Positions 1 through 64,000 of a DNA stretch of 64,000 nt are shown here, in pieces; position 1 is the stretch's first letter, and each line of letters starts with the position of its first letter. The DNA is taken from contig NZ_FUYN01000003.1 in assembly GCF_900168025.1 (NCBI RefSeq), positions 248,001-312,000 of the forward strand, written 5' to 3'. Position numbers and translations under genes: made by a program. A model generated the notes under the pieces. That model worked only from the letters and a program-made list of their open reading frames with translations, searched no databases and was not told the DNA's origin. This DNA is from Acetoanaerobium noterae (lineage in GTDB: Bacteria > Bacillota > Clostridia > Peptostreptococcales > Filifactoraceae).

Positions 1-748
1 TTTTACAATGTGTATTTGTAATATCTTTAGCTAAAAACTCTGGTGCAAAGTTTAGACCTATAGCTCCACCTTTTTCTGCTATTATTTTAATCATTTCATC
101 TGTAAGGTTTCTATTATGTGGTGATAGTGCTCTTGAATTTGAATGAGATGCTACAAATGGCTTCTTTGCTATGCTTGCTACATCATAAAACCCTCCATCT
201 GAAAGATGTGAAACATCTACAAGCATACCTATTTCATTCATGTATTCTACAGCTTCAAATCCATAGTTTTTCAGTCCTTTTTGCATTATAGTTTTGTCAT
301 CAGAGTTAGGATATCCTATGCTGTTTTCAAAATTCCAAGTAAGTGTAATAAGGCGTATTCCTAAATCATGGTAGTGTTTAATTTTTTCTATGCTAGTAGC
401 TGAACGTCCATCTTCTATGGTGAGTAAAGCTGAGATTTTATCATTTGAGCTATTATTCATCAAATCATTATAGTTATATGCCATCTCCATATAGTTTGTA
501 TTTTTGACTGCTTCTTTTAGCATATTAACAGACCTAAGAATATACTCATCATCAGGAATGTACTTTTTACCTTCTTCTTTAAACATTTCTTCATTCATAA
601 GAAAAATTGCATAAAATTGTGCCATAGCATCAGATTGTCTTAATCTGTCAAAATCCACACTTGCTTTTGGATTGTTAATAAGTAATTCAGAGCTGCCATC
701 ATCTGGAACAGTAAGTATTGTATCGCAGTGCATATCAATATATTTCAT
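1..748 (-). CDS. Membrane dipeptidase, peptidase family M19 (partial, C-terminus outside window)
   Basis: About 249 residues are visible; the gene continues past the left edge. M19 enzymes are zinc dipeptidases (renal dipeptidase family) that cleave dipeptides, including some with D-residues. The translation shows the family's metal ligands in order: HCD near the N-terminus, a Glu in TIEDGRS, a His in DVSHLSD and a His in ASHSNSRAL. The ATG at 748 is chosen over one nine bases upstream because AAGGG lies at a good distance from it. There is no signal peptide, so it is probably cytosolic. It is divergent from tldD. Family assignment is secure; substrate unknown. Confidence 0.85.
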   Translation of the reverse strand, partial: MKYIDMHCDTILTVPDDGSSELLINNPKASVDFDRLRQSDAMAQFYAIFLMNEEMFKEEGKKYIPDDEYILRSVNMLKEAVKNTNYMEMAYNYNDLMNNSSNDKISALLTIEDGRSATSIEKIKHYHDLGIRLITLTWNFENSIGYPNSDDKTIMQKGLKNYGFEAVEYMNEIGMLVDVSHLSDGGFYDVASIAKKPFVASHSNSRALSPHNRNLTDEMIKIIAEKGGAIGLNFAPEFLAKDITNTHCK

Positions 749-1071
749 TTCTATCATCCCTTCTTTTTATTGTGAATACAACAAGTAATATTTATTTCCA
801 ATATACGAGGTCTTATTAAAAATTTGAATAAATTTATTATACACAACTTTGCTTACTATAAAATGAATTAAATTTATTAATTAAAGTTACTAATTTGATA
901 ATGTAATATTATCATTCTCCCTATTATAATATTACATAAAAAAGTTATTAAGCAGGATATTTTCATATAATATTTTTTATATGTTTTAAATTATTATTGT
1001 TATGTTTATGATTATTGGTTACAATAATATAAATATTGAATTATTCGAAAATTTATAAAAAGGAGAATCCT
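749..1071. other. Intergenic region between divergent genes
   Basis: This very AT-rich stretch must hold the promoters of the dipeptidase and of tldD. I could not pick a convincing -35/-10 pair on either strand. No RNA gene, repeat or riboswitch is apparent. Confidence 0.5.
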
Positions 1072-2454
1072 ATGCTAGATCAAAGACTGGTACACGATGT
1101 GCTAACAGCAGCACTGTCTTTTGGTGGTGATTTTGCTGAGATTTTTGTAGAAGACAGAATCGATAATACTATAGGAATGATAGAAGGTAAAATAGAACGC
1201 TCCCTCACTGGAAGAACTGGTGGTGTGGGTATAAGGATTTTTAATGGATTTAACAGCGTATATACCTATTCTCATAAAAAAGACAGAGATACTCTTATTA
1301 AATTGGCACAAAATGCTTCTAAGTCTTTAAAAGGTGTAGCTCAAAACTTAAATATTGATTTTGTTATTGAAAGCCCTAGCGTTATTCATCCTGTTATGAT
1401 ATCACCTCAGGATGTAGAAAAATCAGTAAAAATCGAGCTTATGAGAAAGGCTCATGAATCAGCTTCTTCATACTCAAATTTAATTCATCAAGTGAGAGTT
1501 AATTATCTTGATTATACTCAAAATGTCCTAATCGCAAATTCAAATGGCAAATTTGTGCAAGATAGCAGAACTAGAACTAGATTTATCGTGAATTCAGTTG
1601 CCAAGCGTGATGAAAAAATGGAGCATGGAATGATTGGAAAAGGCTCTGGAAAAGGTTTCGAGCTTTATGATGAAATATCTGTAGAAGATATCGCAAATGA
1701 AGCATCTAGAGTTGCTATAACTATGCTAGATGCAAAATCATCTCCAAGTGGAAAGTTTCCTGTAGTGCTTGATAATAAATTTGGTGGAGTAATATTTCAC
1801 GAAGCTTGTGGGCATGGACTAGAGGCAACTTCTGTTGCAAAGGGAAATTCAGTGTATGCTGGAAAGCTTGGAGAGCAAATAGCTTCTACTGTAGTGTCTG
1901 CAGTTGATGATGGCACTGTCCAAAATGAATGGGGTTCACTTAGCTTTGATGATGAAGGCAATAAAACTACTAGAAATCTATTAATAGAAAATGGAATCTT
2001 AAAAAATTATATGGTAGATGAGCTAAATGCTAGGCGTATGAATATGCCAGCTACTGGTTCATGTCGTAGAGAATCGTATAAATTTGCTCCTACCTCTAGA
2101 ATGACTAATACTTACATTCTAAATGGAAATAGTAAGTTTGAAGATATGATTTCTTCTATTGATTATGGCGTATATGCAAAGTATCTAGGTGGTGGCTCTG
2201 TAAATACTGCGACTGGAGAATTTAATTTTGCAGTCCAAGAGGCTTACCTAGTGAAAAACGGAAAAATAGAGGAACCTATCAAAGGAGCAACGCTGATAGG
2301 AACTGGTCTGGATGTTCTTAAAAAGATAGAAATGGTTAGTGATAATTTTGATTCAGGAGAAGGCATGTGTGGATCTGTCAGTGGTTCTATCCCAGCTGGA
2401 CTAGGTCAGCCTGCACTTAAGGTTTCTGAAATTACAGTTGGAGGAAAGGAGTAG
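1072..2454 (+). CDS. tldD: TldD metalloprotease subunit
   Basis: 460 residues. TldD is the metalloprotease half of the TldD/TldE heterodimer, which trims unfolded peptides (microcin B17 leader removal, CcdA turnover in E. coli). The zinc motif H-E-A-C-G-H lies at about residues 243-248 and the family's Gly-rich C-terminal segment is present. An in-frame TTG at 1036 would add 12 residues, but AGGAG at 1061-1065 points to the ATG at 1072. It is followed five bases later by its partner tldE. Cytosolic. The peptide substrate cannot be read from the context, as no RiPP precursor was recognised nearby. Confidence 0.92.
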   Translation: MLDQRLVHDVLTAALSFGGDFAEIFVEDRIDNTIGMIEGKIERSLTGRTGGVGIRIFNGFNSVYTYSHKKDRDTLIKLAQNASKSLKGVAQNLNIDFVIESPSVIHPVMISPQDVEKSVKIELMRKAHESASSYSNLIHQVRVNYLDYTQNVLIANSNGKFVQDSRTRTRFIVNSVAKRDEKMEHGMIGKGSGKGFELYDEISVEDIANEASRVAITMLDAKSSPSGKFPVVLDNKFGGVIFHEACGHGLEATSVAKGNSVYAGKLGEQIASTVVSAVDDGTVQNEWGSLSFDDEGNKTTRNLLIENGILKNYMVDELNARRMNMPATGSCRRESYKFAPTSRMTNTYILNGNSKFEDMISSIDYGVYAKYLGGGSVNTATGEFNFAVQEAYLVKNGKIEEPIKGATLIGTGLDVLKKIEMVSDNFDSGEGMCGSVSGSIPAGLGQPALKVSEITVGGKE

Positions 2455-2459
2455 GCTAT

Positions 2460-3803
2460 ATGCTAAATACATGGACAGATAAATTGTTTGAAGCAGGTAA
2501 AAATAAAGGCTTTGAAAATCAAGAAATCTATTATGAAACAGCAGAAAGCTTAAACCTTTCTGTATACCAAGGTGAAGTTGATAAATTCAAACTTTCTGAG
2601 CAAGGTGGTCTATCCTATAGAGGAATAATCAATGGTAAAATGGGATATTCTTTTACTGAAGCTTTCGATGATGATGCAATTGCTATGCTTGTAAATGCAG
2701 CTTATGAAAATGCTTTTGCAATTGAGTCTACTGACCCTGTATGCTTACACGATGGAAGTGGAGACTATAAATTTATGGAATTTCCCTCTGTAGATAAGGA
2801 TGTATCTATAGAGGGAAAAATTCAATTTATGATTGATTTAGAAAAAACAATCTTAGAGACAGATTCTAGAATTGTAAGATTGTCAAACAACAGCTATGTT
2901 GAAACCACCTACACAAAGTGGATAAAAAATACTAAAGGTCTAGATGTAAAGGAAACAAAATCACATATATATGCTTATGGGATTGTAGTTGCTAAGGAGA
3001 AGGAAGATACGAGAACTGGTATAGGTTTTGATATGGCTGATTCTTTTAAAGAGCTTTCTTTAGATAAAATAGCAAAAACTGCAACTGATGAAGCCCTTAG
3101 TATGCTTGGAGCTGAGCCTATATCCTCTATTAAGTGTCCTGTGGTATTTGAAAATAAAGCTTTTGCAAGCTTCTTATCTCAGTTTACTAATCATTTTAGT
3201 GCTGAGCAGGTTCAAAAAAAGTTATCGGCATTAATAGGAAAGCTAGATGCTTCTATTGCCTCTAGCCATGTAACAATAACGGACAACCCTCATAAGAAGT
3301 CCGGACTTCGCTCTACTGCTTTCGATGATGAAGGTGTAGCAACCTTTGTTAAGCCAATAGTTGAGAAAGGTATATTAAAAACCTATTTGCACAATCTCAA
3401 AACTGCTGAAATTGACAAGGTTAAATCAACTGGAAATGCATCAAAATCATCTTATAAAAGCTCAGTTGAAATCGCTCCTAGCAATCTTTGCTTCGAGCCA
3501 GGGGATATAGAGTTAAAGAATTTGATGTCTTCTATAGATAAAGGAGTATTTATTACAGAGCTTCAGGGCTTACATGCAGGTATAAATGCTATTTCTGGAG
3601 ATTTTTCTCTTCAATGTCATGGTTACTGTATTGATAAGGGAGAGCTTTCAAACCCAGTAAGCCAAATTACTGTATCGGGTAATTTTTTCGAATTACTAAA
3701 GGACATAGACGCAGTAGCAAACGACTTTTTCCTGTCTCCACTTACTGAAGACACAGGCTCCGCAAGTGTAAGAGTAAAAGAGCTGAGTATATCTGGAAAG
3801 TAG
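2460..3803 (+). CDS. tldE: TldE/PmbA, non-catalytic partner of TldD
   Basis: 447 residues, homologous to TldD overall but lacking the HExxxH zinc motif, as expected for the E subunit that shapes the shared chamber of the heterodimer. Conserved PmbA features include the RSTAFDDEG segment and a Gly-rich C-terminal HAGIN/GDFS region. The ribosome binding site (GGAAAGGAG) lies inside the end of tldD, so the two are translationally linked in a two-gene operon that ends at the hairpin near 3850-3898. Confidence 0.92.
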   Translation: MLNTWTDKLFEAGKNKGFENQEIYYETAESLNLSVYQGEVDKFKLSEQGGLSYRGIINGKMGYSFTEAFDDDAIAMLVNAAYENAFAIESTDPVCLHDGSGDYKFMEFPSVDKDVSIEGKIQFMIDLEKTILETDSRIVRLSNNSYVETTYTKWIKNTKGLDVKETKSHIYAYGIVVAKEKEDTRTGIGFDMADSFKELSLDKIAKTATDEALSMLGAEPISSIKCPVVFENKAFASFLSQFTNHFSAEQVQKKLSALIGKLDASIASSHVTITDNPHKKSGLRSTAFDDEGVATFVKPIVEKGILKTYLHNLKTAEIDKVKSTGNASKSSYKSSVEIAPSNLCFEPGDIELKNLMSSIDKGVFITELQGLHAGINAISGDFSLQCHGYCIDKGELSNPVSQITVSGNFFELLKDIDAVANDFFLSPLTEDTGSASVRVKELSISGK

Positions 3804-3849
3804 CAGCTAAAACCTCAATAAAATCCTATACTTTAATACTTTTATATTA

Positions 3850-3898
3850 AAAAAGCATATCAACTTCTTTGTATAGTTAGAAGTTAATATGCTTTTTG
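3850..3898. terminator. Bidirectional rho-independent terminator
   Basis: Arms AAAAGCATAT / ATATGCTTTT with an inner AACTTCT / AGAAGTT pairing, flanked by A-runs on the left and T-runs on the right. It can terminate both tldDE (+) and the convergent pirin operon (-). Confidence 0.85.
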
Positions 3899-3964
3899 TT
3901 GTTGATAGAAATTATATTTATTTATAAATTACTATTAATTTATTAATGCTTAATTTCTATTTCA

Positions 3965-4804
3965 TTAATATTGTATGCCAGTTTTTAAGAATGTACCATC
4001 CTTTAAATCTTGAAAAGCTTTGTTAAGTTCATCTTTTGTGTTCATTACTATTGGTCCGCCCCAAGCAATCGATTCATCTAGTCTAATTGAGCTTACAAAT
4101 AAAACCTGGGCTTTTGTATCAGTTGATTTTATTTCAACTGAATTCCCTTGGCTTAGCTTTACAGCTGTTTTTTCTTTTATTAATTCTCCAGAAATATAGG
4201 CATCTCCAAGTAAAGTAAAAAGCATTATTGAGCGATTACTATCCGTATCTAGCACTATGCTTGAATTTGGATTTAGATGGATATCATAATAATCTAGTGG
4301 CAAATATTTACTCTTATATCCTGTGGTTCCATTATACTCTCCTGCCAAGAGTCTAAGTTTTCCATTATCTAGAGTTATCTCTTGAATCTCAGAATTTTTA
4401 ATGCTTTTATATGCTGGAGGAACCATTTTGTCTTTTGCAGGAAGATTGAGCCATAGCTGAACTCCTAGCATTCTCTCTGATGCTGGCAATTTTTCTTCAT
4501 GCATTATTCCAGAGCCAGCAGTCATCCACTGAACTTCTCCATCCTTTATTGTATCTTCGTTTCCAAGGCTGTCTTTATGTGTCATTTGACCTTTATATAC
4601 ATAACTTATAGTTTCTATTCCTCTGTGCGGATGTAGTGGAAATCCTGCTATGTAATCTTCTGGATTTATGCTGTCAAATGAATCTAGCATTAATATAGGA
4701 TCATATTCATCCGTGGTCTGGTTTCCAAGCACTCTTACTAAACTTACACCTGCTCCATCTTTAGTTCTAAATCCTGTTACTTGATTTTTTATTTTCCTTT
4801 CCAT
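3965..4804 (-). CDS. Pirin family bicupin protein
   Basis: 279 residues. The N-terminal cupin carries the pirin metal site: HPHRG (two His), a further His in QMTHKD and a HEE near GSGIMHEE, matching the iron-binding set of YhaK/YhhW-type pirins. Some members have quercetin dioxygenase activity; others regulate metabolism by protein contact, so the role is open. An upstream ATG at 4819 overlaps the GGAGG ribosome binding site, so the ATG at 4804 is preferred. It lies 30 bases after the thioesterase gene and is probably cotranscribed with it and the methyltransferase. Confidence 0.88.
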   Translation of the reverse strand: MERKIKNQVTGFRTKDGAGVSLVRVLGNQTTDEYDPILMLDSFDSINPEDYIAGFPLHPHRGIETISYVYKGQMTHKDSLGNEDTIKDGEVQWMTAGSGIMHEEKLPASERMLGVQLWLNLPAKDKMVPPAYKSIKNSEIQEITLDNGKLRLLAGEYNGTTGYKSKYLPLDYYDIHLNPNSSIVLDTDSNRSIMLFTLLGDAYISGELIKEKTAVKLSQGNSVEIKSTDTKAQVLFVSSIRLDESIAWGGPIVMNTKDELNKAFQDLKDGTFLKTGIQY

Positions 4805-4834
4805 AATAGCAACCTCCATTTTTAAAAAAATATA

Positions 4835-5254
4835 CTATCTTAAGTTTTTAGCTATTTCTATTATTCTTGCTTCTTCATCATTTTGAGGAACAGGTGTAGG
4901 AATGCCATGAGGTTTTTTCTTGCCATTTTCATCTACACACACAAAGGTAATATACCCGTCTACAGATATTTCTGTTCCATCTATTTCAGTCACTTTTCCA
5001 TATACAGTCATACTAGTATTTCCAGTTAGTACCACCTGAGTTGTAAGCTGAATGATTTGTCCTTTTCTAGCTGGTTTTCCAAATTTCATTCCATGAAGCT
5101 TTACACAGACTATTTCCTCTGGATTTCCATGGTGATTTGCCGCTGCGATAAAGCACCCTTCTACAAACCATTCACTCATTCTTCCTGCAAATAATGTTCC
5201 ATGATGATTCAAGTCCTCTGATTTAACTAATCTTGTAGTATAGTAATTTTTCAT
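4835..5254 (-). CDS. Acyl-CoA thioesterase, hotdog fold
   Basis: 139 residues, a single 4HBT hotdog domain. The segment NHHGTLFAG near residue 16 resembles the active-site region of YciA/BACH-type acyl-CoA hydrolases (N-x-x-G-x-x-x-G with a downstream acidic residue). These cytosolic enzymes hydrolyse acyl-CoA to free acid and CoA, often as overflow control. Ribosome binding site GAGGTGA. Chain-length preference cannot be told from sequence. Confidence 0.85.
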   Translation of the reverse strand: MKNYYTTRLVKSEDLNHHGTLFAGRMSEWFVEGCFIAAANHHGNPEEIVCVKLHGMKFGKPARKGQIIQLTTQVVLTGNTSMTVYGKVTEIDGTEISVDGYITFVCVDENGKKKPHGIPTPVPQNDEEARIIEIAKNLR

Positions 5255-5301
5255 AGGTCACCTCAATTTTATTGTTATTAGACAAATTATATTTATATTA
5301 G

Positions 5302-6057
5302 CTATTTTTTTACTGCTCTTGTAGCATAAAATGTAGGTACATTAAAATCATGAAGTCTTCCTTGTCCATTTATATCTTCAAATATATCAGTTAGAATAAA
5401 CCCTGCTTGTAGCTGTCCACCTATCTGTTCTTCTATAGTATGTGAAAATTGGATACCCCAATCATTTTTTAATGATTTTTCATATAGCTCCTTATCCTTA
5501 AGTGGATTAAATGGCAATTTATTCATTAATTTTTCTTCTTCATCATCAAAAATGAAATTAATCCCATTATCTAATCCTGCTAAAAGAATTCCTCCTTTTT
5601 TTAGAATTCTATAGCATTCCTTCCAAACATGAACCACATCTTCAATGTAACAATTTGAAACTGGATGAAATATTAGGTCAAAGGCTTCATCTTCAAATGG
5701 CAATGGCTTAGTCATGTCAGCTTTAACTAGATTAATTTCGTAGCTTTCTCTTTTCGCAACTTCTTTTTCGCTTTGTAGCTGCTTTTCGGAATAATCTAGC
5801 ACTGTACACTCTGCCCCTAGTGCAGAGAATATTGGCATCTGCTGTCCTCCTCCAGAAGCAAGTCCAAGCACCTTAGCTCCTTTCATATCACAAAACCATT
5901 CCTTTGGTACTGGCTTTGTAGGAGTTAAAACAACTGACCAGTCGTTATTCTTTGCTTTTTCAAAAGTCTCATGGTCTATGGGCTGCCCCCATTCCCATCC
6001 TTCATTTGCCCACTTATCAATAAATTCTGAATTAAGCTTAGTGTAATTATTATCCAT
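5302..6057 (-). CDS. Class I SAM-dependent methyltransferase
   Basis: 251 residues with a Rossmann-type methyltransferase core. Motif I is VLGLASGGGQQ near residue 65, followed by the acidic VLDYSE that binds the SAM ribose, and a post-II segment FDLIFHPVSN. The aromatic-rich N-terminus (EWGQPI, SVVLTPTKPVP) resembles small-molecule methyltransferases. First gene of the leftward trio that ends in pirin. Substrate unknown. Confidence 0.8.
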   Translation of the reverse strand: MDNNYTKLNSEFIDKWANEGWEWGQPIDHETFEKAKNNDWSVVLTPTKPVPKEWFCDMKGAKVLGLASGGGQQMPIFSALGAECTVLDYSEKQLQSEKEVAKRESYEINLVKADMTKPLPFEDEAFDLIFHPVSNCYIEDVVHVWKECYRILKKGGILLAGLDNGINFIFDDEEEKLMNKLPFNPLKDKELYEKSLKNDWGIQFSHTIEEQIGGQLQAGFILTDIFEDINGQGRLHDFNVPTFYATRAVKK

Positions 6058-6245
6058 ACCTGCTCTCCTACTCTATTTCAAAATTTTTCTTATTTTAATA
6101 ATATCATAAATTAGAATTTGCCAATCAAAATAGATTATTTCTTTCTAAATAAAAATTTTGTTCTTCATAAAATCTTCACATCCCTATGATAAATTGATAG
6201 CATCAAAAAATATTATTGTTTAATCCAAATGCTAGGGGGAGTAAA

Positions 6246-7688
6246 ATGAATCAAAAATTAATACGTAAGGTGCTTCAAATAGAAGGTATGACCTGCTCTA
6301 ACTGTGAGGTCATAATAGAAAATGCACTAAGCAAAGTAGATGGAATTATTGAAATTAAAGCCAAATACAAGAGCTCTACTATCTATATTACATATGACGA
6401 TAATTTAATTTCGCTAAACCAGATTATCGACCATATTGAAAATATAGGCTATGAAGTAATTACTTCTCAAGAAAATCAAATTGCTTCACCTAGTAAACCA
6501 AAAAAATCAAAGGAAGAGCTTTCCACTAGCGATTTTTTAGGAATTGGGATAATAATTTTTTCCATATATATTATCATCAGCAACACAATTGGTTTTAATT
6601 TCATACCAGAAGTAAATCCAAACATGGGATACGGTGTGCTTTTCATTGTAGGACTTATCACTTCTCTTCACTGTCTTACTATGTGTGGAGGAATCAATTT
6701 ATCTTCATGTATTTCCTACAATAAAGTCAATGACTCCTCAGACAAATTTTCAAAGTTTAAGCCAAGTTTTTTGTATAACAGTGGAAGAGTTGTCTCGTAT
6801 ACACTAATTGGTGGTATTGTTGGTGCTTTAGGTTCAGTTATAAGCTTTCCTGGGCCTGCAAAGGGTGTAGTTGCAATTATATCTGGTCTTTTGATGATTG
6901 TGATGGGGCTTAATATGTTAAATGTATTTCCTTGGCTTAGAAAATTTAATCCTAGGATGCCTAAATTCTTTGCAAGCAAAATCCATAACAGTGATAAAGA
7001 GTCTGGCCCGTTTTATATAGGACTTCTAAACGGATTAATGCCTTGTGGTCCACTCCAAGCGATGCAACTTTACGCTCTTGGTACTGGAAGCTTTCTAACT
7101 GGTGCTCTATCCATGTTTTTCTTCAGCCTAGGCACAGTTCCACTTATGTTTGGTCTAGGAGCAGTAAGCTCTCTTCTTAGCAGAAAATTTACACACAAAA
7201 TGATGAAAATAAGTGCTGCACTAGTTATAGTGCTCGGCTTTATCATGGCTGATAGAGGTTTAGCGTTATCAGGAATATCCTCATCATCAGAAGCTTTTAA
7301 TCCAGTTACAGTAACTCAAACCACAGAAAAAGCTGTAATTGACGGAAATATCCAAAGAGTCACAACTAGTTTGGCTTCAGGCAGATATGAACCTATTACT
7401 GTTCAGAAAGGCGTTCCTGTGATATGGACTATAACTGCTGAAAGCAGTGATATAAATGGCTGTAATAATGCACTTATAATTCCTGAATTTAGTAAAGAGC
7501 TTCAGCTAAAGCCAGGCGAAAATGTAATTGAATTTACCCCAACAAAGTCGGGTACATTCGAGTACAGCTGCTGGATGGGTATGATTACAAGTAAGATTGT
7601 AGTAGTAGATAATATAGGTGATGCAAGCGAAGCTGAAATTAACAACGTTGAAACAATGGAAAATGAAGCCCCTCTTTCATGCCATTAA
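6246..7688 (+). CDS. HMA - SafE/TauE-like membrane - cupredoxin-like fusion (copper handling)
   Basis: 480 residues in three parts. Residues 1-75 are a heavy-metal-associated domain with M-T-C-S-N-C (C17, C20). About 95-345 is a six- to seven-helix SafE/TauE/UreH-like membrane domain with LHCLTMCGG and a second half opening NGLMPCGPLQ. About 360-465 is a predicted extracellular beta domain resembling cupredoxins, ending in YSCWMGM. Expected His ligands are missing; Cys and Met remain, which suggests Cu(I) binding. The start at 6246 follows GGGGGAG; a TTG at 6216 has no such site. It sits 67 bases before copA, so a joint role in copper export is likely. Exact transport function unproven. Confidence 0.82.
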   Translation: MNQKLIRKVLQIEGMTCSNCEVIIENALSKVDGIIEIKAKYKSSTIYITYDDNLISLNQIIDHIENIGYEVITSQENQIASPSKPKKSKEELSTSDFLGIGIIIFSIYIIISNTIGFNFIPEVNPNMGYGVLFIVGLITSLHCLTMCGGINLSSCISYNKVNDSSDKFSKFKPSFLYNSGRVVSYTLIGGIVGALGSVISFPGPAKGVVAIISGLLMIVMGLNMLNVFPWLRKFNPRMPKFFASKIHNSDKESGPFYIGLLNGLMPCGPLQAMQLYALGTGSFLTGALSMFFFSLGTVPLMFGLGAVSSLLSRKFTHKMMKISAALVIVLGFIMADRGLALSGISSSSEAFNPVTVTQTTEKAVIDGNIQRVTTSLASGRYEPITVQKGVPVIWTITAESSDINGCNNALIIPEFSKELQLKPGENVIEFTPTKSGTFEYSCWMGMITSKIVVVDNIGDASEAEINNVETMENEAPLSCH

Positions 7689-7755
7689 ATAATTTTAAAG
7701 CTTTATAAATAATATTCACTTTCAAAATAAAATTAAATCCTAAGAGGTGACAATG

Positions 7756-10005
7756 ATGACAAAAGAAACGATAAAAATAGGCGGGATGAGCTGCGCTGCT
7801 TGTGCCAGCCGTATTGAAAAAATGATTGGAAAACTGGAAGGTGTTTCAGTTGCCGCTGTAAATTTTGCTACAGAAAAACTATTAGTCGAATACGATAATC
7901 AAACTGTATCAATCACAAAAATTAAAGAAACAGTAGAAAGAATAGGCTACGAGGTTCTAAATACAGAAAAAAAAGCCGCAATAGACGAAGACAAGCTTCG
8001 CAAAGAAAAAGAAATAGCAACTCTTTGGAAAAAATTTATAGTTTCAGCAATCTTTGCACTGCCTTTACTTTATATCGCTATGGTTCCAATGATTTCATGG
8101 CTATCATTTCCTATACCTAGCTTTTTAAATCCAATGCAATATCCTCTAGTTTTTGCGCTTACACAAATTGGGCTTGTAATACCTATACTAATCGCAGGTA
8201 ATAAATTTTACTCAGTCGGCTTCAAAGCTTTGCTAGATAGAAGTCCAAATATGGACTCCCTTATTGCTATAGGTACTTCGGCTGCAGTTGCTTATAGCTT
8301 ATATTCAGCATACCAGATATCAATAGGTAACTTCATGGCAGTTGATGAACTATATTTTGAAACTGCTGGAGTTATCATTACTTTGATATTACTAGGTAAA
8401 TCCCTAGAAGCAGTTTCAAAAGGTAAAACCTCAGAGGCTATCAAGAAGCTGATGGGCTTAGCTCCAAAAACTGCTCTTATTATTAAGGATGGAAAAGAAA
8501 TTGAAATTCCTATAGAGGATGTAGAAATCGGAGATATAATCCTTGTAAAGCCCGGAGAAAAAATCCCTGTTGATGGAGAGGTCATAGAAGGTAATACAGC
8601 AATTGACGAATCCATGCTAACAGGAGAAAGTATGCCTGTTGATAAAAAAGCTGGAGACAAGGTTTATGCCGCAAGTATTAATACAAATGGAATGATTTAT
8701 TTCAAAGCCACTAAAATCGGAAGTGATACGGCTTTAGCTCAGATTATCAAGCTAGTTGAGGATGCTCAAGGCTCAAAAGCCCCTATCGCAAAAATGGCTG
8801 ATATAGTTTCTGGTTATTTTGTTCCTATAGTAGTAGTAATTGCTATCCTTGCTTTTGCTGGTTGGTTTATAAGTGGCCAGTCGCTAGTTTTTTCTCTTAC
8901 TATATTTATCTCAATTTTAGTTATTGCTTGTCCTTGTGCGCTTGGGCTTGCTACTCCTACAGCTATAATGGTTGCCACTGGTAAAGGAGCAGAGAATGGA
9001 ATCCTCATCAAAGGTGGAGAGGCTCTTGAAACTACCCACAAGATTAATACTATAATCTTTGATAAAACAGGAACCATAACTGAGGGAAAACCTGAAGTTA
9101 CAGATATTATAAATATGAAAGAAATCAGTAAAGATTATCTCCTTCAAATTGCTGCCTCTGGAGAGAAAGGCTCTGAGCATCCTCTTGGTCAAGCTATAGT
9201 TAAAAAAGCCGAAAGAGAAGCAGTGGAATTTTTTAAAGTAGAAGCCTTTAATGCTATCCCCGGTCACGGAATAGAAGTCACTATAAATAATGAAAATGTA
9301 CTAATTGGAAATAGAAAACTTATGGATGACAAAAACATAGCTTTAGGAGATTTAGATAGTGAATCAGACAGATTAGCCTTAGAAGGCAAAACTCCTATGT
9401 ATGTCGCTATGAACAATAAAATATCAGGCATCATAGCCGTTGCTGATGTAGTGAAGCCTAGCAGTGCAAAAGCAATTAAAAAGCTCCAATCAATGGGAAT
9501 TGAAGTTGCTATGATAACAGGTGATAACAAAAAAACTGCACAGGCTATCGCCAGTCAAGTAGGTATAACTAGGGTATTATCCGAGGTTCTCCCTCAAGAT
9601 AAGTCAAATGAAGTCAAAAAACTTCAAGCTGAAGGTAAAAAAGTAGCTATGGTTGGAGATGGTATTAACGATGCTCCTGCTCTTGCTCAGGCGGATATAG
9701 GTATAGCTATAGGCTCTGGTACAGATGTAGCAATGGAATCTGCTGATATTGTGCTTATGAAAAGCGACCTAATGGATGTTCCTACTGCAATACATCTTAG
9801 CAAAAGTACTATTCGAAATATAAAAGAAAATTTATTCTGGGCATTCGGATACAATGTTGCAGGTATCCCAATAGCAGCAGGAGTATTGTATATGTTTGGC
9901 GGTCCTTTATTAAATCCTATATTTGCCGCTGCGGCTATGTCTCTTAGCTCAGTTTCAGTTCTTGCTAATGCCTTAAGACTCAAAGGCTTCAAGGCTTATA
10001 AATAA
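7756..10005 (+). CDS. copA: Cu(I)-exporting P1B-type ATPase
   Basis: 749 residues. One N-terminal HMA domain (GMSCAAC, C13/C16), eight expected membrane helices, the actuator TGES, the Cu(I)-specific intramembrane CPC near 392-394, the phosphorylated DKTGT near 436, the SEHP histidine-proline pair and GDGINDAP near 634. The full set shows an active Cu+/Ag+ exporter in the cytoplasmic membrane. GTG (7747) and ATG (7753) alternatives overlap the AGAGGTGA site, so the ATG at 7756 is preferred. Upstream HMA-SafE-cupredoxin protein and downstream lipoprotein look like operon partners. Confidence 0.95.
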   Translation: MTKETIKIGGMSCAACASRIEKMIGKLEGVSVAAVNFATEKLLVEYDNQTVSITKIKETVERIGYEVLNTEKKAAIDEDKLRKEKEIATLWKKFIVSAIFALPLLYIAMVPMISWLSFPIPSFLNPMQYPLVFALTQIGLVIPILIAGNKFYSVGFKALLDRSPNMDSLIAIGTSAAVAYSLYSAYQISIGNFMAVDELYFETAGVIITLILLGKSLEAVSKGKTSEAIKKLMGLAPKTALIIKDGKEIEIPIEDVEIGDIILVKPGEKIPVDGEVIEGNTAIDESMLTGESMPVDKKAGDKVYAASINTNGMIYFKATKIGSDTALAQIIKLVEDAQGSKAPIAKMADIVSGYFVPIVVVIAILAFAGWFISGQSLVFSLTIFISILVIACPCALGLATPTAIMVATGKGAENGILIKGGEALETTHKINTIIFDKTGTITEGKPEVTDIINMKEISKDYLLQIAASGEKGSEHPLGQAIVKKAEREAVEFFKVEAFNAIPGHGIEVTINNENVLIGNRKLMDDKNIALGDLDSESDRLALEGKTPMYVAMNNKISGIIAVADVVKPSSAKAIKKLQSMGIEVAMITGDNKKTAQAIASQVGITRVLSEVLPQDKSNEVKKLQAEGKKVAMVGDGINDAPALAQADIGIAIGSGTDVAMESADIVLMKSDLMDVPTAIHLSKSTIRNIKENLFWAFGYNVAGIPIAAGVLYMFGGPLLNPIFAAAAMSLSSVSVLANALRLKGFKAYK

Positions 10006-10041
10006 TTATTAAATTTAAAATTTGAAAGGATGAATTATAGT

Positions 10042-10713
10042 ATGAAAAAGAAAAGTATATTAATTCCAGTTTTGCTTGTAGCTACTGTTATATTTGCAGG
10101 GTGCACTTCACAGCTAGACGTCGTAGCTGATAAATCAATTTCATCATTTGAAAGCGTTATTAATGAGCTTCCTATTGAAGCTGATTCAGAGGATTCTAGT
10201 TGGATTTTAACTGCACCTGATAACAGCGCTAAATTTTTATGGAGCAAGGATTTTTCATCAACAACTGACTATGATGTAAAGCTTGAGTTTGATTCGCAGC
10301 CATTTATAAATGCTGGTCTTGATATTAGCAAGCTTCCTGAAGGAGCTATATATGGAGATAAAATCATTCTAGGTACTGATTTAAGCGATGAGAAATCAAC
10401 TTATAATGGCGAAGCAACTCCTCTTGATTCATATAAAAAAATTGTGGAAAAAAGCAGAGATAGTATAGGTTACCATGTCGCTTTAGATCATTACGGAATT
10501 GACTTAGAGAATGGAAATATGTTTGAGTGGGCAAAGGATATCAGTACAAATGACAAGGATATAGTATTTGTCTTAAATCCTCAGATGTTTATTGATGCTG
10601 GAGTTAATCCTCAGGAAGTAGAAGGCTGGGTATTTGCAAAGGTAGAAACTATGGATAAGGACGGCAAAAAAATTGAAGTTGATAAATTTTTAAAACCTTT
10701 TGATTTAAAATAG
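10042..10713 (+). CDS. Predicted lipoprotein of unknown function
   Basis: 223 residues. An N-terminal Lys-rich segment, hydrophobic helix and lipobox F-A-G-C near residue 20 predict a lipid-anchored exported protein. The remainder is acidic with two similar halves: each contains a run like W-(T)-(A/K)-D and an FI(N/D)AG phrase, so an internal duplication is likely. I do not recognise the family. An ATG at 10030 overlaps AAAGG, so 10042 is preferred. It follows copA by 36 bases and precedes a terminator, so it is probably the last gene of the copper operon; a surface copper role is inference only. Confidence 0.7.
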   Translation: MKKKSILIPVLLVATVIFAGCTSQLDVVADKSISSFESVINELPIEADSEDSSWILTAPDNSAKFLWSKDFSSTTDYDVKLEFDSQPFINAGLDISKLPEGAIYGDKIILGTDLSDEKSTYNGEATPLDSYKKIVEKSRDSIGYHVALDHYGIDLENGNMFEWAKDISTNDKDIVFVLNPQMFIDAGVNPQEVEGWVFAKVETMDKDGKKIEVDKFLKPFDLK

Positions 10714-10772
10714 ACATTCATTGCTATTGATTAGCTAAGTGAGGTATAATCAAAATAATTAATACAGCTTAA

Positions 10773-10800
10773 GTCCCCTTGAAAAAGAGGGGATTTTTCT
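10773..10800 (+). terminator. Rho-independent terminator of the copper operon
   Basis: TCCCCT / AGGGGA stem with a short A-rich loop followed by TTTTT. It separates the copper genes from the two-component system downstream. Confidence 0.8.
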
Positions 10801-10846
10801 TATATTTTATAATATATAAAGCCATTGATGGTTTTTGGAGGTTTTC

Positions 10847-11548
10847 ATGCATAATGTCCAAAGAAAAATACTGGTTGTTGATGATGAAGTTAAAATAGTT
10901 GAGGTTGTTAAGTCATATTTAGAGAAAAACGGCTTTAATGTCATTGAGGCTTATACTGCAAAGGATGCTCTAGACAAATTTGAAAATGAAAATCCTAATC
11001 TTATCATACTTGATTTGATGCTTCCAGATATGAGTGGAGAGGAAATCTGCCAAGCTCTAAGAAAAAAATCAAGGGTTCCAATAATTATGCTTACTGCAAA
11101 AGTCGAAGAAGAGGATTTGCTAAAAGGCCTTAATATAGGAGCTGACGATTATGTAACAAAGCCCTTTAGCCCAAGACAGCTAGTTGCTAGAGTAGAAGCT
11201 GTATTAAGGCGCTCCTCTGATAATATAGCCCCTCTTGCAAATACTTTATCTTTTTACGATGATGAGCTTGCTATAGATGTCTTAAAATATGAGGTCAAAA
11301 AATATGGCGAAATTGTCAGTCTCACACCAAATGAATATAAGCTTCTTCTTACAATGGCAAAATATCCGGATAAAACCTTTACTAGAGATGAGCTCATAAC
11401 AATCAGCCTTGGCGAAAATTTTAATGGCTACGATAGAACTATAGATACTCATATAAAAAATTTAAGGCAAAAAATTGAGCCAGACCCGAAGCATCCTAAA
11501 TATATACTTACTATCCATGGAGTTGGATATAGGTTTGGAATTGAGTAG
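10847..11548 (+). CDS. OmpR-family response regulator
   Basis: 233 residues. The N-terminal receiver has the acidic pair in VVDDE, the phospho-acceptor Asp at about residue 56 in IILDLMLPD, and the switch Lys in VTKPFSP. The C-terminal winged-helix DNA-binding domain includes DTHIKNLRQKIEPDP and IHGVGYRFG. The ATG at 10847 follows GGAGG; a TTG at 10835 lies before that site and is rejected. It is cotranscribed with the sensor kinase that starts 15 bases later. Proximity to the copper genes invites a CusR-like role, but a terminator lies between. Confidence 0.93.
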   Translation: MHNVQRKILVVDDEVKIVEVVKSYLEKNGFNVIEAYTAKDALDKFENENPNLIILDLMLPDMSGEEICQALRKKSRVPIIMLTAKVEEEDLLKGLNIGADDYVTKPFSPRQLVARVEAVLRRSSDNIAPLANTLSFYDDELAIDVLKYEVKKYGEIVSLTPNEYKLLLTMAKYPDKTFTRDELITISLGENFNGYDRTIDTHIKNLRQKIEPDPKHPKYILTIHGVGYRFGIE

Positions 11549-11563
11549 AAAGGTGAGTCTATT

Positions 11564-12958
11564 ATGAAATATAGTTTCAGGACGAAATTATCGCTTTCTT
11601 ATATAGCAGTAGTTTTAGTATCCGTGCTTTTAATCAGTATTATGATGAATCAGCTTCTTGACAAACATTTTAGAGACTATATAATCCAAAATCAAGAGCT
11701 AAAAAATAAAGCTGTTGTAAGTCAGGTAAGTCAGCAGTACAAAGCTGGGGGAATATGGAATACTGAGGCTATTGAAAATATCTGTATAAATGCTCTAGAG
11801 CAAGGAATGATTATAACGGTAAAGGATGTATCTGGAAACACTATATGGGATGCAAGAGCTCATGACAACGCTCAGTGTGAGGAAATTTTATCTGATATGG
11901 CCGATAATATGCATAGCCGTTATCCACATTGGGATGGTAGCTATGTAGAAAATTCCTATCCGATAACCTCTGACTCAGGTGATATCGGAACAGTGACTAT
12001 AGGCTATTATGGTCCATATTATTTTAACGACAGTGACCTTGAGTTTATAAGCACTATAAATAGACTTCTCATGGGAGTAGGTGCATTTTCTTTGGTATTG
12101 TCCTTCTTAGTCGGCTCAATAATGGCTAAAAGGCTAAGCTCTCCAATATCTAGAGTAATAGATACTGCTCAGATGATTTCAAAAGGATATTTTAATGACA
12201 GAATAACTGAAGAGTCTTCGACTATAGAAACTGCCCAGCTAACTGAAACTATTAATAACCTTGCTGAAACCCTTGAGCATCAAGAGATTCTAAGAAAAAG
12301 GCTTACAGGAGATGTCGCCCATGAGTTAAGAACCCCTCTAGCTACTTTGCAAAGTCATATGGAGGCGATGATTGATGGAATATGGGAAGCTGATACGGAA
12401 AGACTGAAAAGCTGTCATGAGGAGATAATTAGAATTAATAGACTTGTAGGAGACTTAGAAAAACTAGCTCGATACGAAAGTGAAAATCTCATTCTGCACA
12501 AAACAAATTTTGATATCTCAAAGCTAATAAGTCAAATTATCAAAAATTTTGAAAATGATTTTGTTGCCAAGAATATAGAGCTTGATTTTGAGGCTAAAGA
12601 GGAAATGATTTTTGCTGATAAGGATAAAATCAGCCAAGTAATAGTAAATCTGCTCTCAAATGCTCACAAATACACACCCTCTGGTGGTGCTGTAGCTATA
12701 AGAATTATAAGTACAGCTGGCAAAACTGAAATCCATATAAAAGATACTGGAAATGGAATCTCTCCTGAGGATTTGCCTATGATTTTTGAACGCTTCTACC
12801 GTGCAGATAAATCTAGGAATAGATTAACAGGAGGAGCTGGAATCGGACTTACAATTACAAAATCAATAGTTGAAGCTCATAAGGGAAGTATACAGGTAAG
12901 CAGTATTGCTTCCAAGGGCTCAGAATTTATAGTAAAATTACCAAAGCAGGCGAGCTAA
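11564..12958 (+). CDS. Sensor histidine kinase
   Basis: 464 residues. A membrane helix at about 10-30, an extracytoplasmic sensor of about 130 residues, a second helix near 165-187, HAMP, HisKA with phospho-accepting His near residue 253 in AHELRTP, and a HATPase_c domain (N box NLLSNAHKY, G1 DTGNG, F box, G2 GGAGIGL). Forms an intact two-component pair with the preceding regulator. The sensor segment holds several His, Asp and Tyr residues but no recognisable copper motif, so the signal is unknown. Confidence 0.93.
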   Translation: MKYSFRTKLSLSYIAVVLVSVLLISIMMNQLLDKHFRDYIIQNQELKNKAVVSQVSQQYKAGGIWNTEAIENICINALEQGMIITVKDVSGNTIWDARAHDNAQCEEILSDMADNMHSRYPHWDGSYVENSYPITSDSGDIGTVTIGYYGPYYFNDSDLEFISTINRLLMGVGAFSLVLSFLVGSIMAKRLSSPISRVIDTAQMISKGYFNDRITEESSTIETAQLTETINNLAETLEHQEILRKRLTGDVAHELRTPLATLQSHMEAMIDGIWEADTERLKSCHEEIIRINRLVGDLEKLARYESENLILHKTNFDISKLISQIIKNFENDFVAKNIELDFEAKEEMIFADKDKISQVIVNLLSNAHKYTPSGGAVAIRIISTAGKTEIHIKDTGNGISPEDLPMIFERFYRADKSRNRLTGGAGIGLTITKSIVEAHKGSIQVSSIASKGSEFIVKLPKQAS

Positions 12959-12973
12959 AGCTCCCTGCTTTTT
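12943..12973 (+). terminator. Rho-independent terminator of the two-component operon
   Basis: Stem AAGCAGG-C-GAGC / GCTC-CCTGCTT with a TAAA loop and TTTTT tail. The kinase stop codon lies inside the loop, so the hairpin overlaps the end of the coding region. Confidence 0.88.
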
Positions 12974-12998
12974 CATTTTATAGGTATAATCATATAGT

Positions 12999-14345
12999 TT
13001 AGCCATTAAGCATTAGCTTAATATAATTTTTTGAAGCTTTCACTGCTCCAAAGCCTATTCTTAGCACATTCATAAGACCAAATTTTTTGAGCATTTTTGT
13101 ATTGCCATTTACAAATAAATTCACATACAGATAGGTTATCATAAGCTCATAATAGTATCTCCTGACACTTATTTTAGATGGCTTTATAATAAGCTGTCCA
13201 AAGCTCCATTTTTCATAATCTACAGCGCTAAATAGCAGTCTATCTTTATACTCTTCATATAAAGGTAGTCCTGGAAACGGCGTAAGTGGATTGATGGTTG
13301 TTATTTGAGGTCTTATTTTCTTAATATGGGCTCTAAAGTTTTTAAAATCATCTTTATCCCAATCAGGATGAGCCATAAATGAAGCCCATACATCTATATC
13401 CAGTTCATTTAGTATTATAGAGGCTTTAAAGTTTTCGCTAGAAGTAATTTTTTTATTATAGTTCATAAGCTCTTCATCCTTAAAGGTTTCATAACCTATG
13501 AGAATTGCCCTAAGTCCCAGTCTTACAAATTCCTTTAGTAAATCCTGGGTTTCTATTACTCCTTTTACTGAGCCGTAGATTATGTAATTCTTTTTTAGAT
13601 CAAGCTCCTTAATAATATCTAGAAAGCTAGAGAGCTTTTGTCTGCTTGATAAAAAATCGTTGTCTATGAACATTATTGTAGATTCTGTGATGGCATTTAG
13701 GTCAGCTATAGTTATGTCCCTATCTATCTGAATTTCTTTATATCCCTCTATCCTCCATCGGAGACAGAAATTGCATCTACTTTCACAGCCTAAGCCATAC
13801 TCCATTATAGCTGCAGGTCTATATCCAAAATAGGAATAGTAGGCTCTGTATTTCAAGGTACTGGCTCTGTTTGGGAGCATATATTCATTGTTTCCCTTTG
13901 GAAAGCTATCTTTGAATGAATTTTCTTTTTGGTACACTCCTTCTATATTGCTGTCGTTATTTAAAAACTTAATCAAATTATCTTTTGTAGTATAGTTAAA
14001 TACATAATCTATGCTAGGCTCAAAAAAACTCTCTGGACTAAGCAGAGCCTGAGTTCCTCCTACAAAAGTTATTATATTGCTATTACATGCCTTTATTTTA
14101 TTACTTAGCTCAATAACCTTCAGTACGTCTATGCAAAGACTCGTAATTCCTACTCTATCTGGCTCAAAATCTAGAATTTTTTCTTCTATAGAAAGCTTTT
14201 CAATCATCATATCAAAAATCTCTACAGTGTGGTTTTGCTCAAATACACTATAAATCATTTCTAAACCAAGGGGCTCGGAAAACATAAAGTTGCTTAAGGT
14301 TATTGCTTGTTTTATTCTAGGTGGTCTTACAAGTAAAATTTTCAT
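12999..14345 (-). CDS. Radical SAM protein with N-terminal cobalamin-binding-like domain (fourth of operon)
   Basis: 448 residues. The N-terminal 150 residues form a B12-binding-type Rossmann domain (MKILLVRPPR opening, VGITSLCIDV), without the DxHxxG base-off motif. The radical SAM cluster motif C-x3-C-x2-C is at C187, C191 and C194. The C-terminal 100 residues lie beyond the core barrel. The opening shares an 'EPLxLE' phrase with two other radical SAM genes of this operon, so these are paralogues. BchE/P-methylase-like relatives do methylations or cyclisations. Last gene of the operon; substrate unknown. Confidence 0.88.
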   Translation of the reverse strand: MKILLVRPPRIKQAITLSNFMFSEPLGLEMIYSVFEQNHTVEIFDMMIEKLSIEEKILDFEPDRVGITSLCIDVLKVIELSNKIKACNSNIITFVGGTQALLSPESFFEPSIDYVFNYTTKDNLIKFLNNDSNIEGVYQKENSFKDSFPKGNNEYMLPNRASTLKYRAYYSYFGYRPAAIMEYGLGCESRCNFCLRWRIEGYKEIQIDRDITIADLNAITESTIMFIDNDFLSSRQKLSSFLDIIKELDLKKNYIIYGSVKGVIETQDLLKEFVRLGLRAILIGYETFKDEELMNYNKKITSSENFKASIILNELDIDVWASFMAHPDWDKDDFKNFRAHIKKIRPQITTINPLTPFPGLPLYEEYKDRLLFSAVDYEKWSFGQLIIKPSKISVRRYYYELMITYLYVNLFVNGNTKMLKKFGLMNVLRIGFGAVKASKNYIKLMLNG

Positions 14346-14354
14346 AGGGCACTC

Positions 14355-15677
14355 CTAAAATATATTTGGGGTTATTCTTCTTTTTATCTGCTCTCTGTAG
14401 TAGAGATTTACAATGGTGTTAAACAGATATTTATGTGGCATTTTAAGCATTTCTCTTCTTAATATATTCCTTTTTATTATAGATTTAAAGGTAAAGAGGT
14501 TTTCATAAAGCTCCCAGTATACTGCTGTAAGCTCATCTGGTGTCATATTCTGGGGCTTATATACTGCACTTGTTCCGTCATAGGAATAGATGTCTTTATT
14601 TACTAGCCTTCCTGCCTTTTCTATCTGCTCAAAAAATCTTGTTCCAGGAAAAGGTGTGAGTATATAAAATCTAGGTACTGAAATTTTGTTCTTCTCTATA
14701 AAGTCCTTAGTTTTTCTTATAGACTCAAGAGTATCTCCTTCAGCTCCCACTACCATTTCAGTTGATACATCTATGCCATGCTTTCTTATGTTTTGGATTA
14801 GGTAATCATAGTCACTAGGTTTTGCCCAGCTTTTGTCCATTTTATCTAGACTCTCTTTAGTTATGCTCTCAAGTCCAAAGCTAAGAGTTTGGCAGCCACT
14901 TTTATAAAGCTTTTGGAGTAAGTCATTATCATGACCTATGGTAATCTCGCACTGACTCATCCAGGTTACATTTAGCTCTATAAAGGTATCTAGCAGTTTA
15001 TGAAGATAATCTCTATCAGAAAATATATTGTCATCAAGCAGCAGAATTTTTTTGAAGCCTAAATCTTTAATTTGCTTTATATCTCTTACTACCTCTTCTA
15101 GAGGCCTTTTTATATATCTCCCTTTGTAAAGGCAAGACACTGAACAAAAGCTACAAGAATTCGGACATCCTCTTCCTGCTTGAACTGGAAGAAAGTCTCC
15201 TATTTTTTTACCCTTTAGGAGGTCAAACCTTGGCATTGGAGTAGAAAAATATCCATTTGGAAGTGGTTTTTCATAGATTTCTTTTAACCTGCCACTGCAA
15301 AAATCAGAAAGTACCTCTTCCCATATCAGCTCTGCATCTCCTACTACCACACTATCCGAGTAGTTAGCGGCTTCTAGTGGCATTATGCTAGCCATATATC
15401 CCCCAAGTATCACTTTCTTTCCTTTTTTTCTAAATTCCTTGGCTATATCTATAGATCTAATCACCCCATGCCCCATAGTGCTGATTCCTATTAAGTCAGC
15501 ATCTGTATCAAAAGGGATGTCCTCTATGACCTCATATATCAGCTCCACCTCCCAGTCCTTAGGTGTAAGAGCTGCAAGCAGTGGCAGTGACAATCCAACA
15601 AAATAGAGTCTTGATTTTTTGACCACTGTTTTGTCTTTTTGATATGGGCTAGGTTGTATCAGTAATAGTTTTTTCAT
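14355..15677 (-). CDS. Cobalamin-type radical SAM protein, second subfamily (third of operon)
   Basis: 440 residues with a B12-binding-like domain (ADLIGISTMGHGV, VILGGYMASIMP) and radical SAM CxxxCxxC at C171, C175 and C178 in GCPNSCSFC. Unlike its neighbours it opens with the phrase SLPLLAALTP, seen in the HpnJ/HpnP-like group of B12-radical SAM proteins, so it belongs to a different branch. It sits 9 bases before the next gene and 1 base after the previous one, in a tightly packed operon. Reaction unknown; SAM-dependent methylation or C-C chemistry is plausible. Confidence 0.88.
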   Translation of the reverse strand: MKKLLLIQPSPYQKDKTVVKKSRLYFVGLSLPLLAALTPKDWEVELIYEVIEDIPFDTDADLIGISTMGHGVIRSIDIAKEFRKKGKKVILGGYMASIMPLEAANYSDSVVVGDAELIWEEVLSDFCSGRLKEIYEKPLPNGYFSTPMPRFDLLKGKKIGDFLPVQAGRGCPNSCSFCSVSCLYKGRYIKRPLEEVVRDIKQIKDLGFKKILLLDDNIFSDRDYLHKLLDTFIELNVTWMSQCEITIGHDNDLLQKLYKSGCQTLSFGLESITKESLDKMDKSWAKPSDYDYLIQNIRKHGIDVSTEMVVGAEGDTLESIRKTKDFIEKNKISVPRFYILTPFPGTRFFEQIEKAGRLVNKDIYSYDGTSAVYKPQNMTPDELTAVYWELYENLFTFKSIIKRNILRREMLKMPHKYLFNTIVNLYYREQIKRRITPNIF

Positions 15678-15678
15678 A

Positions 15679-17040
15679 TTAACCTCTTATTATCTTTGAT
15701 AAATACTGTAAGCTTACTCTTTGACTGCCTTTTAGCATTTTTAGATTTTCTTTAAGACCATATTTTTTGAGCAGTCTAATTGAATTTGCTGGTCTCATTA
15801 TGACTTTATAGTAGCTTATAAGCATTTGGCTGTAAAATTCTCTCACACTCAAATGCTGAGGTTTCAATATCACGTGAGCCATGTCAAACATTTCATAGCT
15901 TTCTCTTTTTACGAGTAGCTTTTTTTCATAATCCTTGAATATCTCCGTTCCTGGGATGGGAGTAAGAGGCTGCAAATTTACGAATGTGATTTTCATATCC
16001 TTTAGCCAGTTTGTAAGATTTCTAAAATCTTGCTTATTAAAATCCATAGGAAGAATCAAGGTTGCATAAAGCTCTATATCCAGCTCTCTTAGAATCTCAA
16101 TGCAGGCTTCGTTTATTTGGACAGTAGTTTTTTTGTTATAGCTATCTAAATCAGTTTTTCTTATGGATTCTATCCCTACTATAACTGCTCTTAGTCCCAC
16201 TTTTTTGAGCTCACTTATCAGCTCCTTGTTGTTTGCTATAAAATCAGCTCTTCCATACACTAGGTAGTTTTTCTCGATGTTATTTTCTTTTATCAGCGCT
16301 ATAAATTTCTTCAGCCTATCTTCATTGTAAAGAAAATCATCATCTACTATATATATTTCTTTTTCAGGTATTTTTGATATTTCAGCTACCACATCTTCTA
16401 TATCCCTAGCATAATATTTTCCAGAAGTTATTTCTTTGCAAAAACAAAAACTGCAATTATATGGGCATCCATATGAGGTCTTAATAAGAGCGCAGGGATT
16501 ATGAAACATATAGTAATAATCCTTTTTGTAGTTTTCTACTGACTTTCTATCAGGGTGCTTGTAGGAGTAATTATAGGGCTGATTTTCTATAGCTTTAATT
16601 CTTTCATCTATTATAGCTTTATCTTGATTTTTTACTGCTCCCTCAAGCACAGCATTAAAGCAAGCTATGCCATTTTTTCTAAATATAAAATCTATGCTTT
16701 CATCGAGAAAATCATCACCTACTACCTCAGCATGAACTCCTCCTACAGCTGTTTTTGTATTTGGATTATACAGCTTTACTTTCCTAGCCATCTGCTTTAT
16801 GGTTCTCACATGGGTTATATATCCTGTAAAGCCTACAAAATCTGGCTTCTCCTCTAGTAATATTTGTTCAAAGGTTTTTTTCTCTAAAATAAAATCGTAT
16901 ATTTTAACAGTTACTTCATCAGCTAAACCCTCTGGTACGTTGGATACTAGGTACTCCAGCTCCAACGGCTCGCAAATCATAACATGCTGAAGCCCTATTG
17001 TTTCTTTATCTGGTTTTGGCCTAATGAGTAGAGCCTTCAT
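15679..17040 (-). CDS. Radical SAM protein with cobalamin-binding-like domain (second of operon)
   Basis: 453 residues. N-terminal Rossmann domain with CEPLELEYL, GFTGYITHVRT and VGGVHAEV; cluster cysteines C192, C196 and C199 in GCPYNCSFC. It is closest within the operon to the protein at 17644-19071 (shared GCPYxCSFC, the IxDDxFL strand and the GIESIRKTDL region), which suggests duplication. It overlaps the methyltransferase gene by four bases (ATGA), so the two are translationally coupled. Confidence 0.88.
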   Translation of the reverse strand: MKALLIRPKPDKETIGLQHVMICEPLELEYLVSNVPEGLADEVTVKIYDFILEKKTFEQILLEEKPDFVGFTGYITHVRTIKQMARKVKLYNPNTKTAVGGVHAEVVGDDFLDESIDFIFRKNGIACFNAVLEGAVKNQDKAIIDERIKAIENQPYNYSYKHPDRKSVENYKKDYYYMFHNPCALIKTSYGCPYNCSFCFCKEITSGKYYARDIEDVVAEISKIPEKEIYIVDDDFLYNEDRLKKFIALIKENNIEKNYLVYGRADFIANNKELISELKKVGLRAVIVGIESIRKTDLDSYNKKTTVQINEACIEILRELDIELYATLILPMDFNKQDFRNLTNWLKDMKITFVNLQPLTPIPGTEIFKDYEKKLLVKRESYEMFDMAHVILKPQHLSVREFYSQMLISYYKVIMRPANSIRLLKKYGLKENLKMLKGSQRVSLQYLSKIIRG

Positions 17041-17654
17041 TTTTCCACCTTTCTAAGAGAATATACCGCAATTGTTGGCATATATGGTCTTAGCTTAATT
17101 ACTTCTCTTTTTTCTATGTCAAAATAATCCTTGATTAGCATTTTGAATTCCTTATCGCTAGGGTAAGATGCTGGCCCAGTACTTAGCTTTACAAACAAAA
17201 GTATGAGCCTATCAAGAAAGGTATTTCCACTTGCAAATGCAAAAATAGCTCTTCCTTCCTCTTTTAAAAGCTCATTGATTTGCTTTAGTATATCTCGTTT
17301 TGAATTATAGTATGGGAGAGAATGTGTACAAGTGATTATATTAAATCTAGTTTCTATTTTATCTAGACTGCTCACATCAAGCTTATAATGAGTCACCTTA
17401 GGATTTTTTAGCTTAGATACCTCTATCATTTTCTCAGAAAAATCTAAGCCATGCCTTTCGATATTATTAATATCTTGTAGCTCATAAAGTAGTTCCCCTA
17501 CTCCACAGCCTATATCCAAAAGTGAAGCCTCTTCTTTTATATAAAGCTCTTCTATAAGCTTTTTAACTTTATTTCTAGTTGGTCCTAGAGAATATTTCTG
17601 CACCCATAGCTTATGATAATGCTTTGCCCAAAAATCCCAAATTTTACTTTTCAT
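17037..17654 (-). CDS. Class I SAM-dependent methyltransferase in the radical SAM operon
   Basis: 205 residues. Motif I LLDIGCGVGE near residue 41, acidic loop HGLDFSE, and motif post-I/II SLPYYN and FAFASGN. Methyltransf_11/25 type. Start overlaps the upstream radical SAM gene by 11 bases and its own end overlaps the next, so it is embedded in the operon and probably acts on the same product, as an O-, N- or C-methylase. Substrate unknown. Confidence 0.85.
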   Translation of the reverse strand: MKSKIWDFWAKHYHKLWVQKYSLGPTRNKVKKLIEELYIKEEASLLDIGCGVGELLYELQDINNIERHGLDFSEKMIEVSKLKNPKVTHYKLDVSSLDKIETRFNIITCTHSLPYYNSKRDILKQINELLKEEGRAIFAFASGNTFLDRLILLFVKLSTGPASYPSDKEFKMLIKDYFDIEKREVIKLRPYMPTIAVYSLRKVEK

Positions 17655-19071
17655 AATTTCCTCTTATCATTTTTCTAATTCTCTTAGATTTTATTAACCT
17701 TAGATGACATAGGTAAAACAAAGTATAAAATAGCCACTTTGGTAGCTTCGATTTGAGCACCAAATGAAGAAAATCAAATTTTCTTGGATCAGTTTCTATA
17801 AGCTCATGCTTTCTTAATTCGTAATCTAAAGTTCCTTTTAACGGAGTCATTATAGAAATAGTGTAAAGGTCTAAATCTAGCTTTTTAATATATTTGTAAA
17901 GCCTTAAAAAATCTTTTATTTCATATGCAGGATCGACTATAAAAAGTGCTGTAAGCTCTATAGCTTCTTTTTTTAAGATGTTTACAGCTTTTTGATAAAT
18001 ATTTGCAGTCTGACCTTTATTATATTCGCTTAGCATACTTTCATCTTCTGATTCAAAGCCAACTATAACCTCATCTATCCCCCAGGATTTAAGTTCGCTC
18101 ATCAAGTCTTCGTTTTCAACTATAAAATCAGCTCTAAGATATATAATTAAGCTTTTATTTAGATACTCATTTTTTGCATTAACAATAAAATCAAGAGCAT
18201 CCTCTCTAGCTATAAAAAAGCTATCATCTATAACCCAGATATAGCTTGAGTCTATTTCCTTGATTTCACTTATAAGTCTTTTGTAATCAGGTTTAAGATA
18301 GATTCCATTGTTTAGAAGTCTGCAATAACAAAAACTACAGCTATATGGGCATCCATGGCTTGACTTTACTAGAGCTACCTGAGTCTTATCAATATATCTT
18401 GTCTGTGATTTTATGTCATTAAATACCAGTCTATCTGGAAAAATGTTTTCACTTTTTATCAATACGTCATCTTGCCCTAGTTGCCAAGAATCAGTCAGCT
18501 TATCGTAAATATCTACACCTTTTCGAAAATAATTGCTCTTAAATTCTTTATTATTTATATCTTTATTATTTATATCTTTATTATTTATATATTTATTATT
18601 TATATCTTTATTATTTATATCTTTATTATTTATATCTTTATTATTTATATCTTTATTATCTTCTTTTTCATAATCTATTTCTAAATCTATAGCTGTTTTT
18701 ATAAAGGTTCTAAATGTCTCTAAGCTTTGAGAAAAATATACGTAGTCAATCCCTTCAGTTCTAAATACTTCACGATTGAGCTGAGCATGGACTCCAGAGA
18801 CCATGATTTTTACAGTGGGATATTTATTCTTGTAGGCTTTAGCTTTGCTTATTATTAAATTTTCAGCTACGTTGTAGCCAGTTAAAATTACTAAATCCGG
18901 TATAGCTCCTTTAGGCTTATCTAGCTTGAATTTATCATCTACAATATAGGAGGTTATTTTCTCCTGCATTAATATAGCCTGGATATACATGAGCTCAAGC
19001 GGTTCAGTCACTATAGGCTCAAAGAATGAAAATATGGTTTTTTCTCTTACTTTTTCTAAAAAAACTATCAT
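17644..19071 (-). CDS. Radical SAM protein with cobalamin-binding-like domain and a 5-residue repeat linker (first of operon)
   Basis: 475 residues. N-terminal Rossmann domain (TEPLELMYI, LVILTGYNVAEN, MVSGVHAQL), then seven tandem [D/Y]INNK units at about 141-175, then the radical SAM domain with C241, C245 and C248 in GCPYSCSFC. The repeat lies exactly at the domain junction, where length change should be tolerated. Start overlaps the upstream gene by four bases (ATGA). Paralogue of the protein at 15679-17040. Reaction unknown. Confidence 0.87.
   Translation of the reverse strand: MIVFLEKVREKTIFSFFEPIVTEPLELMYIQAILMQEKITSYIVDDKFKLDKPKGAIPDLVILTGYNVAENLIISKAKAYKNKYPTVKIMVSGVHAQLNREVFRTEGIDYVYFSQSLETFRTFIKTAIDLEIDYEKEDNKDINNKDINNKDINNKDINNKYINNKDINNKDINNKEFKSNYFRKGVDIYDKLTDSWQLGQDDVLIKSENIFPDRLVFNDIKSQTRYIDKTQVALVKSSHGCPYSCSFCYCRLLNNGIYLKPDYKRLISEIKEIDSSYIWVIDDSFFIAREDALDFIVNAKNEYLNKSLIIYLRADFIVENEDLMSELKSWGIDEVIVGFESEDESMLSEYNKGQTANIYQKAVNILKKEAIELTALFIVDPAYEIKDFLRLYKYIKKLDLDLYTISIMTPLKGTLDYELRKHELIETDPRKFDFLHLVLKSKLPKWLFYTLFYLCHLRLIKSKRIRKMIRGNYEK
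18547..18651. repeat. Seven-copy 15-bp tandem repeat inside a radical SAM gene
   Basis: Unit TTATTATTTATATCT on the plus strand, seven copies, one with a single-base change (encoding Y instead of D). It keeps frame because the unit is a multiple of three and adds five residues per copy. A likely slipped-strand length-variable locus. Confidence 0.9.
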
Positions 19072-20009
19072 TGCTTCACCTTAAATACCCTGTGATTTTT
19101 TGAGTATCCCTTGTATGAAAAATATGGAGTAAGAATTTTTAATATACCTCTAATAGCTGGATTATTATGGTGAAGATATAGGTATTTAGGTATCTCTTTG
19201 CAGCCTATTTTGGATTTTGATTCTTCTGAAGTCTGCCCAAAATTAATACTAAAAACGCCTCTACTAATGCCTTGATTTACTATAAATAAAAGCATGTTGT
19301 AATAGATATCATAGGTTTTTACATCTTCTTCTTTAAATCCGCAAAAAATAAATAATAGCTGATTATTTCTTTCTAGTAGCTGCACAAACGCAAGTACTTC
19401 ATTTTCAGCGTTTCTAAACTCATACATTTCGCTGTCAAATTCCCTAAAAAATTCAATATGAAGAAGCTCTAGCTTATTATCAGAGCGCTTATATACATCC
19501 TCATAAAGCTTATAGTGATCTGAAGTGAAAGCTTCTGGCTCTAGTCTTGTTATTCTTAGGTCTTTTCCTTTTTCAATCGCTAGGTTTAGCCTTCTTCTAT
19601 AGCTACTTCTTAGAGAACTCATATAATCCTCAAAGGTATTGAACTTATTATATAACATAAAATTTGAAAGCGTTCTTCCTCTATTAGTAAAAGGTGTATC
19701 GCTGTTTAAAACAAGACTTAACCCACTTATGTTCTTTAATATCTTATCGAGATTAGCTTCATCTCCAAAAACAGAGCTCATTTCCATAGAAATAGGCATT
19801 GCTACTATTCTAACTGGGAGCTCTAGCTTTAAGCCTTTCTTGAAATTGAAAATATTTAGTTTATGCAAATATGTAACTGCCAGTGTTTTATCACAGCTAT
19901 AGTATTGTTGTCCACAACTATTCACTTTTTCCAAAAGTAATAATAATTCCTTAATATCTTCTTCTATTTCGCTTGATTTTACATCAGATATACTGGTGTA
20001 GATTTTCAT
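19068..20009 (-). CDS. GNAT/FemAB-type acyltransferase-like protein
   Basis: 313 residues. The middle (YMSSLRSSYRRRLNLAIEKG) resembles the Acetyltransf_6/BioF2-like group of FemAB-related proteins, where a Ser-Tyr-Arg-Arg-rich helix precedes the acyl-CoA or aminoacyl donor fold; the C-terminal half has LLFIFCGFKEE and INFGQTSEESKSKIGC. The start at 20009 follows GGAG and lies one base after the previous stop; an upstream in-frame ATG at 20072 would overlap that gene. Probably N-acylates a biosynthetic product of the operon. Donor and acceptor unknown. Confidence 0.72.
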   Translation of the reverse strand: MKIYTSISDVKSSEIEEDIKELLLLLEKVNSCGQQYYSCDKTLAVTYLHKLNIFNFKKGLKLELPVRIVAMPISMEMSSVFGDEANLDKILKNISGLSLVLNSDTPFTNRGRTLSNFMLYNKFNTFEDYMSSLRSSYRRRLNLAIEKGKDLRITRLEPEAFTSDHYKLYEDVYKRSDNKLELLHIEFFREFDSEMYEFRNAENEVLAFVQLLERNNQLLFIFCGFKEEDVKTYDIYYNMLLFIVNQGISRGVFSINFGQTSEESKSKIGCKEIPKYLYLHHNNPAIRGILKILTPYFSYKGYSKNHRVFKVKQ

Positions 20010-20010
20010 G

Positions 20011-21090
20011 CTAAAGCTCCTTAATATAGGCAACGTAATTTTTGCAAACTCCATCTGCCCATTTATAGCCAAAATTTCCCGACATTATATTTTCTTTAAG
20101 TACCCAGCCTGACTCAAAGGACTTATATCGCCCTTTCGTAAGGGTAAAGCAGTAGTCAAACAAAGCTAATATGGCTCCTTTTTTTTGCTCCTCTTCTATT
20201 ATGCCCATCTCAACAATTTTGAACTTATCAATTTTATGATTGAAGAGCTTATTATTAATTACAGTTTTTAATCCTACTGTCTCTTTGCTACTCATCAGCT
20301 GATGAAAGTCAGGATACCAAAGCATAAACCCAACCTCTATATTGTCTTTTAATACAAACAAAAGATTTTCTGGTCTTAATAGCATTTTGAAATCCTTAAA
20401 AAGCTCTAAATCCTCTTCTTCTACTCTTTTATAATAAAATGGATGATTCCTAAATGCATCGTTGTTAATTCTAGTATAGATTTTAGCTTCTCTTTCCATA
20501 TTTTTAAAATCAGCATGCCTAACTGAGTATTTACTTTTTAGCTTTTGCCTTAATTTATCGCTAATCAAAGTAAAATCAGCTTCCATATTTTTATGAAAAG
20601 TCACCATATCAATACCGCTAAACCCATAACTTTCAAAGTAATCGTGAATAAAAGGTTCATTATGTGCCATACCAAAGCTTTGGGGTTTTGAATACGAGTC
20701 CTTTAAATAGCCTAGCCCATAGTTGACATGTATATTTAAAGATGCGCAAATAAACTTAGTCTGCCATTTTTTTGATATTTCTTCAGCTTTTTCGTATACA
20801 AGATTGAATCCTTCTATACAATATTCTTTGGATTCAAAAAAACTCATTTGTAAATACTCTTGCATTCTAGATGCTTTTGCTAGTAAACAGCACATGACTA
20901 TCTCATCATTATTTTTTACAATAAGAGGCACGATTTCAATTGATTTACTCATCACAGATTGCTCAAATAAAATGCCCTTTAGCAGTCCTGAAAGAGAGTC
21001 TCTTCTAAGCTCATGATTATGGTACTGAGATATATAAAAATTTAGAAAATCCTTTTTTTCTTTTTTAGAATTTGCAATTATTAGCTCCAT
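20011..21090 (-). CDS. Uncharacterised protein, possibly GNAT-fold
   Basis: 359 residues. I do not recognise a precise family. The C-terminal third (LLFVLKDNIEVGFMLWYPD, then KIVEMGIIEEEQKKGAILALFDYC) has the strand-turn-helix look of a GNAT acetyl-CoA site, including an acidic EEEQKKG in the position of the usual R/Q-x-x-G-x-G/A loop. No signal peptide or membrane helix. Second gene of the operon, 11 bases after the exporter. The two successive acyltransferase-like proteins suggest two acyl or aminoacyl additions. Confidence 0.65.
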   Translation of the reverse strand: MELIIANSKKEKKDFLNFYISQYHNHELRRDSLSGLLKGILFEQSVMSKSIEIVPLIVKNNDEIVMCCLLAKASRMQEYLQMSFFESKEYCIEGFNLVYEKAEEISKKWQTKFICASLNIHVNYGLGYLKDSYSKPQSFGMAHNEPFIHDYFESYGFSGIDMVTFHKNMEADFTLISDKLRQKLKSKYSVRHADFKNMEREAKIYTRINNDAFRNHPFYYKRVEEEDLELFKDFKMLLRPENLLFVLKDNIEVGFMLWYPDFHQLMSSKETVGLKTVINNKLFNHKIDKFKIVEMGIIEEEQKKGAILALFDYCFTLTKGRYKSFESGWVLKENIMSGNFGYKWADGVCKNYVAYIKEL

Positions 21091-21101
21091 AATTTTCCTT
21101 T

Positions 21102-22157
21102 CTAATGCTGGTGTCTATGATGAACCTCTGGCGTATGTGAATGACTATGTGTTACTTCTTCATGTATATGCTCATGACTGTGCTCACCTATAAATTCTGG
21201 AGCATGGGTATGTGTGTGATGGTTATCATCATGCCTATGCTTGTGTTCATGAGTTTCTAAGGTATGAATATGGGCATGCTCATGGTCTTCGGTCACTGCA
21301 AAATAAGTTCCAATTAGCATGATAAATAGTGCTGTGAGAAAAGATGGAGTAATAGCTTCTTTTAACACTATCCAAGATATTAGCACTCCAATAAAAGGAG
21401 CGGCTGCGTAGTATGCACTTGTTCTTGCCGCGCCAAGCTCTCTTTGGGCTCTAATATACATAAGCAGACTAAGACCATAAGCAACAAATCCCAAAAGCAA
21501 AGCAATCAAAGCATATGAAATATCAATTTTTATATCCTTTGATAACCAAGCAATTAATAAAGCCCCAAAGCCCGAACCTAACCCCTTTATTACTACAATT
21601 TGTCCAGGGTCTTTAATTGAAAGCATTCTAGTGCAATTATTTTCAAGTCCCCAGCTCACACATGCAAGCAAAACAAAAACTGATCCTACAGAAAAAGTAA
21701 AGCTACTTATATCTTCAAAGGTCAGTACTATACTCGATAATGTAATAAAGAAAATAGCTGTCCACATTCTTTTTCCTACAGCTTCCTTAAAGATAAATAA
21801 TGCTATCATTGCAGTTGCAACTATTTCAAAATTATTTAATAAAGAAGCGTTTGATGATGTGGTTTTTGTAAGTCCTATCATCAGAAATATAGGAGCCGCA
21901 ATATCTAGGATTATCATACCTATAATATATGGGAGCTCCTTTTTTGTTAAGCTCGCTTCATAGCTTTGAGCTTTAGATATTTTTTTGATAATTTGAAGTG
22001 TAAGCATCCCAATTCCAGCTCCTAAATATAGCATGGACGCCATAATTGTTGGGCTTAGCTTTTCAAGCAATAGCTTTGATGCAGGAGAGCTAACTCCATA
22101 TAAAGATGCCGCCGCTATAGCCATCATAACGTATTTTGTATTTGTAGTTTGCTTCAT
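21102..22157 (-). CDS. EamA/DMT-family transporter with His-rich C-terminal tail
   Basis: 351 residues. Ten predicted membrane helices in two EamA repeats (first opening SLYGVSSPASKLLL, second near WGLENNCTRML), typical of the drug/metabolite transporter superfamily. The last 60 residues (about 292-351) are a hydrophilic tail with more than 20 histidines interleaved with Glu, Asp and Thr, which should bind Zn, Ni or Co. First gene of the radical SAM operon, so it may export the product; the tail suggests metal sensing or storage. Alternative: a permease unrelated to the biosynthetic genes. Confidence 0.85.
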   Translation of the reverse strand: MKQTTNTKYVMMAIAAASLYGVSSPASKLLLEKLSPTIMASMLYLGAGIGMLTLQIIKKISKAQSYEASLTKKELPYIIGMIILDIAAPIFLMIGLTKTTSSNASLLNNFEIVATAMIALFIFKEAVGKRMWTAIFFITLSSIVLTFEDISSFTFSVGSVFVLLACVSWGLENNCTRMLSIKDPGQIVVIKGLGSGFGALLIAWLSKDIKIDISYALIALLLGFVAYGLSLLMYIRAQRELGAARTSAYYAAAPFIGVLISWIVLKEAITPSFLTALFIMLIGTYFAVTEDHEHAHIHTLETHEHKHRHDDNHHTHTHAPEFIGEHSHEHIHEEVTHSHSHTPEVHHRHQH

Positions 22158-22218
22158 TATCCCTAACCCACCCTTATTTATATTTCTAAGATTGTTTTTT
22201 GTAGATTTATTATATCCT

Positions 22219-23301
22219 TTAAAACCATTTTCTAGCTTTGAAATATGTTATCATCCCAGAGGCTAGAGTTATGCAAAATATAGCAAAGTAAATAAAGGAT
22301 TTTGGTTCATTTAAGCCTGGCATATACTTAAAATTCATACCAAATACTCCTGCCAAAAATGATAAAGGAATAAAGATAGCTGAAAAAATAGTAAGTGTCA
22401 TCATAGCTCTGTTCATTCTCATGCTTACGTTTGACATCGAAACCTCATGAAGGCTATTGCTCATTTCTCTATAACCCATAATTGAATCTGATATTTGGCT
22501 GAGGTGGTCCTTTATATCTGAATAATAAGGTAACATATCCTGAGTATAAAAAGCACTATCCTCAGTTACAAATCTTCTCAAGGTATCTTGAAGTGGAGAA
22601 ATTGAATTGCTGAAATATAAAAGCTCTTTTCTAAGCCTATATAGTTCTTCTTTATTTGGGCTTCTTTCTTCTATAATTTGCATCTCAATTTCATTAAATC
22701 TAAGAGAAATATAATTTATAACAAGCATATATTCATCAACTATTGCATCGAGTATAGAATAAAATAGATAACTTGAATCCTCGAATCTGAGCTGACCTTT
22801 TTGACTTTCTAATCTACTTCTTATATGGTCAAATACATCTCCTGGCGTTTCTTGAAAAGTGATTACTAAATTATTTTTTACAATGACTGAAACCTGTTCA
22901 TGAATAATTTCCTCTTCATTTAGATATATCATTTTAAATATAGAAAACAAATAATCATTATGGTTTATTATTTTACTCCACTGTGAAACATGGACAATAT
23001 CTTCTAAATCCATATGATGGATATTTAGAGAACTACCAATCAGCTCTATTATCTTCTTATTGTGAAGCCCTATAATATTAATCCAAATAATTTCCTCTTC
23101 GAAATCGCTACCAGAAATTATTTTACTTATATTTTTAATATCTGCCTCGGCATCGATTTGAAATTTATCTTTGTTATATCTAATAACCTCTATTTTTATA
23201 TCTACATCTGAATAATCTCCTGAATAATCAATAGTTCCAGGAGGCGTTCCGATAGATTGCTTTTTCGTTCTTAATAAATCAAATGGGTCATGGATATTCA
23301 T
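22219..23301 (-). CDS. corA: CorA-type Mg2+/Co2+ transporter
   Basis: 360 residues. A large N-terminal cytoplasmic domain, a long helix, then two C-terminal membrane helices with the signature G-M-N between them (GVFGMNFKYMPG), which forms the pore entrance of the pentamer. The start at 23301 has CCTCCT (GGAGG on the coding strand) nine bases away; a longer frame up to 23364 is not supported. It ends 61 bases before the EamA gene, so readthrough into the radical SAM operon is possible. Mg2+ is the usual substrate, Co2+ possible. Confidence 0.93.
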   Translation of the reverse strand: MNIHDPFDLLRTKKQSIGTPPGTIDYSGDYSDVDIKIEVIRYNKDKFQIDAEADIKNISKIISGSDFEEEIIWINIIGLHNKKIIELIGSSLNIHHMDLEDIVHVSQWSKIINHNDYLFSIFKMIYLNEEEIIHEQVSVIVKNNLVITFQETPGDVFDHIRSRLESQKGQLRFEDSSYLFYSILDAIVDEYMLVINYISLRFNEIEMQIIEERSPNKEELYRLRKELLYFSNSISPLQDTLRRFVTEDSAFYTQDMLPYYSDIKDHLSQISDSIMGYREMSNSLHEVSMSNVSMRMNRAMMTLTIFSAIFIPLSFLAGVFGMNFKYMPGLNEPKSFIYFAIFCITLASGMITYFKARKWF

Positions 23302-23615
23302 GCTTTTAAACCTCCTGATTTTTGTAACAAATCTTATGCATAAATAGATTGCATTACTATTCAAATTTTATATTTTTTAATCTCAAATCTCAAAAAATCA
23401 TTTACTTATATTATACTCCAAAAAATGTATATTCATGATAATTTAATGTCACTCATTATGCTAATACCTAAACCTATTAAATCAATAAATCCTGTTCACG
23501 AATCTCGCTAAACTCTTTTTATTAAAAAAGCTCTAGCCAATTTTATTATAATTGAATAGAGCTTTTTATCGAGATTGTTATTTTACTGATTTATCACATT
23601 ATATTAAGATAAAAA
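23302..23615. other. Intergenic region holding the chemoreceptor terminator
   Basis: Apart from the ribosome binding site of corA and the hairpin at 23523-23570, this AT-rich spacer shows nothing I can name. A promoter for corA should be here. Confidence 0.5.
23523..23570 (-). terminator. Rho-independent terminator downstream of the chemoreceptor
   Basis: Arms AAAAAGCTCTA / TAGAGCTTTTT with an inner AATT/AATT pairing. The T-run on the minus strand fits termination of the gene at 23616-25604. Confidence 0.85.
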
Positions 23616-25604
23616 TCATATTTTAAACCTCAAAATAATTTGTTGAAGGTTTTCTGCTAGCTCTGCAAGCGACTCACTTGCACTGGATATTTCTTCTATA
23701 GATGCTGTTTGCTCTTCTATAGAGCCTGAGATTTCTTGAGTGGATGCAGAATTTTCTTCAGCCACAGCAGATAAATGTTCAAACGCTTCTACTATCACAT
23801 TTTTCATTATCTCCATTTCTCTACATGAAGAGTTCAGATTATCAATGCAGCTTTGAGCAATAACCATAAAATCTCCAATTTCTTCATATTTAACTTTACT
23901 TTTATCTACAACTTTAAACTGCTCTTTTGCAATTACTAAAACTTTTTCCACAGTATTTACAGCATCTTGCGCGTTACTTTGAAGCTCTTTTACCACACCA
24001 TCTATTGATTTCGTTGATAATGATGACTGCTCTGCCAATTTTCTAATTTCTTCAGCTACAACAGAAAATCCTTTCCCAGCTTCTCCTGCCCTTGCCGCTT
24101 CAATTGCAGCATTTAGAGCTAATAGGTTGGTTTGCTCAGCGATTGATGCTATAACATGGCTTGCTTCACCTATTTTTTCTGAGCTGTGATTAGTTTTAAT
24201 TATTACATCATGAATAGCCTTTATAGCTATACTGCTGTCATTAGTAATTTCTGTAAGAGATTGAATATCCTTTATCCCTTCAGTTACAGCTACATTAACT
24301 TTTTTAGAGGCAATGTTGAGGTCATCCATATATTTTATGTCAGTTTCTATTGTCTGACCTAAATTAACAGCATTATAAACTCCTTTTTCAGTACTTTGAG
24401 CTTGCTCTGATGCGCTAAGTGCAACCTGTTCTATAGCTTTTGCAATTTCTTCAGCCGCATAAGAAGATTGTGAAGCAGTTGCTGTCAGCTCTTCTGAAGC
24501 TGAGGTCAAGCTTTGAGATGATATACTCATTTTACCTAGTATTTCTCTTAAATTCAAAATTACTGTTTGCATAGACACTGCTAATATTCCTATTTCGTCT
24601 GATTTTTTTAATAGCTTATCCTCTATATCCTCAGTAATATCCAGCTCAGATATTTTTTTAGCGCAATTCTTTATATTTATTATAGGATCTGCAATATTCC
24701 TACCTATAAAGTAGGTGATAACTATACTTATTAACAATATTATAAAAGTAATTGTTAATATTGATTTTTGAATAGTTGGAACTGAAGAAAGAACTTCCTC
24801 TTCATCCGCAGTCAATATCAAAGTCCATGGTGTTCCTTCTATGGGAGTAAAGGCTGCATATAATTTTTTTCCATTGTAGTCATATGTAGATATTCCAATT
24901 GACTCTTTTGAAATCTTATCAAATAGATTTGCTACTGACTCAAAGCTTGAATCAGTTTTCGCAGATTCTATGGGATTGAATCCATTTATCACTAAGTTCA
25001 TGTCTGTATGTGCTACAACCGTACCCTCTTTATTTATGGCATAGGCATATCCCTCTTCACCATAATGCAGCTCATTAGTCAAAGCGCTAAGTCCTTTTCC
25101 ATCTCTCACTCCAACCAAAGCGCCAATCACTTGTCCATTTTTTTTGATAGGGGAGGCATATATTAAATTAAGTTCTTTAGTTGAGTTATCTAATAAAACA
25201 TCTGATATACTATCTTTTCCTTCAAGGGCTTTCAGAATAAAATCCATTTTTGAATAATCTTTAATGCTACCATCTGAAAAATAAGCTTTTCCATCTGGAT
25301 AAACTATTCCTAAGGCTAAGAAGTCAGTATCCTTTAAATGTTCTTTTATAAATACATTTTGAACTTCCCATGACATGCTTTGAATTTCTGGAAGTCCAGT
25401 TAGTGTATTTAATACTTTATGTTGAGCCAGTGCTCTGCTTTCAATTACATGTGCCCCTTCATGTAGTAAAAGCTTTAAACCATTTTCAGCTTCCTTAGAT
25501 ATAGCATTTGATGATTGAATAATCGATGATGCTCCTATTGCCATTGATGAAATCAAAATTAAAATAGAAAATAATGTAATTAATTTTGTTTTTATACTTT
25601 TCAT
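23616..25604 (-). CDS. Methyl-accepting chemotaxis protein
   Basis: 662 residues. Signal-anchor helix at about 5-28, an extracellular dCache-type sensor of about 245 residues (with [17 protein letters not shown] and [15 protein letters not shown] typical of Cache folds), a second helix, HAMP, and a long MCP signalling hairpin with the conserved tip [20 protein letters not shown]. Start at 25604 follows GGGAG; an extension to 25664 lacks a site. Signals to CheA/CheW encoded elsewhere. The dCache segment usually binds amino acids, carboxylates or purines; ligand unknown. Confidence 0.94.
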
Positions 25605-25959
25605 TGATTTTGCTCCCTGTATATTTATTAAGTAATCATTAATATCACTTAGAGAGATTATCATAAATATATCTGGAAATTCTATACAAAATAATTACAA
25701 ATATTTCAAAACCATCTAAAAAATATACACTATTTTTGAATATTTAATTATAAATCATTACAGTTCACGCAAATTTTTTTCATATATATTAAATTAAATT
25801 TAAACATAAGGTAAATTTATAGGTCTATGTTCTCATAAAATAATATAATCTTTTTGACATAGTATGATATAATACATAGTACACTAGGTATAAACTATTA
25901 ATATTTATACATGACTGTGATAACTTAAGATTATTTTCTTGGAATAATCGGGGGATAGT
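25605..25959. other. Intergenic region between divergent signalling genes
   Basis: 355 AT-rich bases between the chemoreceptor (-) and the diguanylate cyclase (+). A plausible minus-strand promoter is at 25681-25709. No riboswitch fold, RNA gene or repeat is recognisable. Confidence 0.5.
25681..25709 (-). promoter_or_regulatory. Possible promoter of the chemoreceptor gene
   Basis: On the minus strand TTGAAA, a 17-base spacer, then TATAGA. This is a weak sigma-A-type match about 77 bases before the start codon. No flagellar sigma-28 consensus was seen. Confidence 0.35.
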
Positions 25960-27918
25960 ATGAATTTAAATATATATGATTTTTTAATGGGCGTAATTAT
26001 ATCTATAGTACTGTTGTTTTTTGTTTTGTTTTATCACATTAAGCTATATAAAAACCATAGCTTTCTTAAAATATGGGTAGCAGGGACTGGGATGGTAATT
26101 TTAGGTTTCGTACTAAGTTTATTTGCAAGTGTTCCCTCCTTTAGACCCTATGCCATTATGTCTAGTAATTTATTGCTGATTCTAGGTCAAGGTGTTTATT
26201 ATATTTCTTTAAAAAGTTTTTTTGAAGATAAACTTAAGTTTAGTAATTACAGATCAGCTCTTTTTTCTTTTTTATTAATTTATATATCTGTGTTTTCAGA
26301 CAACACTACGCTTAGAATGTTTAGTACTTCTATTGTTTTACTGATGTTTTCAGCATTCGTGTTAAGACTTTTATATTCTCATAGAACCTCAGAGATACAT
26401 CGAAGTATTTCATTTTTGATAATTACATACTGGATAAATATTTCATTTTGGATTTTTAGAGTATTGTTTACTATCATGGTTCTTCCTTCTAAACCTGAAC
26501 TATATGAGTTTATAGTCCTGTTGACTGACTTATCTGCCTTACTGCCATCAGTACTAGGAAGCTTTGGTATTATCCTTCTAACAAATCAAAAGCTTTCTTC
26601 TATGCTCGAAAAAGAAAAAATAAAATTTTCTAATATAATAGATATCAGTCCAGATTTAGTTGTGGTAACTAAACTTTATGATGGTAAAATTTTTCATGCT
26701 AACAAGAAGTTCATAGATAAGCTTGGCTACAGATTTGAAGATATACAAAATAAATCTACTTTGGAACTAAATATTTGGAATGACAATTCAGCAAGGAATC
26801 TGTTCTTAAATGCCCTTGTGGAATGTGAAACTCTAGAAAACTATGAAGCCTATTTATATACCAAAGAAAGAGAGCCCTTTTTAGGAAGTATTTCATCTAG
26901 TAAAATAGTAATCGAAGATGAGCAATATGTGATATCAATAATTAGGGATGTAAGTGATTTAAGAGAAACTGAAAAGAAATTAATCGAAAGCGAGCAAAAA
27001 TACAAAGTTATCGCTCTTTCCTCTGCTAGCTGGGAGGCTTGGTTTAATGAAAATGGAAAGTTAATATGGACTAACGAAATGATAAAGCATATAATCGGAT
27101 ATTCGCCTAATGAAGCCACTAAGCTTGAAGACATCTTTAAAGACATCGTTATCTCAGACAATTTAGCTAGCCTTGCTAAAGAATATAAGTATGCCTTGAG
27201 TAGTAGAATTTCTGGTAAAAATGAATTTTTAATTAATCATAAAATATTTGGAGAAAGATGGATTTTGATTTCCTGGAAAAAAATTTATGATTCGAATAAT
27301 GTTTTTAGTGGATATAGGACAAGTACTATCGATATAACAGATCAGAAAAAAGCTGAGCTAAAAGCATCTGAGCTTGCTAACAAGCTAAAAATAGAAAAAG
27401 AAATAGCAGAAAAAAATTCTTTGATTGATTCTATGACCGGACTCGCAAATAGAAGATACCTAGAGCAACGCATAATGTATGAATACGCAAGAATGAAAAG
27501 AAATTGGTCTAATTTATCTATCATTATGATAGATGTAGATTTCTTCAAACTTTACAATGACGCTTACGGGCATGTTCAAGGAGATATTTGTTTGAAAACT
27601 ATAGCAGCTACTTTAAGATCTACCGTTAAACGACAAACTGATTTAGTAGCAAGATATGGAGGAGAGGAATTTGTAGTCCTTCTTCCTGAAACAGACAAGT
27701 ACTCCGCTAATATATTGGCAGATAATATCAAAACCAATATTGAAAATCTAGAAATAGAGCATATGACATCTACTATTTCTGATTATGTGACTGTGAGTAT
27801 TGGCATAGCAACTTTTACAAAAGATTGCAATGTAAGCTGTGAAGACCTCATTCAAAAAGCAGACTTCGCTTTATATGAGGCAAAAAAAATAGGAAGAAAT
27901 TCCATATCTCATGCCTAG
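25960..27918 (+). CDS. Membrane diguanylate cyclase with PAS domains
   Basis: 652 residues. Seven hydrophobic helices at about 5-210 form a MASE/7TM-type sensor, followed by two PAS domains (about 222-330 and 335-460) and a C-terminal GGDEF domain with the active-site sequence G-G-E-E-F in ARYGGEEFVV. The intact site predicts synthesis of c-di-GMP from two GTP. The start follows GGGGGA. Monocistronic, ending at a large palindrome. The sensed signal is unknown. Confidence 0.93.
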   Translation: MNLNIYDFLMGVIISIVLLFFVLFYHIKLYKNHSFLKIWVAGTGMVILGFVLSLFASVPSFRPYAIMSSNLLLILGQGVYYISLKSFFEDKLKFSNYRSALFSFLLIYISVFSDNTTLRMFSTSIVLLMFSAFVLRLLYSHRTSEIHRSISFLIITYWINISFWIFRVLFTIMVLPSKPELYEFIVLLTDLSALLPSVLGSFGIILLTNQKLSSMLEKEKIKFSNIIDISPDLVVVTKLYDGKIFHANKKFIDKLGYRFEDIQNKSTLELNIWNDNSARNLFLNALVECETLENYEAYLYTKEREPFLGSISSSKIVIEDEQYVISIIRDVSDLRETEKKLIESEQKYKVIALSSASWEAWFNENGKLIWTNEMIKHIIGYSPNEATKLEDIFKDIVISDNLASLAKEYKYALSSRISGKNEFLINHKIFGERWILISWKKIYDSNNVFSGYRTSTIDITDQKKAELKASELANKLKIEKEIAEKNSLIDSMTGLANRRYLEQRIMYEYARMKRNWSNLSIIMIDVDFFKLYNDAYGHVQGDICLKTIAATLRSTVKRQTDLVARYGGEEFVVLLPETDKYSANILADNIKTNIENLEIEHMTSTISDYVTVSIGIATFTKDCNVSCEDLIQKADFALYEAKKIGRNSISHA

Positions 27919-27931
27919 CTATAATAAATCA

Positions 27932-28034
27932 AAAAGGACTATCGAATATAAGAAAGGCAAATTCAATATATTGTGGCTCTTGATCAAGAATCAAACAATA
28001 TATTTTAATTTTCTTTTATTTTCGATAGTCCTTT
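27932..28034. repeat. 103-bp imperfect palindrome between convergent genes
   Basis: Outer arms AAAGGACTATCGAA / TTCGATAGTCCTTT pair perfectly. Inner arms AATATATTGT / ACAATATATT pair as well, and the centre is TTGATCAA. The whole forms one long hairpin between the diguanylate cyclase (+) and mtnA (-). It can act as a bidirectional terminator; the size is also compatible with a small non-autonomous element. Confidence 0.75.
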
Positions 28035-28111
28035 AATATTGCCTTACTAATCGTTGCAATCTCAGATTGTTAGTAGAGCTTCCTAGAATCTAAGTTTATT
28101 CAAAATAAGGT

Positions 28112-29176
28112 TTATTTTTCAAAAAGCTTTGGAAGTGATTCTTCATATGGAGGGTATGCAATTCCTTTTTCTGTTATTATAGCTGTGATGTATTTTGCAT
28201 CTGTTACATCAAAAGCTGGATTATAGGTTTTGATACCTTCTGGAGCCATTGGCTTTTCATACCAGGTCTTGTATATCTCTTCCCCAGGTCTTAGCTCTAT
28301 ATGAATATCTTTTCCTGTTTTTGTATTTAAATCTATAGTAGAAAGTGGAGCATGAACATATACAGGAATTCCATATTCTTTCGCAAGTATTGCCACTCCT
28401 GATGTTCCTATTTTATTTGCAGTGTCTCCGTTATATGCCACTCTATCACAACCTACCACCACTGCATCTATCCATCCATTTTTCATAACTATTGATGCCA
28501 TGTTGTCACAAATCAGTGTAACATCTATTCCTGCTTCATTTAGCTCCCAAGCAGTAAGTCTTGCTCCTTGAAGAAGAGGTCTTGTTTCATCAGCAAATAC
28601 TTTGAAATTATATCCTTTTTCAGCTCCAAGATAAAGTGGTGCAAGTGCTGTACCATATTTTGCCGTAGCTATAGTTCCAGCGTTGCAATGAGTAAGAATG
28701 CCCATCTCAGGTTTTAAAAGTGAAAGTGAATATTCTCCTATTGCTTTACACACCTTTTCATCTTCATCTCTAATAAAATGAGCTTCTGCTTTTAGTGCTT
28801 TGATAATTTCTGGTACAGCTTTATCTTTATTTTGCTTTAGGCAAGCTTCCATACGGTCTAGTGCCCAAAATAAATTTACAGCAGTTGGTCTTGATGATGC
28901 AATTCTTTCTTTAACTTTCATAAACTCAGCATAAAAGTCTTCATAATTTTCGCAGGTGCTTTTGCTTATTCCAAGATAAGCTCCATACGCTCCAGCTATT
29001 CCAATAGCAGGTGCTCCTCTTACTTGTAGCTTATATATCGCATCCCACACATCCTCAACTGTCTCTAGCTCAAGGTACGAAGTGGAATTAGGAAGCACTG
29101 TTTGATCTAAAATCACAAGTACATTTTTATCTTCATCCAGTCTTACAGACTGAAAGTTAAGCACATTATTAGACAT
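28112..29176 (-). CDS. mtnA: S-methyl-5-thioribose-1-phosphate isomerase (aldose to ketose)
   Basis: 354 residues, the usual MtnA length. The enzyme converts 5-methylthioribose-1-phosphate to 5-methylthioribulose-1-phosphate; homologues also isomerise 5-deoxyribose-1-phosphate. Family marks are RGAPAIG near 53-59, the catalytic Cys164 in [22 protein letters not shown] near 198-212, catalytic Asp244 in VGCDRVA and NKIGTSG. Ribosome binding site AGGAGG. Last gene of the microcompartment operon, directly after mtnK. None of the other methionine-salvage genes (mtnB, mtnC/X, mtnD, mtnW) is present, so the ketose phosphate probably goes to the aldolase at the other end of the operon. Confidence 0.93.
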
Positions 29177-29188
29177 ATTTTCCTCCTA

Positions 29189-30394
29189 TTAAAGCTTCAC
29201 TGTAGTTTGCTTTATTACTTCCAAGAAATCCTTACCTGTTTTTAATTCTTCTCTTTTCATGATAAAGCTTTTGCTAGCAAGCATGCATAGTCTTTCTGCT
29301 TTGGTTCTCTTTTCTTCATCTTGAATTGAAGTTATATCTTTTACATGAGCTATTCCTACGATTCTTCTTATTCCTTCTAATCCTGCAACTGCTGCAGTAT
29401 CGCGAAGTACAGTATCTAGATAATATTCCTTAAAGCCTTTATATTTTGCTGTATATTCTGATGCTTTTTCATCCCATGCTTTAGAGAATTTTTCTTTGAA
29501 CAGGTCTATTACCTCTACTATTGTATTCTCTAGCCATTTAATTTGCTCAGCTTTTTCATAAGCCTGAGCATTTGCAAGAGCAAACATAAGGTTAGCTATT
29601 ACGTTTCCAATGTCATAGCCCATCGGTCCGTAAAAAGCAAATTCTGGATCGATTACCTTTGTTGAGTCCTCTTTAATAAATATCGAGCCTGTATGAAGAT
29701 CTCCGTGAACAAGAGCCTGAGCATTGTTCATAAAATCAAACTTCAGCTTTGCTGTCTCTAGCTTTAAAGCTTCATCTGAATATATATTTTCTTTTACCCA
29801 TTCAACATTTGGAGCAAAGATATCATTTCTATTGTTTATATCACTAAATGGCTCTGTGTATACTAGATCTTCTGATATCTCGCAAAGCTCTGGATTGATA
29901 AAGTTTTTAACCAGCTCTTTTTTTGCTTTATGCTCCATACACACGTCAGAAGTAAGAAGTAGTGTATTTACCATAAATGTAGTAATATCATCAGCAAATT
30001 TTTTAAATTGCTTATGATTAATCATTTCAGTTCTCATAATCACATGGTCAGATAAATCCTCCATAGATGTGCAATTCATAATAGGGTCATAGCTGTAAAC
30101 CTCTGGCACTAATCCTGGAGCTAAAGTGCTCTGATATTTTAGAATTTCATATTCTATTCTATTCCTATCGGCTGATAGTTTGAACTCATCTGAAATTCTT
30201 GCAACTGGACCAGATTGCTTTATAATTAGAGATTTCGATGTAGAAAGCGAATCGATTTTGAATATATAGTTTAGATTTCCATCTCCAATTTCCTTACAAA
30301 CTAGTTCTTCGTCTTTTCCAAAGAAATCCAATTTTGTTTTAGCGTATAGTGCTGCATCAGCCTCGCTCATAGTAAAATACTTATCAAAATTCAT
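29189..30394 (-). CDS. mtnK: 5-Methylthioribose kinase
   Basis: 401 residues, matching the MtnK family length. ATP-dependent phosphorylation of the anomeric hydroxyl of 5-methylthioribose (5-deoxyribose is a known alternative for related kinases). Visible signatures: [10 protein letters not shown] near 230-239 (catalytic Asp) and [16 protein letters not shown] near 249-264 (metal Asp and the MtnK-specific W/Y-rich loop). Lies 16 bases after the importer permease and 12 before mtnA. Free methylthioribose as substrate fits the adjacent ribose-type importer. Confidence 0.93.
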
Positions 30395-30409
30395 CGTATT
30401 TCCTCCATT

Positions 30410-31405
30410 CTACGCTTCGTTTTTATAATATGTTAATCCAAGTGCTAGTACTAGAACTGCTCCTTTAATTATATCCATTGAGTAATATGGAACTGAAAGC
30501 ATAACTAGACCATTTGAAAGTGCAACCATAAGTAGTGCTCCAAAGAAAGTTCCTATAGCATTTGGCTTTCCAGCTCCTGCTACAGAAAAACCTATATATG
30601 CCGCAGCTACTGATTCCATTAGATATCCAGCTCCACCTGACGGATTTGACTGTCCTATACGAGCCGCAAGTAAAATTCCTCCTATTCCAGCTAATATAGC
30701 TGACATAACATAGGCAACAATAATATATTTATTTACTTTTACTCCAGATAGTCTTGCCGCTTCCTTGTTTCCACCTACTACATACATATATCTTCCATGC
30801 TTAGTATATTTTAGGAATATATGTACTACAACCATTATTAATGCCATTATAATTATTATTGTTGGAACTTTTCCAAGCTCTCTAAACATTGGAGCTATAA
30901 GTCCAGTAGAAGTAGTTCCATCTGCCATTATCATATTTTGAGATATGATTTTACCTTGAGAAAAAGTTGAAGAAACTCCGTTGAATATAAACATTGCAGC
31001 TAAGGTTGCAAGCATATCTGGAATTCTTCCTTTGATTATAAGAATAGAGTTCAAATAACCTATTACTGCCGCTATTACTACAGAAGCTGCTATAGCTACA
31101 AATATATTCTGGTCATACCAAACAAACATAGCTGTAGATACTGCCATTGTCATAGATGCAACTGAGCCTACTGATAAATCAAATCCTCCAACTACAAGGG
31201 AAATCATAACACCTGTAGCTATTACAGTTGTTATAGACATAGCTCTTAGTATATTTACTAGATTGGCAGCCTGCATGAATCTTCCATCAGTAGCAATTGT
31301 AAAAAATGCAAAAATCACTACAATTGTTAGAAGTGTTCCATAATTGTATAGAAAATCAAAAAAACTAAATTTTTTATTTTGCTTTGAACTTGTCTTAGTG
31401 TTCAT
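30410..31405 (-). CDS. Ribose-type ABC transporter permease
   Basis: 331 residues, RbsC/XylH family, about eight to ten membrane helices. The motif GGFDLSVGSVASM near residue 70 and the EAA-like loop region EAARLSGVKVNKY that contacts the ATPase are clear. A single permease gene implies a homodimer. Start AUG two bases after the ATPase stop. Its partner genes and mtnK/mtnA on either side make 5-methylthioribose or 5-deoxyribose the probable cargo. Confidence 0.9.
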   Translation of the reverse strand: MNTKTSSKQNKKFSFFDFLYNYGTLLTIVVIFAFFTIATDGRFMQAANLVNILRAMSITTVIATGVMISLVVGGFDLSVGSVASMTMAVSTAMFVWYDQNIFVAIAASVVIAAVIGYLNSILIIKGRIPDMLATLAAMFIFNGVSSTFSQGKIISQNMIMADGTTSTGLIAPMFRELGKVPTIIIIMALIMVVVHIFLKYTKHGRYMYVVGGNKEAARLSGVKVNKYIIVAYVMSAILAGIGGILLAARIGQSNPSGGAGYLMESVAAAYIGFSVAGAGKPNAIGTFFGALLMVALSNGLVMLSVPYYSMDIIKGAVLVLALGLTYYKNEA

Positions 31406-31407
31406 TA

Positions 31408-32910
31408 TTAATTCCCTCCTGCTGAATAAAATAGGATTTCATCCTCAGAAGCATCCTTTGTAACCAGCTCTTTTGCTATTTTTCCATCGTACATTACGTA
31501 TATTCTATCAGAAATACCAAGTATTTCTTGAGTTTCGCATGTTGCATATATTACTGATTTGCCTTTAGTTACTAATCTTCCTATTAATTCGAATATATCT
31601 GATTTTGCTCCTACATCTACTCCTTTTGTAGGCTCATCAAATATATATAAGTCAGCATCTGCTATTAGCCATTTTCCTACTGCTACCTTTTGCTGATTCC
31701 CTCCAGAAAGATAAGCTACCTTTTGTTTTTCATGAGGAGTTTTTATTCCTAAATCCTTTATAGTTTTAAGCGATACATCGTGCTCTTTTTTAAACTGTAC
31801 AAAATTGTTTTTAGAAAAATTCTCCAAACTAGGTAGAGTTAAATTAGTTACAACCGACTCCTCAACTAATACTCCTTCTTTTCTTCTTTCCTCTGGTACT
31901 AGTGCTATTCCTTCACTAACAGCATGATAAGGAGTTTTCAGATTTAATTTTTTTCCATTTAGAGTTATTTCTCCTGCAGTTATTTGCTCAGCTCCAAATA
32001 ATGCTTTGCAAAGCTCTGTTTTTCCTGCTCCAACAAGACCAGCTATTCCTACTATTTCACCTTTTCTAATATCAAGATTAACGCCTTTTAGTGTTTTGTT
32101 ATCCTGAAGGTTTTTAACGCTAAAGCACACTTCTCCGATGTTGGCATCATACTTAGGGTAGCTCTCATCTAAGCTTCTTCCAAGCATATATTCAACCACT
32201 TGCTTTTCATTTGTATCCTTAATTTTCATCTGAGTAATAAACTGGCCATCTCTCATTATTGTTATATCATCGCAGATTGTAAAAATTTCAGGTAATCGGT
32301 GAGATATGAATATAATTCCTACTCCTTTTTCCTTTAGCTCAGCTACTACTTTAAAAAGCTCGTCTGTTTCAGATTTTGACAATGGTGCAGTTGGTTCATC
32401 AAGTATAAGAAGTGAGCAGTTTTGTGCTATGGCTCTTGCAATTAGAATCATTTGCTTTTGAGCAAGAGAAAGCTCTTCAACTTTTTTGCTTACTGGGATA
32501 TTTAAGTTAAGATGCTCTAAAACTTCTTTAGCTTTTCTGTTTATTTCTCTCCAGTTTACAAAATGCTTATGGTCCATTTCATTTACCATCTGATCTAGCA
32601 GTATGTTTTCAGCTACAGTAAGGTAAGGAATAAGTGCCACGTCTACCTCTTGATAAACTATCTGTATCCCATAATCTTTTGATTCTTTTGTCGTTCTAAT
32701 ATTAGCTTGCTTGTCATTAATCATTATATTGCCGCTCCAGTGAGAATAGGCACCTGATAGAATTTTCATAAGTGTAGATTTTCCAGCACCATTGGCACCT
32801 ATAAGGGCATGAACAGTTCCTCCATGTGTGGCAAACTTTGCTCCCTTTAATGCCTTTACTCCTGGAAACTCAATAGAAATATCCTGCATTTCTACTTTAA
32901 AGGTTTCCAA
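31408..32910 (-). CDS. Ribose-type ABC transporter, tandem ATPase
   Basis: 500 residues with two ABC cassettes (RbsA/MglA/XylG type). First cassette: Walker A GANGAGKST, signature LSLAQKQ, Walker B LLILDEPT. Second cassette: degenerate-looking Walker A GLVGAGKTE, signature LSGGNQQK, Walker B LYIFDEPT. Starts with TTG, supported by GAGGTGA nine bases upstream. Powers the permease encoded next. Confidence 0.92.
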   Translation of the reverse strand: METFKVEMQDISIEFPGVKALKGAKFATHGGTVHALIGANGAGKSTLMKILSGAYSHWSGNIMINDKQANIRTTKESKDYGIQIVYQEVDVALIPYLTVAENILLDQMVNEMDHKHFVNWREINRKAKEVLEHLNLNIPVSKKVEELSLAQKQMILIARAIAQNCSLLILDEPTAPLSKSETDELFKVVAELKEKGVGIIFISHRLPEIFTICDDITIMRDGQFITQMKIKDTNEKQVVEYMLGRSLDESYPKYDANIGEVCFSVKNLQDNKTLKGVNLDIRKGEIVGIAGLVGAGKTELCKALFGAEQITAGEITLNGKKLNLKTPYHAVSEGIALVPEERRKEGVLVEESVVTNLTLPSLENFSKNNFVQFKKEHDVSLKTIKDLGIKTPHEKQKVAYLSGGNQQKVAVGKWLIADADLYIFDEPTKGVDVGAKSDIFELIGRLVTKGKSVIYATCETQEILGISDRIYVMYDGKIAKELVTKDASEDEILFYSAGGN

Positions 32911-33042
32911 TTTAAATCACCTCAAATTATATTTTTGAAACTTTATATTAATATCTTATTTTATATATAAGACCAATTAAATTCAATTTAATATCAAGGT
33001 TCTAAAAGTGTAAGAAATCGTTTTATCCAAATAGTAAATAGA

Positions 33043-33071
33043 GGAGAAGAAAGAATAACTCCTCCTTCTCC
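33043..33071 (-). promoter_or_regulatory. Intercistronic hairpin after the binding-protein gene
   Basis: Arms GGAGAAG / CTTCTCC within a 171-base gap, 11 bases after the binding-protein stop codon, without a strong T-run. Such hairpins commonly stabilise upstream mRNA so that binding protein is made in excess over the membrane components. Functional role is inference. Confidence 0.5.
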
Positions 33072-33081
33072 GCAGTCAAAT

Positions 33082-34176
33082 TTAATTGCTTCCTTTGATT
33101 TGTTTCATCCAATCTTCGTTAAATGTCTCTGATTTACCCCAAGTATCGTATACGTCTGCTAGAGTTTCAACTGTAACTTGTCCGCCTGCTTTCATTAAAT
33201 CTTCTTGTGCTATAGTAGTTGCTGGTATTTCATATGTTGCTGGTGTTTCTTCTCCTGCAATTTTCTTAGCTAGTAATCTAACGTTAAGTGTTCCTACAAG
33301 CTTAGCATCAGCAGCTGCAGTAAGTACCCATGGAGAGTTTTCTGCTTGCATCATCTGAAGGTCAGCATTTGAAACGTCGATACCAAAGATTTTGATTTCA
33401 GTTCTGTTATTTTCGTTAAGTGCAGTAAACGCCCCTGTAGCAAATGCATCCCAGCTAGCCCAGATAGCATCTACTTCGCCTTTAGGGAATCTTGTTAATA
33501 AAGAGCCTATAGCATTTGCATTAAGCCCTGCAACGTTTGTAAAGTCTCCTACTTCACCTACAACTGCTACTTCTTCAATTTTACCTTCTTTTACGTATTC
33601 TTGATAGATTTGCTCTCTTCTCTCCATTGGAGGGAATCCAGCTACCCACATTTTGATAATTTTTGGAGTTTTTCCAGGGTTAGCTGCAATAAGTGCATCT
33701 AAAGATAACTTTGCTAGTGAAAAATCATCTTGAGCTGTAGTTGTTACGCCTTCAACCTCAGCATTTGTATCAAATGCTACTACAGGTATACCTTTTTCTG
33801 TTGCTTGCTCGATTAAAGCCTGAGCATTGTCTTGTCCATGAGATACAACTATTCCATCATAGTCACCTAGTAAAACTTGGTTGAATATGTCTTCAAACTT
33901 TGCGTTGTTTCCATCTGTTGTAAATGTATCAACACCAAATCCTAATGACTTACCTTCTTCAACTGCTCCAGCTAAAAACTGAGCTGTATGCTCGTCAGCG
34001 CCTAGATTTCTAATTACAGCGATTTTTATGTCGCCTTTTTCAGCTAATGGTGTACCTTCGTACATTGCTACAGCTGAATCACCACTTGCTTCATCTGTGC
34101 TAGCGCCGCCTGAGCAGCCTGCTAGAGATGCTACTGCCATTACCAATACTAGTAAAAACGATAATTTTCTTTTCAC
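33082..34176 (-). CDS. Ribose-type ABC transporter, substrate-binding lipoprotein
   Basis: 364 residues. Lipobox L-A-G-C near residue 20 anchors it outside the membrane. The mature part is a periplasmic-binding-protein type I (RbsB/LacI) fold with IAVIRNLGADEHTAQFLAGAVEEG and DGIVVSHGQDNAQALIEQA characteristic of sugar-binding members. GTG start with GGAGG eight bases upstream. Lies between the CoA-transferase-like pair and its ATPase and permease. By context it should bind a 5-modified ribose. Confidence 0.9.
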   Translation of the reverse strand: MKRKLSFLLVLVMAVASLAGCSGGASTDEASGDSAVAMYEGTPLAEKGDIKIAVIRNLGADEHTAQFLAGAVEEGKSLGFGVDTFTTDGNNAKFEDIFNQVLLGDYDGIVVSHGQDNAQALIEQATEKGIPVVAFDTNAEVEGVTTTAQDDFSLAKLSLDALIAANPGKTPKIIKMWVAGFPPMERREQIYQEYVKEGKIEEVAVVGEVGDFTNVAGLNANAIGSLLTRFPKGEVDAIWASWDAFATGAFTALNENNRTEIKIFGIDVSNADLQMMQAENSPWVLTAAADAKLVGTLNVRLLAKKIAGEETPATYEIPATTIAQEDLMKAGGQVTVETLADVYDTWGKSETFNEDWMKQIKGSN

Positions 34177-34201
34177 TTTTTATTCCTCCTTGTAATTATC
34201 T

Positions 34202-34223
34202 ATGGATAAATTTAAGTATCCAT
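34202..34223 (-). promoter_or_regulatory. Small hairpin upstream of the binding-protein gene
   Basis: Arms ATGGATA / TATCCAT with an eight-base loop in the 76-base gap before the binding-protein start. It could protect or attenuate the transcript at this junction. Weak evidence. Confidence 0.3.
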
Positions 34224-34252
34224 CAAAGTAATAGTAGCTTATGCTACATCTC

Positions 34253-35002
34253 CTACTTAGAAAACTCCTTATAACGCACACCTTTTGGATCAATACGCTT
34301 TATTAAGCTTAGCTCTTCTCTTGTAGGCTCCATAATGGTTGGAACAGTTTCTTCAAATATTGTAAATCCAGTATTAGCTTTTACTTCTTCTATCGTAGTA
34401 TTTGGGCTGATGCTATCTAGATATAATCTAGAATTCTCATAACCAAATATACAAAGTGGAGTAACTATTTTATGAATATTTCCTCTTGTAGTAACAAAAT
34501 CAACATTTTCTACAAAGGTTCTTTTGTCATGCTTAGTTCTCCAAATTATAGCTTTTTTTGCTGTTGGGATAAGTACAGCGCTACCAGCTCCACCTGGCAA
34601 TCTAACCTTAGGCTTTGAGTAGCTTCCGATTACAGATGCGTTGACATTGCCACTTGCATCGAACTGGACTCCGCTTAAAAAAGCTACATCTAAGCCACCT
34701 CTCATAGAAAGGTCAAATATTTTTTCTAGTGGAAATATTGCTTCAGAATTATCCCAAAGCTCTTCTCCTGCTGATGAATACTCAGATGTCTTAAATGATG
34801 AGGAATTCACTCCGCCAGGGATATTTAAAAGTACAGCATCTGGAGCATATAAAGCTTTTGCTAGCTTCATAGCCACCATAGGAAGCGAAGAGGAAACTCC
34901 ATGAAAGATAGTTTCATCGTTTTTCAGCATCCTAGCTATTGCACATATCATTATATCTGCTGGATGATGAGGCTTATTTGCAGTATACGAGGTACTATAC
35001 AC
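34253..35002 (-). CDS. CoA-transferase-like protein, beta subunit (GctB/IpdB type)
   Basis: 249 residues resembling the beta subunit of glutaconate-type family I CoA-transferases, including SGVQFDASGNVNAS and LPGGAGSA. By manual comparison, the place after APDAVLL where active transferases have the catalytic Glu of an E-S-G motif reads N-I-P-G-G, so the nucleophile seems to be missing. This recalls IpdB-type relatives that are CoA-ester hydrolases rather than transferases. GTG start overlaps the alpha gene by eight bases, so the two are coupled. Possibly processes the acyl-CoA made in the microcompartment. Confidence 0.78.
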   Translation of the reverse strand: MYSTSYTANKPHHPADIMICAIARMLKNDETIFHGVSSSLPMVAMKLAKALYAPDAVLLNIPGGVNSSSFKTSEYSSAGEELWDNSEAIFPLEKIFDLSMRGGLDVAFLSGVQFDASGNVNASVIGSYSKPKVRLPGGAGSAVLIPTAKKAIIWRTKHDKRTFVENVDFVTTRGNIHKIVTPLCIFGYENSRLYLDSISPNTTIEEVKANTGFTIFEETVPTIMEPTREELSLIKRIDPKGVRYKEFSK

Positions 35003-35831
35003 TATAAAACGCCCCCTTTACAGAATCTTTAGCTTCATAATATGCTAAATATTTTTCTATATGCTCTTTAGAACAATTACTTGTAAAGTCCTTTAGAATC
35101 TTTTCGTCTATGTCATATAGTCCAGGACAGCTACATGGTGATGCTCCTTTTGGAATAACAACTATAGAATCTACGAGAAAACCAGGTATAGCTATATTTT
35201 GCATTTGCTTAGAAAATTTGCTTTTATTAACAAGCTTCTCTGTTGTCAAAATTACTCTTTTTGCTGAAAGAGATATTAATTCGTCATCGAATTTAGGACC
35301 ATAAATAACAGCATTTCCTTCCTTGTCGCATTCATGAACATGAATAACTGCAACATCTGGATTTATACTTTTTACTACAGTCACGCTTTCACCACTAAAA
35401 GGATCTGTTATTTTTCTAAAATAATCGTTTTCCGCAATTAAATCACTATGAACTAATCCTTTTACTGGCATGAAGTTAAGTCCTGCTTTAGCAGCTCTAA
35501 GAGCGCACATAACAGTATAGCAAGCATGTTCATTGGCTTTTATTTTTCCAGTTTCCACAGCTTTTCTATAATGATTAGCAAGTCCAAACTCAGTTTCATA
35601 GCTTATAAAGCCTGCATCAACTATACTCACGCAATCAGAGCCACAAAGTAAATCCACATCATGGGCTCCTGCTGTTTTTACTATTCTTAAGTCTCTTTTT
35701 TTGCTTCTAACTATCTCTCTAACAAAAGCCATCGGAGCTCTGTGAAGCACGTTGCCTCCTATTGCTATCGTCATCTTATCTTCAATTAAATTTACTGCCT
35801 CTTTCAAGGTTTTAATTTTATTTGCTGTCAT
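34995..35831 (-). CDS. CoA-transferase-like protein, alpha subunit (GctA/IpdA type)
   Basis: 278 residues. Family I CoA-transferase alpha fold with the oxyanion/CoA loop region MTIAIGGNVLHRAP near residue 20 and the conserved VIHVHECDKEGNAVIYGP. Pairs with the overlapping beta gene. In a metabolosome context a CoA-transferase could move CoA from the product acyl-CoA to acetate, but the beta subunit's apparent loss of the catalytic Glu argues for another CoA-ester reaction. Starts eight bases after the flavoprotein gene. Confidence 0.8.
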   Translation of the reverse strand: MTANKIKTLKEAVNLIEDKMTIAIGGNVLHRAPMAFVREIVRSKKRDLRIVKTAGAHDVDLLCGSDCVSIVDAGFISYETEFGLANHYRKAVETGKIKANEHACYTVMCALRAAKAGLNFMPVKGLVHSDLIAENDYFRKITDPFSGESVTVVKSINPDVAVIHVHECDKEGNAVIYGPKFDDELISLSAKRVILTTEKLVNKSKFSKQMQNIAIPGFLVDSIVVIPKGASPCSCPGLYDIDEKILKDFTSNCSKEHIEKYLAYYEAKDSVKGAFYSV

Positions 35832-35838
35832 TTTTCAC

Positions 35839-37170
35839 CTACTTTACAGCATTTGCCGCTATATTTACAGCATCCCATACACCAGAAAATGGTGGTGCAT
35901 AGCATAAATCAGCCATCCCTATATCTTCTGCTGTCATTTTTGCTTGGATAGCTATAGCAAACATATCCACTCTAAGAACAGCTCCTTGCTTTCCTGCAAT
36001 CTGAGCTCCAAGTATCCTATGAGTTCGCTTTTCATATATCAGCTTAATATATAATGCTTCTCTATTTGGATAGTATGGAGGATGGTTATAGTCTTTTACA
36101 AAAACCGTATCATAATCAAGCTTCATAGCCTTTGCTTCGCTTTCTCCTATACCTGTTCTTGCCATCTCCATATCCATTATTTTGATAGCTGCTGAACCTA
36201 AAGCTCCAATAAATTTCTGATGCTGACCAGATAAATTATTTCCTACAATTTTACCGCATTTGTTTGCTGTAGTTCCCAGTGGAATATAGGAATTTTCTTC
36301 TTTTACCATATGGTAAACCTCCGCACAGTCCCCAGCAGAGTAGATGTCACTTACGCTTGTTCTCATCTCTCTATCGATAATTACTGCACCATTTTTAGCT
36401 AAATCAATACCTGAGCCTTTTAGAAAGTCTGTAGATGGCTTTACTCCTATTGATAAAATCACCATATCTGCATCGTAGTCACCTTTAGATGTTTTTATTC
36501 CAGTTACAGTTTCTGTGCCTTTTATAATTTCAAGCTCTTCATCTAGCAAGAGCTCTACTTCATGATTTTTTAGAGTTTTTTCTGCAATTTCAGAAATTTC
36601 TTTATCAAAAGAGGTTAGAATTCTCTCACTTTTTTCAAGCACTTTTACATTCTTTTCAAGCTCTACCATCGCTTCAGCCAGTTCTATTCCAATATAGCCT
36701 CCGCCTACTATGACTACATTTCTCACTTCGCTTTTTGAAGCTGCTTCTCTTAGCTTTATTCCGTCTTCTAAGGTTTTGAGTACAAATACTCCAGATAAAT
36801 CCTTTCCCTTAAAGTTTGGAACTATAGGATGAGCTCCCGTAGAAATCATGAGCTTGTCGTATTTATCTATAAACATGCTTTTTGAGATTAAATCTCTTAC
36901 CATTATAGTTTTGTTTTGAGGGTCTACTTTTATTACTTCATGATTTGTAAATGTACTAATTCCAGCTTTTTCAAAATCTTCCTGAGTTCTTATTATCATT
37001 TTTTTGTAGTCGTCATTGACTCCTGAAACATAATAGGGAAGACCACAGGCTCCATAAGATAAAAAACTTCCTTTTTCATAAACTACAACCTGAGCTTGGG
37101 GATCTAATCTTTTTAGCTTTGATGCAGCAGACATTCCTGCAGCTACACCACCTATAACTATAAGTTTCAT
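35839..37170 (-). CDS. CoA-disulfide reductase / NADH oxidase-like flavoprotein
   Basis: 443 residues. Two-dinucleotide-binding flavoprotein: FAD motif VIGGVAAGMSAASK at the N-terminus, single redox Cys at residue 42 in YGACGLPYY (as in CoA-disulfide reductases and NADH oxidases), NAD(P)H motif VGGGYIGIELAE near 155 and the second FAD stretch IYSAGDCAEV near 275. Start overlaps the previous stop (ATGA). It may reoxidise NADH from the aldehyde dehydrogenase or reduce CoA-disulfide or persulfide; no alcohol dehydrogenase is present in the operon. Exact electron acceptor unknown. Confidence 0.85.
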   Translation of the reverse strand: MKLIVIGGVAAGMSAASKLKRLDPQAQVVVYEKGSFLSYGACGLPYYVSGVNDDYKKMIIRTQEDFEKAGISTFTNHEVIKVDPQNKTIMVRDLISKSMFIDKYDKLMISTGAHPIVPNFKGKDLSGVFVLKTLEDGIKLREAASKSEVRNVVIVGGGYIGIELAEAMVELEKNVKVLEKSERILTSFDKEISEIAEKTLKNHEVELLLDEELEIIKGTETVTGIKTSKGDYDADMVILSIGVKPSTDFLKGSGIDLAKNGAVIIDREMRTSVSDIYSAGDCAEVYHMVKEENSYIPLGTTANKCGKIVGNNLSGQHQKFIGALGSAAIKIMDMEMARTGIGESEAKAMKLDYDTVFVKDYNHPPYYPNREALYIKLIYEKRTHRILGAQIAGKQGAVLRVDMFAIAIQAKMTAEDIGMADLCYAPPFSGVWDAVNIAANAVK

Positions 37171-38336
37171 TTAGATTCCTCCATTTTCAGCTTCATAACT
37201 TGATTATGCATATTCTTTAAAGCACTCGCAGGCAAAGCTTTATCTGTAAACACACTATATACTCCTTTGTATATAGGTTCCATGAGCTTTCCAGCATTTA
37301 GCATCTTTGGCAAAGGCTTTGCATATTTAGTTACCAAATCATAATGAATTTCATACCAAGGATAATTATCTTTATCTGCTTCATATGTTGATTTCCTAAC
37401 AGGAGAGCCTGCATAGCTTCCAACATACTTATCAACTTCTTTACTAGTAAGATATTCAAGTAGTTTTATTGCTTTGTCTTTTCTAGATGAAGCTTTTGAT
37501 ACTCCAAAGCTCCAGGTTACGTTCCAGCTAGTATTTAGGGCTAAGAATCCAACATCTTCTTTATCTATACAGTTTTCATCCATAACCATACCCAGTTGTC
37601 CTCCCCAGGTGATTGTCATAGGGACTTCTTTATTTTGAAATGCTTTTCTTACTTCATCATTTGCAAAATTTTCTGTCCCTGACACTGCGTAGGATTTAAG
37701 TTCTAAATATTTATTTAGTGCGTTAAGACAACCTATATCATCTAGCTGTGGCATATGAGTATTTTCATCAAACGGTTCAATTCCTTCGTTTCTTATAAAA
37801 GGAAGAATATCTAAAAATATCTCAGATTCATGAGCTTTCATAGCCACTGAAGGCTTTGAAGTTTCCTTATAGTATTTTCTTGCTATATCTAGATATTCAT
37901 CTGTAGTTATGGATTTTTTATTTATTTTTCCATATACAGGCTCTATCATAGACTTTCTATATAGCATTATATGTCCATCGCAAAATGAAGGATAAAGATA
38001 TTTTTTCCCATCTATCTTCATTTCATCTCTTACAACCTCAGTTATATCCATTTCGTCATAAGCTTTATCTGAGGGCTCTGTTAGCTGAGCTAAATAGTCC
38101 TTTGCAACAAAATCCTTAAGCCATAGATGTCCAGCCACCATAACTATGTCATAATCCAGCTCGCCAGCAAATGCTTTCATGAGCTTTTCATAATAGTTTT
38201 CAAAAGGAATAATGTCAAATTCTACATCAATTCCATGAGTGGCCTTAAACTTATTTAGAATCGAATATTCTGATTTCACGTATACATTTACTGCTGGATC
38301 AGCAACAGCCAATACCTTCACTAAATTTTCCATCAT
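37167..38336 (-). CDS. Cytosolic family 1 solute-binding-like protein
   Basis: 389 residues. The fold is that of extracellular solute-binding protein family 1 (UgpB/MalE-like): two-lobe sequence with EYSILNKFKATHG, DIVMVAGHLWLKDF, LTSKEVDKYVGSYAGSPVRK. But there is no signal peptide or lipobox; the protein begins directly with MMENLVKVLAVADP. The ATG at 38336 follows AAAGGG by eight bases; a GTG at 38345 lies too close. Placed between the shell pentamer and the flavoprotein. A cytosolic or lumenal substrate-binding or scaffolding role is inference; the function is unknown. Confidence 0.75.
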   Translation of the reverse strand: MMENLVKVLAVADPAVNVYVKSEYSILNKFKATHGIDVEFDIIPFENYYEKLMKAFAGELDYDIVMVAGHLWLKDFVAKDYLAQLTEPSDKAYDEMDITEVVRDEMKIDGKKYLYPSFCDGHIMLYRKSMIEPVYGKINKKSITTDEYLDIARKYYKETSKPSVAMKAHESEIFLDILPFIRNEGIEPFDENTHMPQLDDIGCLNALNKYLELKSYAVSGTENFANDEVRKAFQNKEVPMTITWGGQLGMVMDENCIDKEDVGFLALNTSWNVTWSFGVSKASSRKDKAIKLLEYLTSKEVDKYVGSYAGSPVRKSTYEADKDNYPWYEIHYDLVTKYAKPLPKMLNAGKLMEPIYKGVYSVFTDKALPASALKNMHNQVMKLKMEESK

Positions 38337-38341
38337 TAGAA

Positions 38342-38599
38342 TCACCCTTTGTCCGGCTCTGAATCTACAATTCCAACCACTACGGCATCTATAGGTGCAT
38401 CGTTGTCAAGAGCTTTAAGCGCTGGGCTTCCTTGACTTAAAAGAACTAACTCTCCAAGTCCCGCTCCTAGTCTATCTGCCGCAATTAGTGTATCTTTTTT
38501 ATTTCCGTAATAAGGCTCTACAATCAGTAGTTTATATCCGACAAGCCTTTCATGCTTTCTGGTAGAAATTATATTTCCTTTTACTTTACCAAGTAACAT
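38342..38599 (-). CDS. Microcompartment shell pentamer (EutN/CcmL, BMC-P)
   Basis: 85 residues, one EutN/CcmL domain: opens MLLGKVKGNIIST, has LIVEPYY, then AADRLGAGLGELVLLSQGS and DAVVVGIVD. Pentamers cap the vertices of the polyhedral shell, so only one gene is needed to close it. Follows pduL by 16 bases. Ribosome binding site AGGAGG. Confidence 0.95.
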   Translation of the reverse strand: MLLGKVKGNIISTRKHERLVGYKLLIVEPYYGNKKDTLIAADRLGAGLGELVLLSQGSPALKALDNDAPIDAVVVGIVDSEPDKG

Positions 38600-38615
38600 G
38601 AATCTTGCCCTCCTC

Positions 38616-39266
38616 TCATTTCACCAGCTCTAGTAAATCGCCGTTTTGGATTAAAAATGCATTGGCATCGTCTGTATCTATATGAAAATCCAGCTTATAG
38701 CGTGGATTTACACGTATAGTAACGTTTGATAACACTCCGCCTTTTTTACCATTGACAACCACTGATACCTTTTGTCCATTTTTTACACCATAATTTTCTG
38801 CATCCTCTGGAGTCATGTGTATATGCCTATCCGCTATGATTACCCCTTCTCTTAGCTCAATACTACCCTTTGGACCTTTTATAGTCACTCCAGAGGTGTT
38901 GGCTAAGTCACCTGAGTTTCTAACCTCTAAATTAAGTCCTAGCGTTCTAGCTTCTGATTTCGTGAGCTCTATTTGAGTTTTATTTCTTAGAGGCCCTAAA
39001 ACTCTGATATTTTCTATTTTTCCTTTATCAGTTATCAAGGTAACCTTTTCCTTTGCTGCATATTGACCTGGTTGAGAGATTTCCTTTTCAACTGTAAGCT
39101 CATAGCCTTTTCCAAATAAAGCTTCTAAATCTTCCCTGCATAGATGAAGATGCCTTGCAGATACTGAAACTGGTACTTTATTATACTCATTTATTAGTAA
39201 GCCACTGGTCTTTAGCTCTTGCATAACCAGCTTTGCAATTTCCTTTTTCAAATCATGTTTATCCAT
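38616..39266 (-). CDS. pduL: Phosphotransacylase, PduL type
   Basis: 216 residues. Converts acyl-CoA to acyl-phosphate, freeing CoA inside the microcompartment. Zinc ligands are visible: H39 and H41 in SARHLHL, H148 and H150 in ADRHIHM, and H195 in DFHIDTDDANA. The first 20 residues (KHDLKKEIAKLVMQELK) form a short amphipathic helix before a linker, like the encapsulation peptides of lumenal PduL enzymes. Sits between the last shell hexamer and the shell pentamer. No acetate kinase gene is nearby. Confidence 0.94.
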   Translation of the reverse strand: MDKHDLKKEIAKLVMQELKTSGLLINEYNKVPVSVSARHLHLCREDLEALFGKGYELTVEKEISQPGQYAAKEKVTLITDKGKIENIRVLGPLRNKTQIELTKSEARTLGLNLEVRNSGDLANTSGVTIKGPKGSIELREGVIIADRHIHMTPEDAENYGVKNGQKVSVVVNGKKGGVLSNVTIRVNPRYKLDFHIDTDDANAFLIQNGDLLELVK

Positions 39267-39275
39267 GATATATCA

Positions 39276-39548
39276 CTATCCTATTATAGGTAATACCTTT
39301 TTTACATCCTCAGATGGTCTAGGTATTACATGGACAGCTACTACTTCTCCTAATCTTTGAGCACTCTCAGCTCCAGCTTCTACCGCTGCTTTTACTGCTC
39401 CTACATCTCCTTGCACTACTATTGTAACTAGTCCAGAGCCTATTTTCTCAGTTCCAATCACCTTTACATCTGCTGCTTTTAGCATTGTATCTGCCGCTTC
39501 AACTGCTGCAGTTAATCCTCTAGTTTCTATCATTCCTAAAGCTTCCAT
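39276..39548 (-). CDS. Microcompartment shell hexamer, canonical BMC-H (copy 2)
   Basis: 90 residues, single BMC domain of PduA/EutM type: opening [13 protein letters not shown], pore loop EKIGSGL near 36-42, then [19 protein letters not shown] and [10 protein letters not shown]. Almost the same as the canonical hexamer at 39912-40184 (a recent duplication). Forms the main flat facets, with a small glycine-lined pore. Confidence 0.96.
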
Positions 39549-39576
39549 TTATTTATCTCCTCTCAGATACAGTAAA

Positions 39577-39903
39577 TTAATTATTTACCTTCAAAGTTTC
39601 TTCATTTATAATTTTTTCACTCGATATTACATATTTTAGTATTTCAGGATGAGGTTTAGAAATCACAATTGCATTTTTGAGGTGATTTATATGCTTACCT
39701 TCTCCTAGTTTTTTTACTAACTCTATAGCGTTTGACACTTCAGAAACAGATCCTCCTACAAATAGGGTTATCAGTTTGCCTCCTAGAGTAGTCTCTTTTC
39801 TTAGAAATTCTACGTTTGAGGATTTTAACATTTCATCTAGCATTTCAATTGCTACAGTAAAGTATAACGTCTCTACAACGCCTACTGCTTCATATGTTTT
39901 CAC
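39577..39903 (-). CDS. Microcompartment shell hexamer, divergent BMC-H
   Basis: 108 residues, single BMC domain with canonical strand order (EAVGVVETLYFTVAIEMLDEML). The pore region reads RKETTLGGKL instead of EKIGSGL, and there is a C-terminal extension of about 20 residues. GTG start supported by TAGGTG. Probably a minor facet protein with different pore selectivity. Interleaved with canonical copies, which suggests pairs of major and minor hexamers. Confidence 0.9.
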   Translation of the reverse strand: MKTYEAVGVVETLYFTVAIEMLDEMLKSSNVEFLRKETTLGGKLITLFVGGSVSEVSNAIELVKKLGEGKHINHLKNAIVISKPHPEILKYVISSEKIINEETLKVNN

Positions 39904-39911
39904 GCAAACAC

Positions 39912-40184
39912 CTACTTAATTGCAGGCAGTAATTGCTCAAGTCCCATTGATGGTCTAGGAATTACATGAACTGCCACAACCTCACCTAATCTTTGAGCGC
40001 TTTCAGCTCCAGCTTCAACTGCTGCCTTTACCGCTCCTACTTCTCCTTGTACTACTACAGATACAAGACCTGAACCTATTTTTTCTGTTCCTACTACTTC
40101 TACATTTGCAGATTTTATCATAGCATCTGTAGCCTCTATAAGTGCAACCAATCCTCTTGTTTCAATTATTCCTAATGCTTTCAT
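39912..40184 (-). CDS. Microcompartment shell hexamer, canonical BMC-H (copy 1)
   Basis: 90 residues. PduA-like BMC domain: [16 protein letters not shown], pore loop [40 protein letters not shown]. Good GGAGG site. Differs from copy 2 mostly at the C-terminus and a few N-terminal positions. Confidence 0.96.
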
Positions 40185-40194
40185 GCCAAACCTC

Positions 40195-40518
40195 CTATTT
40201 CATTTTAAATTTTCCAAGCTTTAATATCGAATCAATTTCACTTGCTTTTCTTGATATCATATGAGTTAGAATATCTTTTTCATCGATGTACTTAAGAGCT
40301 GTTGCTTTAGCTATTTCTAAAGCATCCTTTACACTCGATACATCGCCTTCAAACTTGACCTGAAATACATTTGGTATTTTAGCCTTGTCTCCTTCTGAAG
40401 GATTATTGCAGTCTATCCCAAGTATTTTAATATCCGAGCCTTTGCACGCTTTGTCCATAGCATCAAGTGCTACGCTGAGTCCAAGCACTTCAAGGCACCC
40501 AATTGCTTTACTACTCAT
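40195..40518 (-). CDS. Microcompartment shell hexamer, divergent BMC-H with enlarged pore loop
   Basis: 107 residues from the ATG at 40518, which AGGTGA supports better than a GTG at 40527. One BMC domain ([21 protein letters not shown]). Between the strands that line the pore, the usual seven-residue loop is replaced by a longer [17 protein letters not shown]. The Cys and charges there could change pore size or bind a ligand or metal. A C-terminal extension follows. First shell gene after the aldehyde dehydrogenase. Confidence 0.88.
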
Positions 40519-40527
40519 CACACTCAC

Positions 40528-42021
40528 CTACACTATTCTAAATCCACCCTCTGCCAAAACGCATCTTCTTACTCTTGTAAACGTTTTTGCAGATGTGATT
40601 CCTTCTCCTGTTGGTCCAGCGATAGTAAAGGTTGCATTACCTTCTCCTTTATATCCAACGCCTGCTAAAGTAGGAGCATTTTTTACAAATATGGTTGTAT
40701 TTATTGCTCTTGCAAACTTAGTCATGTTATCCACATTTCTAGAGAAAATCGATGCTGTGTGTTTGTTTGCACCTTCTGCTTTTACAGCTAGCTTTATAGC
40801 TTCATCCACATCACTACATCTTACAAGTGGAAGTATTGGCATCATTTGCTCTAGGGTTACATAAGGGTGGTCACTGTCAACTTCACATATAAGCAACTTC
40901 ACATCTTGCTTAGCTATACCTATTTCACTCAAAATTTTTGAGGCATCTTTGCCTACCCAATTTTTATGAACGTGGTATTTCTTTTTCAAAGACAAGGTAC
41001 AGCTTTTTGCACCTAGATCCTCGTCTTCTACTAAAGTTACCTTCATTACCTTTTCAAGCTCTTCTTGATTTAGCATATATGCTCCATTTGAAAGCATATT
41101 ATAAATCAAATCATCTGCAACCTGATTTACAACAAAGACTTCTTTTTCAGCTATACAAAGTATATTATTATCAAATGAAGCCCCTTCAATTATCCCTTTG
41201 GCTGCTAAATTCATATCAGCTGTTTCATCAACTACAACTGGTGGATTACCTGCTCCAGCTCCAATGGTTTTTTTGCCTGATTTCAATAGAGATTTAACTA
41301 GTCCTGGTCCACCTGTTCCCACCATCATACTGATTCTAGGATGAGAAGAAAGCTGGTTTACTGTCTCTATTGTAGGCTCTTTCACCATAGTTACTAGGTT
41401 TTGTGGTCCTCCTGCTTTTAATACAGCTTTATTGATTAGCTCAACTGTATATGCACTGCTTTTCTTAGATGATGGATGTACATTAAATACAACGCTGTTC
41501 CCGCCAGAAATCATTGAAATTGCATTATTTATAAGGGTCTCGACAGGATTTGTAACTGGTGTAACAGCACCTATAACTCCAAATGGAGCCATTTCTTCTA
41601 TAGTTAATCCGTAATCTCCCGAAATTGCGCTTGTTTTGATATCTTCAGTGCCAGGTGTTTTTGAAGCTGCAAGATTTATCTTTGCTATTTTATCTTCATA
41701 TTTTCCTAGCTTTGTTTCCTCATATACAAGCCTTGCAAGATTTTCTATATCTCCTAAAACTTCTTTTCTAATTGATTGAATCATTTTTTCTCTATCTTCT
41801 AGCCTATAGCTAGTCAATATTATGTGAGCCTCAAGTGCTGATTCAACTGCTAAATCTATACTTTCAAATATTCCATTTGCATTTTGTGAAAAATCTATAT
41901 TTGTTTTATTTGGGAGCATGTTGATTTCTTTTGGTTTTACTTGTTCAATTACTGGCTCTAGTTTGCTTAATACTTGCTCTATTATTTTTTCAACATCTCT
42001 TTCAGTGATAAAATCCTGCAC
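40528..42021 (-). CDS. CoA-acylating aldehyde dehydrogenase of the microcompartment
   Basis: 497 residues (GTG start at 42021 with AGGTGA; a GTG at 42039 has no site). PduP/EutE-like: N-terminal amphipathic helix ERDVEKIIEQVLSKL (residues about 7-21) followed by a linker, which is a typical encapsulation peptide; cofactor region PFGVIGAVTPVTNP near 146; catalytic Cys near 289 in DNNILC. Oxidises an aldehyde with NAD+ and CoA to acyl-CoA. In context the aldehyde is acetaldehyde (from 5-deoxyribose) or 2-methylthioacetaldehyde (from methylthioribose). Starts four bases after the aldolase stop. Confidence 0.93.
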   Translation of the reverse strand: MQDFITERDVEKIIEQVLSKLEPVIEQVKPKEINMLPNKTNIDFSQNANGIFESIDLAVESALEAHIILTSYRLEDREKMIQSIRKEVLGDIENLARLVYEETKLGKYEDKIAKINLAASKTPGTEDIKTSAISGDYGLTIEEMAPFGVIGAVTPVTNPVETLINNAISMISGGNSVVFNVHPSSKKSSAYTVELINKAVLKAGGPQNLVTMVKEPTIETVNQLSSHPRISMMVGTGGPGLVKSLLKSGKKTIGAGAGNPPVVVDETADMNLAAKGIIEGASFDNNILCIAEKEVFVVNQVADDLIYNMLSNGAYMLNQEELEKVMKVTLVEDEDLGAKSCTLSLKKKYHVHKNWVGKDASKILSEIGIAKQDVKLLICEVDSDHPYVTLEQMMPILPLVRCSDVDEAIKLAVKAEGANKHTASIFSRNVDNMTKFARAINTTIFVKNAPTLAGVGYKGEGNATFTIAGPTGEGITSAKTFTRVRRCVLAEGGFRIV

Positions 42022-42025
42022 TATA

Positions 42026-42874
42026 TCACCTGCTTTCACTTAGCTTTAAAAGGATTTTTTCAGTTACCTTAGATACTATGCTTTCTAATATTTCTTCTTT
42101 GTTTTCTGATTTATATTCTAGTTTAGTTTCTTTTTGTTTTCCTAAAACAACAGAATTTTGGGATTCTATCGTTGAAGCTGAAGAACAACTAGGTACTCCG
42201 CCTGTTTTTATTCCCATTTTTTCTCTTATGTCTATTAATGTGCCTACCTGTTCACAATTGAGCTCGTTTGTCTCGCCTATAATTCTAGATGTATACATCA
42301 AAATAGTCGCATAGTGCTCTAGTGTTTCTAATCTATGGTATGCTTCTTCCAAGGTTTTCCCCCAAGTAAGCGCTCCATGATTTGCCAGTAGCACTGCATT
42401 ATGAGTATTGCAAAATGGAGCTACAGAATCTGGTACTTCATTAGTTCCTGGAGTAGCATATGGAGCTATAGGAACCCTTCCTAACAAAACCACAGCTTCA
42501 GATAAAAGCGGCTTATTCAGTTCAATCCCTGCAATTGAAAACGATGTTGCAACTGGAGGGTGAGCATGAGTAACTGCAGTGATTTCTTCATTTTCTTGGT
42601 ATACTCTCAAATGCATCTTCATTTCCGATGATGGCATTAATCTTCCAGCTATTCGTTCCCCTTTTAGGTTTACCTTGACTAGCATGTCAGGTGTCATAAA
42701 TCCTTTTGAAACTCCAGTAGGAGTACAAATAACAGCATTCTTACCTACTCTTACAGATATATTGCCATCGTTTGATGCCACAAAATTTCTGTCATACATT
42801 CTTTTTCCTATCTGACAAATCATTTTTTTGGCTTCAAATTCTGGCATATAGGTTTGTCCTTTTAGATAATACAT
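42026..42874 (-). CDS. Class II (zinc) aldolase, fuculose-1-phosphate aldolase family, with C-terminal encapsulation helix
   Basis: 282 residues. The AraD/FucA core covers about 10-215: phosphate site SNDGNIS (35-41) and TPTGVSKG, catalytic Glu84 in PSSEMKMH, zinc ligands H103 and H105 in THAHPP and H166 in ANHGALT. A 30-residue Ser/Glu-rich linker and a final amphipathic helix (KEEILESIVSKVTEKILLKL) form an encapsulation-peptide-like tail that plain FucA enzymes lack. Expected reaction: 5-substituted ribulose-1-phosphate to DHAP plus a two-carbon aldehyde. L-fuculose- or rhamnulose-1-phosphate is the alternative, but kinase and isomerase genes here are MtnK/MtnA. First gene of the operon. 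Confidence 0.92.
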   Translation of the reverse strand: MYYLKGQTYMPEFEAKKMICQIGKRMYDRNFVASNDGNISVRVGKNAVICTPTGVSKGFMTPDMLVKVNLKGERIAGRLMPSSEMKMHLRVYQENEEITAVTHAHPPVATSFSIAGIELNKPLLSEAVVLLGRVPIAPYATPGTNEVPDSVAPFCNTHNAVLLANHGALTWGKTLEEAYHRLETLEHYATILMYTSRIIGETNELNCEQVGTLIDIREKMGIKTGGVPSCSSASTIESQNSVVLGKQKETKLEYKSENKEEILESIVSKVTEKILLKLSESR

Positions 42875-42919
42875 TTCACACCTCCTTTATTACGGTAATG
42901 TATATTCTAAATTAAGTAT

Positions 42920-42948
42920 ATTATCCATTATTTATTTGGTTTTGTAAA
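42920..42948 (-). promoter_or_regulatory. Promoter of the microcompartment operon
   Basis: On the minus strand TTTACA, a 17-base spacer and GATAAT, ending about 45 bases before the aldolase start. Just upstream (about 42950-42996) are two copies of an AAAACAAAA-type direct repeat separated by about 25 bases, a candidate operator for the divergent DeoR-family regulator. Confidence 0.6.
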
Positions 42949-43153
42949 GTTTTTATTTTGTTTTATGTTTGATATTTTTTGTTTTGTTGTTTTTAACTAA
43001 AAGCTCTATTTTTCAAATAAAAAGCTATTCTTTTTTACATTTTTATATTAATATTATATTAACAACATGATGAATTTCTAAAAAACAAATAAAAAATCCA
43101 CATAAACACAGATATTTTAATTTCGTATTCAAAAAAATTTAGGAGGAAGCTCT

Positions 43154-43918
43154 ATGCTTGCCATTACAAGAAAAAATAAAATTAAAGAAATTATAATTCA
43201 AAAGAAAAGCGTAACTGTTTCTGAGCTTTCGAAAACGTTTAACGTGACTGAAGAAACCATCAGAAGAGATTTACAGCTATTAGAAGAGGAAGGCTTTTTA
43301 AAGAGAATTTATGGCGGAGCATATATAGACGAGTCTGTCCAAAGTGATGCATCTGTGAGTCTAAGAGAAAAAATACTAGTTAAGGATAAGGAAAAAATTG
43401 CAAAAGAGTGTATTCCTCTTATCAAAGATGGAGATTCAATATTCCTGGATTCTTCAACTACATCTTTATATATTGCAATGAAAATCGCAAAAAAAAGAAT
43501 CAGCGTTATTACCAACTCATTAAAAATAGCTATGCTTTTGTCTAGCTCTGAAAATATAAAATTATTTTTAATTGGAGGAGTTTTTGATAATTACTCCATG
43601 TCATTTTTAGGTGGAAGCGTACTTCAAGATATGAAGCGTTACTTCTTTGATAAAGCTTTTGTTTCTTGTAGCTCTGTTCATATGAAATTTGGCATCACAG
43701 ATTCAAATGAACAACAAGCAGAAATCAGAAGAATAGCAATTGAGCATTCTAATCGTACATTTTTGGTTGTAGATCATACAAAATTCAATAGAACCTCTTT
43801 TTCTCTGATAGCTCCTCTATCAAGTATAGATGCTATGGTAGTCAATAGACCTTTATCAGATGAATGGACTAACCTACTCCAAGAACTTAATATAGAGCTT
43901 ATTCAGCCTACTTCATAA
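43154..43918 (+). CDS. DeoR-family transcriptional regulator
   Basis: 254 residues. N-terminal winged HTH (KSVTVSELSKTFNVTEETIRRDLQLLEEEG) with the DeoR signature at about 20-55, then the DeoRC sugar-phosphate sensor with FLDSSTTSLYIA and VITNS near 95-120. Such proteins usually repress and respond to a phosphorylated sugar intermediate. Divergent from the microcompartment operon across 279 bases, so it likely controls it, with methylthioribulose- or deoxyribulose-phosphate as candidate effector. AGGAGG site. Confidence 0.9.
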   Translation: MLAITRKNKIKEIIIQKKSVTVSELSKTFNVTEETIRRDLQLLEEEGFLKRIYGGAYIDESVQSDASVSLREKILVKDKEKIAKECIPLIKDGDSIFLDSSTTSLYIAMKIAKKRISVITNSLKIAMLLSSSENIKLFLIGGVFDNYSMSFLGGSVLQDMKRYFFDKAFVSCSSVHMKFGITDSNEQQAEIRRIAIEHSNRTFLVVDHTKFNRTSFSLIAPLSSIDAMVVNRPLSDEWTNLLQELNIELIQPTS

Positions 43919-44016
43919 ATTTAATTTTGTTTTTCTGAATTTTGTTGTATTATATATGAGTAATGATTTTTATATAAAATTATTTATTCATATAACTATG
44001 TATAGGAGTGACTCAA

Positions 44017-45141
44017 ATGAACAAAACTAGACTTAAAGACAATTTTATTGAAATGGTAAAAATCTACTCTCCATCAAAAAAAGAAGGTAACTATGCTAAG
44101 TACTTAGTAACCCTATTAACTGAAATGGGAGCAGAGATTTACTTAGATAACGGAAATGTGAAGTACGATGGAGATAGCCCTACTATCTTTGCAAAGTTTG
44201 CTGGAACTGTGCCAGGCGATGGAGTCACTTTTTCTGCTCATATGGATGTAATAGAGCCAAACGAAAACCTTAAAGTAATCGAGGAAGGTTTAATCATAAA
44301 AACAGATGGAACAACTACTCTTGGTGCAGATGATAAAGGAGGAGTTGCTGCAGTAATTGAAGCTATAAGAACTATAAAAGAAGAAAATATTGCTCATAGA
44401 GATATATTTGCTATATTTACTCCTGCAGAGGAAATAGGCATGTTAGGCGCTAAAAATATAGACTGGGATAAAGTTCCAAGCCATATGCAACCTGCTAAAA
44501 ACATGATAGTCCTAGATAACTCAGGAGCAGCTGGAACTGTTGCTCACTCTGCCCCTAGCAGATATTTTGTAAAAGCTACATTCAGTGGTAAAAAAGCTCA
44601 TGCTGGTATTGAACCAGAAAAGGGTATCAATGCTATCTTGATGGCTGCTGAGGCTCTTTCGAATATGAATATAGGAAGAATTGACGAGCTTACAACATCT
44701 AACTTTTCATCAATCAAATCTGACTTCCCTACTAATGTAGTTCCTGATGCTTGTGAATTTACTGGAGAAATTAGAAGTCATTCTGAAGAAAAAATAATGG
44801 AAATAATAAAAGAGTATGAAAAAGCTATCAAAAGTGCTACTGAGAAATTTGGTGGAAGCTATAAGCTTGAATATGTGTGTGAATTCCCTGTTTTAAAACC
44901 TCTGGATGATTTAAAATTTGCAAAGGAATTTGCAAAGGTATATGAGGACATGGGCATCGAATCTAAGCTGATTGTTATAGGCGGAGGTTCAGACAGCAAT
45001 ATATTTGCTCAGAAGGGCTTTAACTCAATTATTCTAGCAGTTGGAATGAATAATGTTCATACAGTAGAGGAATACATGGCTTTAGAGGATTTGTACAAAA
45101 CTACTGAGGCTCTTGTAAAATATATAGAAAAAAACATTTAA
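44017..45141 (+). CDS. M20-family peptidase (PepT-like)
   Basis: 374 residues. Zinc aminopeptidase fold with the metal set H (SAHMDVIEP), D (GADDKGG), E-E (TPAEEIGML), and a final H (NNVHTVEEYM). The lid domain follows SAPSRYFVKATFSGKKAHAG. Tripeptidase-T-like; cytosolic peptide turnover. Start at 44017 (AGGAG nearby) rather than the GTG at 44008. Not obviously part of the microcompartment system. Confidence 0.9.
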   Translation: MNKTRLKDNFIEMVKIYSPSKKEGNYAKYLVTLLTEMGAEIYLDNGNVKYDGDSPTIFAKFAGTVPGDGVTFSAHMDVIEPNENLKVIEEGLIIKTDGTTTLGADDKGGVAAVIEAIRTIKEENIAHRDIFAIFTPAEEIGMLGAKNIDWDKVPSHMQPAKNMIVLDNSGAAGTVAHSAPSRYFVKATFSGKKAHAGIEPEKGINAILMAAEALSNMNIGRIDELTTSNFSSIKSDFPTNVVPDACEFTGEIRSHSEEKIMEIIKEYEKAIKSATEKFGGSYKLEYVCEFPVLKPLDDLKFAKEFAKVYEDMGIESKLIVIGGGSDSNIFAQKGFNSIILAVGMNNVHTVEEYMALEDLYKTTEALVKYIEKNI

Positions 45142-45148
45142 TTTATCA

Positions 45149-45181
45149 AAAAAAATACAGACTCAAGGTCTGTATTTTTTT
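45149..45181. terminator. Bidirectional rho-independent terminator
   Basis: Perfect arms AAAAAATACAGAC / GTCTGTATTTTTT around a TCAAG loop. Serves the M20 peptidase (+) and the convergent fasciclin gene (-). Confidence 0.92.
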
Positions 45182-45998
45182 AGCTTTCTGGAATTATAAC
45201 TTCATCTATTACGTGTATAACACCATTTGATGCTTCAATGTCAACAGCTATAACCTTAGCTTGGTTTACCATTACATTTGAACCATCAATTGTTATTTTT
45301 ACATCTTTACCATTTAACATTGTTGCTTTTTCTAAATTAACAACATCAGAGCTCTTAACTTCACCAGCTACAACATGATATGTCAATATATCAATTAGCT
45401 TGGCTTTGTTTTCTGGTAATAGTAAGCTTTCAACTGTTCCAGCTGGTAACTTTGCAAAGGCTTCATCTGTTGGAGCAAATACTGTAAATGGACCATCACC
45501 TTTTAAAGCGCCTATTAAGTCAGCTGCCTCAAGCGCTGCTGCCAAAGTTTTAAAGCTTCCTGCTTCAACTGCAACATCTATAATATCTTTTGGAAGATTA
45601 ATTTCTGCTTTCATTCCATCATAGGTAACCTTAAGTCCCATGATGTCATGAAGAGTCATTTCGCTAATATACAATCTTCCATGCATTAATGTAGGTGGAT
45701 GATCTAATCTTACAGACATACCTCCTACCATAGCCATGTCATTTCCTGCTTTAAACATTACATCCTTGCCATCAAATACTGTAGAAGCGGCTAAATCCTT
45801 TTGGTTCCACATAAGCTCTAGATTTAAAGCATTTGCTAAATACCTCAGTGGAAGCATCTTCACTCCAGAATGTTCCATAATCATTCCACCTGTATTGTTT
45901 CCATTGATATATAGATTGTACTCGTTAGCAAAAGATTGTGCCGGTATTAATGTCATCATTAAAAGTAGTACCATCAAAACGCTGACTTTCTTTACCAT
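45180..45998 (-). CDS. Secreted fasciclin-domain protein with copper-amine-oxidase-like N-terminal domain
   Basis: 272 residues. Signal peptide at 1-24 ([12 protein letters not shown]), a Cu_amine_oxidN1-type stalk domain at about 25-130 ([13 protein letters not shown]), and a C-terminal FAS1 domain (about 135-270) with [15 protein letters not shown] and [14 protein letters not shown]1 domains act in adhesion. The stalk domain's name does not imply copper chemistry. No sortase motif, so it is either secreted or held non-covalently. ATG at 45998 follows GAGGAG; the longer frame to 46016 overlaps that site. Confidence 0.88.
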
Positions 45999-46057
45999 AA
46001 TCTTTTCTCCTCTCAAGAGTTAAAACATAAATAGCTGGAAATTAAATTCCTTAAGTT

Positions 46058-46073
46058 TATACCCTTAGGTATA
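46058..46073. promoter_or_regulatory. Inverted repeat upstream of the fasciclin gene
   Basis: TATACC-CTTA-GGTATA, about 60 bases before the start codon. It somewhat resembles CsoR/CstR-type operators, but could also be chance in AT-rich DNA. A second, perfect 16-base palindrome (ATTATCAATTGATAAT) lies at 46087-46102. Confidence 0.3.
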
Positions 46074-46117
46074 TAGTCCAATCACAATTATCAATTGATA
46101 ATCATATTTATTTTCTT

Positions 46118-48046
46118 TTATAAAAAAGGTTTGTCAGAAGTTATATGCTTTACTATATCTGGGTCAAACTGAGTTCCAGAATTATTTTTAATCTCCTCTA
46201 ATGCTTCTTGAATGCTTAAGGTTTCCTTATAGCTTCTAAAAGAAGTCATCGCATCAAAAGCATCTGCAATTTGAATTATCCTAGCAATAAAAGGAATTTC
46301 ATCTTGCTTTAATCCTCTAGGATAACCTGTTCCATCCCATCTTTCATGATGAGAAAGTGCACATTCAGCAAGAGGTGCGTATTCATCTACAGATTTCAAA
46401 ATATGGTACCCAATTTCTGGATGTCTTCTTATCTCTATCATTTCACTCTCTGAAAAAATTCCAAACTTCGTAAGAACTTCATTATTGATGGCTATTTTTC
46501 CTATATCATGCATCAATCCTGCTAGCTCTATTTCTTTAAGCGTTTGCTGGTTAAGGTTTAAAAGCTCTCCTATTTTAACAGCTATTTTGCTTACATTTTC
46601 GGAATGTCTTTTTTCTTTGCTGTCTGCTTGATTTAAAGTTTGAAGTATCAGACTTATAGTTTTATTCCTCATGCTTTGACTTTCTGTAAGCTTCTTTCTA
46701 TACATATGCTCTTCAGCTTTGGAAAAAATTTCACTAACTGGCTGAGTTGCATTTGTTTTGGTGTCAAAGCCTATTGACACAGATATTATTATATTGTCCA
46801 TTTTTGTGTTCTCAATCGAAGCATATATTCTTTCTATTATATTAGAAGCCTCTTGCTCAGATGTTTTTGGAAGAAGTATAACAAACTCATCTCCACCTAT
46901 TCTAGCTATTATGTCATCAAAACGGCATTCAGTTTTTAAATTTTCAGCTACTTTAACAAGCAGTTCGTCTCCTTTTTTATGCCCAAAAGCATCATTTGTA
47001 AGCTTAAGTCCATTTACATCTAATAGTGCAATAGTAAGTGGAAGATTTCTTTCAGTATCTAGTCTTAGTAACTCTTCCTCAAAAAAATGTCTATTATATA
47101 GTCCTGTGAGCTGATCATGAAAGCTCAAATATCTTATTTTTTCTGAAAAATAAACTTCTTCAGTAACATCACTAAATACCGTAGCAAACTGATTTGATTT
47201 AGGACTATAAACGTTAACACTAAAGTACTTCATTAAATTTCTAGCATAATGTTGAAATTTATTAGGCTCACCAGTTAGTGCGACCTTCCCATATAAATCT
47301 ATCCAGTACTGCTCAGTCTTTGGAAGAACTTGTTTTACAGTCTTTCCTTTTAATTCATCTATTTTCAGACCTGTAATTGTTTCAAAGGCTTTATTTGCTT
47401 CCAAAAATTTATAGTCAATAGGCTTTCCTGCTTCATCACATATAATTTCATGAAGCGCAAAACCTTCATTCATATTGTCAAAAAGACTCTGAAATCTTCG
47501 CTTTATTTCTATTTCTTTTTTTGAATTTTTTCTTGTAGCTATGCTTATATATGCTAGAGCAAACAGTAATACTGCAAGCATAGAAAAAGCCCCTATCCTT
47601 GCTCTATTAGCTTGATTTTCTGCCAAAACCCTTGGGGAAATATCATGCACGATGGACAACAATGCCTCATCTCCATTTTGATAAAAAATAGGAGAAGAGT
47701 ATACTTCTACGTATTTTATTTCACCGTTTTTTAGCTTATGCTTAAATTCGAAATAAGTTCTTTCTTGGTTTTTTGCAAGCTGCATTTCAGCTTTAATCTC
47801 TTTTTCATCTAATATATTTATTTGGCTTATATTCATTGACTTTAGCTCAGACAATGAATATCCATAAAATTTTTGAGCTGCTTTATTAGCATCCAAAATT
47901 TTACCTGAATCTGAATCCAAAATAAGCATAACTGAGCCATGACTATGAAAAAGCTCATCTCTTTTATAAATATCAGATTCTGAATACGAAGATATAGGAG
48001 CGATAATACTAAATATAATTATTAATATAACAATAAAGTTTTTCAA
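46118..48046 (-). CDS. PAS-PAS-GGDEF-HD-GYP protein (c-di-GMP turnover)
   Basis: 642 residues. Signal/anchor helix 1-20, PAS at about 30-140, membrane helix about 151-170, PAS at about 185-300, GGDEF with intact G-G-D-E-F at 384-388, and C-terminal HD-GYP (HDIGK, HHERWDGTGYP). Predicted to both make and break c-di-GMP, or one with regulatory control by the other. TTG start supported by GGGAGG eight bases upstream. The N-terminal PAS is outside the membrane in this topology. Confidence 0.92.
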   Translation of the reverse strand: MKNFIVILIIIFSIIAPISSYSESDIYKRDELFHSHGSVMLILDSDSGKILDANKAAQKFYGYSLSELKSMNISQINILDEKEIKAEMQLAKNQERTYFEFKHKLKNGEIKYVEVYSSPIFYQNGDEALLSIVHDISPRVLAENQANRARIGAFSMLAVLLFALAYISIATRKNSKKEIEIKRRFQSLFDNMNEGFALHEIICDEAGKPIDYKFLEANKAFETITGLKIDELKGKTVKQVLPKTEQYWIDLYGKVALTGEPNKFQHYARNLMKYFSVNVYSPKSNQFATVFSDVTEEVYFSEKIRYLSFHDQLTGLYNRHFFEEELLRLDTERNLPLTIALLDVNGLKLTNDAFGHKKGDELLVKVAENLKTECRFDDIIARIGGDEFVILLPKTSEQEASNIIERIYASIENTKMDNIIISVSIGFDTKTNATQPVSEIFSKAEEHMYRKKLTESQSMRNKTISLILQTLNQADSKEKRHSENVSKIAVKIGELLNLNQQTLKEIELAGLMHDIGKIAINNEVLTKFGIFSESEMIEIRRHPEIGYHILKSVDEYAPLAECALSHHERWDGTGYPRGLKQDEIPFIARIIQIADAFDAMTSFRSYKETLSIQEALEEIKNNSGTQFDPDIVKHITSDKPFL

Positions 48047-48393
48047 TATTCTCGCCTCCCTTAGTCTTTATTCTTGATTATTAAGATTTCTAATCAGTAA
48101 TTCTTAAGCTATTAACAGCATTCCTAAAATATTTTAAACCTATTAAAGCATGTTATATACAAAATATACCTCATTATTTATAATTTGTATAGTCAAAAAG
48201 TCCCTATTTTTATTAAAAATACCCTACCTTTTTCCTTAGCAAACAATTATTTATACTGATAAATTTTTTTCTGTTTATCTGATTCATTCTGGATTTACCC
48301 AACTAATATTAACGGTTAATTTATAATAAAATAGGCTTGATTTATGAGCTAAAAATCAGTCTTATAAATCAAGCCTATTTCTTCACAATATAA
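48047..48393. other. Intergenic region with terminator
   Basis: 347 AT-rich bases. The strong hairpin at 48329-48382 terminates the next gene upstream on the minus strand. The rest should include the promoter of the gene at 46118-48046, which I could not place. Nothing else recognisable. Confidence 0.5.
48329..48382 (-). terminator. Strong hairpin terminator
   Basis: Perfect 17-base arms AAATAGGCTTGATTTAT / ATAAATCAAGCCTATTT, downstream of the GGDEF gene at 48394-49986, with a short A/T tail. Confidence 0.85.
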
Positions 48394-49986
48394 TCATACC
48401 TTTGGTCTTATAACATTTAAATCCCTTTTTATCTCTTCTTTTTCTAGATACATTTTTTCATCAGCTTTAGTTATTAAATCATCAATTGCTCTTTTTTGGT
48501 TATTGTCATACTCAATTATTCCATGACTAGCACTGATTATATATGGTCTTTTTTCCTTTTCATTTATTTCATTAAAGTTAGCAACTATTCTGCTCCAAAT
48601 TTTTTCTGACTCATCAGCATCTACATCTTTGAACAAAATCAAAAATTCATCTCCACCTAACCTAACTGCTAAATCTTCATCTCTTATTTGCTTTTTCATA
48701 ACCTCAGCAACTGTTATAATTAGCTCATCTCCATAGGAGTGTCCCAAATAATCGTTTATCTGTTTTAATCCATTGATATCTATAAAACAGATGCTAAAAA
48801 TATTACTTCTTCTTTCGTCCCTATCTATCAGAGCTTTAATTTTATTATAACCATATCTTCTGTTATAGAGCTGAGTAAGAGAGTCAAATTCAGAATAGTA
48901 CTTTACCTTAAAATATGTTCTCCTATTGACATATATAAGATAAGCTAGAAGAAAAGCAACCAAGCTTATAAGCAAAATTTTAGGTAGATTGTCTTTGAGA
49001 ATAATAGCCCCTAAACTAATAGGACTTGTTGCAAAAAATTTATATGCAGGGGCATTTTGATTTATATGTGATACAACAAACCACTTTACATCCTCAGATA
49101 TAACATTACCTTCTTCCATAACGTTCAAGTTGTCTATACTGTTTTTATCTATATATATTGGTTTAAAAGTAAACACTCCATTATTTGTTACTATCTGACC
49201 TTCTCCGAGCTTAATCTGCTCCCATTCCTTAGGATATAAGATGCTATATGTGATATCGTGTTTATCCTCAAACATAAAACCCCATTCGTCCTCTGAATTT
49301 TTTGATGATAAAAAATACCCATCTTTATTTATAAGATAAATATCAGCATTTTCACTACAAGCAATAGTATTAAAGCGCTCTATCATTGGTTTTGCAAGAT
49401 AGTTCAAAATTATTATTCCATCAAAATCTCCATTTTTACTATAAACCGGTGTGGAAAATCTTATAACAGGCTTAAATGGCTTTTCTATAGAGTTATTTTT
49501 CATATTCAAATCCATTGGTGATATATATATTTTGTCATATTTTATATTTTCAGCTTTAATAAAATAATATCTGTTTTTTTTATTTTCAAGGGTATCATCA
49601 TCGACTCTATAGGCTTTTGCTCCATCATATTTTATCTTTATGATTTCATTGCCATTTTTATCAATATATCTAATTTGATCATATATTTTTTTATGCTTAG
49701 CTAGCTCTGTCCATTCAATAGCTATTTCATCTGAATCTACATTTTCAGATAACCTTAAACTATATACATGATTTAAATAACCTAAATCTCCAATTATTCT
49801 ATACAAAGCATCTTCTAGTATTTGAGTCTTTGTAGTAACTATTCTCACTTCTGAAGCCATAATGTCATCTGACTTTGACTTGCTGATTTCTTTCTCCATA
49901 ATAAAAATAACAGAAAACGATAGGATGAAAATAATTAAAAATGAAATCAGAAAATATGTTATGGGCTTATTAACTTTATTAATCAT
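48394..49986 (-). CDS. Membrane diguanylate cyclase with extracellular sensor
   Basis: 530 residues. Membrane helix at about 8-30, extracellular Cache-like region of about 280 residues (KPVIRFSTPVYSKNGDFDG, INKDGYFLSSK), second helix near 320-342, and a GGDEF domain with intact G-G-D-E-F in VRLGGDEFLILF. Predicted c-di-GMP synthase. ATG at 49986 follows AAGGG; earlier in-frame ATGs overlap that site. Monocistronic. Confidence 0.92.
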   Translation of the reverse strand: MINKVNKPITYFLISFLIIFILSFSVIFIMEKEISKSKSDDIMASEVRIVTTKTQILEDALYRIIGDLGYLNHVYSLRLSENVDSDEIAIEWTELAKHKKIYDQIRYIDKNGNEIIKIKYDGAKAYRVDDDTLENKKNRYYFIKAENIKYDKIYISPMDLNMKNNSIEKPFKPVIRFSTPVYSKNGDFDGIIILNYLAKPMIERFNTIACSENADIYLINKDGYFLSSKNSEDEWGFMFEDKHDITYSILYPKEWEQIKLGEGQIVTNNGVFTFKPIYIDKNSIDNLNVMEEGNVISEDVKWFVVSHINQNAPAYKFFATSPISLGAIILKDNLPKILLISLVAFLLAYLIYVNRRTYFKVKYYSEFDSLTQLYNRRYGYNKIKALIDRDERRSNIFSICFIDINGLKQINDYLGHSYGDELIITVAEVMKKQIRDEDLAVRLGGDEFLILFKDVDADESEKIWSRIVANFNEINEKEKRPYIISASHGIIEYDNNQKRAIDDLITKADEKMYLEKEEIKRDLNVIRPKV

Positions 49987-50192
49987 TTTCATCCCTTCTC
50001 TCATAAATTCACTATTTTTCTATATATACCACAAAAAAAAGCGAATCAATTTTTTTATATGCTATTATAATCAAATTTTTCACTGAGTTTTTGATAAATT
50101 TTATTTACCTATCCATATTGAAATTTAGTATTTCTAAATGGTTTATAGGTTCATTCTAAGGGAATATATTAAGTACAAAGGGGGAATTGAAT

Positions 50193-50597
50193 ATGTATAT
50201 AATTAAATCATACCTGAGTGCTTTTGCTATATTTCTTATAATAGATTTAATTTGGCTTGGATTTATTGCCAAAGACTTATACGCTAAATATCTAGGCTTT
50301 ATTATGGCTAAAAATATCAATTGGACTGCTGCTATTATTTTTTACATGATATTTGTAGGTGGAATTTTATTTTTTGTTGTAAATCCAGCTATAGAAAAAA
50401 ACAGTCTTTCTTATGCCCTATTTGCTGGAGCTGTTTTTGGATTTATAACCTATGCTACCTACGACCTTACCAACCTAGCTACCTTGGAAAACTGGCCTCT
50501 ATTTATAACTATTGTAGATTTGATTTGGGGCAGTTTTTTATCAGCCTCTACAAGCGCCGTTAGCTTTCTAGTGATTAAAACCTTTATATTAAAGTGA
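50193..50597 (+). CDS. DUF2177 family membrane protein
   Basis: 134 residues, four predicted membrane helices. DUF2177 marks: IIDLIWLGFIAKDLY near the N-terminus, YATYDLTNLATLENWP and a second DLIWG. Function of the family is unknown. ATG at 50193 after GGGGGAA; a TTG at 50187 is rejected. Lies 24 bases before the DhaL-DegV gene, possibly cotranscribed. Confidence 0.88.
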   Translation: MYIIKSYLSAFAIFLIIDLIWLGFIAKDLYAKYLGFIMAKNINWTAAIIFYMIFVGGILFFVVNPAIEKNSLSYALFAGAVFGFITYATYDLTNLATLENWPLFITIVDLIWGSFLSASTSAVSFLVIKTFILK

Positions 50598-50621
50598 TGA
50601 CATATATCTTAGGAGGGACAC

Positions 50622-52397
50622 ATGAAAAAGACTATCTTAGATGGAAATGATTTTTTTAAGCTGTTTAGCTATGGAGCAAGCGAAGTAATAAGCAATAGAG
50701 ATAAGCTTAATAAAATTAACGTATTTCCAGTAGCTGATGGTGATACAGGAAATAATTTAGTATTTACTTTAAACAGCGTCTTGGATTATGCTCAAGTGAA
50801 GGATTCAGTGTATGAAACATTGAAATCTATGGCTGAGGCATCTTTATCCGGTGCTAGAGGAAACTCTGGGGTAATCTTTGCACAATACATTGCAGGGCTA
50901 GCATCCGAAACCAAAGGTAAAGCTTCAATAATGCTACATGATTTTGCAAATGCCAGCAAAAATTCAGCTTACGGTTTATACAATGCTCTATCGAATCCAG
51001 TTGAAGGTACTATGTTAACCGTTATCAAGGATTGGTCAAACTATATAGTAGATAATCATAAAAATTATGATTCCTTTGATGATTTATTTGAAGAGTCTGT
51101 TGGATATGCCTCTAAGTCCCTTGATAACACCAAAGAACAACTTGAAATTCTAAAGAAAAACGATGTTGTTGACTCTGGTGCAAAAGGCTTTGTTTTATTT
51201 TTAGAAGGAGCATTGAGATATCTTCGCGGAGAAGTCCTTCCTGAGATTAAAAGATTTAGTTTAAGTGATTTATCTGCATCTCACGATAGTATAATACACG
51301 AAGAATCTTCTTATAGATACTGTGCAGAATGCATAATAAAGGGCAATCTTCCAAGCACTGATGTTGTTAAGGAAACACTCATAGCCTATGGTGATAGTTT
51401 GATTGTCGCTGGCAATGAAGACTTTAAACATGTGCATATCCATACTGATAGAGTTAGTGATTTTTTTAAGGCTATCTCAAAATTAGGTAATATATCTAGG
51501 CCAAAGGTAGATGATATTTTTATCCAAGAAAAACTTAACGATAAGAAAGGCACTACAGCTATTGTTACAGACTCTATTGGCGATATTCCTAAAAACTTAA
51601 TTGATAAGTATATGATTCACCAAATTCCACTTAATATTACCGTTGGAGAAGACAGTTATCTAGATAAAGTAAGCATTTCTTCCGAAGATTTTTATGAATA
51701 TATGAAGTCATCACCTATATATCCAAACAGCTCCCTGCCAAACGAAATCCAGATTAAAGAAAAGCTAGAATTTTTAAGTCAGAACTATGAAAATATCATA
51801 ATAATTAATGTATCAAGCAAATTAAGTGGCACTCATAGTGCTATGATAAAAGCTTCAAAAGAGCTAAGTGACTCTGGGTATCCTATAAAAGTAATAGACA
51901 GTAAAGTCAACTCTGCTGCTCAAGGGCTACTCGTTCTTCATGCCGCTAAAATGGCTCATGCAGGCTCTACTATGGAGGAAATCATTGATTATTTAAATGA
52001 TAAAATACCGAAAAGCGAAATATATGTAGCCCTTAATACCTTTAGAAATGCACTAAATAGTGGAAGGCTTCCTAAAATAGTAGGTAAAATCGGTATATTT
52101 TTTAGGCTTAGACCTATAATTTCAATCGATAGAGAAGGAAACGGCAGTGCTTTTTCCGTTGCATTTTCAAAAACCACTTTAATAAACAAAATACTAAAGC
52201 TAGTTAATCAAAAAAATCAGCAAAGCAAAATCTCGTCTTACTGCATAGTACACTCAGATGATTTGGATACTGCTAACAGCTTTGCAAAAGAAGTTACTAA
52301 TATTTTAGGCTATGAACCAGAATATATTTGCGAGATTTCATCAGTAACTGCTCTTCATGCAGGTGAAAAAGCAGTAGCAATTGGTTTTATTCGCTAA
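50622..52397 (+). CDS. DhaL-DegV fusion protein (fatty-acid kinase-like)
   Basis: 591 residues. N-terminal DhaL/DAK2 nucleotide-binding domain (about 1-200) with metal-binding Asp residues in VADGDTGNN and the SGARGNSGV loop; a middle region like FakA (HVHIHTDRVSDF) near 255-305; C-terminal DegV fold (about 306-591) with TDSIGDIP, NSSLPNEI and SSKLSGTHSA, which binds a fatty acyl chain. In many Firmicutes FakA (DhaL) and FakB (DegV) are separate proteins of the fatty acid kinase; here both are joined. Likely phosphorylates a bound fatty acid for membrane lipid synthesis. Activity inferred. Confidence 0.88.
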   Translation: MKKTILDGNDFFKLFSYGASEVISNRDKLNKINVFPVADGDTGNNLVFTLNSVLDYAQVKDSVYETLKSMAEASLSGARGNSGVIFAQYIAGLASETKGKASIMLHDFANASKNSAYGLYNALSNPVEGTMLTVIKDWSNYIVDNHKNYDSFDDLFEESVGYASKSLDNTKEQLEILKKNDVVDSGAKGFVLFLEGALRYLRGEVLPEIKRFSLSDLSASHDSIIHEESSYRYCAECIIKGNLPSTDVVKETLIAYGDSLIVAGNEDFKHVHIHTDRVSDFFKAISKLGNISRPKVDDIFIQEKLNDKKGTTAIVTDSIGDIPKNLIDKYMIHQIPLNITVGEDSYLDKVSISSEDFYEYMKSSPIYPNSSLPNEIQIKEKLEFLSQNYENIIIINVSSKLSGTHSAMIKASKELSDSGYPIKVIDSKVNSAAQGLLVLHAAKMAHAGSTMEEIIDYLNDKIPKSEIYVALNTFRNALNSGRLPKIVGKIGIFFRLRPIISIDREGNGSAFSVAFSKTTLINKILKLVNQKNQQSKISSYCIVHSDDLDTANSFAKEVTNILGYEPEYICEISSVTALHAGEKAVAIGFIR

Positions 52398-52431
52398 TTT
52401 GTCTTATGTGACTATGAAAGCAGGTGTAGTT

Positions 52432-53205
52432 ATGAGCTCTATAATTCTAGAGACAATGCTGGTAATATTTATTTATTTTCTTTGCTTTTTCATCGTTGGA
52501 ACCTTAATTAAAAATAATTCTATAGTTGATATAGGTTGGGGACTTGGATTTGTAATAGTGGCATGGTTCACTACAATTAGAACAGCTAATTTTTATCTCC
52601 CAAATATAATCGTAACTGTCCTTATAACAATTTGGGGGCTTAGACTTTTTTATCACATAATAAAAAGAAATCTCGGCAAGAAAGAGGATTTTAGATATGC
52701 AAACTGGCGTAAAGAGTGGGGTAAGCTAGTAATCCCAAGAGCCTTCTTACAGGTATATATGCTTCAAGGAGTGTTCATGTTTATAGTTGCACTTCCTATT
52801 ATTCTATTAAATAATGAGCCATTTTCAAAGCTCACTCTAATAGGGGGCGTAGGAATTATAATTTGGATTATAGGGTTTTACTTTGAAAGCGTAGGCGATT
52901 ATCAGCTTAAAATTTTTAAAGCCAATCCAGAAAATAAAGGTAAAATTATGGATCAGGGACTTTGGAGCTATACTCGCCATCCTAATTATTTCGGAGAAGC
53001 GACTATGTGGTGGGGACTTGGAATAATTTCATTTTTCTCAGGTTCTAGCATTTTAGTTTTCCTAAGCCCTATTACTATAACCTACCTTCTACTATTTGTC
53101 TCAGGCGTTCCAATGCTAGAAAAAAGCTTTGCAAATCGCCCTGGCTATAAAGAATATGCAGAAAAAACACCTGTGTTTTTCCCTTGGTTTCCAAAAAAAG
53201 ATTGA
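52432..53205 (+). CDS. DUF1295 / steroid 5-alpha-reductase-like membrane protein
   Basis: 257 residues, six to seven predicted membrane helices. Family marks: SIVDIGWGLGF, the RYANWRKEWGK loop, and the C-terminal GLWSYTRHPNYFGEATMWWG that binds NADPH or SAM in related isoprenylcysteine methyltransferases and sterol reductases. Substrate unknown. ATG at 52432 has GCAGGTG upstream; the longer frame begins inside the previous gene. Confidence 0.88.
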   Translation: MSSIILETMLVIFIYFLCFFIVGTLIKNNSIVDIGWGLGFVIVAWFTTIRTANFYLPNIIVTVLITIWGLRLFYHIIKRNLGKKEDFRYANWRKEWGKLVIPRAFLQVYMLQGVFMFIVALPIILLNNEPFSKLTLIGGVGIIIWIIGFYFESVGDYQLKIFKANPENKGKIMDQGLWSYTRHPNYFGEATMWWGLGIISFFSGSSILVFLSPITITYLLLFVSGVPMLEKSFANRPGYKEYAEKTPVFFPWFPKKD

Positions 53206-53228
53206 GCCTAAAAAGCTCAATCTTTTTT
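53193..53228. terminator. Bidirectional terminator overlapping both convergent stop codons
   Basis: Arms AAAAAAGATTGAGC / GCTCAATCTTTTTT around CTAAAAA. It includes the last codons of the DUF1295 gene (+) and of the GGDEF-EAL gene (-), so one hairpin serves both and encodes part of each protein's end. Confidence 0.9.
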
Positions 53229-55496
53229 AATGTCATTTTCTATATATAAAGTTGCATCTTCTTTTTTCATTGGCTTGCTAAAATAATATCCTTGCAGATA
53301 ATCCACATTTTGAATCTTGAGATTTTCGCTTTCATCTAAAGTTTCGACTCCCTCAACTACTACTTTTAAGTCTAGTCCATGACATAAGGAGATAAGTCCT
53401 TTTATTACCTGAGAGTTATCTAAGCTTAAAAATCTGTCTTTCAAGCTTTTATCGAGTTTAATTTTATCTACAGGAATATAGGTAAGATAGCTCAGTGATG
53501 AATAGCCTGTTCCAAAATCATCAAGTGCTATTTTTATTCCAAGTTCCTTAATATTTTCAAGTACTTTAATATTGTGCTCTCTATTTTCTAAAAGTACACT
53601 TTCAGTAATTTCTATCTCAAAATCAGCTGGATCGACATTATTTTTAATTAATTCATCTCTTAAGAAACTAATCAGTTCGTAATCTTGAATCTGCATAGGC
53701 GAAACATTTACTGAAATTTTTCTATTTTCTAAACCCATATTCTCCCAAATTTTAATTTGAGCCATAGCTTCTTCCATAACCCAGCGACCAATTTTCAAAA
53801 TAAGACCAGTTTCTTCAGCTACAGGAATGAATATGTTTGGTGGAATATTTGAATCCTTAATTCTTATCAATGCTTCAAAATATTTAAATCTACCTGTCAT
53901 AGCATCAACTATAGGCTGATACATGAGATAAAATAAATTGTTTTCAACTGCTTCTCTTAGTTCTTTTTCAATGCTTATTTTCCAATCAAAGCTTTCAATC
54001 ATGCTTTGTTCAAAATAGCAGTATCTGTTTTTGCCCTGCTTTTTGGCATTGTACATAGCTAAATCTGCTTTCATTATAATTTCATCTACGCTATTAGCAT
54101 CCTCAGGATATCTTACAACTCCTAAGCTCGCTGTTATAGTATTTTTTATATTGTCGATATAATGAGTTTTTCCAAAGGTTTCAAATAGATACGATATAAA
54201 AGTCTTCATCCTATCTTTTGAAATATCTCCAGGAATATGGAGTACAAATTCATCTCCACCTATCCTATATGGTGTATATTCTTCAAAAAATGTAATACTT
54301 GACACTAATCTACTCACATATTTTAATACCTTATCACCATAGTAATGGCCTAAGGTGTCATTTATATTTTTGAAATCATCAATATCTATAAGGATAATAG
54401 TTCCATTTTTCCCTGATTTAATACCTTCTTCCAAATTCATAGATAGCTTTCTTCTATTATATAAATCAGTAAGAAAATCTCTTTCTGCTAAGAATCTAAT
54501 ATATTCCTCTTGATTTTTTATCTCATCATACTGAGCTTTGAGGCGTTCCTCGCTATCCTTTAGCTGGCTCACTGTAAGTTCGAGATTCATATTGGCATCT
54601 AAGGCATCCTTGTAGGATTTTTGTAGCTCTTCTTTATTTACTTTAAGCTTATCGGTAACCTTCATGAGCCTATATACTGTTATCGCCGCAAGTAAGGATA
54701 GCATAGCTCCTATTAGCATAATGAAATTAAATAATGTAGATTTTCGATTGAAGCCATGCTTTGGCACTGCCTCCAAAACTAGATTCGCATTGTACATGTT
54801 AATATTCGCGCTGACCATATTATAATCAAATACATAATCCTTACCATGAGCATTTGACCAAATTATAGATTCCTTAGATTTAATATTATCCGTAGTTTTT
54901 AATTTTATGAAATAGTCATCCTGAAGAGTTCTAAGTCCACTATACTCTATGGTTTTATTATAATCAAATACTAGTGCAACCTGACCATAATACTCTCCAT
55001 GACTAAGTACTGGCACTCTTACGATAATCCCTACTCCACCTTCTACTAAATCCACAGGAGAGGTTATTATAGTTTTATTGTTTTCTTTTGCATAAAGAAT
55101 TAAATCTTTCTGTTCAGGTTGATCTGCTAAGTCCAATCCTATAATATTAGCACTTTGCTCATATGGATAAACATGCGTGATAGTTGTATCAGTAATAAAT
55201 GTAATATTTCTCACTATGTCATTTGAGGATTCATACACAGCCTTTGCAAAGTTTTCATATTCTTCTTGATTGAAGGTTTTATCTAGCTCCACATAAGTCT
55301 TTAAGCCATTTACAGCTACTATTTTTGATGAAATGTTTGACTCAAGATTTGTTCTAGTAACGTTTAGTTTGTCTTTTAAGGTTTGGATATCAGATTCTAT
55401 AGTACGCTTATACTCAATATATGCCGTAAAAGCAAACAGTGAGAACATGAGTATAAATACTATTATAGACACCACTATTCTTTTATATTTTGACAT
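53217..55496 (-). CDS. Membrane GGDEF-EAL protein (c-di-GMP cyclase/phosphodiesterase)
   Basis: 759 residues. Membrane helix at about 8-28, extracellular CHASE-like sensor of about 215 residues (ITFITDTTITHVYP), second helix near 262-282, coiled linker, GGDEF with intact G-G-D-E-F in RIGGDEFVLHI, and EAL with FEALIRI, EITESVLLE and DDFGTGYSSLSYL; the catalytic set of the EAL domain looks complete. Could be bifunctional, with one activity dominant according to ligand. Follows the HD-GYP gene in the same direction. Confidence 0.93.
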   Translation of the reverse strand: MSKYKRIVVSIIVFILMFSLFAFTAYIEYKRTIESDIQTLKDKLNVTRTNLESNISSKIVAVNGLKTYVELDKTFNQEEYENFAKAVYESSNDIVRNITFITDTTITHVYPYEQSANIIGLDLADQPEQKDLILYAKENNKTIITSPVDLVEGGVGIIVRVPVLSHGEYYGQVALVFDYNKTIEYSGLRTLQDDYFIKLKTTDNIKSKESIIWSNAHGKDYVFDYNMVSANINMYNANLVLEAVPKHGFNRKSTLFNFIMLIGAMLSLLAAITVYRLMKVTDKLKVNKEELQKSYKDALDANMNLELTVSQLKDSEERLKAQYDEIKNQEEYIRFLAERDFLTDLYNRRKLSMNLEEGIKSGKNGTIILIDIDDFKNINDTLGHYYGDKVLKYVSRLVSSITFFEEYTPYRIGGDEFVLHIPGDISKDRMKTFISYLFETFGKTHYIDNIKNTITASLGVVRYPEDANSVDEIIMKADLAMYNAKKQGKNRYCYFEQSMIESFDWKISIEKELREAVENNLFYLMYQPIVDAMTGRFKYFEALIRIKDSNIPPNIFIPVAEETGLILKIGRWVMEEAMAQIKIWENMGLENRKISVNVSPMQIQDYELISFLRDELIKNNVDPADFEIEITESVLLENREHNIKVLENIKELGIKIALDDFGTGYSSLSYLTYIPVDKIKLDKSLKDRFLSLDNSQVIKGLISLCHGLDLKVVVEGVETLDESENLKIQNVDYLQGYYFSKPMKKEDATLYIENDIKKD

Positions 55497-55577
55497 GATA
55501 CCCTGCCCCCCTTACAACTGACTTTAATCTGATTATACTACACACAGTACCCCTTACAAAAGTTGAATATTTACTTT

Positions 55578-57050
55578 TTATTTATTTGATAAGATTTCTA
55601 AAAAAATATCGACTAGCTCTGGATCAAAATGGCTCCCTTTACATTTTATTATTTCACTAATTGCCTCCTTAAAACTCAAAGCTTTTCTATATGGTCTATC
55701 ATTTGTCATAGCATCAAAAGCATCTACTAAAGCCAGTATCCTGCATTCAATCGGAATAGCATCACCAGATAGTCCCATAGGATATCCTGAGCCGTCCCAT
55801 TTTTCATGGTGAAGTAAAATAAGATCTGATATAGGCTTTAGCTCAGCTGATACAGATGATATTCTTTGTCCTATAGTGGTGTGGGTTTTCATTATTTTCC
55901 ACTCTTTTTCATCCAATGCCCCTGGTTTTTTTAATATGTCATCAGGTATACCCACTTTCCCTATATCATGAAATTTCGTAAGTAGAGTAATTTGATCAAT
56001 TGTATGGGTTTCTAATTTTAAATATTCTCCAAGCTTAATGGCATTTTCAGTCATTCTTTCCGCATGCCCTTCGGTTAAATAATCTTTAGCCTCAAGAGCA
56101 TTCATAAGTGTTCTAACTAAAGCACTTTTACTACTGGTTTCCTTTAGCATTTTATTTTTATAAAGATTATGGTCAGCTATCTGGTAGAGCTCATCTAAAT
56201 TTATTGAATTACCGTCTGAATACGATATTCCAAAGGAAACAGTAAAGCTATATGACTTGTCCTTATTATATAATTCTAAGGCTTTTTGAAGCTCATAGCA
56301 TTTTTCATCCATAATCCTCGGCATTGGATTTATATATGCAATGCCAAATTCATTTCCTCCAACTCTCCCAATAAAATCAGCTTGAGCAAATATTTTTTCA
56401 ATATTTTCAGATACGACTTTTATAACCTTATCCCCTTCATAATGTCCAAGAGTATCATTTATTCCTTTTAATCCATCGATATCAAAGAGTATAAGCCCTA
56501 TAGAAATATCTTTTCTTTTTTCATACTGTCTAATGGATAATTCAAACTTCATTCTATTTCTAAGACCAGTCTGATAATCTCTTTCCGCCATATACCTCAG
56601 CTTGTTTTCAAGCGAAATTCTCTCTGACATATCTCTGATTATTATCAATACCTCATTTAGTTCAGTCAAATGAAGTCTAGCCTCAAAAAACTTATTCTCT
56701 CCGCTTAAATTTAATTCAAAGTCAAAACTTCTTGGTTCTTGTGTGTTTAATACCTCTTCGATCTCTGTCTTTAATTTTGAGTGAATATACTCTTCTCTAA
56801 TCACCGACAAAACTAAAGTGGCTTCTTCCCTCGAGGATGTTGCAAACGGAGAAATATATCCATTAGTATCGCTTACGAGAAGTAAATCAGGTATAGCCAT
56901 AATTAAGGTATTGTTTCTACTGCTCATTTTTTCGAGTGTATATATTTTCTCTTGAAGCTCTGGATAATAGTTTTTCCTTACAGAACTTTCTCCAAGACCA
57001 ATAATTGCTTCTCTTGTTGGCATATCATTATTCTTTGAATATCTTTTCAT
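55578..57050 (-). CDS. PAS-like - degenerate GGDEF - HD-GYP protein
   Basis: 490 residues, no membrane helices. A PAS-like region (about 45-145), a GGDEF-type domain whose site reads G-G-N-E-F at 231-235, and a C-terminal HD-GYP with FHDIGKVGIP and HHEKWDGSGYP. The Asn in place of Asp/Glu should abolish or reduce cyclase activity, so the domain probably binds GTP or senses, while HD-GYP hydrolyses c-di-GMP. Its start overlaps the iron alcohol dehydrogenase gene by 23 bases, so the two are coupled. Confidence 0.9.
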   Translation of the reverse strand: MKRYSKNNDMPTREAIIGLGESSVRKNYYPELQEKIYTLEKMSSRNNTLIMAIPDLLLVSDTNGYISPFATSSREEATLVLSVIREEYIHSKLKTEIEEVLNTQEPRSFDFELNLSGENKFFEARLHLTELNEVLIIIRDMSERISLENKLRYMAERDYQTGLRNRMKFELSIRQYEKRKDISIGLILFDIDGLKGINDTLGHYEGDKVIKVVSENIEKIFAQADFIGRVGGNEFGIAYINPMPRIMDEKCYELQKALELYNKDKSYSFTVSFGISYSDGNSINLDELYQIADHNLYKNKMLKETSSKSALVRTLMNALEAKDYLTEGHAERMTENAIKLGEYLKLETHTIDQITLLTKFHDIGKVGIPDDILKKPGALDEKEWKIMKTHTTIGQRISSVSAELKPISDLILLHHEKWDGSGYPMGLSGDAIPIECRILALVDAFDAMTNDRPYRKALSFKEAISEIIKCKGSHFDPELVDIFLEILSNK

Positions 57051-58176
57051 ATATGCCTTTCACCTCTTTATAAGAAAGATTTTTAGGATTTGTTACCATA
57101 CAAGGATCATTAATTGCATTTACATAGAGTTCTTCTGCTAATTCTGGATTTATCTTTTCAGAAAGCTTTTCTGGAATACTAAGCTTTTCTCTTAACTCAG
57201 AAATCACATCAATTAAACAAGCTTTTATCTCTTCACTGGAAAGACCTTCTACTTCACATCCTACTGCTACGGCAATATCCTTATATCTATCTTGTGCATA
57301 TTCAAAATTCAAGTCAATTACATGCTCAAGAAGTATACTATTACACTGTCCATGTGGAAGGTCAAGCACTCCACCCAAGCTATGGGCAAGAGCATGAACT
57401 GCTCCAAGACTAGCATTTGAAAAAGCAAAGCCTGCATGAAGCGAGCCCATGAGCATATCTTCCATAACTTCTTCTTTATTGCTAGACACTGCATTAGGTA
57501 AGGCTTTACTTATTAATTCTATAGCTTTGAGTGCATGCACATCCGTAAGAGGCGACGCAGCATTTGATACATAAGCTTCAATAGCATGAGTAAGAGCGTC
57601 CATTCCAGTACAAGCTGTAAGATAGGTGTCCATAGTAAGCAAAGGTATAGTGTCTATAAGAGCTAAATCTGGAACTACTTTCTTGCTTATTATCGCTTTC
57701 TTTATATGGATTTTAGAATCTAAAATTATTGCAAACTGTGAAACATCGGCTGCCGTTCCAGCTGTTGATGGTATGCATATGAGCGGAGGTCCTGGGAGCC
57801 TAATCTGGTCTACTCCTACATAGTCCAAAATATGGCCTCCATTTGTGCAGACAATACTTATGCATTTTGCACAGTCCATAGGACTTCCTCCTCCTACTGC
57901 TACAATACTGTCACAGTCCTCAGCCAAAAAAAGCTCAGCACCTAGCATAGCTTCATAGTCTCTAGGATTTTCTGAAACCTCATCAAAAATTATATATTCG
58001 ATATCTTTTTTCATAAGATTATTTATAATATTTTGAAACCAATTGAGCTTAAGTATATTTTTATCAGCTACAATCATAGTCTTTCTTGAACCAAAATGTC
58101 CTAAGTATCGCCCAATCAGCTCCATAACGTTTTTCCCCACTACAACCTCAGGCACTACAAATTTTCTCTGTTCCAT
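57028..58176 (-). CDS. Iron-containing alcohol dehydrogenase
   Basis: 382 residues, Fe-ADH (type III) family. NAD(P) loop VAVGGGSPMDCAK near 95 and metal ligands Asp in GMDALTHAIEAY and His in AVHALAHSLGG and LPHGQCN. Interconverts a primary alcohol and an aldehyde. No encapsulation-type terminal helix is seen, and it lies 14 kb from the microcompartment operon beside an unrelated signalling gene, so a link to it is speculative. AGGAGG site. Confidence 0.92.
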   Translation of the reverse strand: MEQRKFVVPEVVVGKNVMELIGRYLGHFGSRKTMIVADKNILKLNWFQNIINNLMKKDIEYIIFDEVSENPRDYEAMLGAELFLAEDCDSIVAVGGGSPMDCAKCISIVCTNGGHILDYVGVDQIRLPGPPLICIPSTAGTAADVSQFAIILDSKIHIKKAIISKKVVPDLALIDTIPLLTMDTYLTACTGMDALTHAIEAYVSNAASPLTDVHALKAIELISKALPNAVSSNKEEVMEDMLMGSLHAGFAFSNASLGAVHALAHSLGGVLDLPHGQCNSILLEHVIDLNFEYAQDRYKDIAVAVGCEVEGLSSEEIKACLIDVISELREKLSIPEKLSEKINPELAEELYVNAINDPCMVTNPKNLSYKEVKGIYEKIFKE

Positions 58177-58243
58177 GAAGCACCTCCTAATTATTTTAGA
58201 TTAATACCCCTACTCAAATGCAATTACACCTTTAAATGCAAAT

Positions 58244-58274
58244 TAAAAAGAAGCCAAGCATGGCCTCTTTTTAA
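58244..58274 (-). terminator. Terminator of the cyanophycin-type operon
   Basis: AAAAAGA-a-GCC / GGC-c-TCTTTTT with a six-base loop and flanking A/T runs, nine bases after the cyanophycinase stop. Confidence 0.8.
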
Positions 58275-58282
58275 AAATAAAT

Positions 58283-59572
58283 TTAATTTCTAGGCAAAAT
58301 TGATATTTTTATTGGAGATAAATCTAATCTTACATTTACAGTTGAATAATGATCTTGTCCACCTTCTGGTGTTGAATAATAACCTTCAGTTAATTCATCT
58401 CTAGAAAAAATGAGTTCAAAACCTTCCCCAGCTTCATTGTATACATATGACTTTACTGATGACGAAGCCTCATTATCTGTTAACAAATAAGCTAGCATAT
58501 CTTTTATTGTCCCATAACCATCAAGAGGACCTGTTACCATAGGGTTTTCTATATACATATATTCATATCCTTTAGTAGAATCTTTCTTATCAGAAATATT
58601 TATTTTCATAGTGTTCAAATCTACCATATCGCCCTTTTCTATATAACTAATTCTAAAATTCTCATATTTTCCTGATTTTAGAGTCGATTTAGTAGCATCT
58701 ACAATAGTAACTCCACCTTTTCCATATACTTCAAGTGTATTGTTCGATGGATAATATACCATAGCTGTATTTTCATCTACACCAAACCCATATGGATATT
58801 TATCTTTATTTATGTTTGTAAGATAAAGGAGTCTTCCCAATCTTGCTTTCCTATCAAAGTGTTGGTCTACAATTCCTTTATCAAAAAAATTTAAACCTTT
58901 TTCTAAATAAAGAGGTCCCCTCTCTTGATCTCCCATTGATTCATAAACGTCAGTAGAGCCTTCTAAAAGCGCACCTGAGCTCGTTCCTCCAGCTATCATG
59001 ATATCGCTCATAATGGCTGCCCCTGCACTGGTTCCTCCGATAACTCCACCTTTGCTATACACTTCCCATATTGCTTCTAAGGCTTTTGTCGGTGTTTTAT
59101 TCTCATTTAGGAGAACTTTTGTTATAAGAGTTTGATCTCCACCTACAAACCATATCCCACTTAGTTGCTTTATTTCAGCAGCTAACTTAATATCATTTGC
59201 ATTATCCGTCCATTTTGACTCGTCAACATTTTCAGTTTTTGAATCATCCTTAACTGCTAAAGGAAGCAATTTTATATTTTCTCTTGGAATTCCATAATTA
59301 ACAAGATTGTCAATAACTTTCATTGAATTTCTATATGGTTTGGAAGAAGCTGCTCCAATAACCCCAATCTTTGCAGTTTTTGCTCCTCCTGCTAAATCTA
59401 TATACTTTTTCTGTGCATCCTCTGTGGTATTGTCATATCCACCGCCTACTATAAACAAGCTCCCTTTTAAATCCTTTCTATTAATGTTTTCAGGTACTGT
59501 CTGGGCAAAAGATATACTTCCAATTCCCAAAATCATTAAAGCTGTAACTGCCAATGAAAAAATTTTTTTCAT
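58283..59572 (-). CDS. Secreted cyanophycinase (peptidase S51)
   Basis: 429 residues. Signal peptide at 1-23 (LGIGSISFAQ). S51 core: GGGYDNT, the FVGGDQ loop near 142-147, nucleophile Ser182 in GGTSAGA, and DQHFDRKARLGRLL, which is conserved in cyanophycinases and orients the beta-Asp-Arg chain. Hydrolyses multi-L-arginyl-poly-L-aspartate to beta-Asp-Arg dipeptides; export suggests attack on external polymer. About 150 residues longer than the cytosolic enzyme, mostly at the C-terminus. Follows iadA by 22 bases. A different isoaspartyl polymer is possible. Confidence 0.87.
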   Translation of the reverse strand: MKKIFSLAVTALMILGIGSISFAQTVPENINRKDLKGSLFIVGGGYDNTTEDAQKKYIDLAGGAKTAKIGVIGAASSKPYRNSMKVIDNLVNYGIPRENIKLLPLAVKDDSKTENVDESKWTDNANDIKLAAEIKQLSGIWFVGGDQTLITKVLLNENKTPTKALEAIWEVYSKGGVIGGTSAGAAIMSDIMIAGGTSSGALLEGSTDVYESMGDQERGPLYLEKGLNFFDKGIVDQHFDRKARLGRLLYLTNINKDKYPYGFGVDENTAMVYYPSNNTLEVYGKGGVTIVDATKSTLKSGKYENFRISYIEKGDMVDLNTMKINISDKKDSTKGYEYMYIENPMVTGPLDGYGTIKDMLAYLLTDNEASSSVKSYVYNEAGEGFELIFSRDELTEGYYSTPEGGQDHYSTVNVRLDLSPIKISILPRN

Positions 59573-59594
59573 AGCTTATCCCCCTAAAGTTTTA

Positions 59595-60764
59595 TTATTC
59601 AAACGTTCCTTTTACCAAAATAGCTTTATCCTTTATCATAATTTGACCTTTTGCAATAACTGTTTCTATTTCAAGTGACGACTTATCTGCTATTACTAAG
59701 TCTGCATCTTTTCCTTCAGCTATTTTCCCTTTAGCTGATAATCCATAAATTTTTGCTGGATTTTCGGTAATTACAGCAATTGCTTTAGCTATATCCACCT
59801 TGTCTTTGATTATAGAATCTCTAACAGATTCATATAAAGAAGTAACTTTGCCCACATCTATTCTACTCATATTACCATCTTCATCAAATCCAGGAAGCGA
59901 TCCTTGTCCATCTGAAGTAAAAGTAACCACACTAGTGTCTACTCCTTTATCAATTAATAGCTTAAGAGTATGATATGCTGGTACTTCACCTTCTTCAATA
60001 AAAAGCGGTACAGTGCTTGTAGTATAATCCACATATCCACCTTTTGATGCATATTCAATAGACTTCTCAAAAAGATAAGGATTTCTGTTCATATGGGTAG
60101 GTATAAAATGCTTTTTAGGGATTTCAGTTTTTTCAACTATCTCTTCAATCAAATCTAGCATTCGCTTGGAATCTCCCATATGAACATTTATTGTTCCAGC
60201 TTTTCCGCTTAGCATTCCCCCTACTCTAGCCTGAGCAGCAATCTTTGCAAGCTCATCAAAAGTAGGCTGAGAAGATCTGTGGTCAGAGATTGCAAGTTCT
60301 CCCACTCCTATAATTTTATCAATTAAAATCAAATCATCCGTTATCGATTCAGTCAGAGTTTTCACTGGAATTTTATATGAACCTGTGTTTACAAAGGTAG
60401 TAATCCCTTCTTCTTCTAGTGCATTGGCTTTTGCAAGTAAGCTAGCCATACTTCTAGTTGTCCCATCAGTACCAAGTGTACCAATCACAGTTGTTACTCC
60501 TCCTGTTGTGATATCGCTTAGCATTATTTCTGGAGTTCTGGTTTTAAATCCTCCCTCTCCTCCTCCGCCTAGTATATGAACGTGAGAGTCTATGAATCCT
60601 GGAAATAAAAGCTTATCACTGCCGTCTATAATCTCAATTTCAATATTTGATTCGATTTTTATTTCATCAGAAATTCTGCATATTTTATTTGCAGCAATTA
60701 AAACATCTTTTACTCCCATGTCCTCAGGTGAATATACATGAATATTTTTTATGAGTTTTAACAT
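59595..60764 (-). CDS. iadA: Beta-aspartyl (isoaspartyl) dipeptidase
   Basis: 389 residues, amidohydrolase family. Binuclear-zinc ligands: HVH near 61-63 followed by the family's GGGGEGG, a His in INVHMGD, a His in IPTHMNRN, and an Asp in FTSDGQGS. Splits beta-Asp-X dipeptides, including beta-Asp-Arg released by cyanophycinase, in the cytoplasm. It lies between a transporter and the cyanophycinase, so the order gives digest outside, import, split inside. Confidence 0.92.
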   Translation of the reverse strand: MLKLIKNIHVYSPEDMGVKDVLIAANKICRISDEIKIESNIEIEIIDGSDKLLFPGFIDSHVHILGGGGEGGFKTRTPEIMLSDITTGGVTTVIGTLGTDGTTRSMASLLAKANALEEEGITTFVNTGSYKIPVKTLTESITDDLILIDKIIGVGELAISDHRSSQPTFDELAKIAAQARVGGMLSGKAGTINVHMGDSKRMLDLIEEIVEKTEIPKKHFIPTHMNRNPYLFEKSIEYASKGGYVDYTTSTVPLFIEEGEVPAYHTLKLLIDKGVDTSVVTFTSDGQGSLPGFDEDGNMSRIDVGKVTSLYESVRDSIIKDKVDIAKAIAVITENPAKIYGLSAKGKIAEGKDADLVIADKSSLEIETVIAKGQIMIKDKAILVKGTFE

Positions 60765-60826
60765 AATTTTACCGCCTTCTTCAAATATTATTTAAAGTAT
60801 TTTAACAAAGGGGCAATACCGGCTTA

Positions 60827-62368
60827 CTAATAACCAATAGCTACTGCAATTATTACAAACACCGTAGCTAAAGCAAACAATATGCCTTGGAATTTAATTT
60901 GCCATTTTGCCCATTTTCCCCAGTCTAGTTTTGCAACTCCAAGTACTCCCATAAGACATCCTGATGTTGGAACAATTAAGTTAGTAAGTCCATCTCCTAG
61001 TTGAAAAGCAAGAACAGAAACCTGTCTAGAAACTCCAACTAAATCTCCAAGTGGAGCCATAAGAGGCATGGTAAGAGCAGCTTGGCCTGATCCTGAAACT
61101 ACAAAGAAATTAAATACTGATTGGAAAACATACATTACCCAAGCCGCCGCAACTGTTGGTAATCCAACTAGCATTTGACTTGTATTGTATAAAATTGTAT
61201 TTAAAACAGTCCCATCAGTTGAGCTAGTCCCTCCAAGTACTAAAATTATACCTTGAGCCATACCTACAACTAGAGCCGCACCCACTAAATCCTTAGCTCC
61301 ATCTCTAAATGAAGCTGCTATATCGTTTATACCCATCTCATTTAATTTGAAAACTACTCCAATAATTCCAGCAACAAGCCCCATTACAAAGAATTGTGTA
61401 GCAATTTCTGGTATGTAGTAACCGTTTTCCATTACTCCCCAAACTACCCATATCGTTCCAGCTAATATAGTAAGCAGCACAAGAATATGACCTAGATTAA
61501 ACTTAACATCAATATCTTTTTCTTTAAAATCATTTCTATAAAATGCATCAGATTCATAAGCCACTGAAGCAGTTGGATTCTTCTTTATATTGCTTGCATA
61601 TTTCCATGTGAACCCAATTCCAACTAAAGTAAATACTACCCACATTACTATTCTAAATCCTGCTCCAGAAAGTACTGGAATCCCTGCAACACCCTGAGCT
61701 ATAGCTACAGAAAATGGATTCATCCATGAGGTTGCAAATCCAATTTGAGTTGCTACATAGGTTATCATGATACCTACAATAGCATCATATCCCATGGCAA
61801 TAAGTAGTGGTACTAATATCATAGCAAATGGTATAGCTTCTTCACCCATACCAAATACAGCTCCTCCTAGAGAAAATAAAAAGAAAATAATTGGAATAAG
61901 TAATGCTTCTTTTCCCTTAGTTCTTTTTATCATGGATAAAATACCAGCTTCAACTGCGCCAGTTTTTAATATTATTCCAAATGCCCCTCCTATAACAAGG
62001 ATAAAAGCAACTATCCCTACTGTAGAGCCCCACTTATCACCTTTCACTAAACCTTCAAACATGTAATTCGAAAAACCCACTTCTCCATATGGTTCGAAGA
62101 ATTTAACACCATTAGTAACCTTTTGACCTGAATCATCCAAAACGTACTGAAATGTCTCTGAATCTACAACAGTTCTCGTTTTTTCTTCACCATCCACCAT
62201 ATAGGTAACATCCTTTGTTTCAAAATATCCCTGTGGCACAACATATGTAAGAACAGCAGCTAAAAGCACTACAAAGAAAATAATTACATAGGTATCAGGT
62301 ACCTTATAGCTTCTTTCTAACATACTCTTGGATTTTGATTCTTTGAGCTCATTCTTTTTAATTGACAT
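60827..62368 (-). CDS. YfcC/DcuC-family transporter, likely dipeptide or basic amino acid uptake
   Basis: 513 residues, about twelve membrane helices. YfcC-type marks: YKVPDTYVIIFF, VVPQGYFE, GMGEEAIPFA and TSWMNPFSVAIAQG, all typical of this AbgT/IT-superfamily group annotated as C4-dicarboxylate or arginine-ornithine-like carriers. By context it imports beta-Asp-Arg or other isoaspartyl dipeptides. ATG at 62368 has GGAGGG; the extended frame to 62440 runs through the promoter and is rejected. Confidence 0.86.
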   Translation of the reverse strand: MSIKKNELKESKSKSMLERSYKVPDTYVIIFFVVLLAAVLTYVVPQGYFETKDVTYMVDGEEKTRTVVDSETFQYVLDDSGQKVTNGVKFFEPYGEVGFSNYMFEGLVKGDKWGSTVGIVAFILVIGGAFGIILKTGAVEAGILSMIKRTKGKEALLIPIIFFLFSLGGAVFGMGEEAIPFAMILVPLLIAMGYDAIVGIMITYVATQIGFATSWMNPFSVAIAQGVAGIPVLSGAGFRIVMWVVFTLVGIGFTWKYASNIKKNPTASVAYESDAFYRNDFKEKDIDVKFNLGHILVLLTILAGTIWVVWGVMENGYYIPEIATQFFVMGLVAGIIGVVFKLNEMGINDIAASFRDGAKDLVGAALVVGMAQGIILVLGGTSSTDGTVLNTILYNTSQMLVGLPTVAAAWVMYVFQSVFNFFVVSGSGQAALTMPLMAPLGDLVGVSRQVSVLAFQLGDGLTNLIVPTSGCLMGVLGVAKLDWGKWAKWQIKFQGILFALATVFVIIAVAIGY

Positions 62369-62406
62369 TATATTTCCCTCCTTTTTATAAGTTCGCTTAA
62401 GCAAAG

Positions 62407-62422
62407 AGCAAAATATATGCCA
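62407..62422 (-). promoter_or_regulatory. Sigma-54 (-24/-12) promoter of the cyanophycin-type operon
   Basis: Minus strand TGGCATATATTTTGCT matches the TGGCAyr-N4-TTGCw consensus at every conserved position, with GG and GC twelve bases apart. Transcription should start near 62396, 28 bases before the transporter ATG. Confidence 0.88.
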
Positions 62423-62445
62423 ATTTATCAGAATTATCAAAATTC

Positions 62446-62457
62446 ATTAACGTTAAT
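62446..62457. promoter_or_regulatory. Perfect 12-bp palindrome, candidate activator site
   Basis: ATTAACGTTAAT lies about 24 bases upstream of the -24 element. It could be bound by the adjacent sigma-54 activator or by another factor such as IHF/HU. Inference only. Confidence 0.4.
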
Positions 62458-62470
62458 ATATAATTACACA

Positions 62471-62552
62471 TAAAAAAACTACTGATTTAACTCATCTGCA
62501 TATATTATTACTTAATACTTTAATAAATTCTGCATATTTAAAAATCAGTAGT
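62471..62552 (-). terminator. Terminator of the sigma-54 activator gene
   Basis: Arms ACTACTGATTT / AAATCAGTAGT followed on the minus strand by seven T. The loop is long but has an inner TTATTA/TAATAA pairing. It keeps activator transcription from entering the transporter operon. Confidence 0.65.
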
Positions 62553-62587
62553 ATTTGGTTTTGTAATTTAATTTTATAATTTTTTAG

Positions 62588-62645
62588 TTTTTTTGGATGT
62601 TTTTCTGATATTTTTTTGGATTTATTTTAGTTTTTTGGATGTTTA
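62588..62645. repeat. Three direct repeats of TTTTTTGGATnTTT
   Basis: Copies centred near 62596, 62619 and 62638 (spacings 23 and 19 bases), all in the same orientation, right after the activator's stop codon and about 170-230 bases upstream of the sigma-54 promoter. Distance and repetition fit an upstream activating sequence. Confidence 0.5.
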
Positions 62646-62652
62646 TTTGAAT

Positions 62653-64000
62653 TTATAGACTATCGGTTATAGCTTTCTTTCCTGTTTGAGTAATATATAG
62701 CCCATAGCTGCCTTTAGCTTTTCCTAATAGCTGCTTACTCTCAAGATTTTTTATAATTTTTCTAATTTGGTAATCTGAAATTTTATGTCCACTATCTGAC
62801 ATTTTAATAATTATTTTTTCCCTGCTCGCAAGCTCTCCTTTAGAAATCAAGTTATGGATGGCAATAAGTGCAGATTTTTCGTTGATACTTAATTCAATAT
62901 TTATCTTATCCTTTATACTTTCACTACTAATGCCAAAAAATCTATCATCTGGCAAACTAGATATATCTAATATTTTTTCATCGCATACTGCTGACATGTA
63001 CATCAGAGTATTTATAAGCTCTCTTATATTCCCAGGCCAATCGTAATTTATTAATACATCCAATACCCTGCCATCAATACTCCTTGATTTCATTTCTTTA
63101 GATTCAAATGTGCTTTCAATAATAATAGGAATATCTTCTTTTCTGTGCCGAAGTGCAGGAAGTCCTACATACCCCATCTTAAGTCTATAATACAAGTCTT
63201 CTCTGAATTGTTTTTCCTGTATCATCTGGCGTAAATCCTTATTAGTAGCTGCTATTATTCTTATATCTACAGGAATAATTCTATCCGCTCCGACTCTTCT
63301 TATCTCTTTTTCTTGAAGCACTCTAAGAAGCTTAGATTGCATTTTTATAGAGATATCTCCAATTTCATCCAAAAAAATTGTTCCTTTATCCGCTTGCTCA
63401 AACAGTCCTATCTTTCCACCTTTCTTTGCTCCTGTAAATGACCCTTCTTCATATCCAAAAAGCTCAGATTCAAGTAGCTCATCAGAAATAGCAGAAAAAT
63501 TAACTGCAATAAATGGAGCTTTATTTCTCTTTGAAGCATTGTGAATCGCTGAGGCAAATAGCTCTTTTCCTGTTCCACTTTCTCCATCGATAAGTATAGT
63601 TAAATCCGTTTTAGCTAGCTTCTCTGCTCTTATTTTTGCTTCAACAATTTCTTCACTTTTCCCTTTTATATCATCAAAAGAATACTTAGCATAATAGCCT
63701 TTCCCAACGATATTTTGTCTTAAAAATTTTTCTGTTTTTTCATTTTTTTCACTAAGCATCATAATTTTTTTTGATAAATCTATGATTTTATTAGAATATT
63801 TATTAGCAAAAATCTTTATTCTATCATCGAGGATATCCAATTTTTTTAGTATATTGACTATAGTTACAAAATCTAAAATCCTAACACCTATATCATAAAC
63901 TTCATCTATTCCTTTCGGTGTTTTGTCTATTTCTCCTGGAGTGATGGCAATCTTAATATCCTCTGGCATTTTGATTATGCCTGGATGATAAGGAATTAAG
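62653..64000 (-). CDS. Sigma-54-dependent activator (partial; N-terminus outside window)
   Basis: At least 448 residues; the frame is open to the right edge and the first Met (63969) has no ribosome binding site, so the N-terminus is probably missing. The AAA+ core has Walker A GESGTGKE, the sigma-54 contact loop ESELFGYEEGSFTGA, Walker B GTIFLDEIGDIS and the R-finger region FREDLYYRL. Instead of the usual Fis HTH, the C-terminal 80 residues look like a winged helix (SREKIIIKMSDSGHKISDYQIRKIIKNLE). Likely activator of the adjacent sigma-54 promoter. The visible N-terminal part (about 95 residues) has no named domain. Confidence 0.9.
   Translation of the reverse strand, partial: LIPYHPGIIKMPEDIKIAITPGEIDKTPKGIDEVYDIGVRILDFVTIVNILKKLDILDDRIKIFANKYSNKIIDLSKKIMMLSEKNEKTEKFLRQNIVGKGYYAKYSFDDIKGKSEEIVEAKIRAEKLAKTDLTILIDGESGTGKELFASAIHNASKRNKAPFIAVNFSAISDELLESELFGYEEGSFTGAKKGGKIGLFEQADKGTIFLDEIGDISIKMQSKLLRVLQEKEIRRVGADRIIPVDIRIIAATNKDLRQMIQEKQFREDLYYRLKMGYVGLPALRHRKEDIPIIIESTFESKEMKSRSIDGRVLDVLINYDWPGNIRELINTLMYMSAVCDEKILDISSLPDDRFFGISSESIKDKINIELSINEKSALIAIHNLISKGELASREKIIIKMSDSGHKISDYQIRKIIKNLESKQLLGKAKGSYGLYITQTGKKAITDSL

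Follow-up and report, generated by a model that had tools for sequence, protein, structure and literature searches.

The hopanoid C-3 methylase HpnR (TIGR04367) and BchE (TIGR02026) are described enzymes in which B12-binding and radical SAM domains are combined. The same architecture is predicted for three proteins, rS1 (B12-binding below the Pfam cut-off), rS2 and rS4, encoded in the 64,000-nucleotide stretch of DNA analyzed here (the window). HpnR is the closest NCBIfam family of rS1, rS2 and rS4 (90.0, 172.7 and 145.9 bits, respectively) and aligns nearly full length with rS2 and rS4, at scores far under its cut-off of 650. By sequence similarity, the nearest named relatives of these three proteins are lipid or tetrapyrrole enzymes. 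For a fourth protein, rS3, the best named matches are the P-methyltransferase PhpK/bcpD and HpnJ (99 and 86 bits); their cut-offs of 600 and 577.6 are not approached, and the match lies mostly in the radical SAM core.

Two other proteins of the locus, GNAT1 and GNAT2, are predicted to resemble known transferases in fold. PMC12945691 describes DhpH-C, PacB, VlmA and Orf11 as natural-product aminoacyl-tRNA transferases of the GNAT fold. FemX and Sba18/Sbb17 have the double-GNAT fold in common with GNAT2, which shows a weak FemAB_like match in part of its family, an invariant lysine near the expected place and 8–13% identity to the structures matched. The fold of GNAT1 is matched over its whole length by tandem GNAT N-acetyltransferases, mycothiol synthase MshD among them (9–13% identity). 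No glycosyltransferase or Cys-ligase partner is present in the seven-gene cassette described below.

A parallel cluster type, consisting of a GH3 ligase and four B12-type radical SAM genes, is present in other genomes of the order (L120–L122), and an extended form lies on a Citrobacter plasmid (L132). Like the locus described here, these clusters have serial B12-type radical SAM genes (30–36% identical to rS3) and an amide-forming enzyme, but they carry a GH3 adenylating ligase in the place of GNAT2. The plasmid cluster also carries an annotated N-acetyltransferase, a PAP2 phosphatase and a fatty acid desaturase. Neither of the two other proteins in L120–L122 is detectably related to GNAT1 or GNAT2. 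No described pathway matching the locus was found in the families and literature searched, subscription papers being mostly outside that search, and no relevant report pairing a GNAT-fold aminoacyl-tRNA ligase with radical SAM genes was found, as judged from titles and abstracts. This agrees with an earlier reading made from the letters of the window (the sequence-only reading), which recognized no characterized pathway of this make-up.

Seven genes form one linked unit

The sequence-only reading had proposed an eight-gene operon. All eight ORFs are present in the window, as follows:

21102 to 22157, minus strand: EamA transporter with a His-rich C-terminal tail (Pfam EamA, 99.8 bits), outside the conserved cassette
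20011 to 21090, minus strand: GNAT1, candidate tandem GNAT-fold N-acyltransferase, 359 aa, core gene
19068 to 20009, minus strand: GNAT2, FemX/Sba18-like GNAT-fold transferase, probably aminoacyl-tRNA dependent, 313 aa, core gene
17644 to 19071, minus strand: rS1, B12-type radical SAM protein (Pfam), 475 aa, tailoring gene
17037 to 17654, minus strand: MT, class I SAM-dependent methyltransferase (Pfam), 205 aa, tailoring gene
15679 to 17040, minus strand: rS2, B12-binding radical SAM protein (Pfam), 453 aa, core gene
14355 to 15677, minus strand: rS3, B12-type radical SAM protein of a separate branch (Pfam), 440 aa, core gene
12999 to 14345, minus strand: rS4, B12-binding radical SAM protein (Pfam), 448 aa, tailoring gene and last gene

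The tight junctions confirm the proposed operon. Gaps of 11, 1, 1 and 9 bases separate EamA from GNAT1, GNAT1 from GNAT2, rS2 from rS3 and rS3 from rS4, and overlaps of 4, 11 and 4 bases join GNAT2 to rS1, rS1 to MT and MT to rS2. The GNAT2 start is the ATG at 20009, which homologues back against a TTG at 20072. Promoter and terminator scans were at shuffle level, and Rfam gave no match within 11500–24000.

The conserved unit consists of seven of these genes, GNAT1-GNAT2-rS1-MT-rS2-rS3-rS4, and recurs in anaerobic Clostridia. In an order-wide search, GNAT1 (at least 158 bits), GNAT2 (E ≤1e-10) and rS3 (at least 422 bits) were found in an identical set of 24 of 297 genomes. In 23 of these genomes the starts of GNAT1 and rS3 are no more than 8.7 kb apart; in the remaining one the two genes are on different contigs. 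Fifty loci were tabulated, from which 15 that run to within 700 bases of the end of the available sequence and L051, whose GNAT1 match starts at the contig end, were left out of the counts. In the 34 untruncated loci, all reached via GNAT1 and scored for presence beside it, GNAT2, rS2 and rS3 adjoin GNAT1 without exception. MT, rS1 and rS4 are variable members (30, 32 and 24 of the 34 loci, respectively), with the rS1 assignment weakly supported in 12 divergent loci (0.18–0.93), and the gene order is shuffled in some loci. A four-gene locus of the L086 type is the simplest form seen in nature. Four divergent "rS5" proteins (L088, L091 and two in L090) were not counted as rS3.

Genes of the cassette are also fused, MT to rS2 in two Acidaminobacter loci (L041 and L048) and rS2 to rS3 in L062. 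Identity of rS3 is 57–83% in 23 other cassettes of the order, falls to 46% in L091 and is no higher than 37% in other places. Distant GNAT1 homologues at 12 loci (L092–L103) stand alone, without cassette genes. The seven genes are shown to be one linked unit: four of them are a constant core, genes are fused in three of the loci, and the sequences are under purifying selection. Chance is excluded: many genomes carry the set, with flanks that differ, and all eight genes of the window are intact, with dN/dS of 0.07–0.25 against an Acetoanaerobium noterae DSL2 record. The cassette is probably self-contained and horizontally mobile.

Predicted activities of the cassette proteins

All four radical SAM proteins score above the Pfam Radical_SAM cut-off (rS1 at 37.8 bits), in keeping with the number first proposed. 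For the B12-binding domain (cut-off 32.1), rS2 and rS4 score above and rS1 (19.9 bits) and rS3 (30.3 bits) below. A 15-bp repeat insert is carried by rS1 at 18545–18659. Among 160 cassette radical SAM proteins, a set without those shorter than 300 aa or scoring 100 bits or less, the CxxxCxxC cluster motif is present in every one and DxHxxG occurs within the first 160 residues of one. The cassette proteins fall into four clades. rS1, rS2 and rS4 are paralogues with 24–32% identity and rS3 is a separate branch. An EP[LI]x[LM] opening was seen in 44/44 rS2, 41/44 rS1, 22/27 rS4 and 0/41 rS3 proteins, which bears out the earlier description of three paralogues with an "EPLxLE" opening and a fourth protein apart. 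We infer the reaction type of each of the four from its family. MT matches Pfam Methyltransf_23/31/25.

GNAT1 alone has no credible Pfam family; of the 31 members of its family, 24 match Acetyltransf_1 at E ≤0.1, the best at 1.4e-5. Its AF2 model (pLDDT 92) matches MAB_4324 (Z 23.4), mycothiol synthase (Z 21.4) and glucosamine N-acetyltransferase (Z 21.2), as well as N-myristoyltransferases (Z about 15). On this model, GNAT1 may be likened to tandem GNATs that depend on CoA, of which mycothiol synthase is one. The acyl-CoA loop motif of GNAT N-acyltransferases is Q/R-x-x-G-x-G/A. In the 31 GNAT1 proteins, loop position 302 is Q in 19 and R in 7, G305 is invariant, and the last position is V or I throughout, where G/A is usual.

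The GNAT2 model (pLDDT 91) gave its best fold matches to the aminoacyl-tRNA-dependent peptide synthases Sba18 and Sbb17 (Z 18.2 and 18.1), followed by FemX (Z 16.7) and MprF/A-PGS (about Z 16), and it has the double-GNAT fold (Z 16–18 to FemX, Sba18 and MprF). N-myristoyltransferases (Z 13–14) and the acetyltransferase VipF (Z 14.7) are also matched. At E 0.1, 23 of 32 members match Acetyltransf_6 and 14 match FemAB_like (PF04339; best 7.1e-5); PF02388 (FemAB) is absent from the families matched by these 32. Lys265 is invariant (32/32) and was placed by eye at FemX Lys305, the hhalign block (prob 86, 142 columns) ending just before it. Of the two acyltransferase-like proteins described earlier, one, GNAT2, is on its model more plausibly a ligase that depends on aminoacyl-tRNA. 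Fold matches of this kind suggest, and do not prove, use of CoA or tRNA. An hhalign comparison of GNAT1 with GNAT2 showed no relation, and profile searches of PDB sequences with both gave nothing credible.

The predicted pathway and its alternatives

We favor, at slightly better than even confidence, the reading that the cassette encodes an uncharacterized pathway, separate from NRPS, PKS and RiPP logic, whose product is a small metabolite derived from an amine. This metabolite would receive an aminoacyl group from tRNA and an N-acyl group, and B12 radical SAM enzymes would modify it several times, probably by C-methylation. In this scheme rS3 and rS2 would perform the core radical chemistry on a primary-metabolite scaffold, most likely, judging from their families, methyl transfer from methylcobalamin to an unactivated carbon. 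By fold and family, GNAT2 would form an amide with an amino acid drawn from aminoacyl-tRNA, and GNAT1 would cap an amine with the acyl group of an acyl-CoA. Further methyl or related groups, varying by lineage, may be added by rS1, rS4 and MT, as their families suggest. The scaffold is a guess, since no substrate-forming gene is constant across loci. The sequence-only reading had likewise proposed that the genes serve a biosynthetic pathway in which methyl and acyl groups are transferred, which is supported; it had also noted that no NRPS, PKS or RiPP precursor was visible. The latter was borne out by the end-flank ORF screen and by Pfam, which found no carrier, adenylation or ketosynthase domains in the seven proteins.

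The main rival is a pathway to a membrane aminolipid. Here the radical SAM enzymes would act on acyl or isoprenoid chains, methylating or joining them, the head group would be N-acylated by GNAT1 and aminoacylated by GNAT2, and the product would stay in the membrane. This we consider rather unlikely. The closeness of rS1, rS2 and rS4 to HpnR, nearly full length for rS2 and rS4, is consistent with it, as are the GNAT2 matches to the lipid aminoacylases MprF and A-PGS, the lack of an exporter in the cassette, and the phosphatase and desaturase genes of the parallel Citrobacter plasmid cluster. However, the HpnR similarity is far below cut-off, and the squalene-hopene cyclase N-domain (PF13249) has no match in the window's own genome, while the B. 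subtilis positive control matches; on these two grounds hopanoid methylation was rejected as a family assignment. Moreover, the best fold matches of GNAT2 work on a soluble antibiotic precursor, and the flanks show no recurrent acyl carrier, acyltransferase or isoprenoid gene.

It is less likely still that the enzymes serially modify a macromolecule or cofactor (protein, tRNA or corrinoid) instead of a free metabolite. No precursor, exporter or regulator common to the cassette loci was found, and protein methylases, MJ_0865 for one, are among the related B12 radical SAM families; both points fit that proposal. The patchy distribution (24/297 genomes) and variable tailoring set would nevertheless be unusual for a core macromolecule, and two amide-type transferases would not be needed.

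A RiPP pathway with a short precursor encoded elsewhere in the genome is very improbable. B12 radical SAM enzymes occur in such pathways, and ApyD and rSAM_ocin_1 score weakly here, but the seven proteins include no leader peptidase or transporter family and the genes abut or overlap in the window. A short precursor gene suggested around 22.1–22.3 kb was sought at both cassette ends in relatives and rejected: among 712 ORFs in 104 end flanks of 520 bases each, a screen of end flanks and not of intra-cassette gaps, no short ORF was shared by more than three loci. Local gathering of unrelated genes, although true of the EamA exporter, is already refuted for the seven cassette genes by the identical 24-genome sets, the core in 34/34 loci and the fusions, and its probability is negligible.

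A wider proposal is possible but doubtful. It posits a new class of natural-product pathway that follows neither NRPS or PKS nor RiPP logic: the carbon skeleton of an amine would be rebuilt by B12 radical SAM enzymes acting in series, and a GNAT-fold aminoacyl-tRNA ligase and a GNAT acylase would assemble amides around it. The GH3 clusters in other genomes of the order and on an Enterobacteriaceae plasmid would be a second branch of this class, and the products of both would form one family, of C-methylated acyl amides or aminolipids. Serial B12 radical SAM enzymes perform synthetically hard chemistry, and the products of many are not known; the cassette would place a GNAT-fold tRNA-dependent ligase beside such chemistry. 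The cassette has a clean boundary, a defined core of four genes and natural variants in which individual tailoring genes are missing, and Acetoanaerobium noterae DSL2, a close relative in culture, carries it intact, so that product discovery is directly testable.

For a role in anti-phage defense, the 2023 version of PADLOC-DB gave only weak matches (PDC-M51A, ≤45 bits; mad2, 48.5 bits for MT).

The EamA exporter and the cassette flanks

The EamA exporter is local to Acetoanaerobium and not part of the conserved cassette. Of 11 family genomes, 3 have close EamA relatives (E 1e-20). One of these is the window's own genome; in the other two, the EamA relative and the cassette are on separate contigs. 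Among the records examined, EamA adjoins the cassette elsewhere only in a near-identical A. noterae locus. The earlier proposal that the exporter belongs to the pathway and that the product is secreted is not supported, since, the A. noterae locus apart, close EamA genes do not lie beside other cassettes and the exporter is outside the conserved unit. An unlike-looking EamA gene lies directly downstream of the L030 cassette, and L029 has a further one, on the opposite strand; both are read as chance. In the window, EamA is about 60 bases from a CorA-like gene.

A constant substrate gene was rejected for the flanks of the 34 named loci, no family occurring in more than seven. The widest flanking family, named by eye as were the others, is that of ABC-type ATPases (7 loci), and sensor kinases flank 4 of the 34. 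A beta-keto-acid-cleavage-type enzyme was seen in the flanks of L022, L023, L038 and L049, and an aminotransferase in those of L022, L023 and L038; both are amino-acid-fermentation types. In L091, a PLP decarboxylase gene overlaps GNAT1. NRPS/PKS-like genes are present beyond rS3 in L044, and in one Alkaliphilus locus an AMP-ligase/ACP/KS gene lies about 360 bases after rS3.

The operon and its close copy

The sequence-only reading had proposed an eight-gene operon here, and eight minus-strand ORFs were indeed found between 22157 and 12999, where neighbouring genes overlap or stand apart by no more than 11 bases. By Pfam and NCBIfam, one gene encodes an EamA transporter, four encode radical SAM proteins and one a class I methyltransferase; one operon protein gave a weak Acetyltransf_6 match and one other had no credible family in either database. 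The seven genes beside EamA are referred to as the cassette and encode two GNAT-fold proteins (GNAT1, GNAT2), four B12-type radical SAM proteins (rS1 to rS4) and the methyltransferase (MT). As had also been proposed, rS1, rS2 and rS4 are paralogues (24-32% identity), with rS3 on a distinct branch. The CxxxCxxC motif is kept in all 160 cassette radical SAM proteins, DxHxxG occurs in 1 of the 160, and three further cysteines of rS3 (182, 243, 262) are found in 97% or more of its full-length members. Methyl transfer is the best-known reaction of the cobalamin-dependent radical SAM class, according to PMC11659888.

A record of Acetoanaerobium noterae DSL2 carries the same locus, with all eight genes in order and 96-97% nucleotide identity to the window. 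Compared between the two copies, the eight genes have dN/dS values of 0.07-0.25 (0.18 for a neighbouring CorA-like gene), and internal stop codons are absent. A 15-bp tandem repeat of 7.7 copies (18545-18659) encodes an NNKDI run inside rS1. This repeat looks young and variable, because rS1 is 21 residues shorter in DSL2, with the gap at the repeat site, and 42 residues shorter in all in Proteocatella. The cassette is carried by NZ_CP154629.1, a 2.63-Mb A. noterae record with four annotated features, deposited as plasmid pTPELB2 and probably a mislabelled chromosome.

A conserved seven-gene cassette

The seven genes form one linked unit, probably a single pathway and not a collection. Among 297 genomes of Peptostreptococcales, GNAT1 (at least 158 bits), GNAT2 (E 1e-10) and rS3 (at least 422 bits) each occur in 24, and the three genome sets are identical. 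Any GNAT1 match at E 0.001 was found in 26 genomes, the other two scoring at most 31 bits; any rS3 match at E 1e-60 was found in 42, the next homologue scoring 250 bits. In 23 of the 24 genomes no more than 8.7 kb separates the starts of GNAT1 and rS3; the remaining genome has them on two contigs, with GNAT2 matches near the end of both. Gene fusions of MT with rS2 (two Acidaminobacter loci) and of rS2 with rS3 (one genome of the family Filifactoraceae) occur. In a class-wide draw the GNAT1 profile matched 61 of 391 genomes, only 13 of them at 250 bits or more, and 12 weaker matches fetched from this draw stand alone.

Retrieval through GNAT1 yielded 34 named loci, many from MAGs, and further loci were added from other genomes. 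Gene counts rest on 34 untruncated loci of 50, all retrieved via GNAT1; 15 loci ending within 700 bases of a stretch edge were left out, as was L051, where GNAT1 lies at a contig end. The order GNAT1-GNAT2-rS1-MT-rS2-rS3-rS4 is found in 17 of the 34, with two more in which MT is fused to rS2, and all seven genes are present in any order in 24. Among the named hosts are Proteocatella, Soehngenia, Gudongella, Lutispora, Sedimentibacter, Desulfosporosinus, Tissierella, Alkaliphilus, Anaerovirgula, Acidaminobacter, Anoxynatronum, Youngiibacter and Candidatus Formimonas.

The 34 named loci share no flanking gene family. The widest is ABC-type ATPases (7/34), and sensor kinases flank four, both named by eye. 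The proposal that the exporter belongs to the pathway was not supported, EamA not being among the recurrent flanking families. Of the 11 genomes of the family, three have close EamA relatives; outside the window's genome, these lie on a different contig from the cassette. The window's EamA transporter (21102-22157) has a long His-rich C-terminal tail of the kind seen in some metal-handling proteins.

The simplest reading of the relationships between copies is that the cassette would have moved horizontally. Window GNAT1 is 72% identical to that of Proteocatella, another genus, and 42% to that of A. pronyense, of the same genus. In the radical SAM tree, window rS2 and rS3 fall together with Soehngenia and Gudongella, not with A. 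pronyense, and more widely with Tissierella, Sedimentibacter and Desulfosporosinus.

In A. pronyense (L038) an opposite-strand ORF of 667 aa (12084-14354), probably an insertion, separates GNAT2 from rS1. Reverse-transcriptase genes lie beside the cassette in L087 (7935-9152) and inside it in L088 (13850-15196), from two related genomes; the L088 copy matches RVT_1 (Pfam) and the L087 copy looks alike. A beta-keto-acid-cleavage-type gene (named by eye) is near the cassette in L022, L023, L038 and L049, 226 bases upstream in L038, and an aminotransferase (also by eye) flanks it in three of these four. In an Alkaliphilus MAG (L044/L105), an AMP-ligase/ACP/KS gene (L044 17114-20968) follows rS3 by about 360 bases, in the usual place of rS4, and is followed by two ORFs of more than 2,800 aa, NRPS/PKS-like in look. 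In L091 the GNAT1 ORF overlaps at its start with an ornithine/DAP-type PLP decarboxylase gene (8823-9980), which hints at an amine scaffold.

Core genes and the GNAT folds

GNAT2, rS2 and rS3 accompany GNAT1 in all 34 untruncated loci, and L086 is a bare GNAT1-GNAT2-rS2-rS3 core. MT, rS1 and rS4, scored at the locus, are present in 30, 32 and 24 of the 34, and an extra radical SAM type occurs in three loci. This pattern suggests that rS2, rS3, GNAT1 and GNAT2 would make a scaffold that rS1, rS4 and MT would decorate. Fold and family membership are the basis for every reaction type assigned here.

The GNAT2 model matched Sba18 and Sbb17, which are aminoacyl-tRNA-dependent peptide synthases, with Z scores of 18.2 and 18.1 (rmsd 3.2 over 245 residues). 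Lower scores were obtained with FemX (16.7), MprF or A-PGS (about 16), VipF (14.7) and N-myristoyltransferases (13-14). At E 0.1, Acetyltransf_6 was matched by 23 of 32 GNAT2 members and FemAB_like by 14. GNAT-fold enzymes of this type act in antibiotic pathways and use a catalytic lysine (FemX Lys305, DhpH-C Lys329), as stated in a review (PMC12945691). Q259, T260 and K265 are each present in 32/32 GNAT2 members, and a conserved FGQT stretch lies just before Lys265. Lys265 was equated with FemX Lys305 by eye, since the profile alignment with FemAB proteins (prob 86) stops just before it. Over its length the GNAT1 model matched the tandem acetyltransferases MAB_4324 (Z 23.4), mycothiol synthase (21.4) and glucosamine N-acetyltransferase (21.2), and also N-myristoyltransferases (about 15); its CoA loop follows the canonical form only in part.

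Novelty and related clusters

No cassette protein passed a specific NCBIfam cut-off among the matches listed (the best 25 for MT, rS2 and rS3). No description of the cassette was found in titles or abstract openings, a coverage that largely excludes subscription papers. Each cassette enzyme belongs to a known superfamily; their combination and the conserved core appear undescribed.

The rS3 search revealed three parallel clusters in the order (L120 to L122), each with a GH3-family ligase and four radical SAM genes that share 30-36% identity with rS3. They also encode a protein of 230-239 aa and one of 356-375 aa, the latter GNAT-like by eye. Scanned against Pfam, the L120 and L121 copies gave no match. 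A GH3-type cluster was also found on a Citrobacter plasmid (L132).

Locations of the GH3-type clusters
L120 4736-13662, parallel cluster
L121 6188-14981, parallel cluster
L122 4956-13636, parallel cluster
L132 3392-14778, Citrobacter portucalensis plasmid cluster (NZ_CP134684.1, IncFIB/IncFII)

L132 encodes a GH3 ligase, five radical SAM proteins, an annotated N-acetyltransferase, a PAP2 phosphatase and a fatty acid desaturase. A PLSDB search at E 1e-80 with one of these radical SAM proteins matched no other plasmid record. With the parallel clusters in view, the product of the whole group could be a lipid or acyl-amide.

The window genome contains another B12-type radical SAM gene (G000:C6:84913-86115; L125 8772-10118), 36% identical to rS3. 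Its best named match is HpnJ (107 bits), and a GNAT-like gene, recognized by eye, lies close by.
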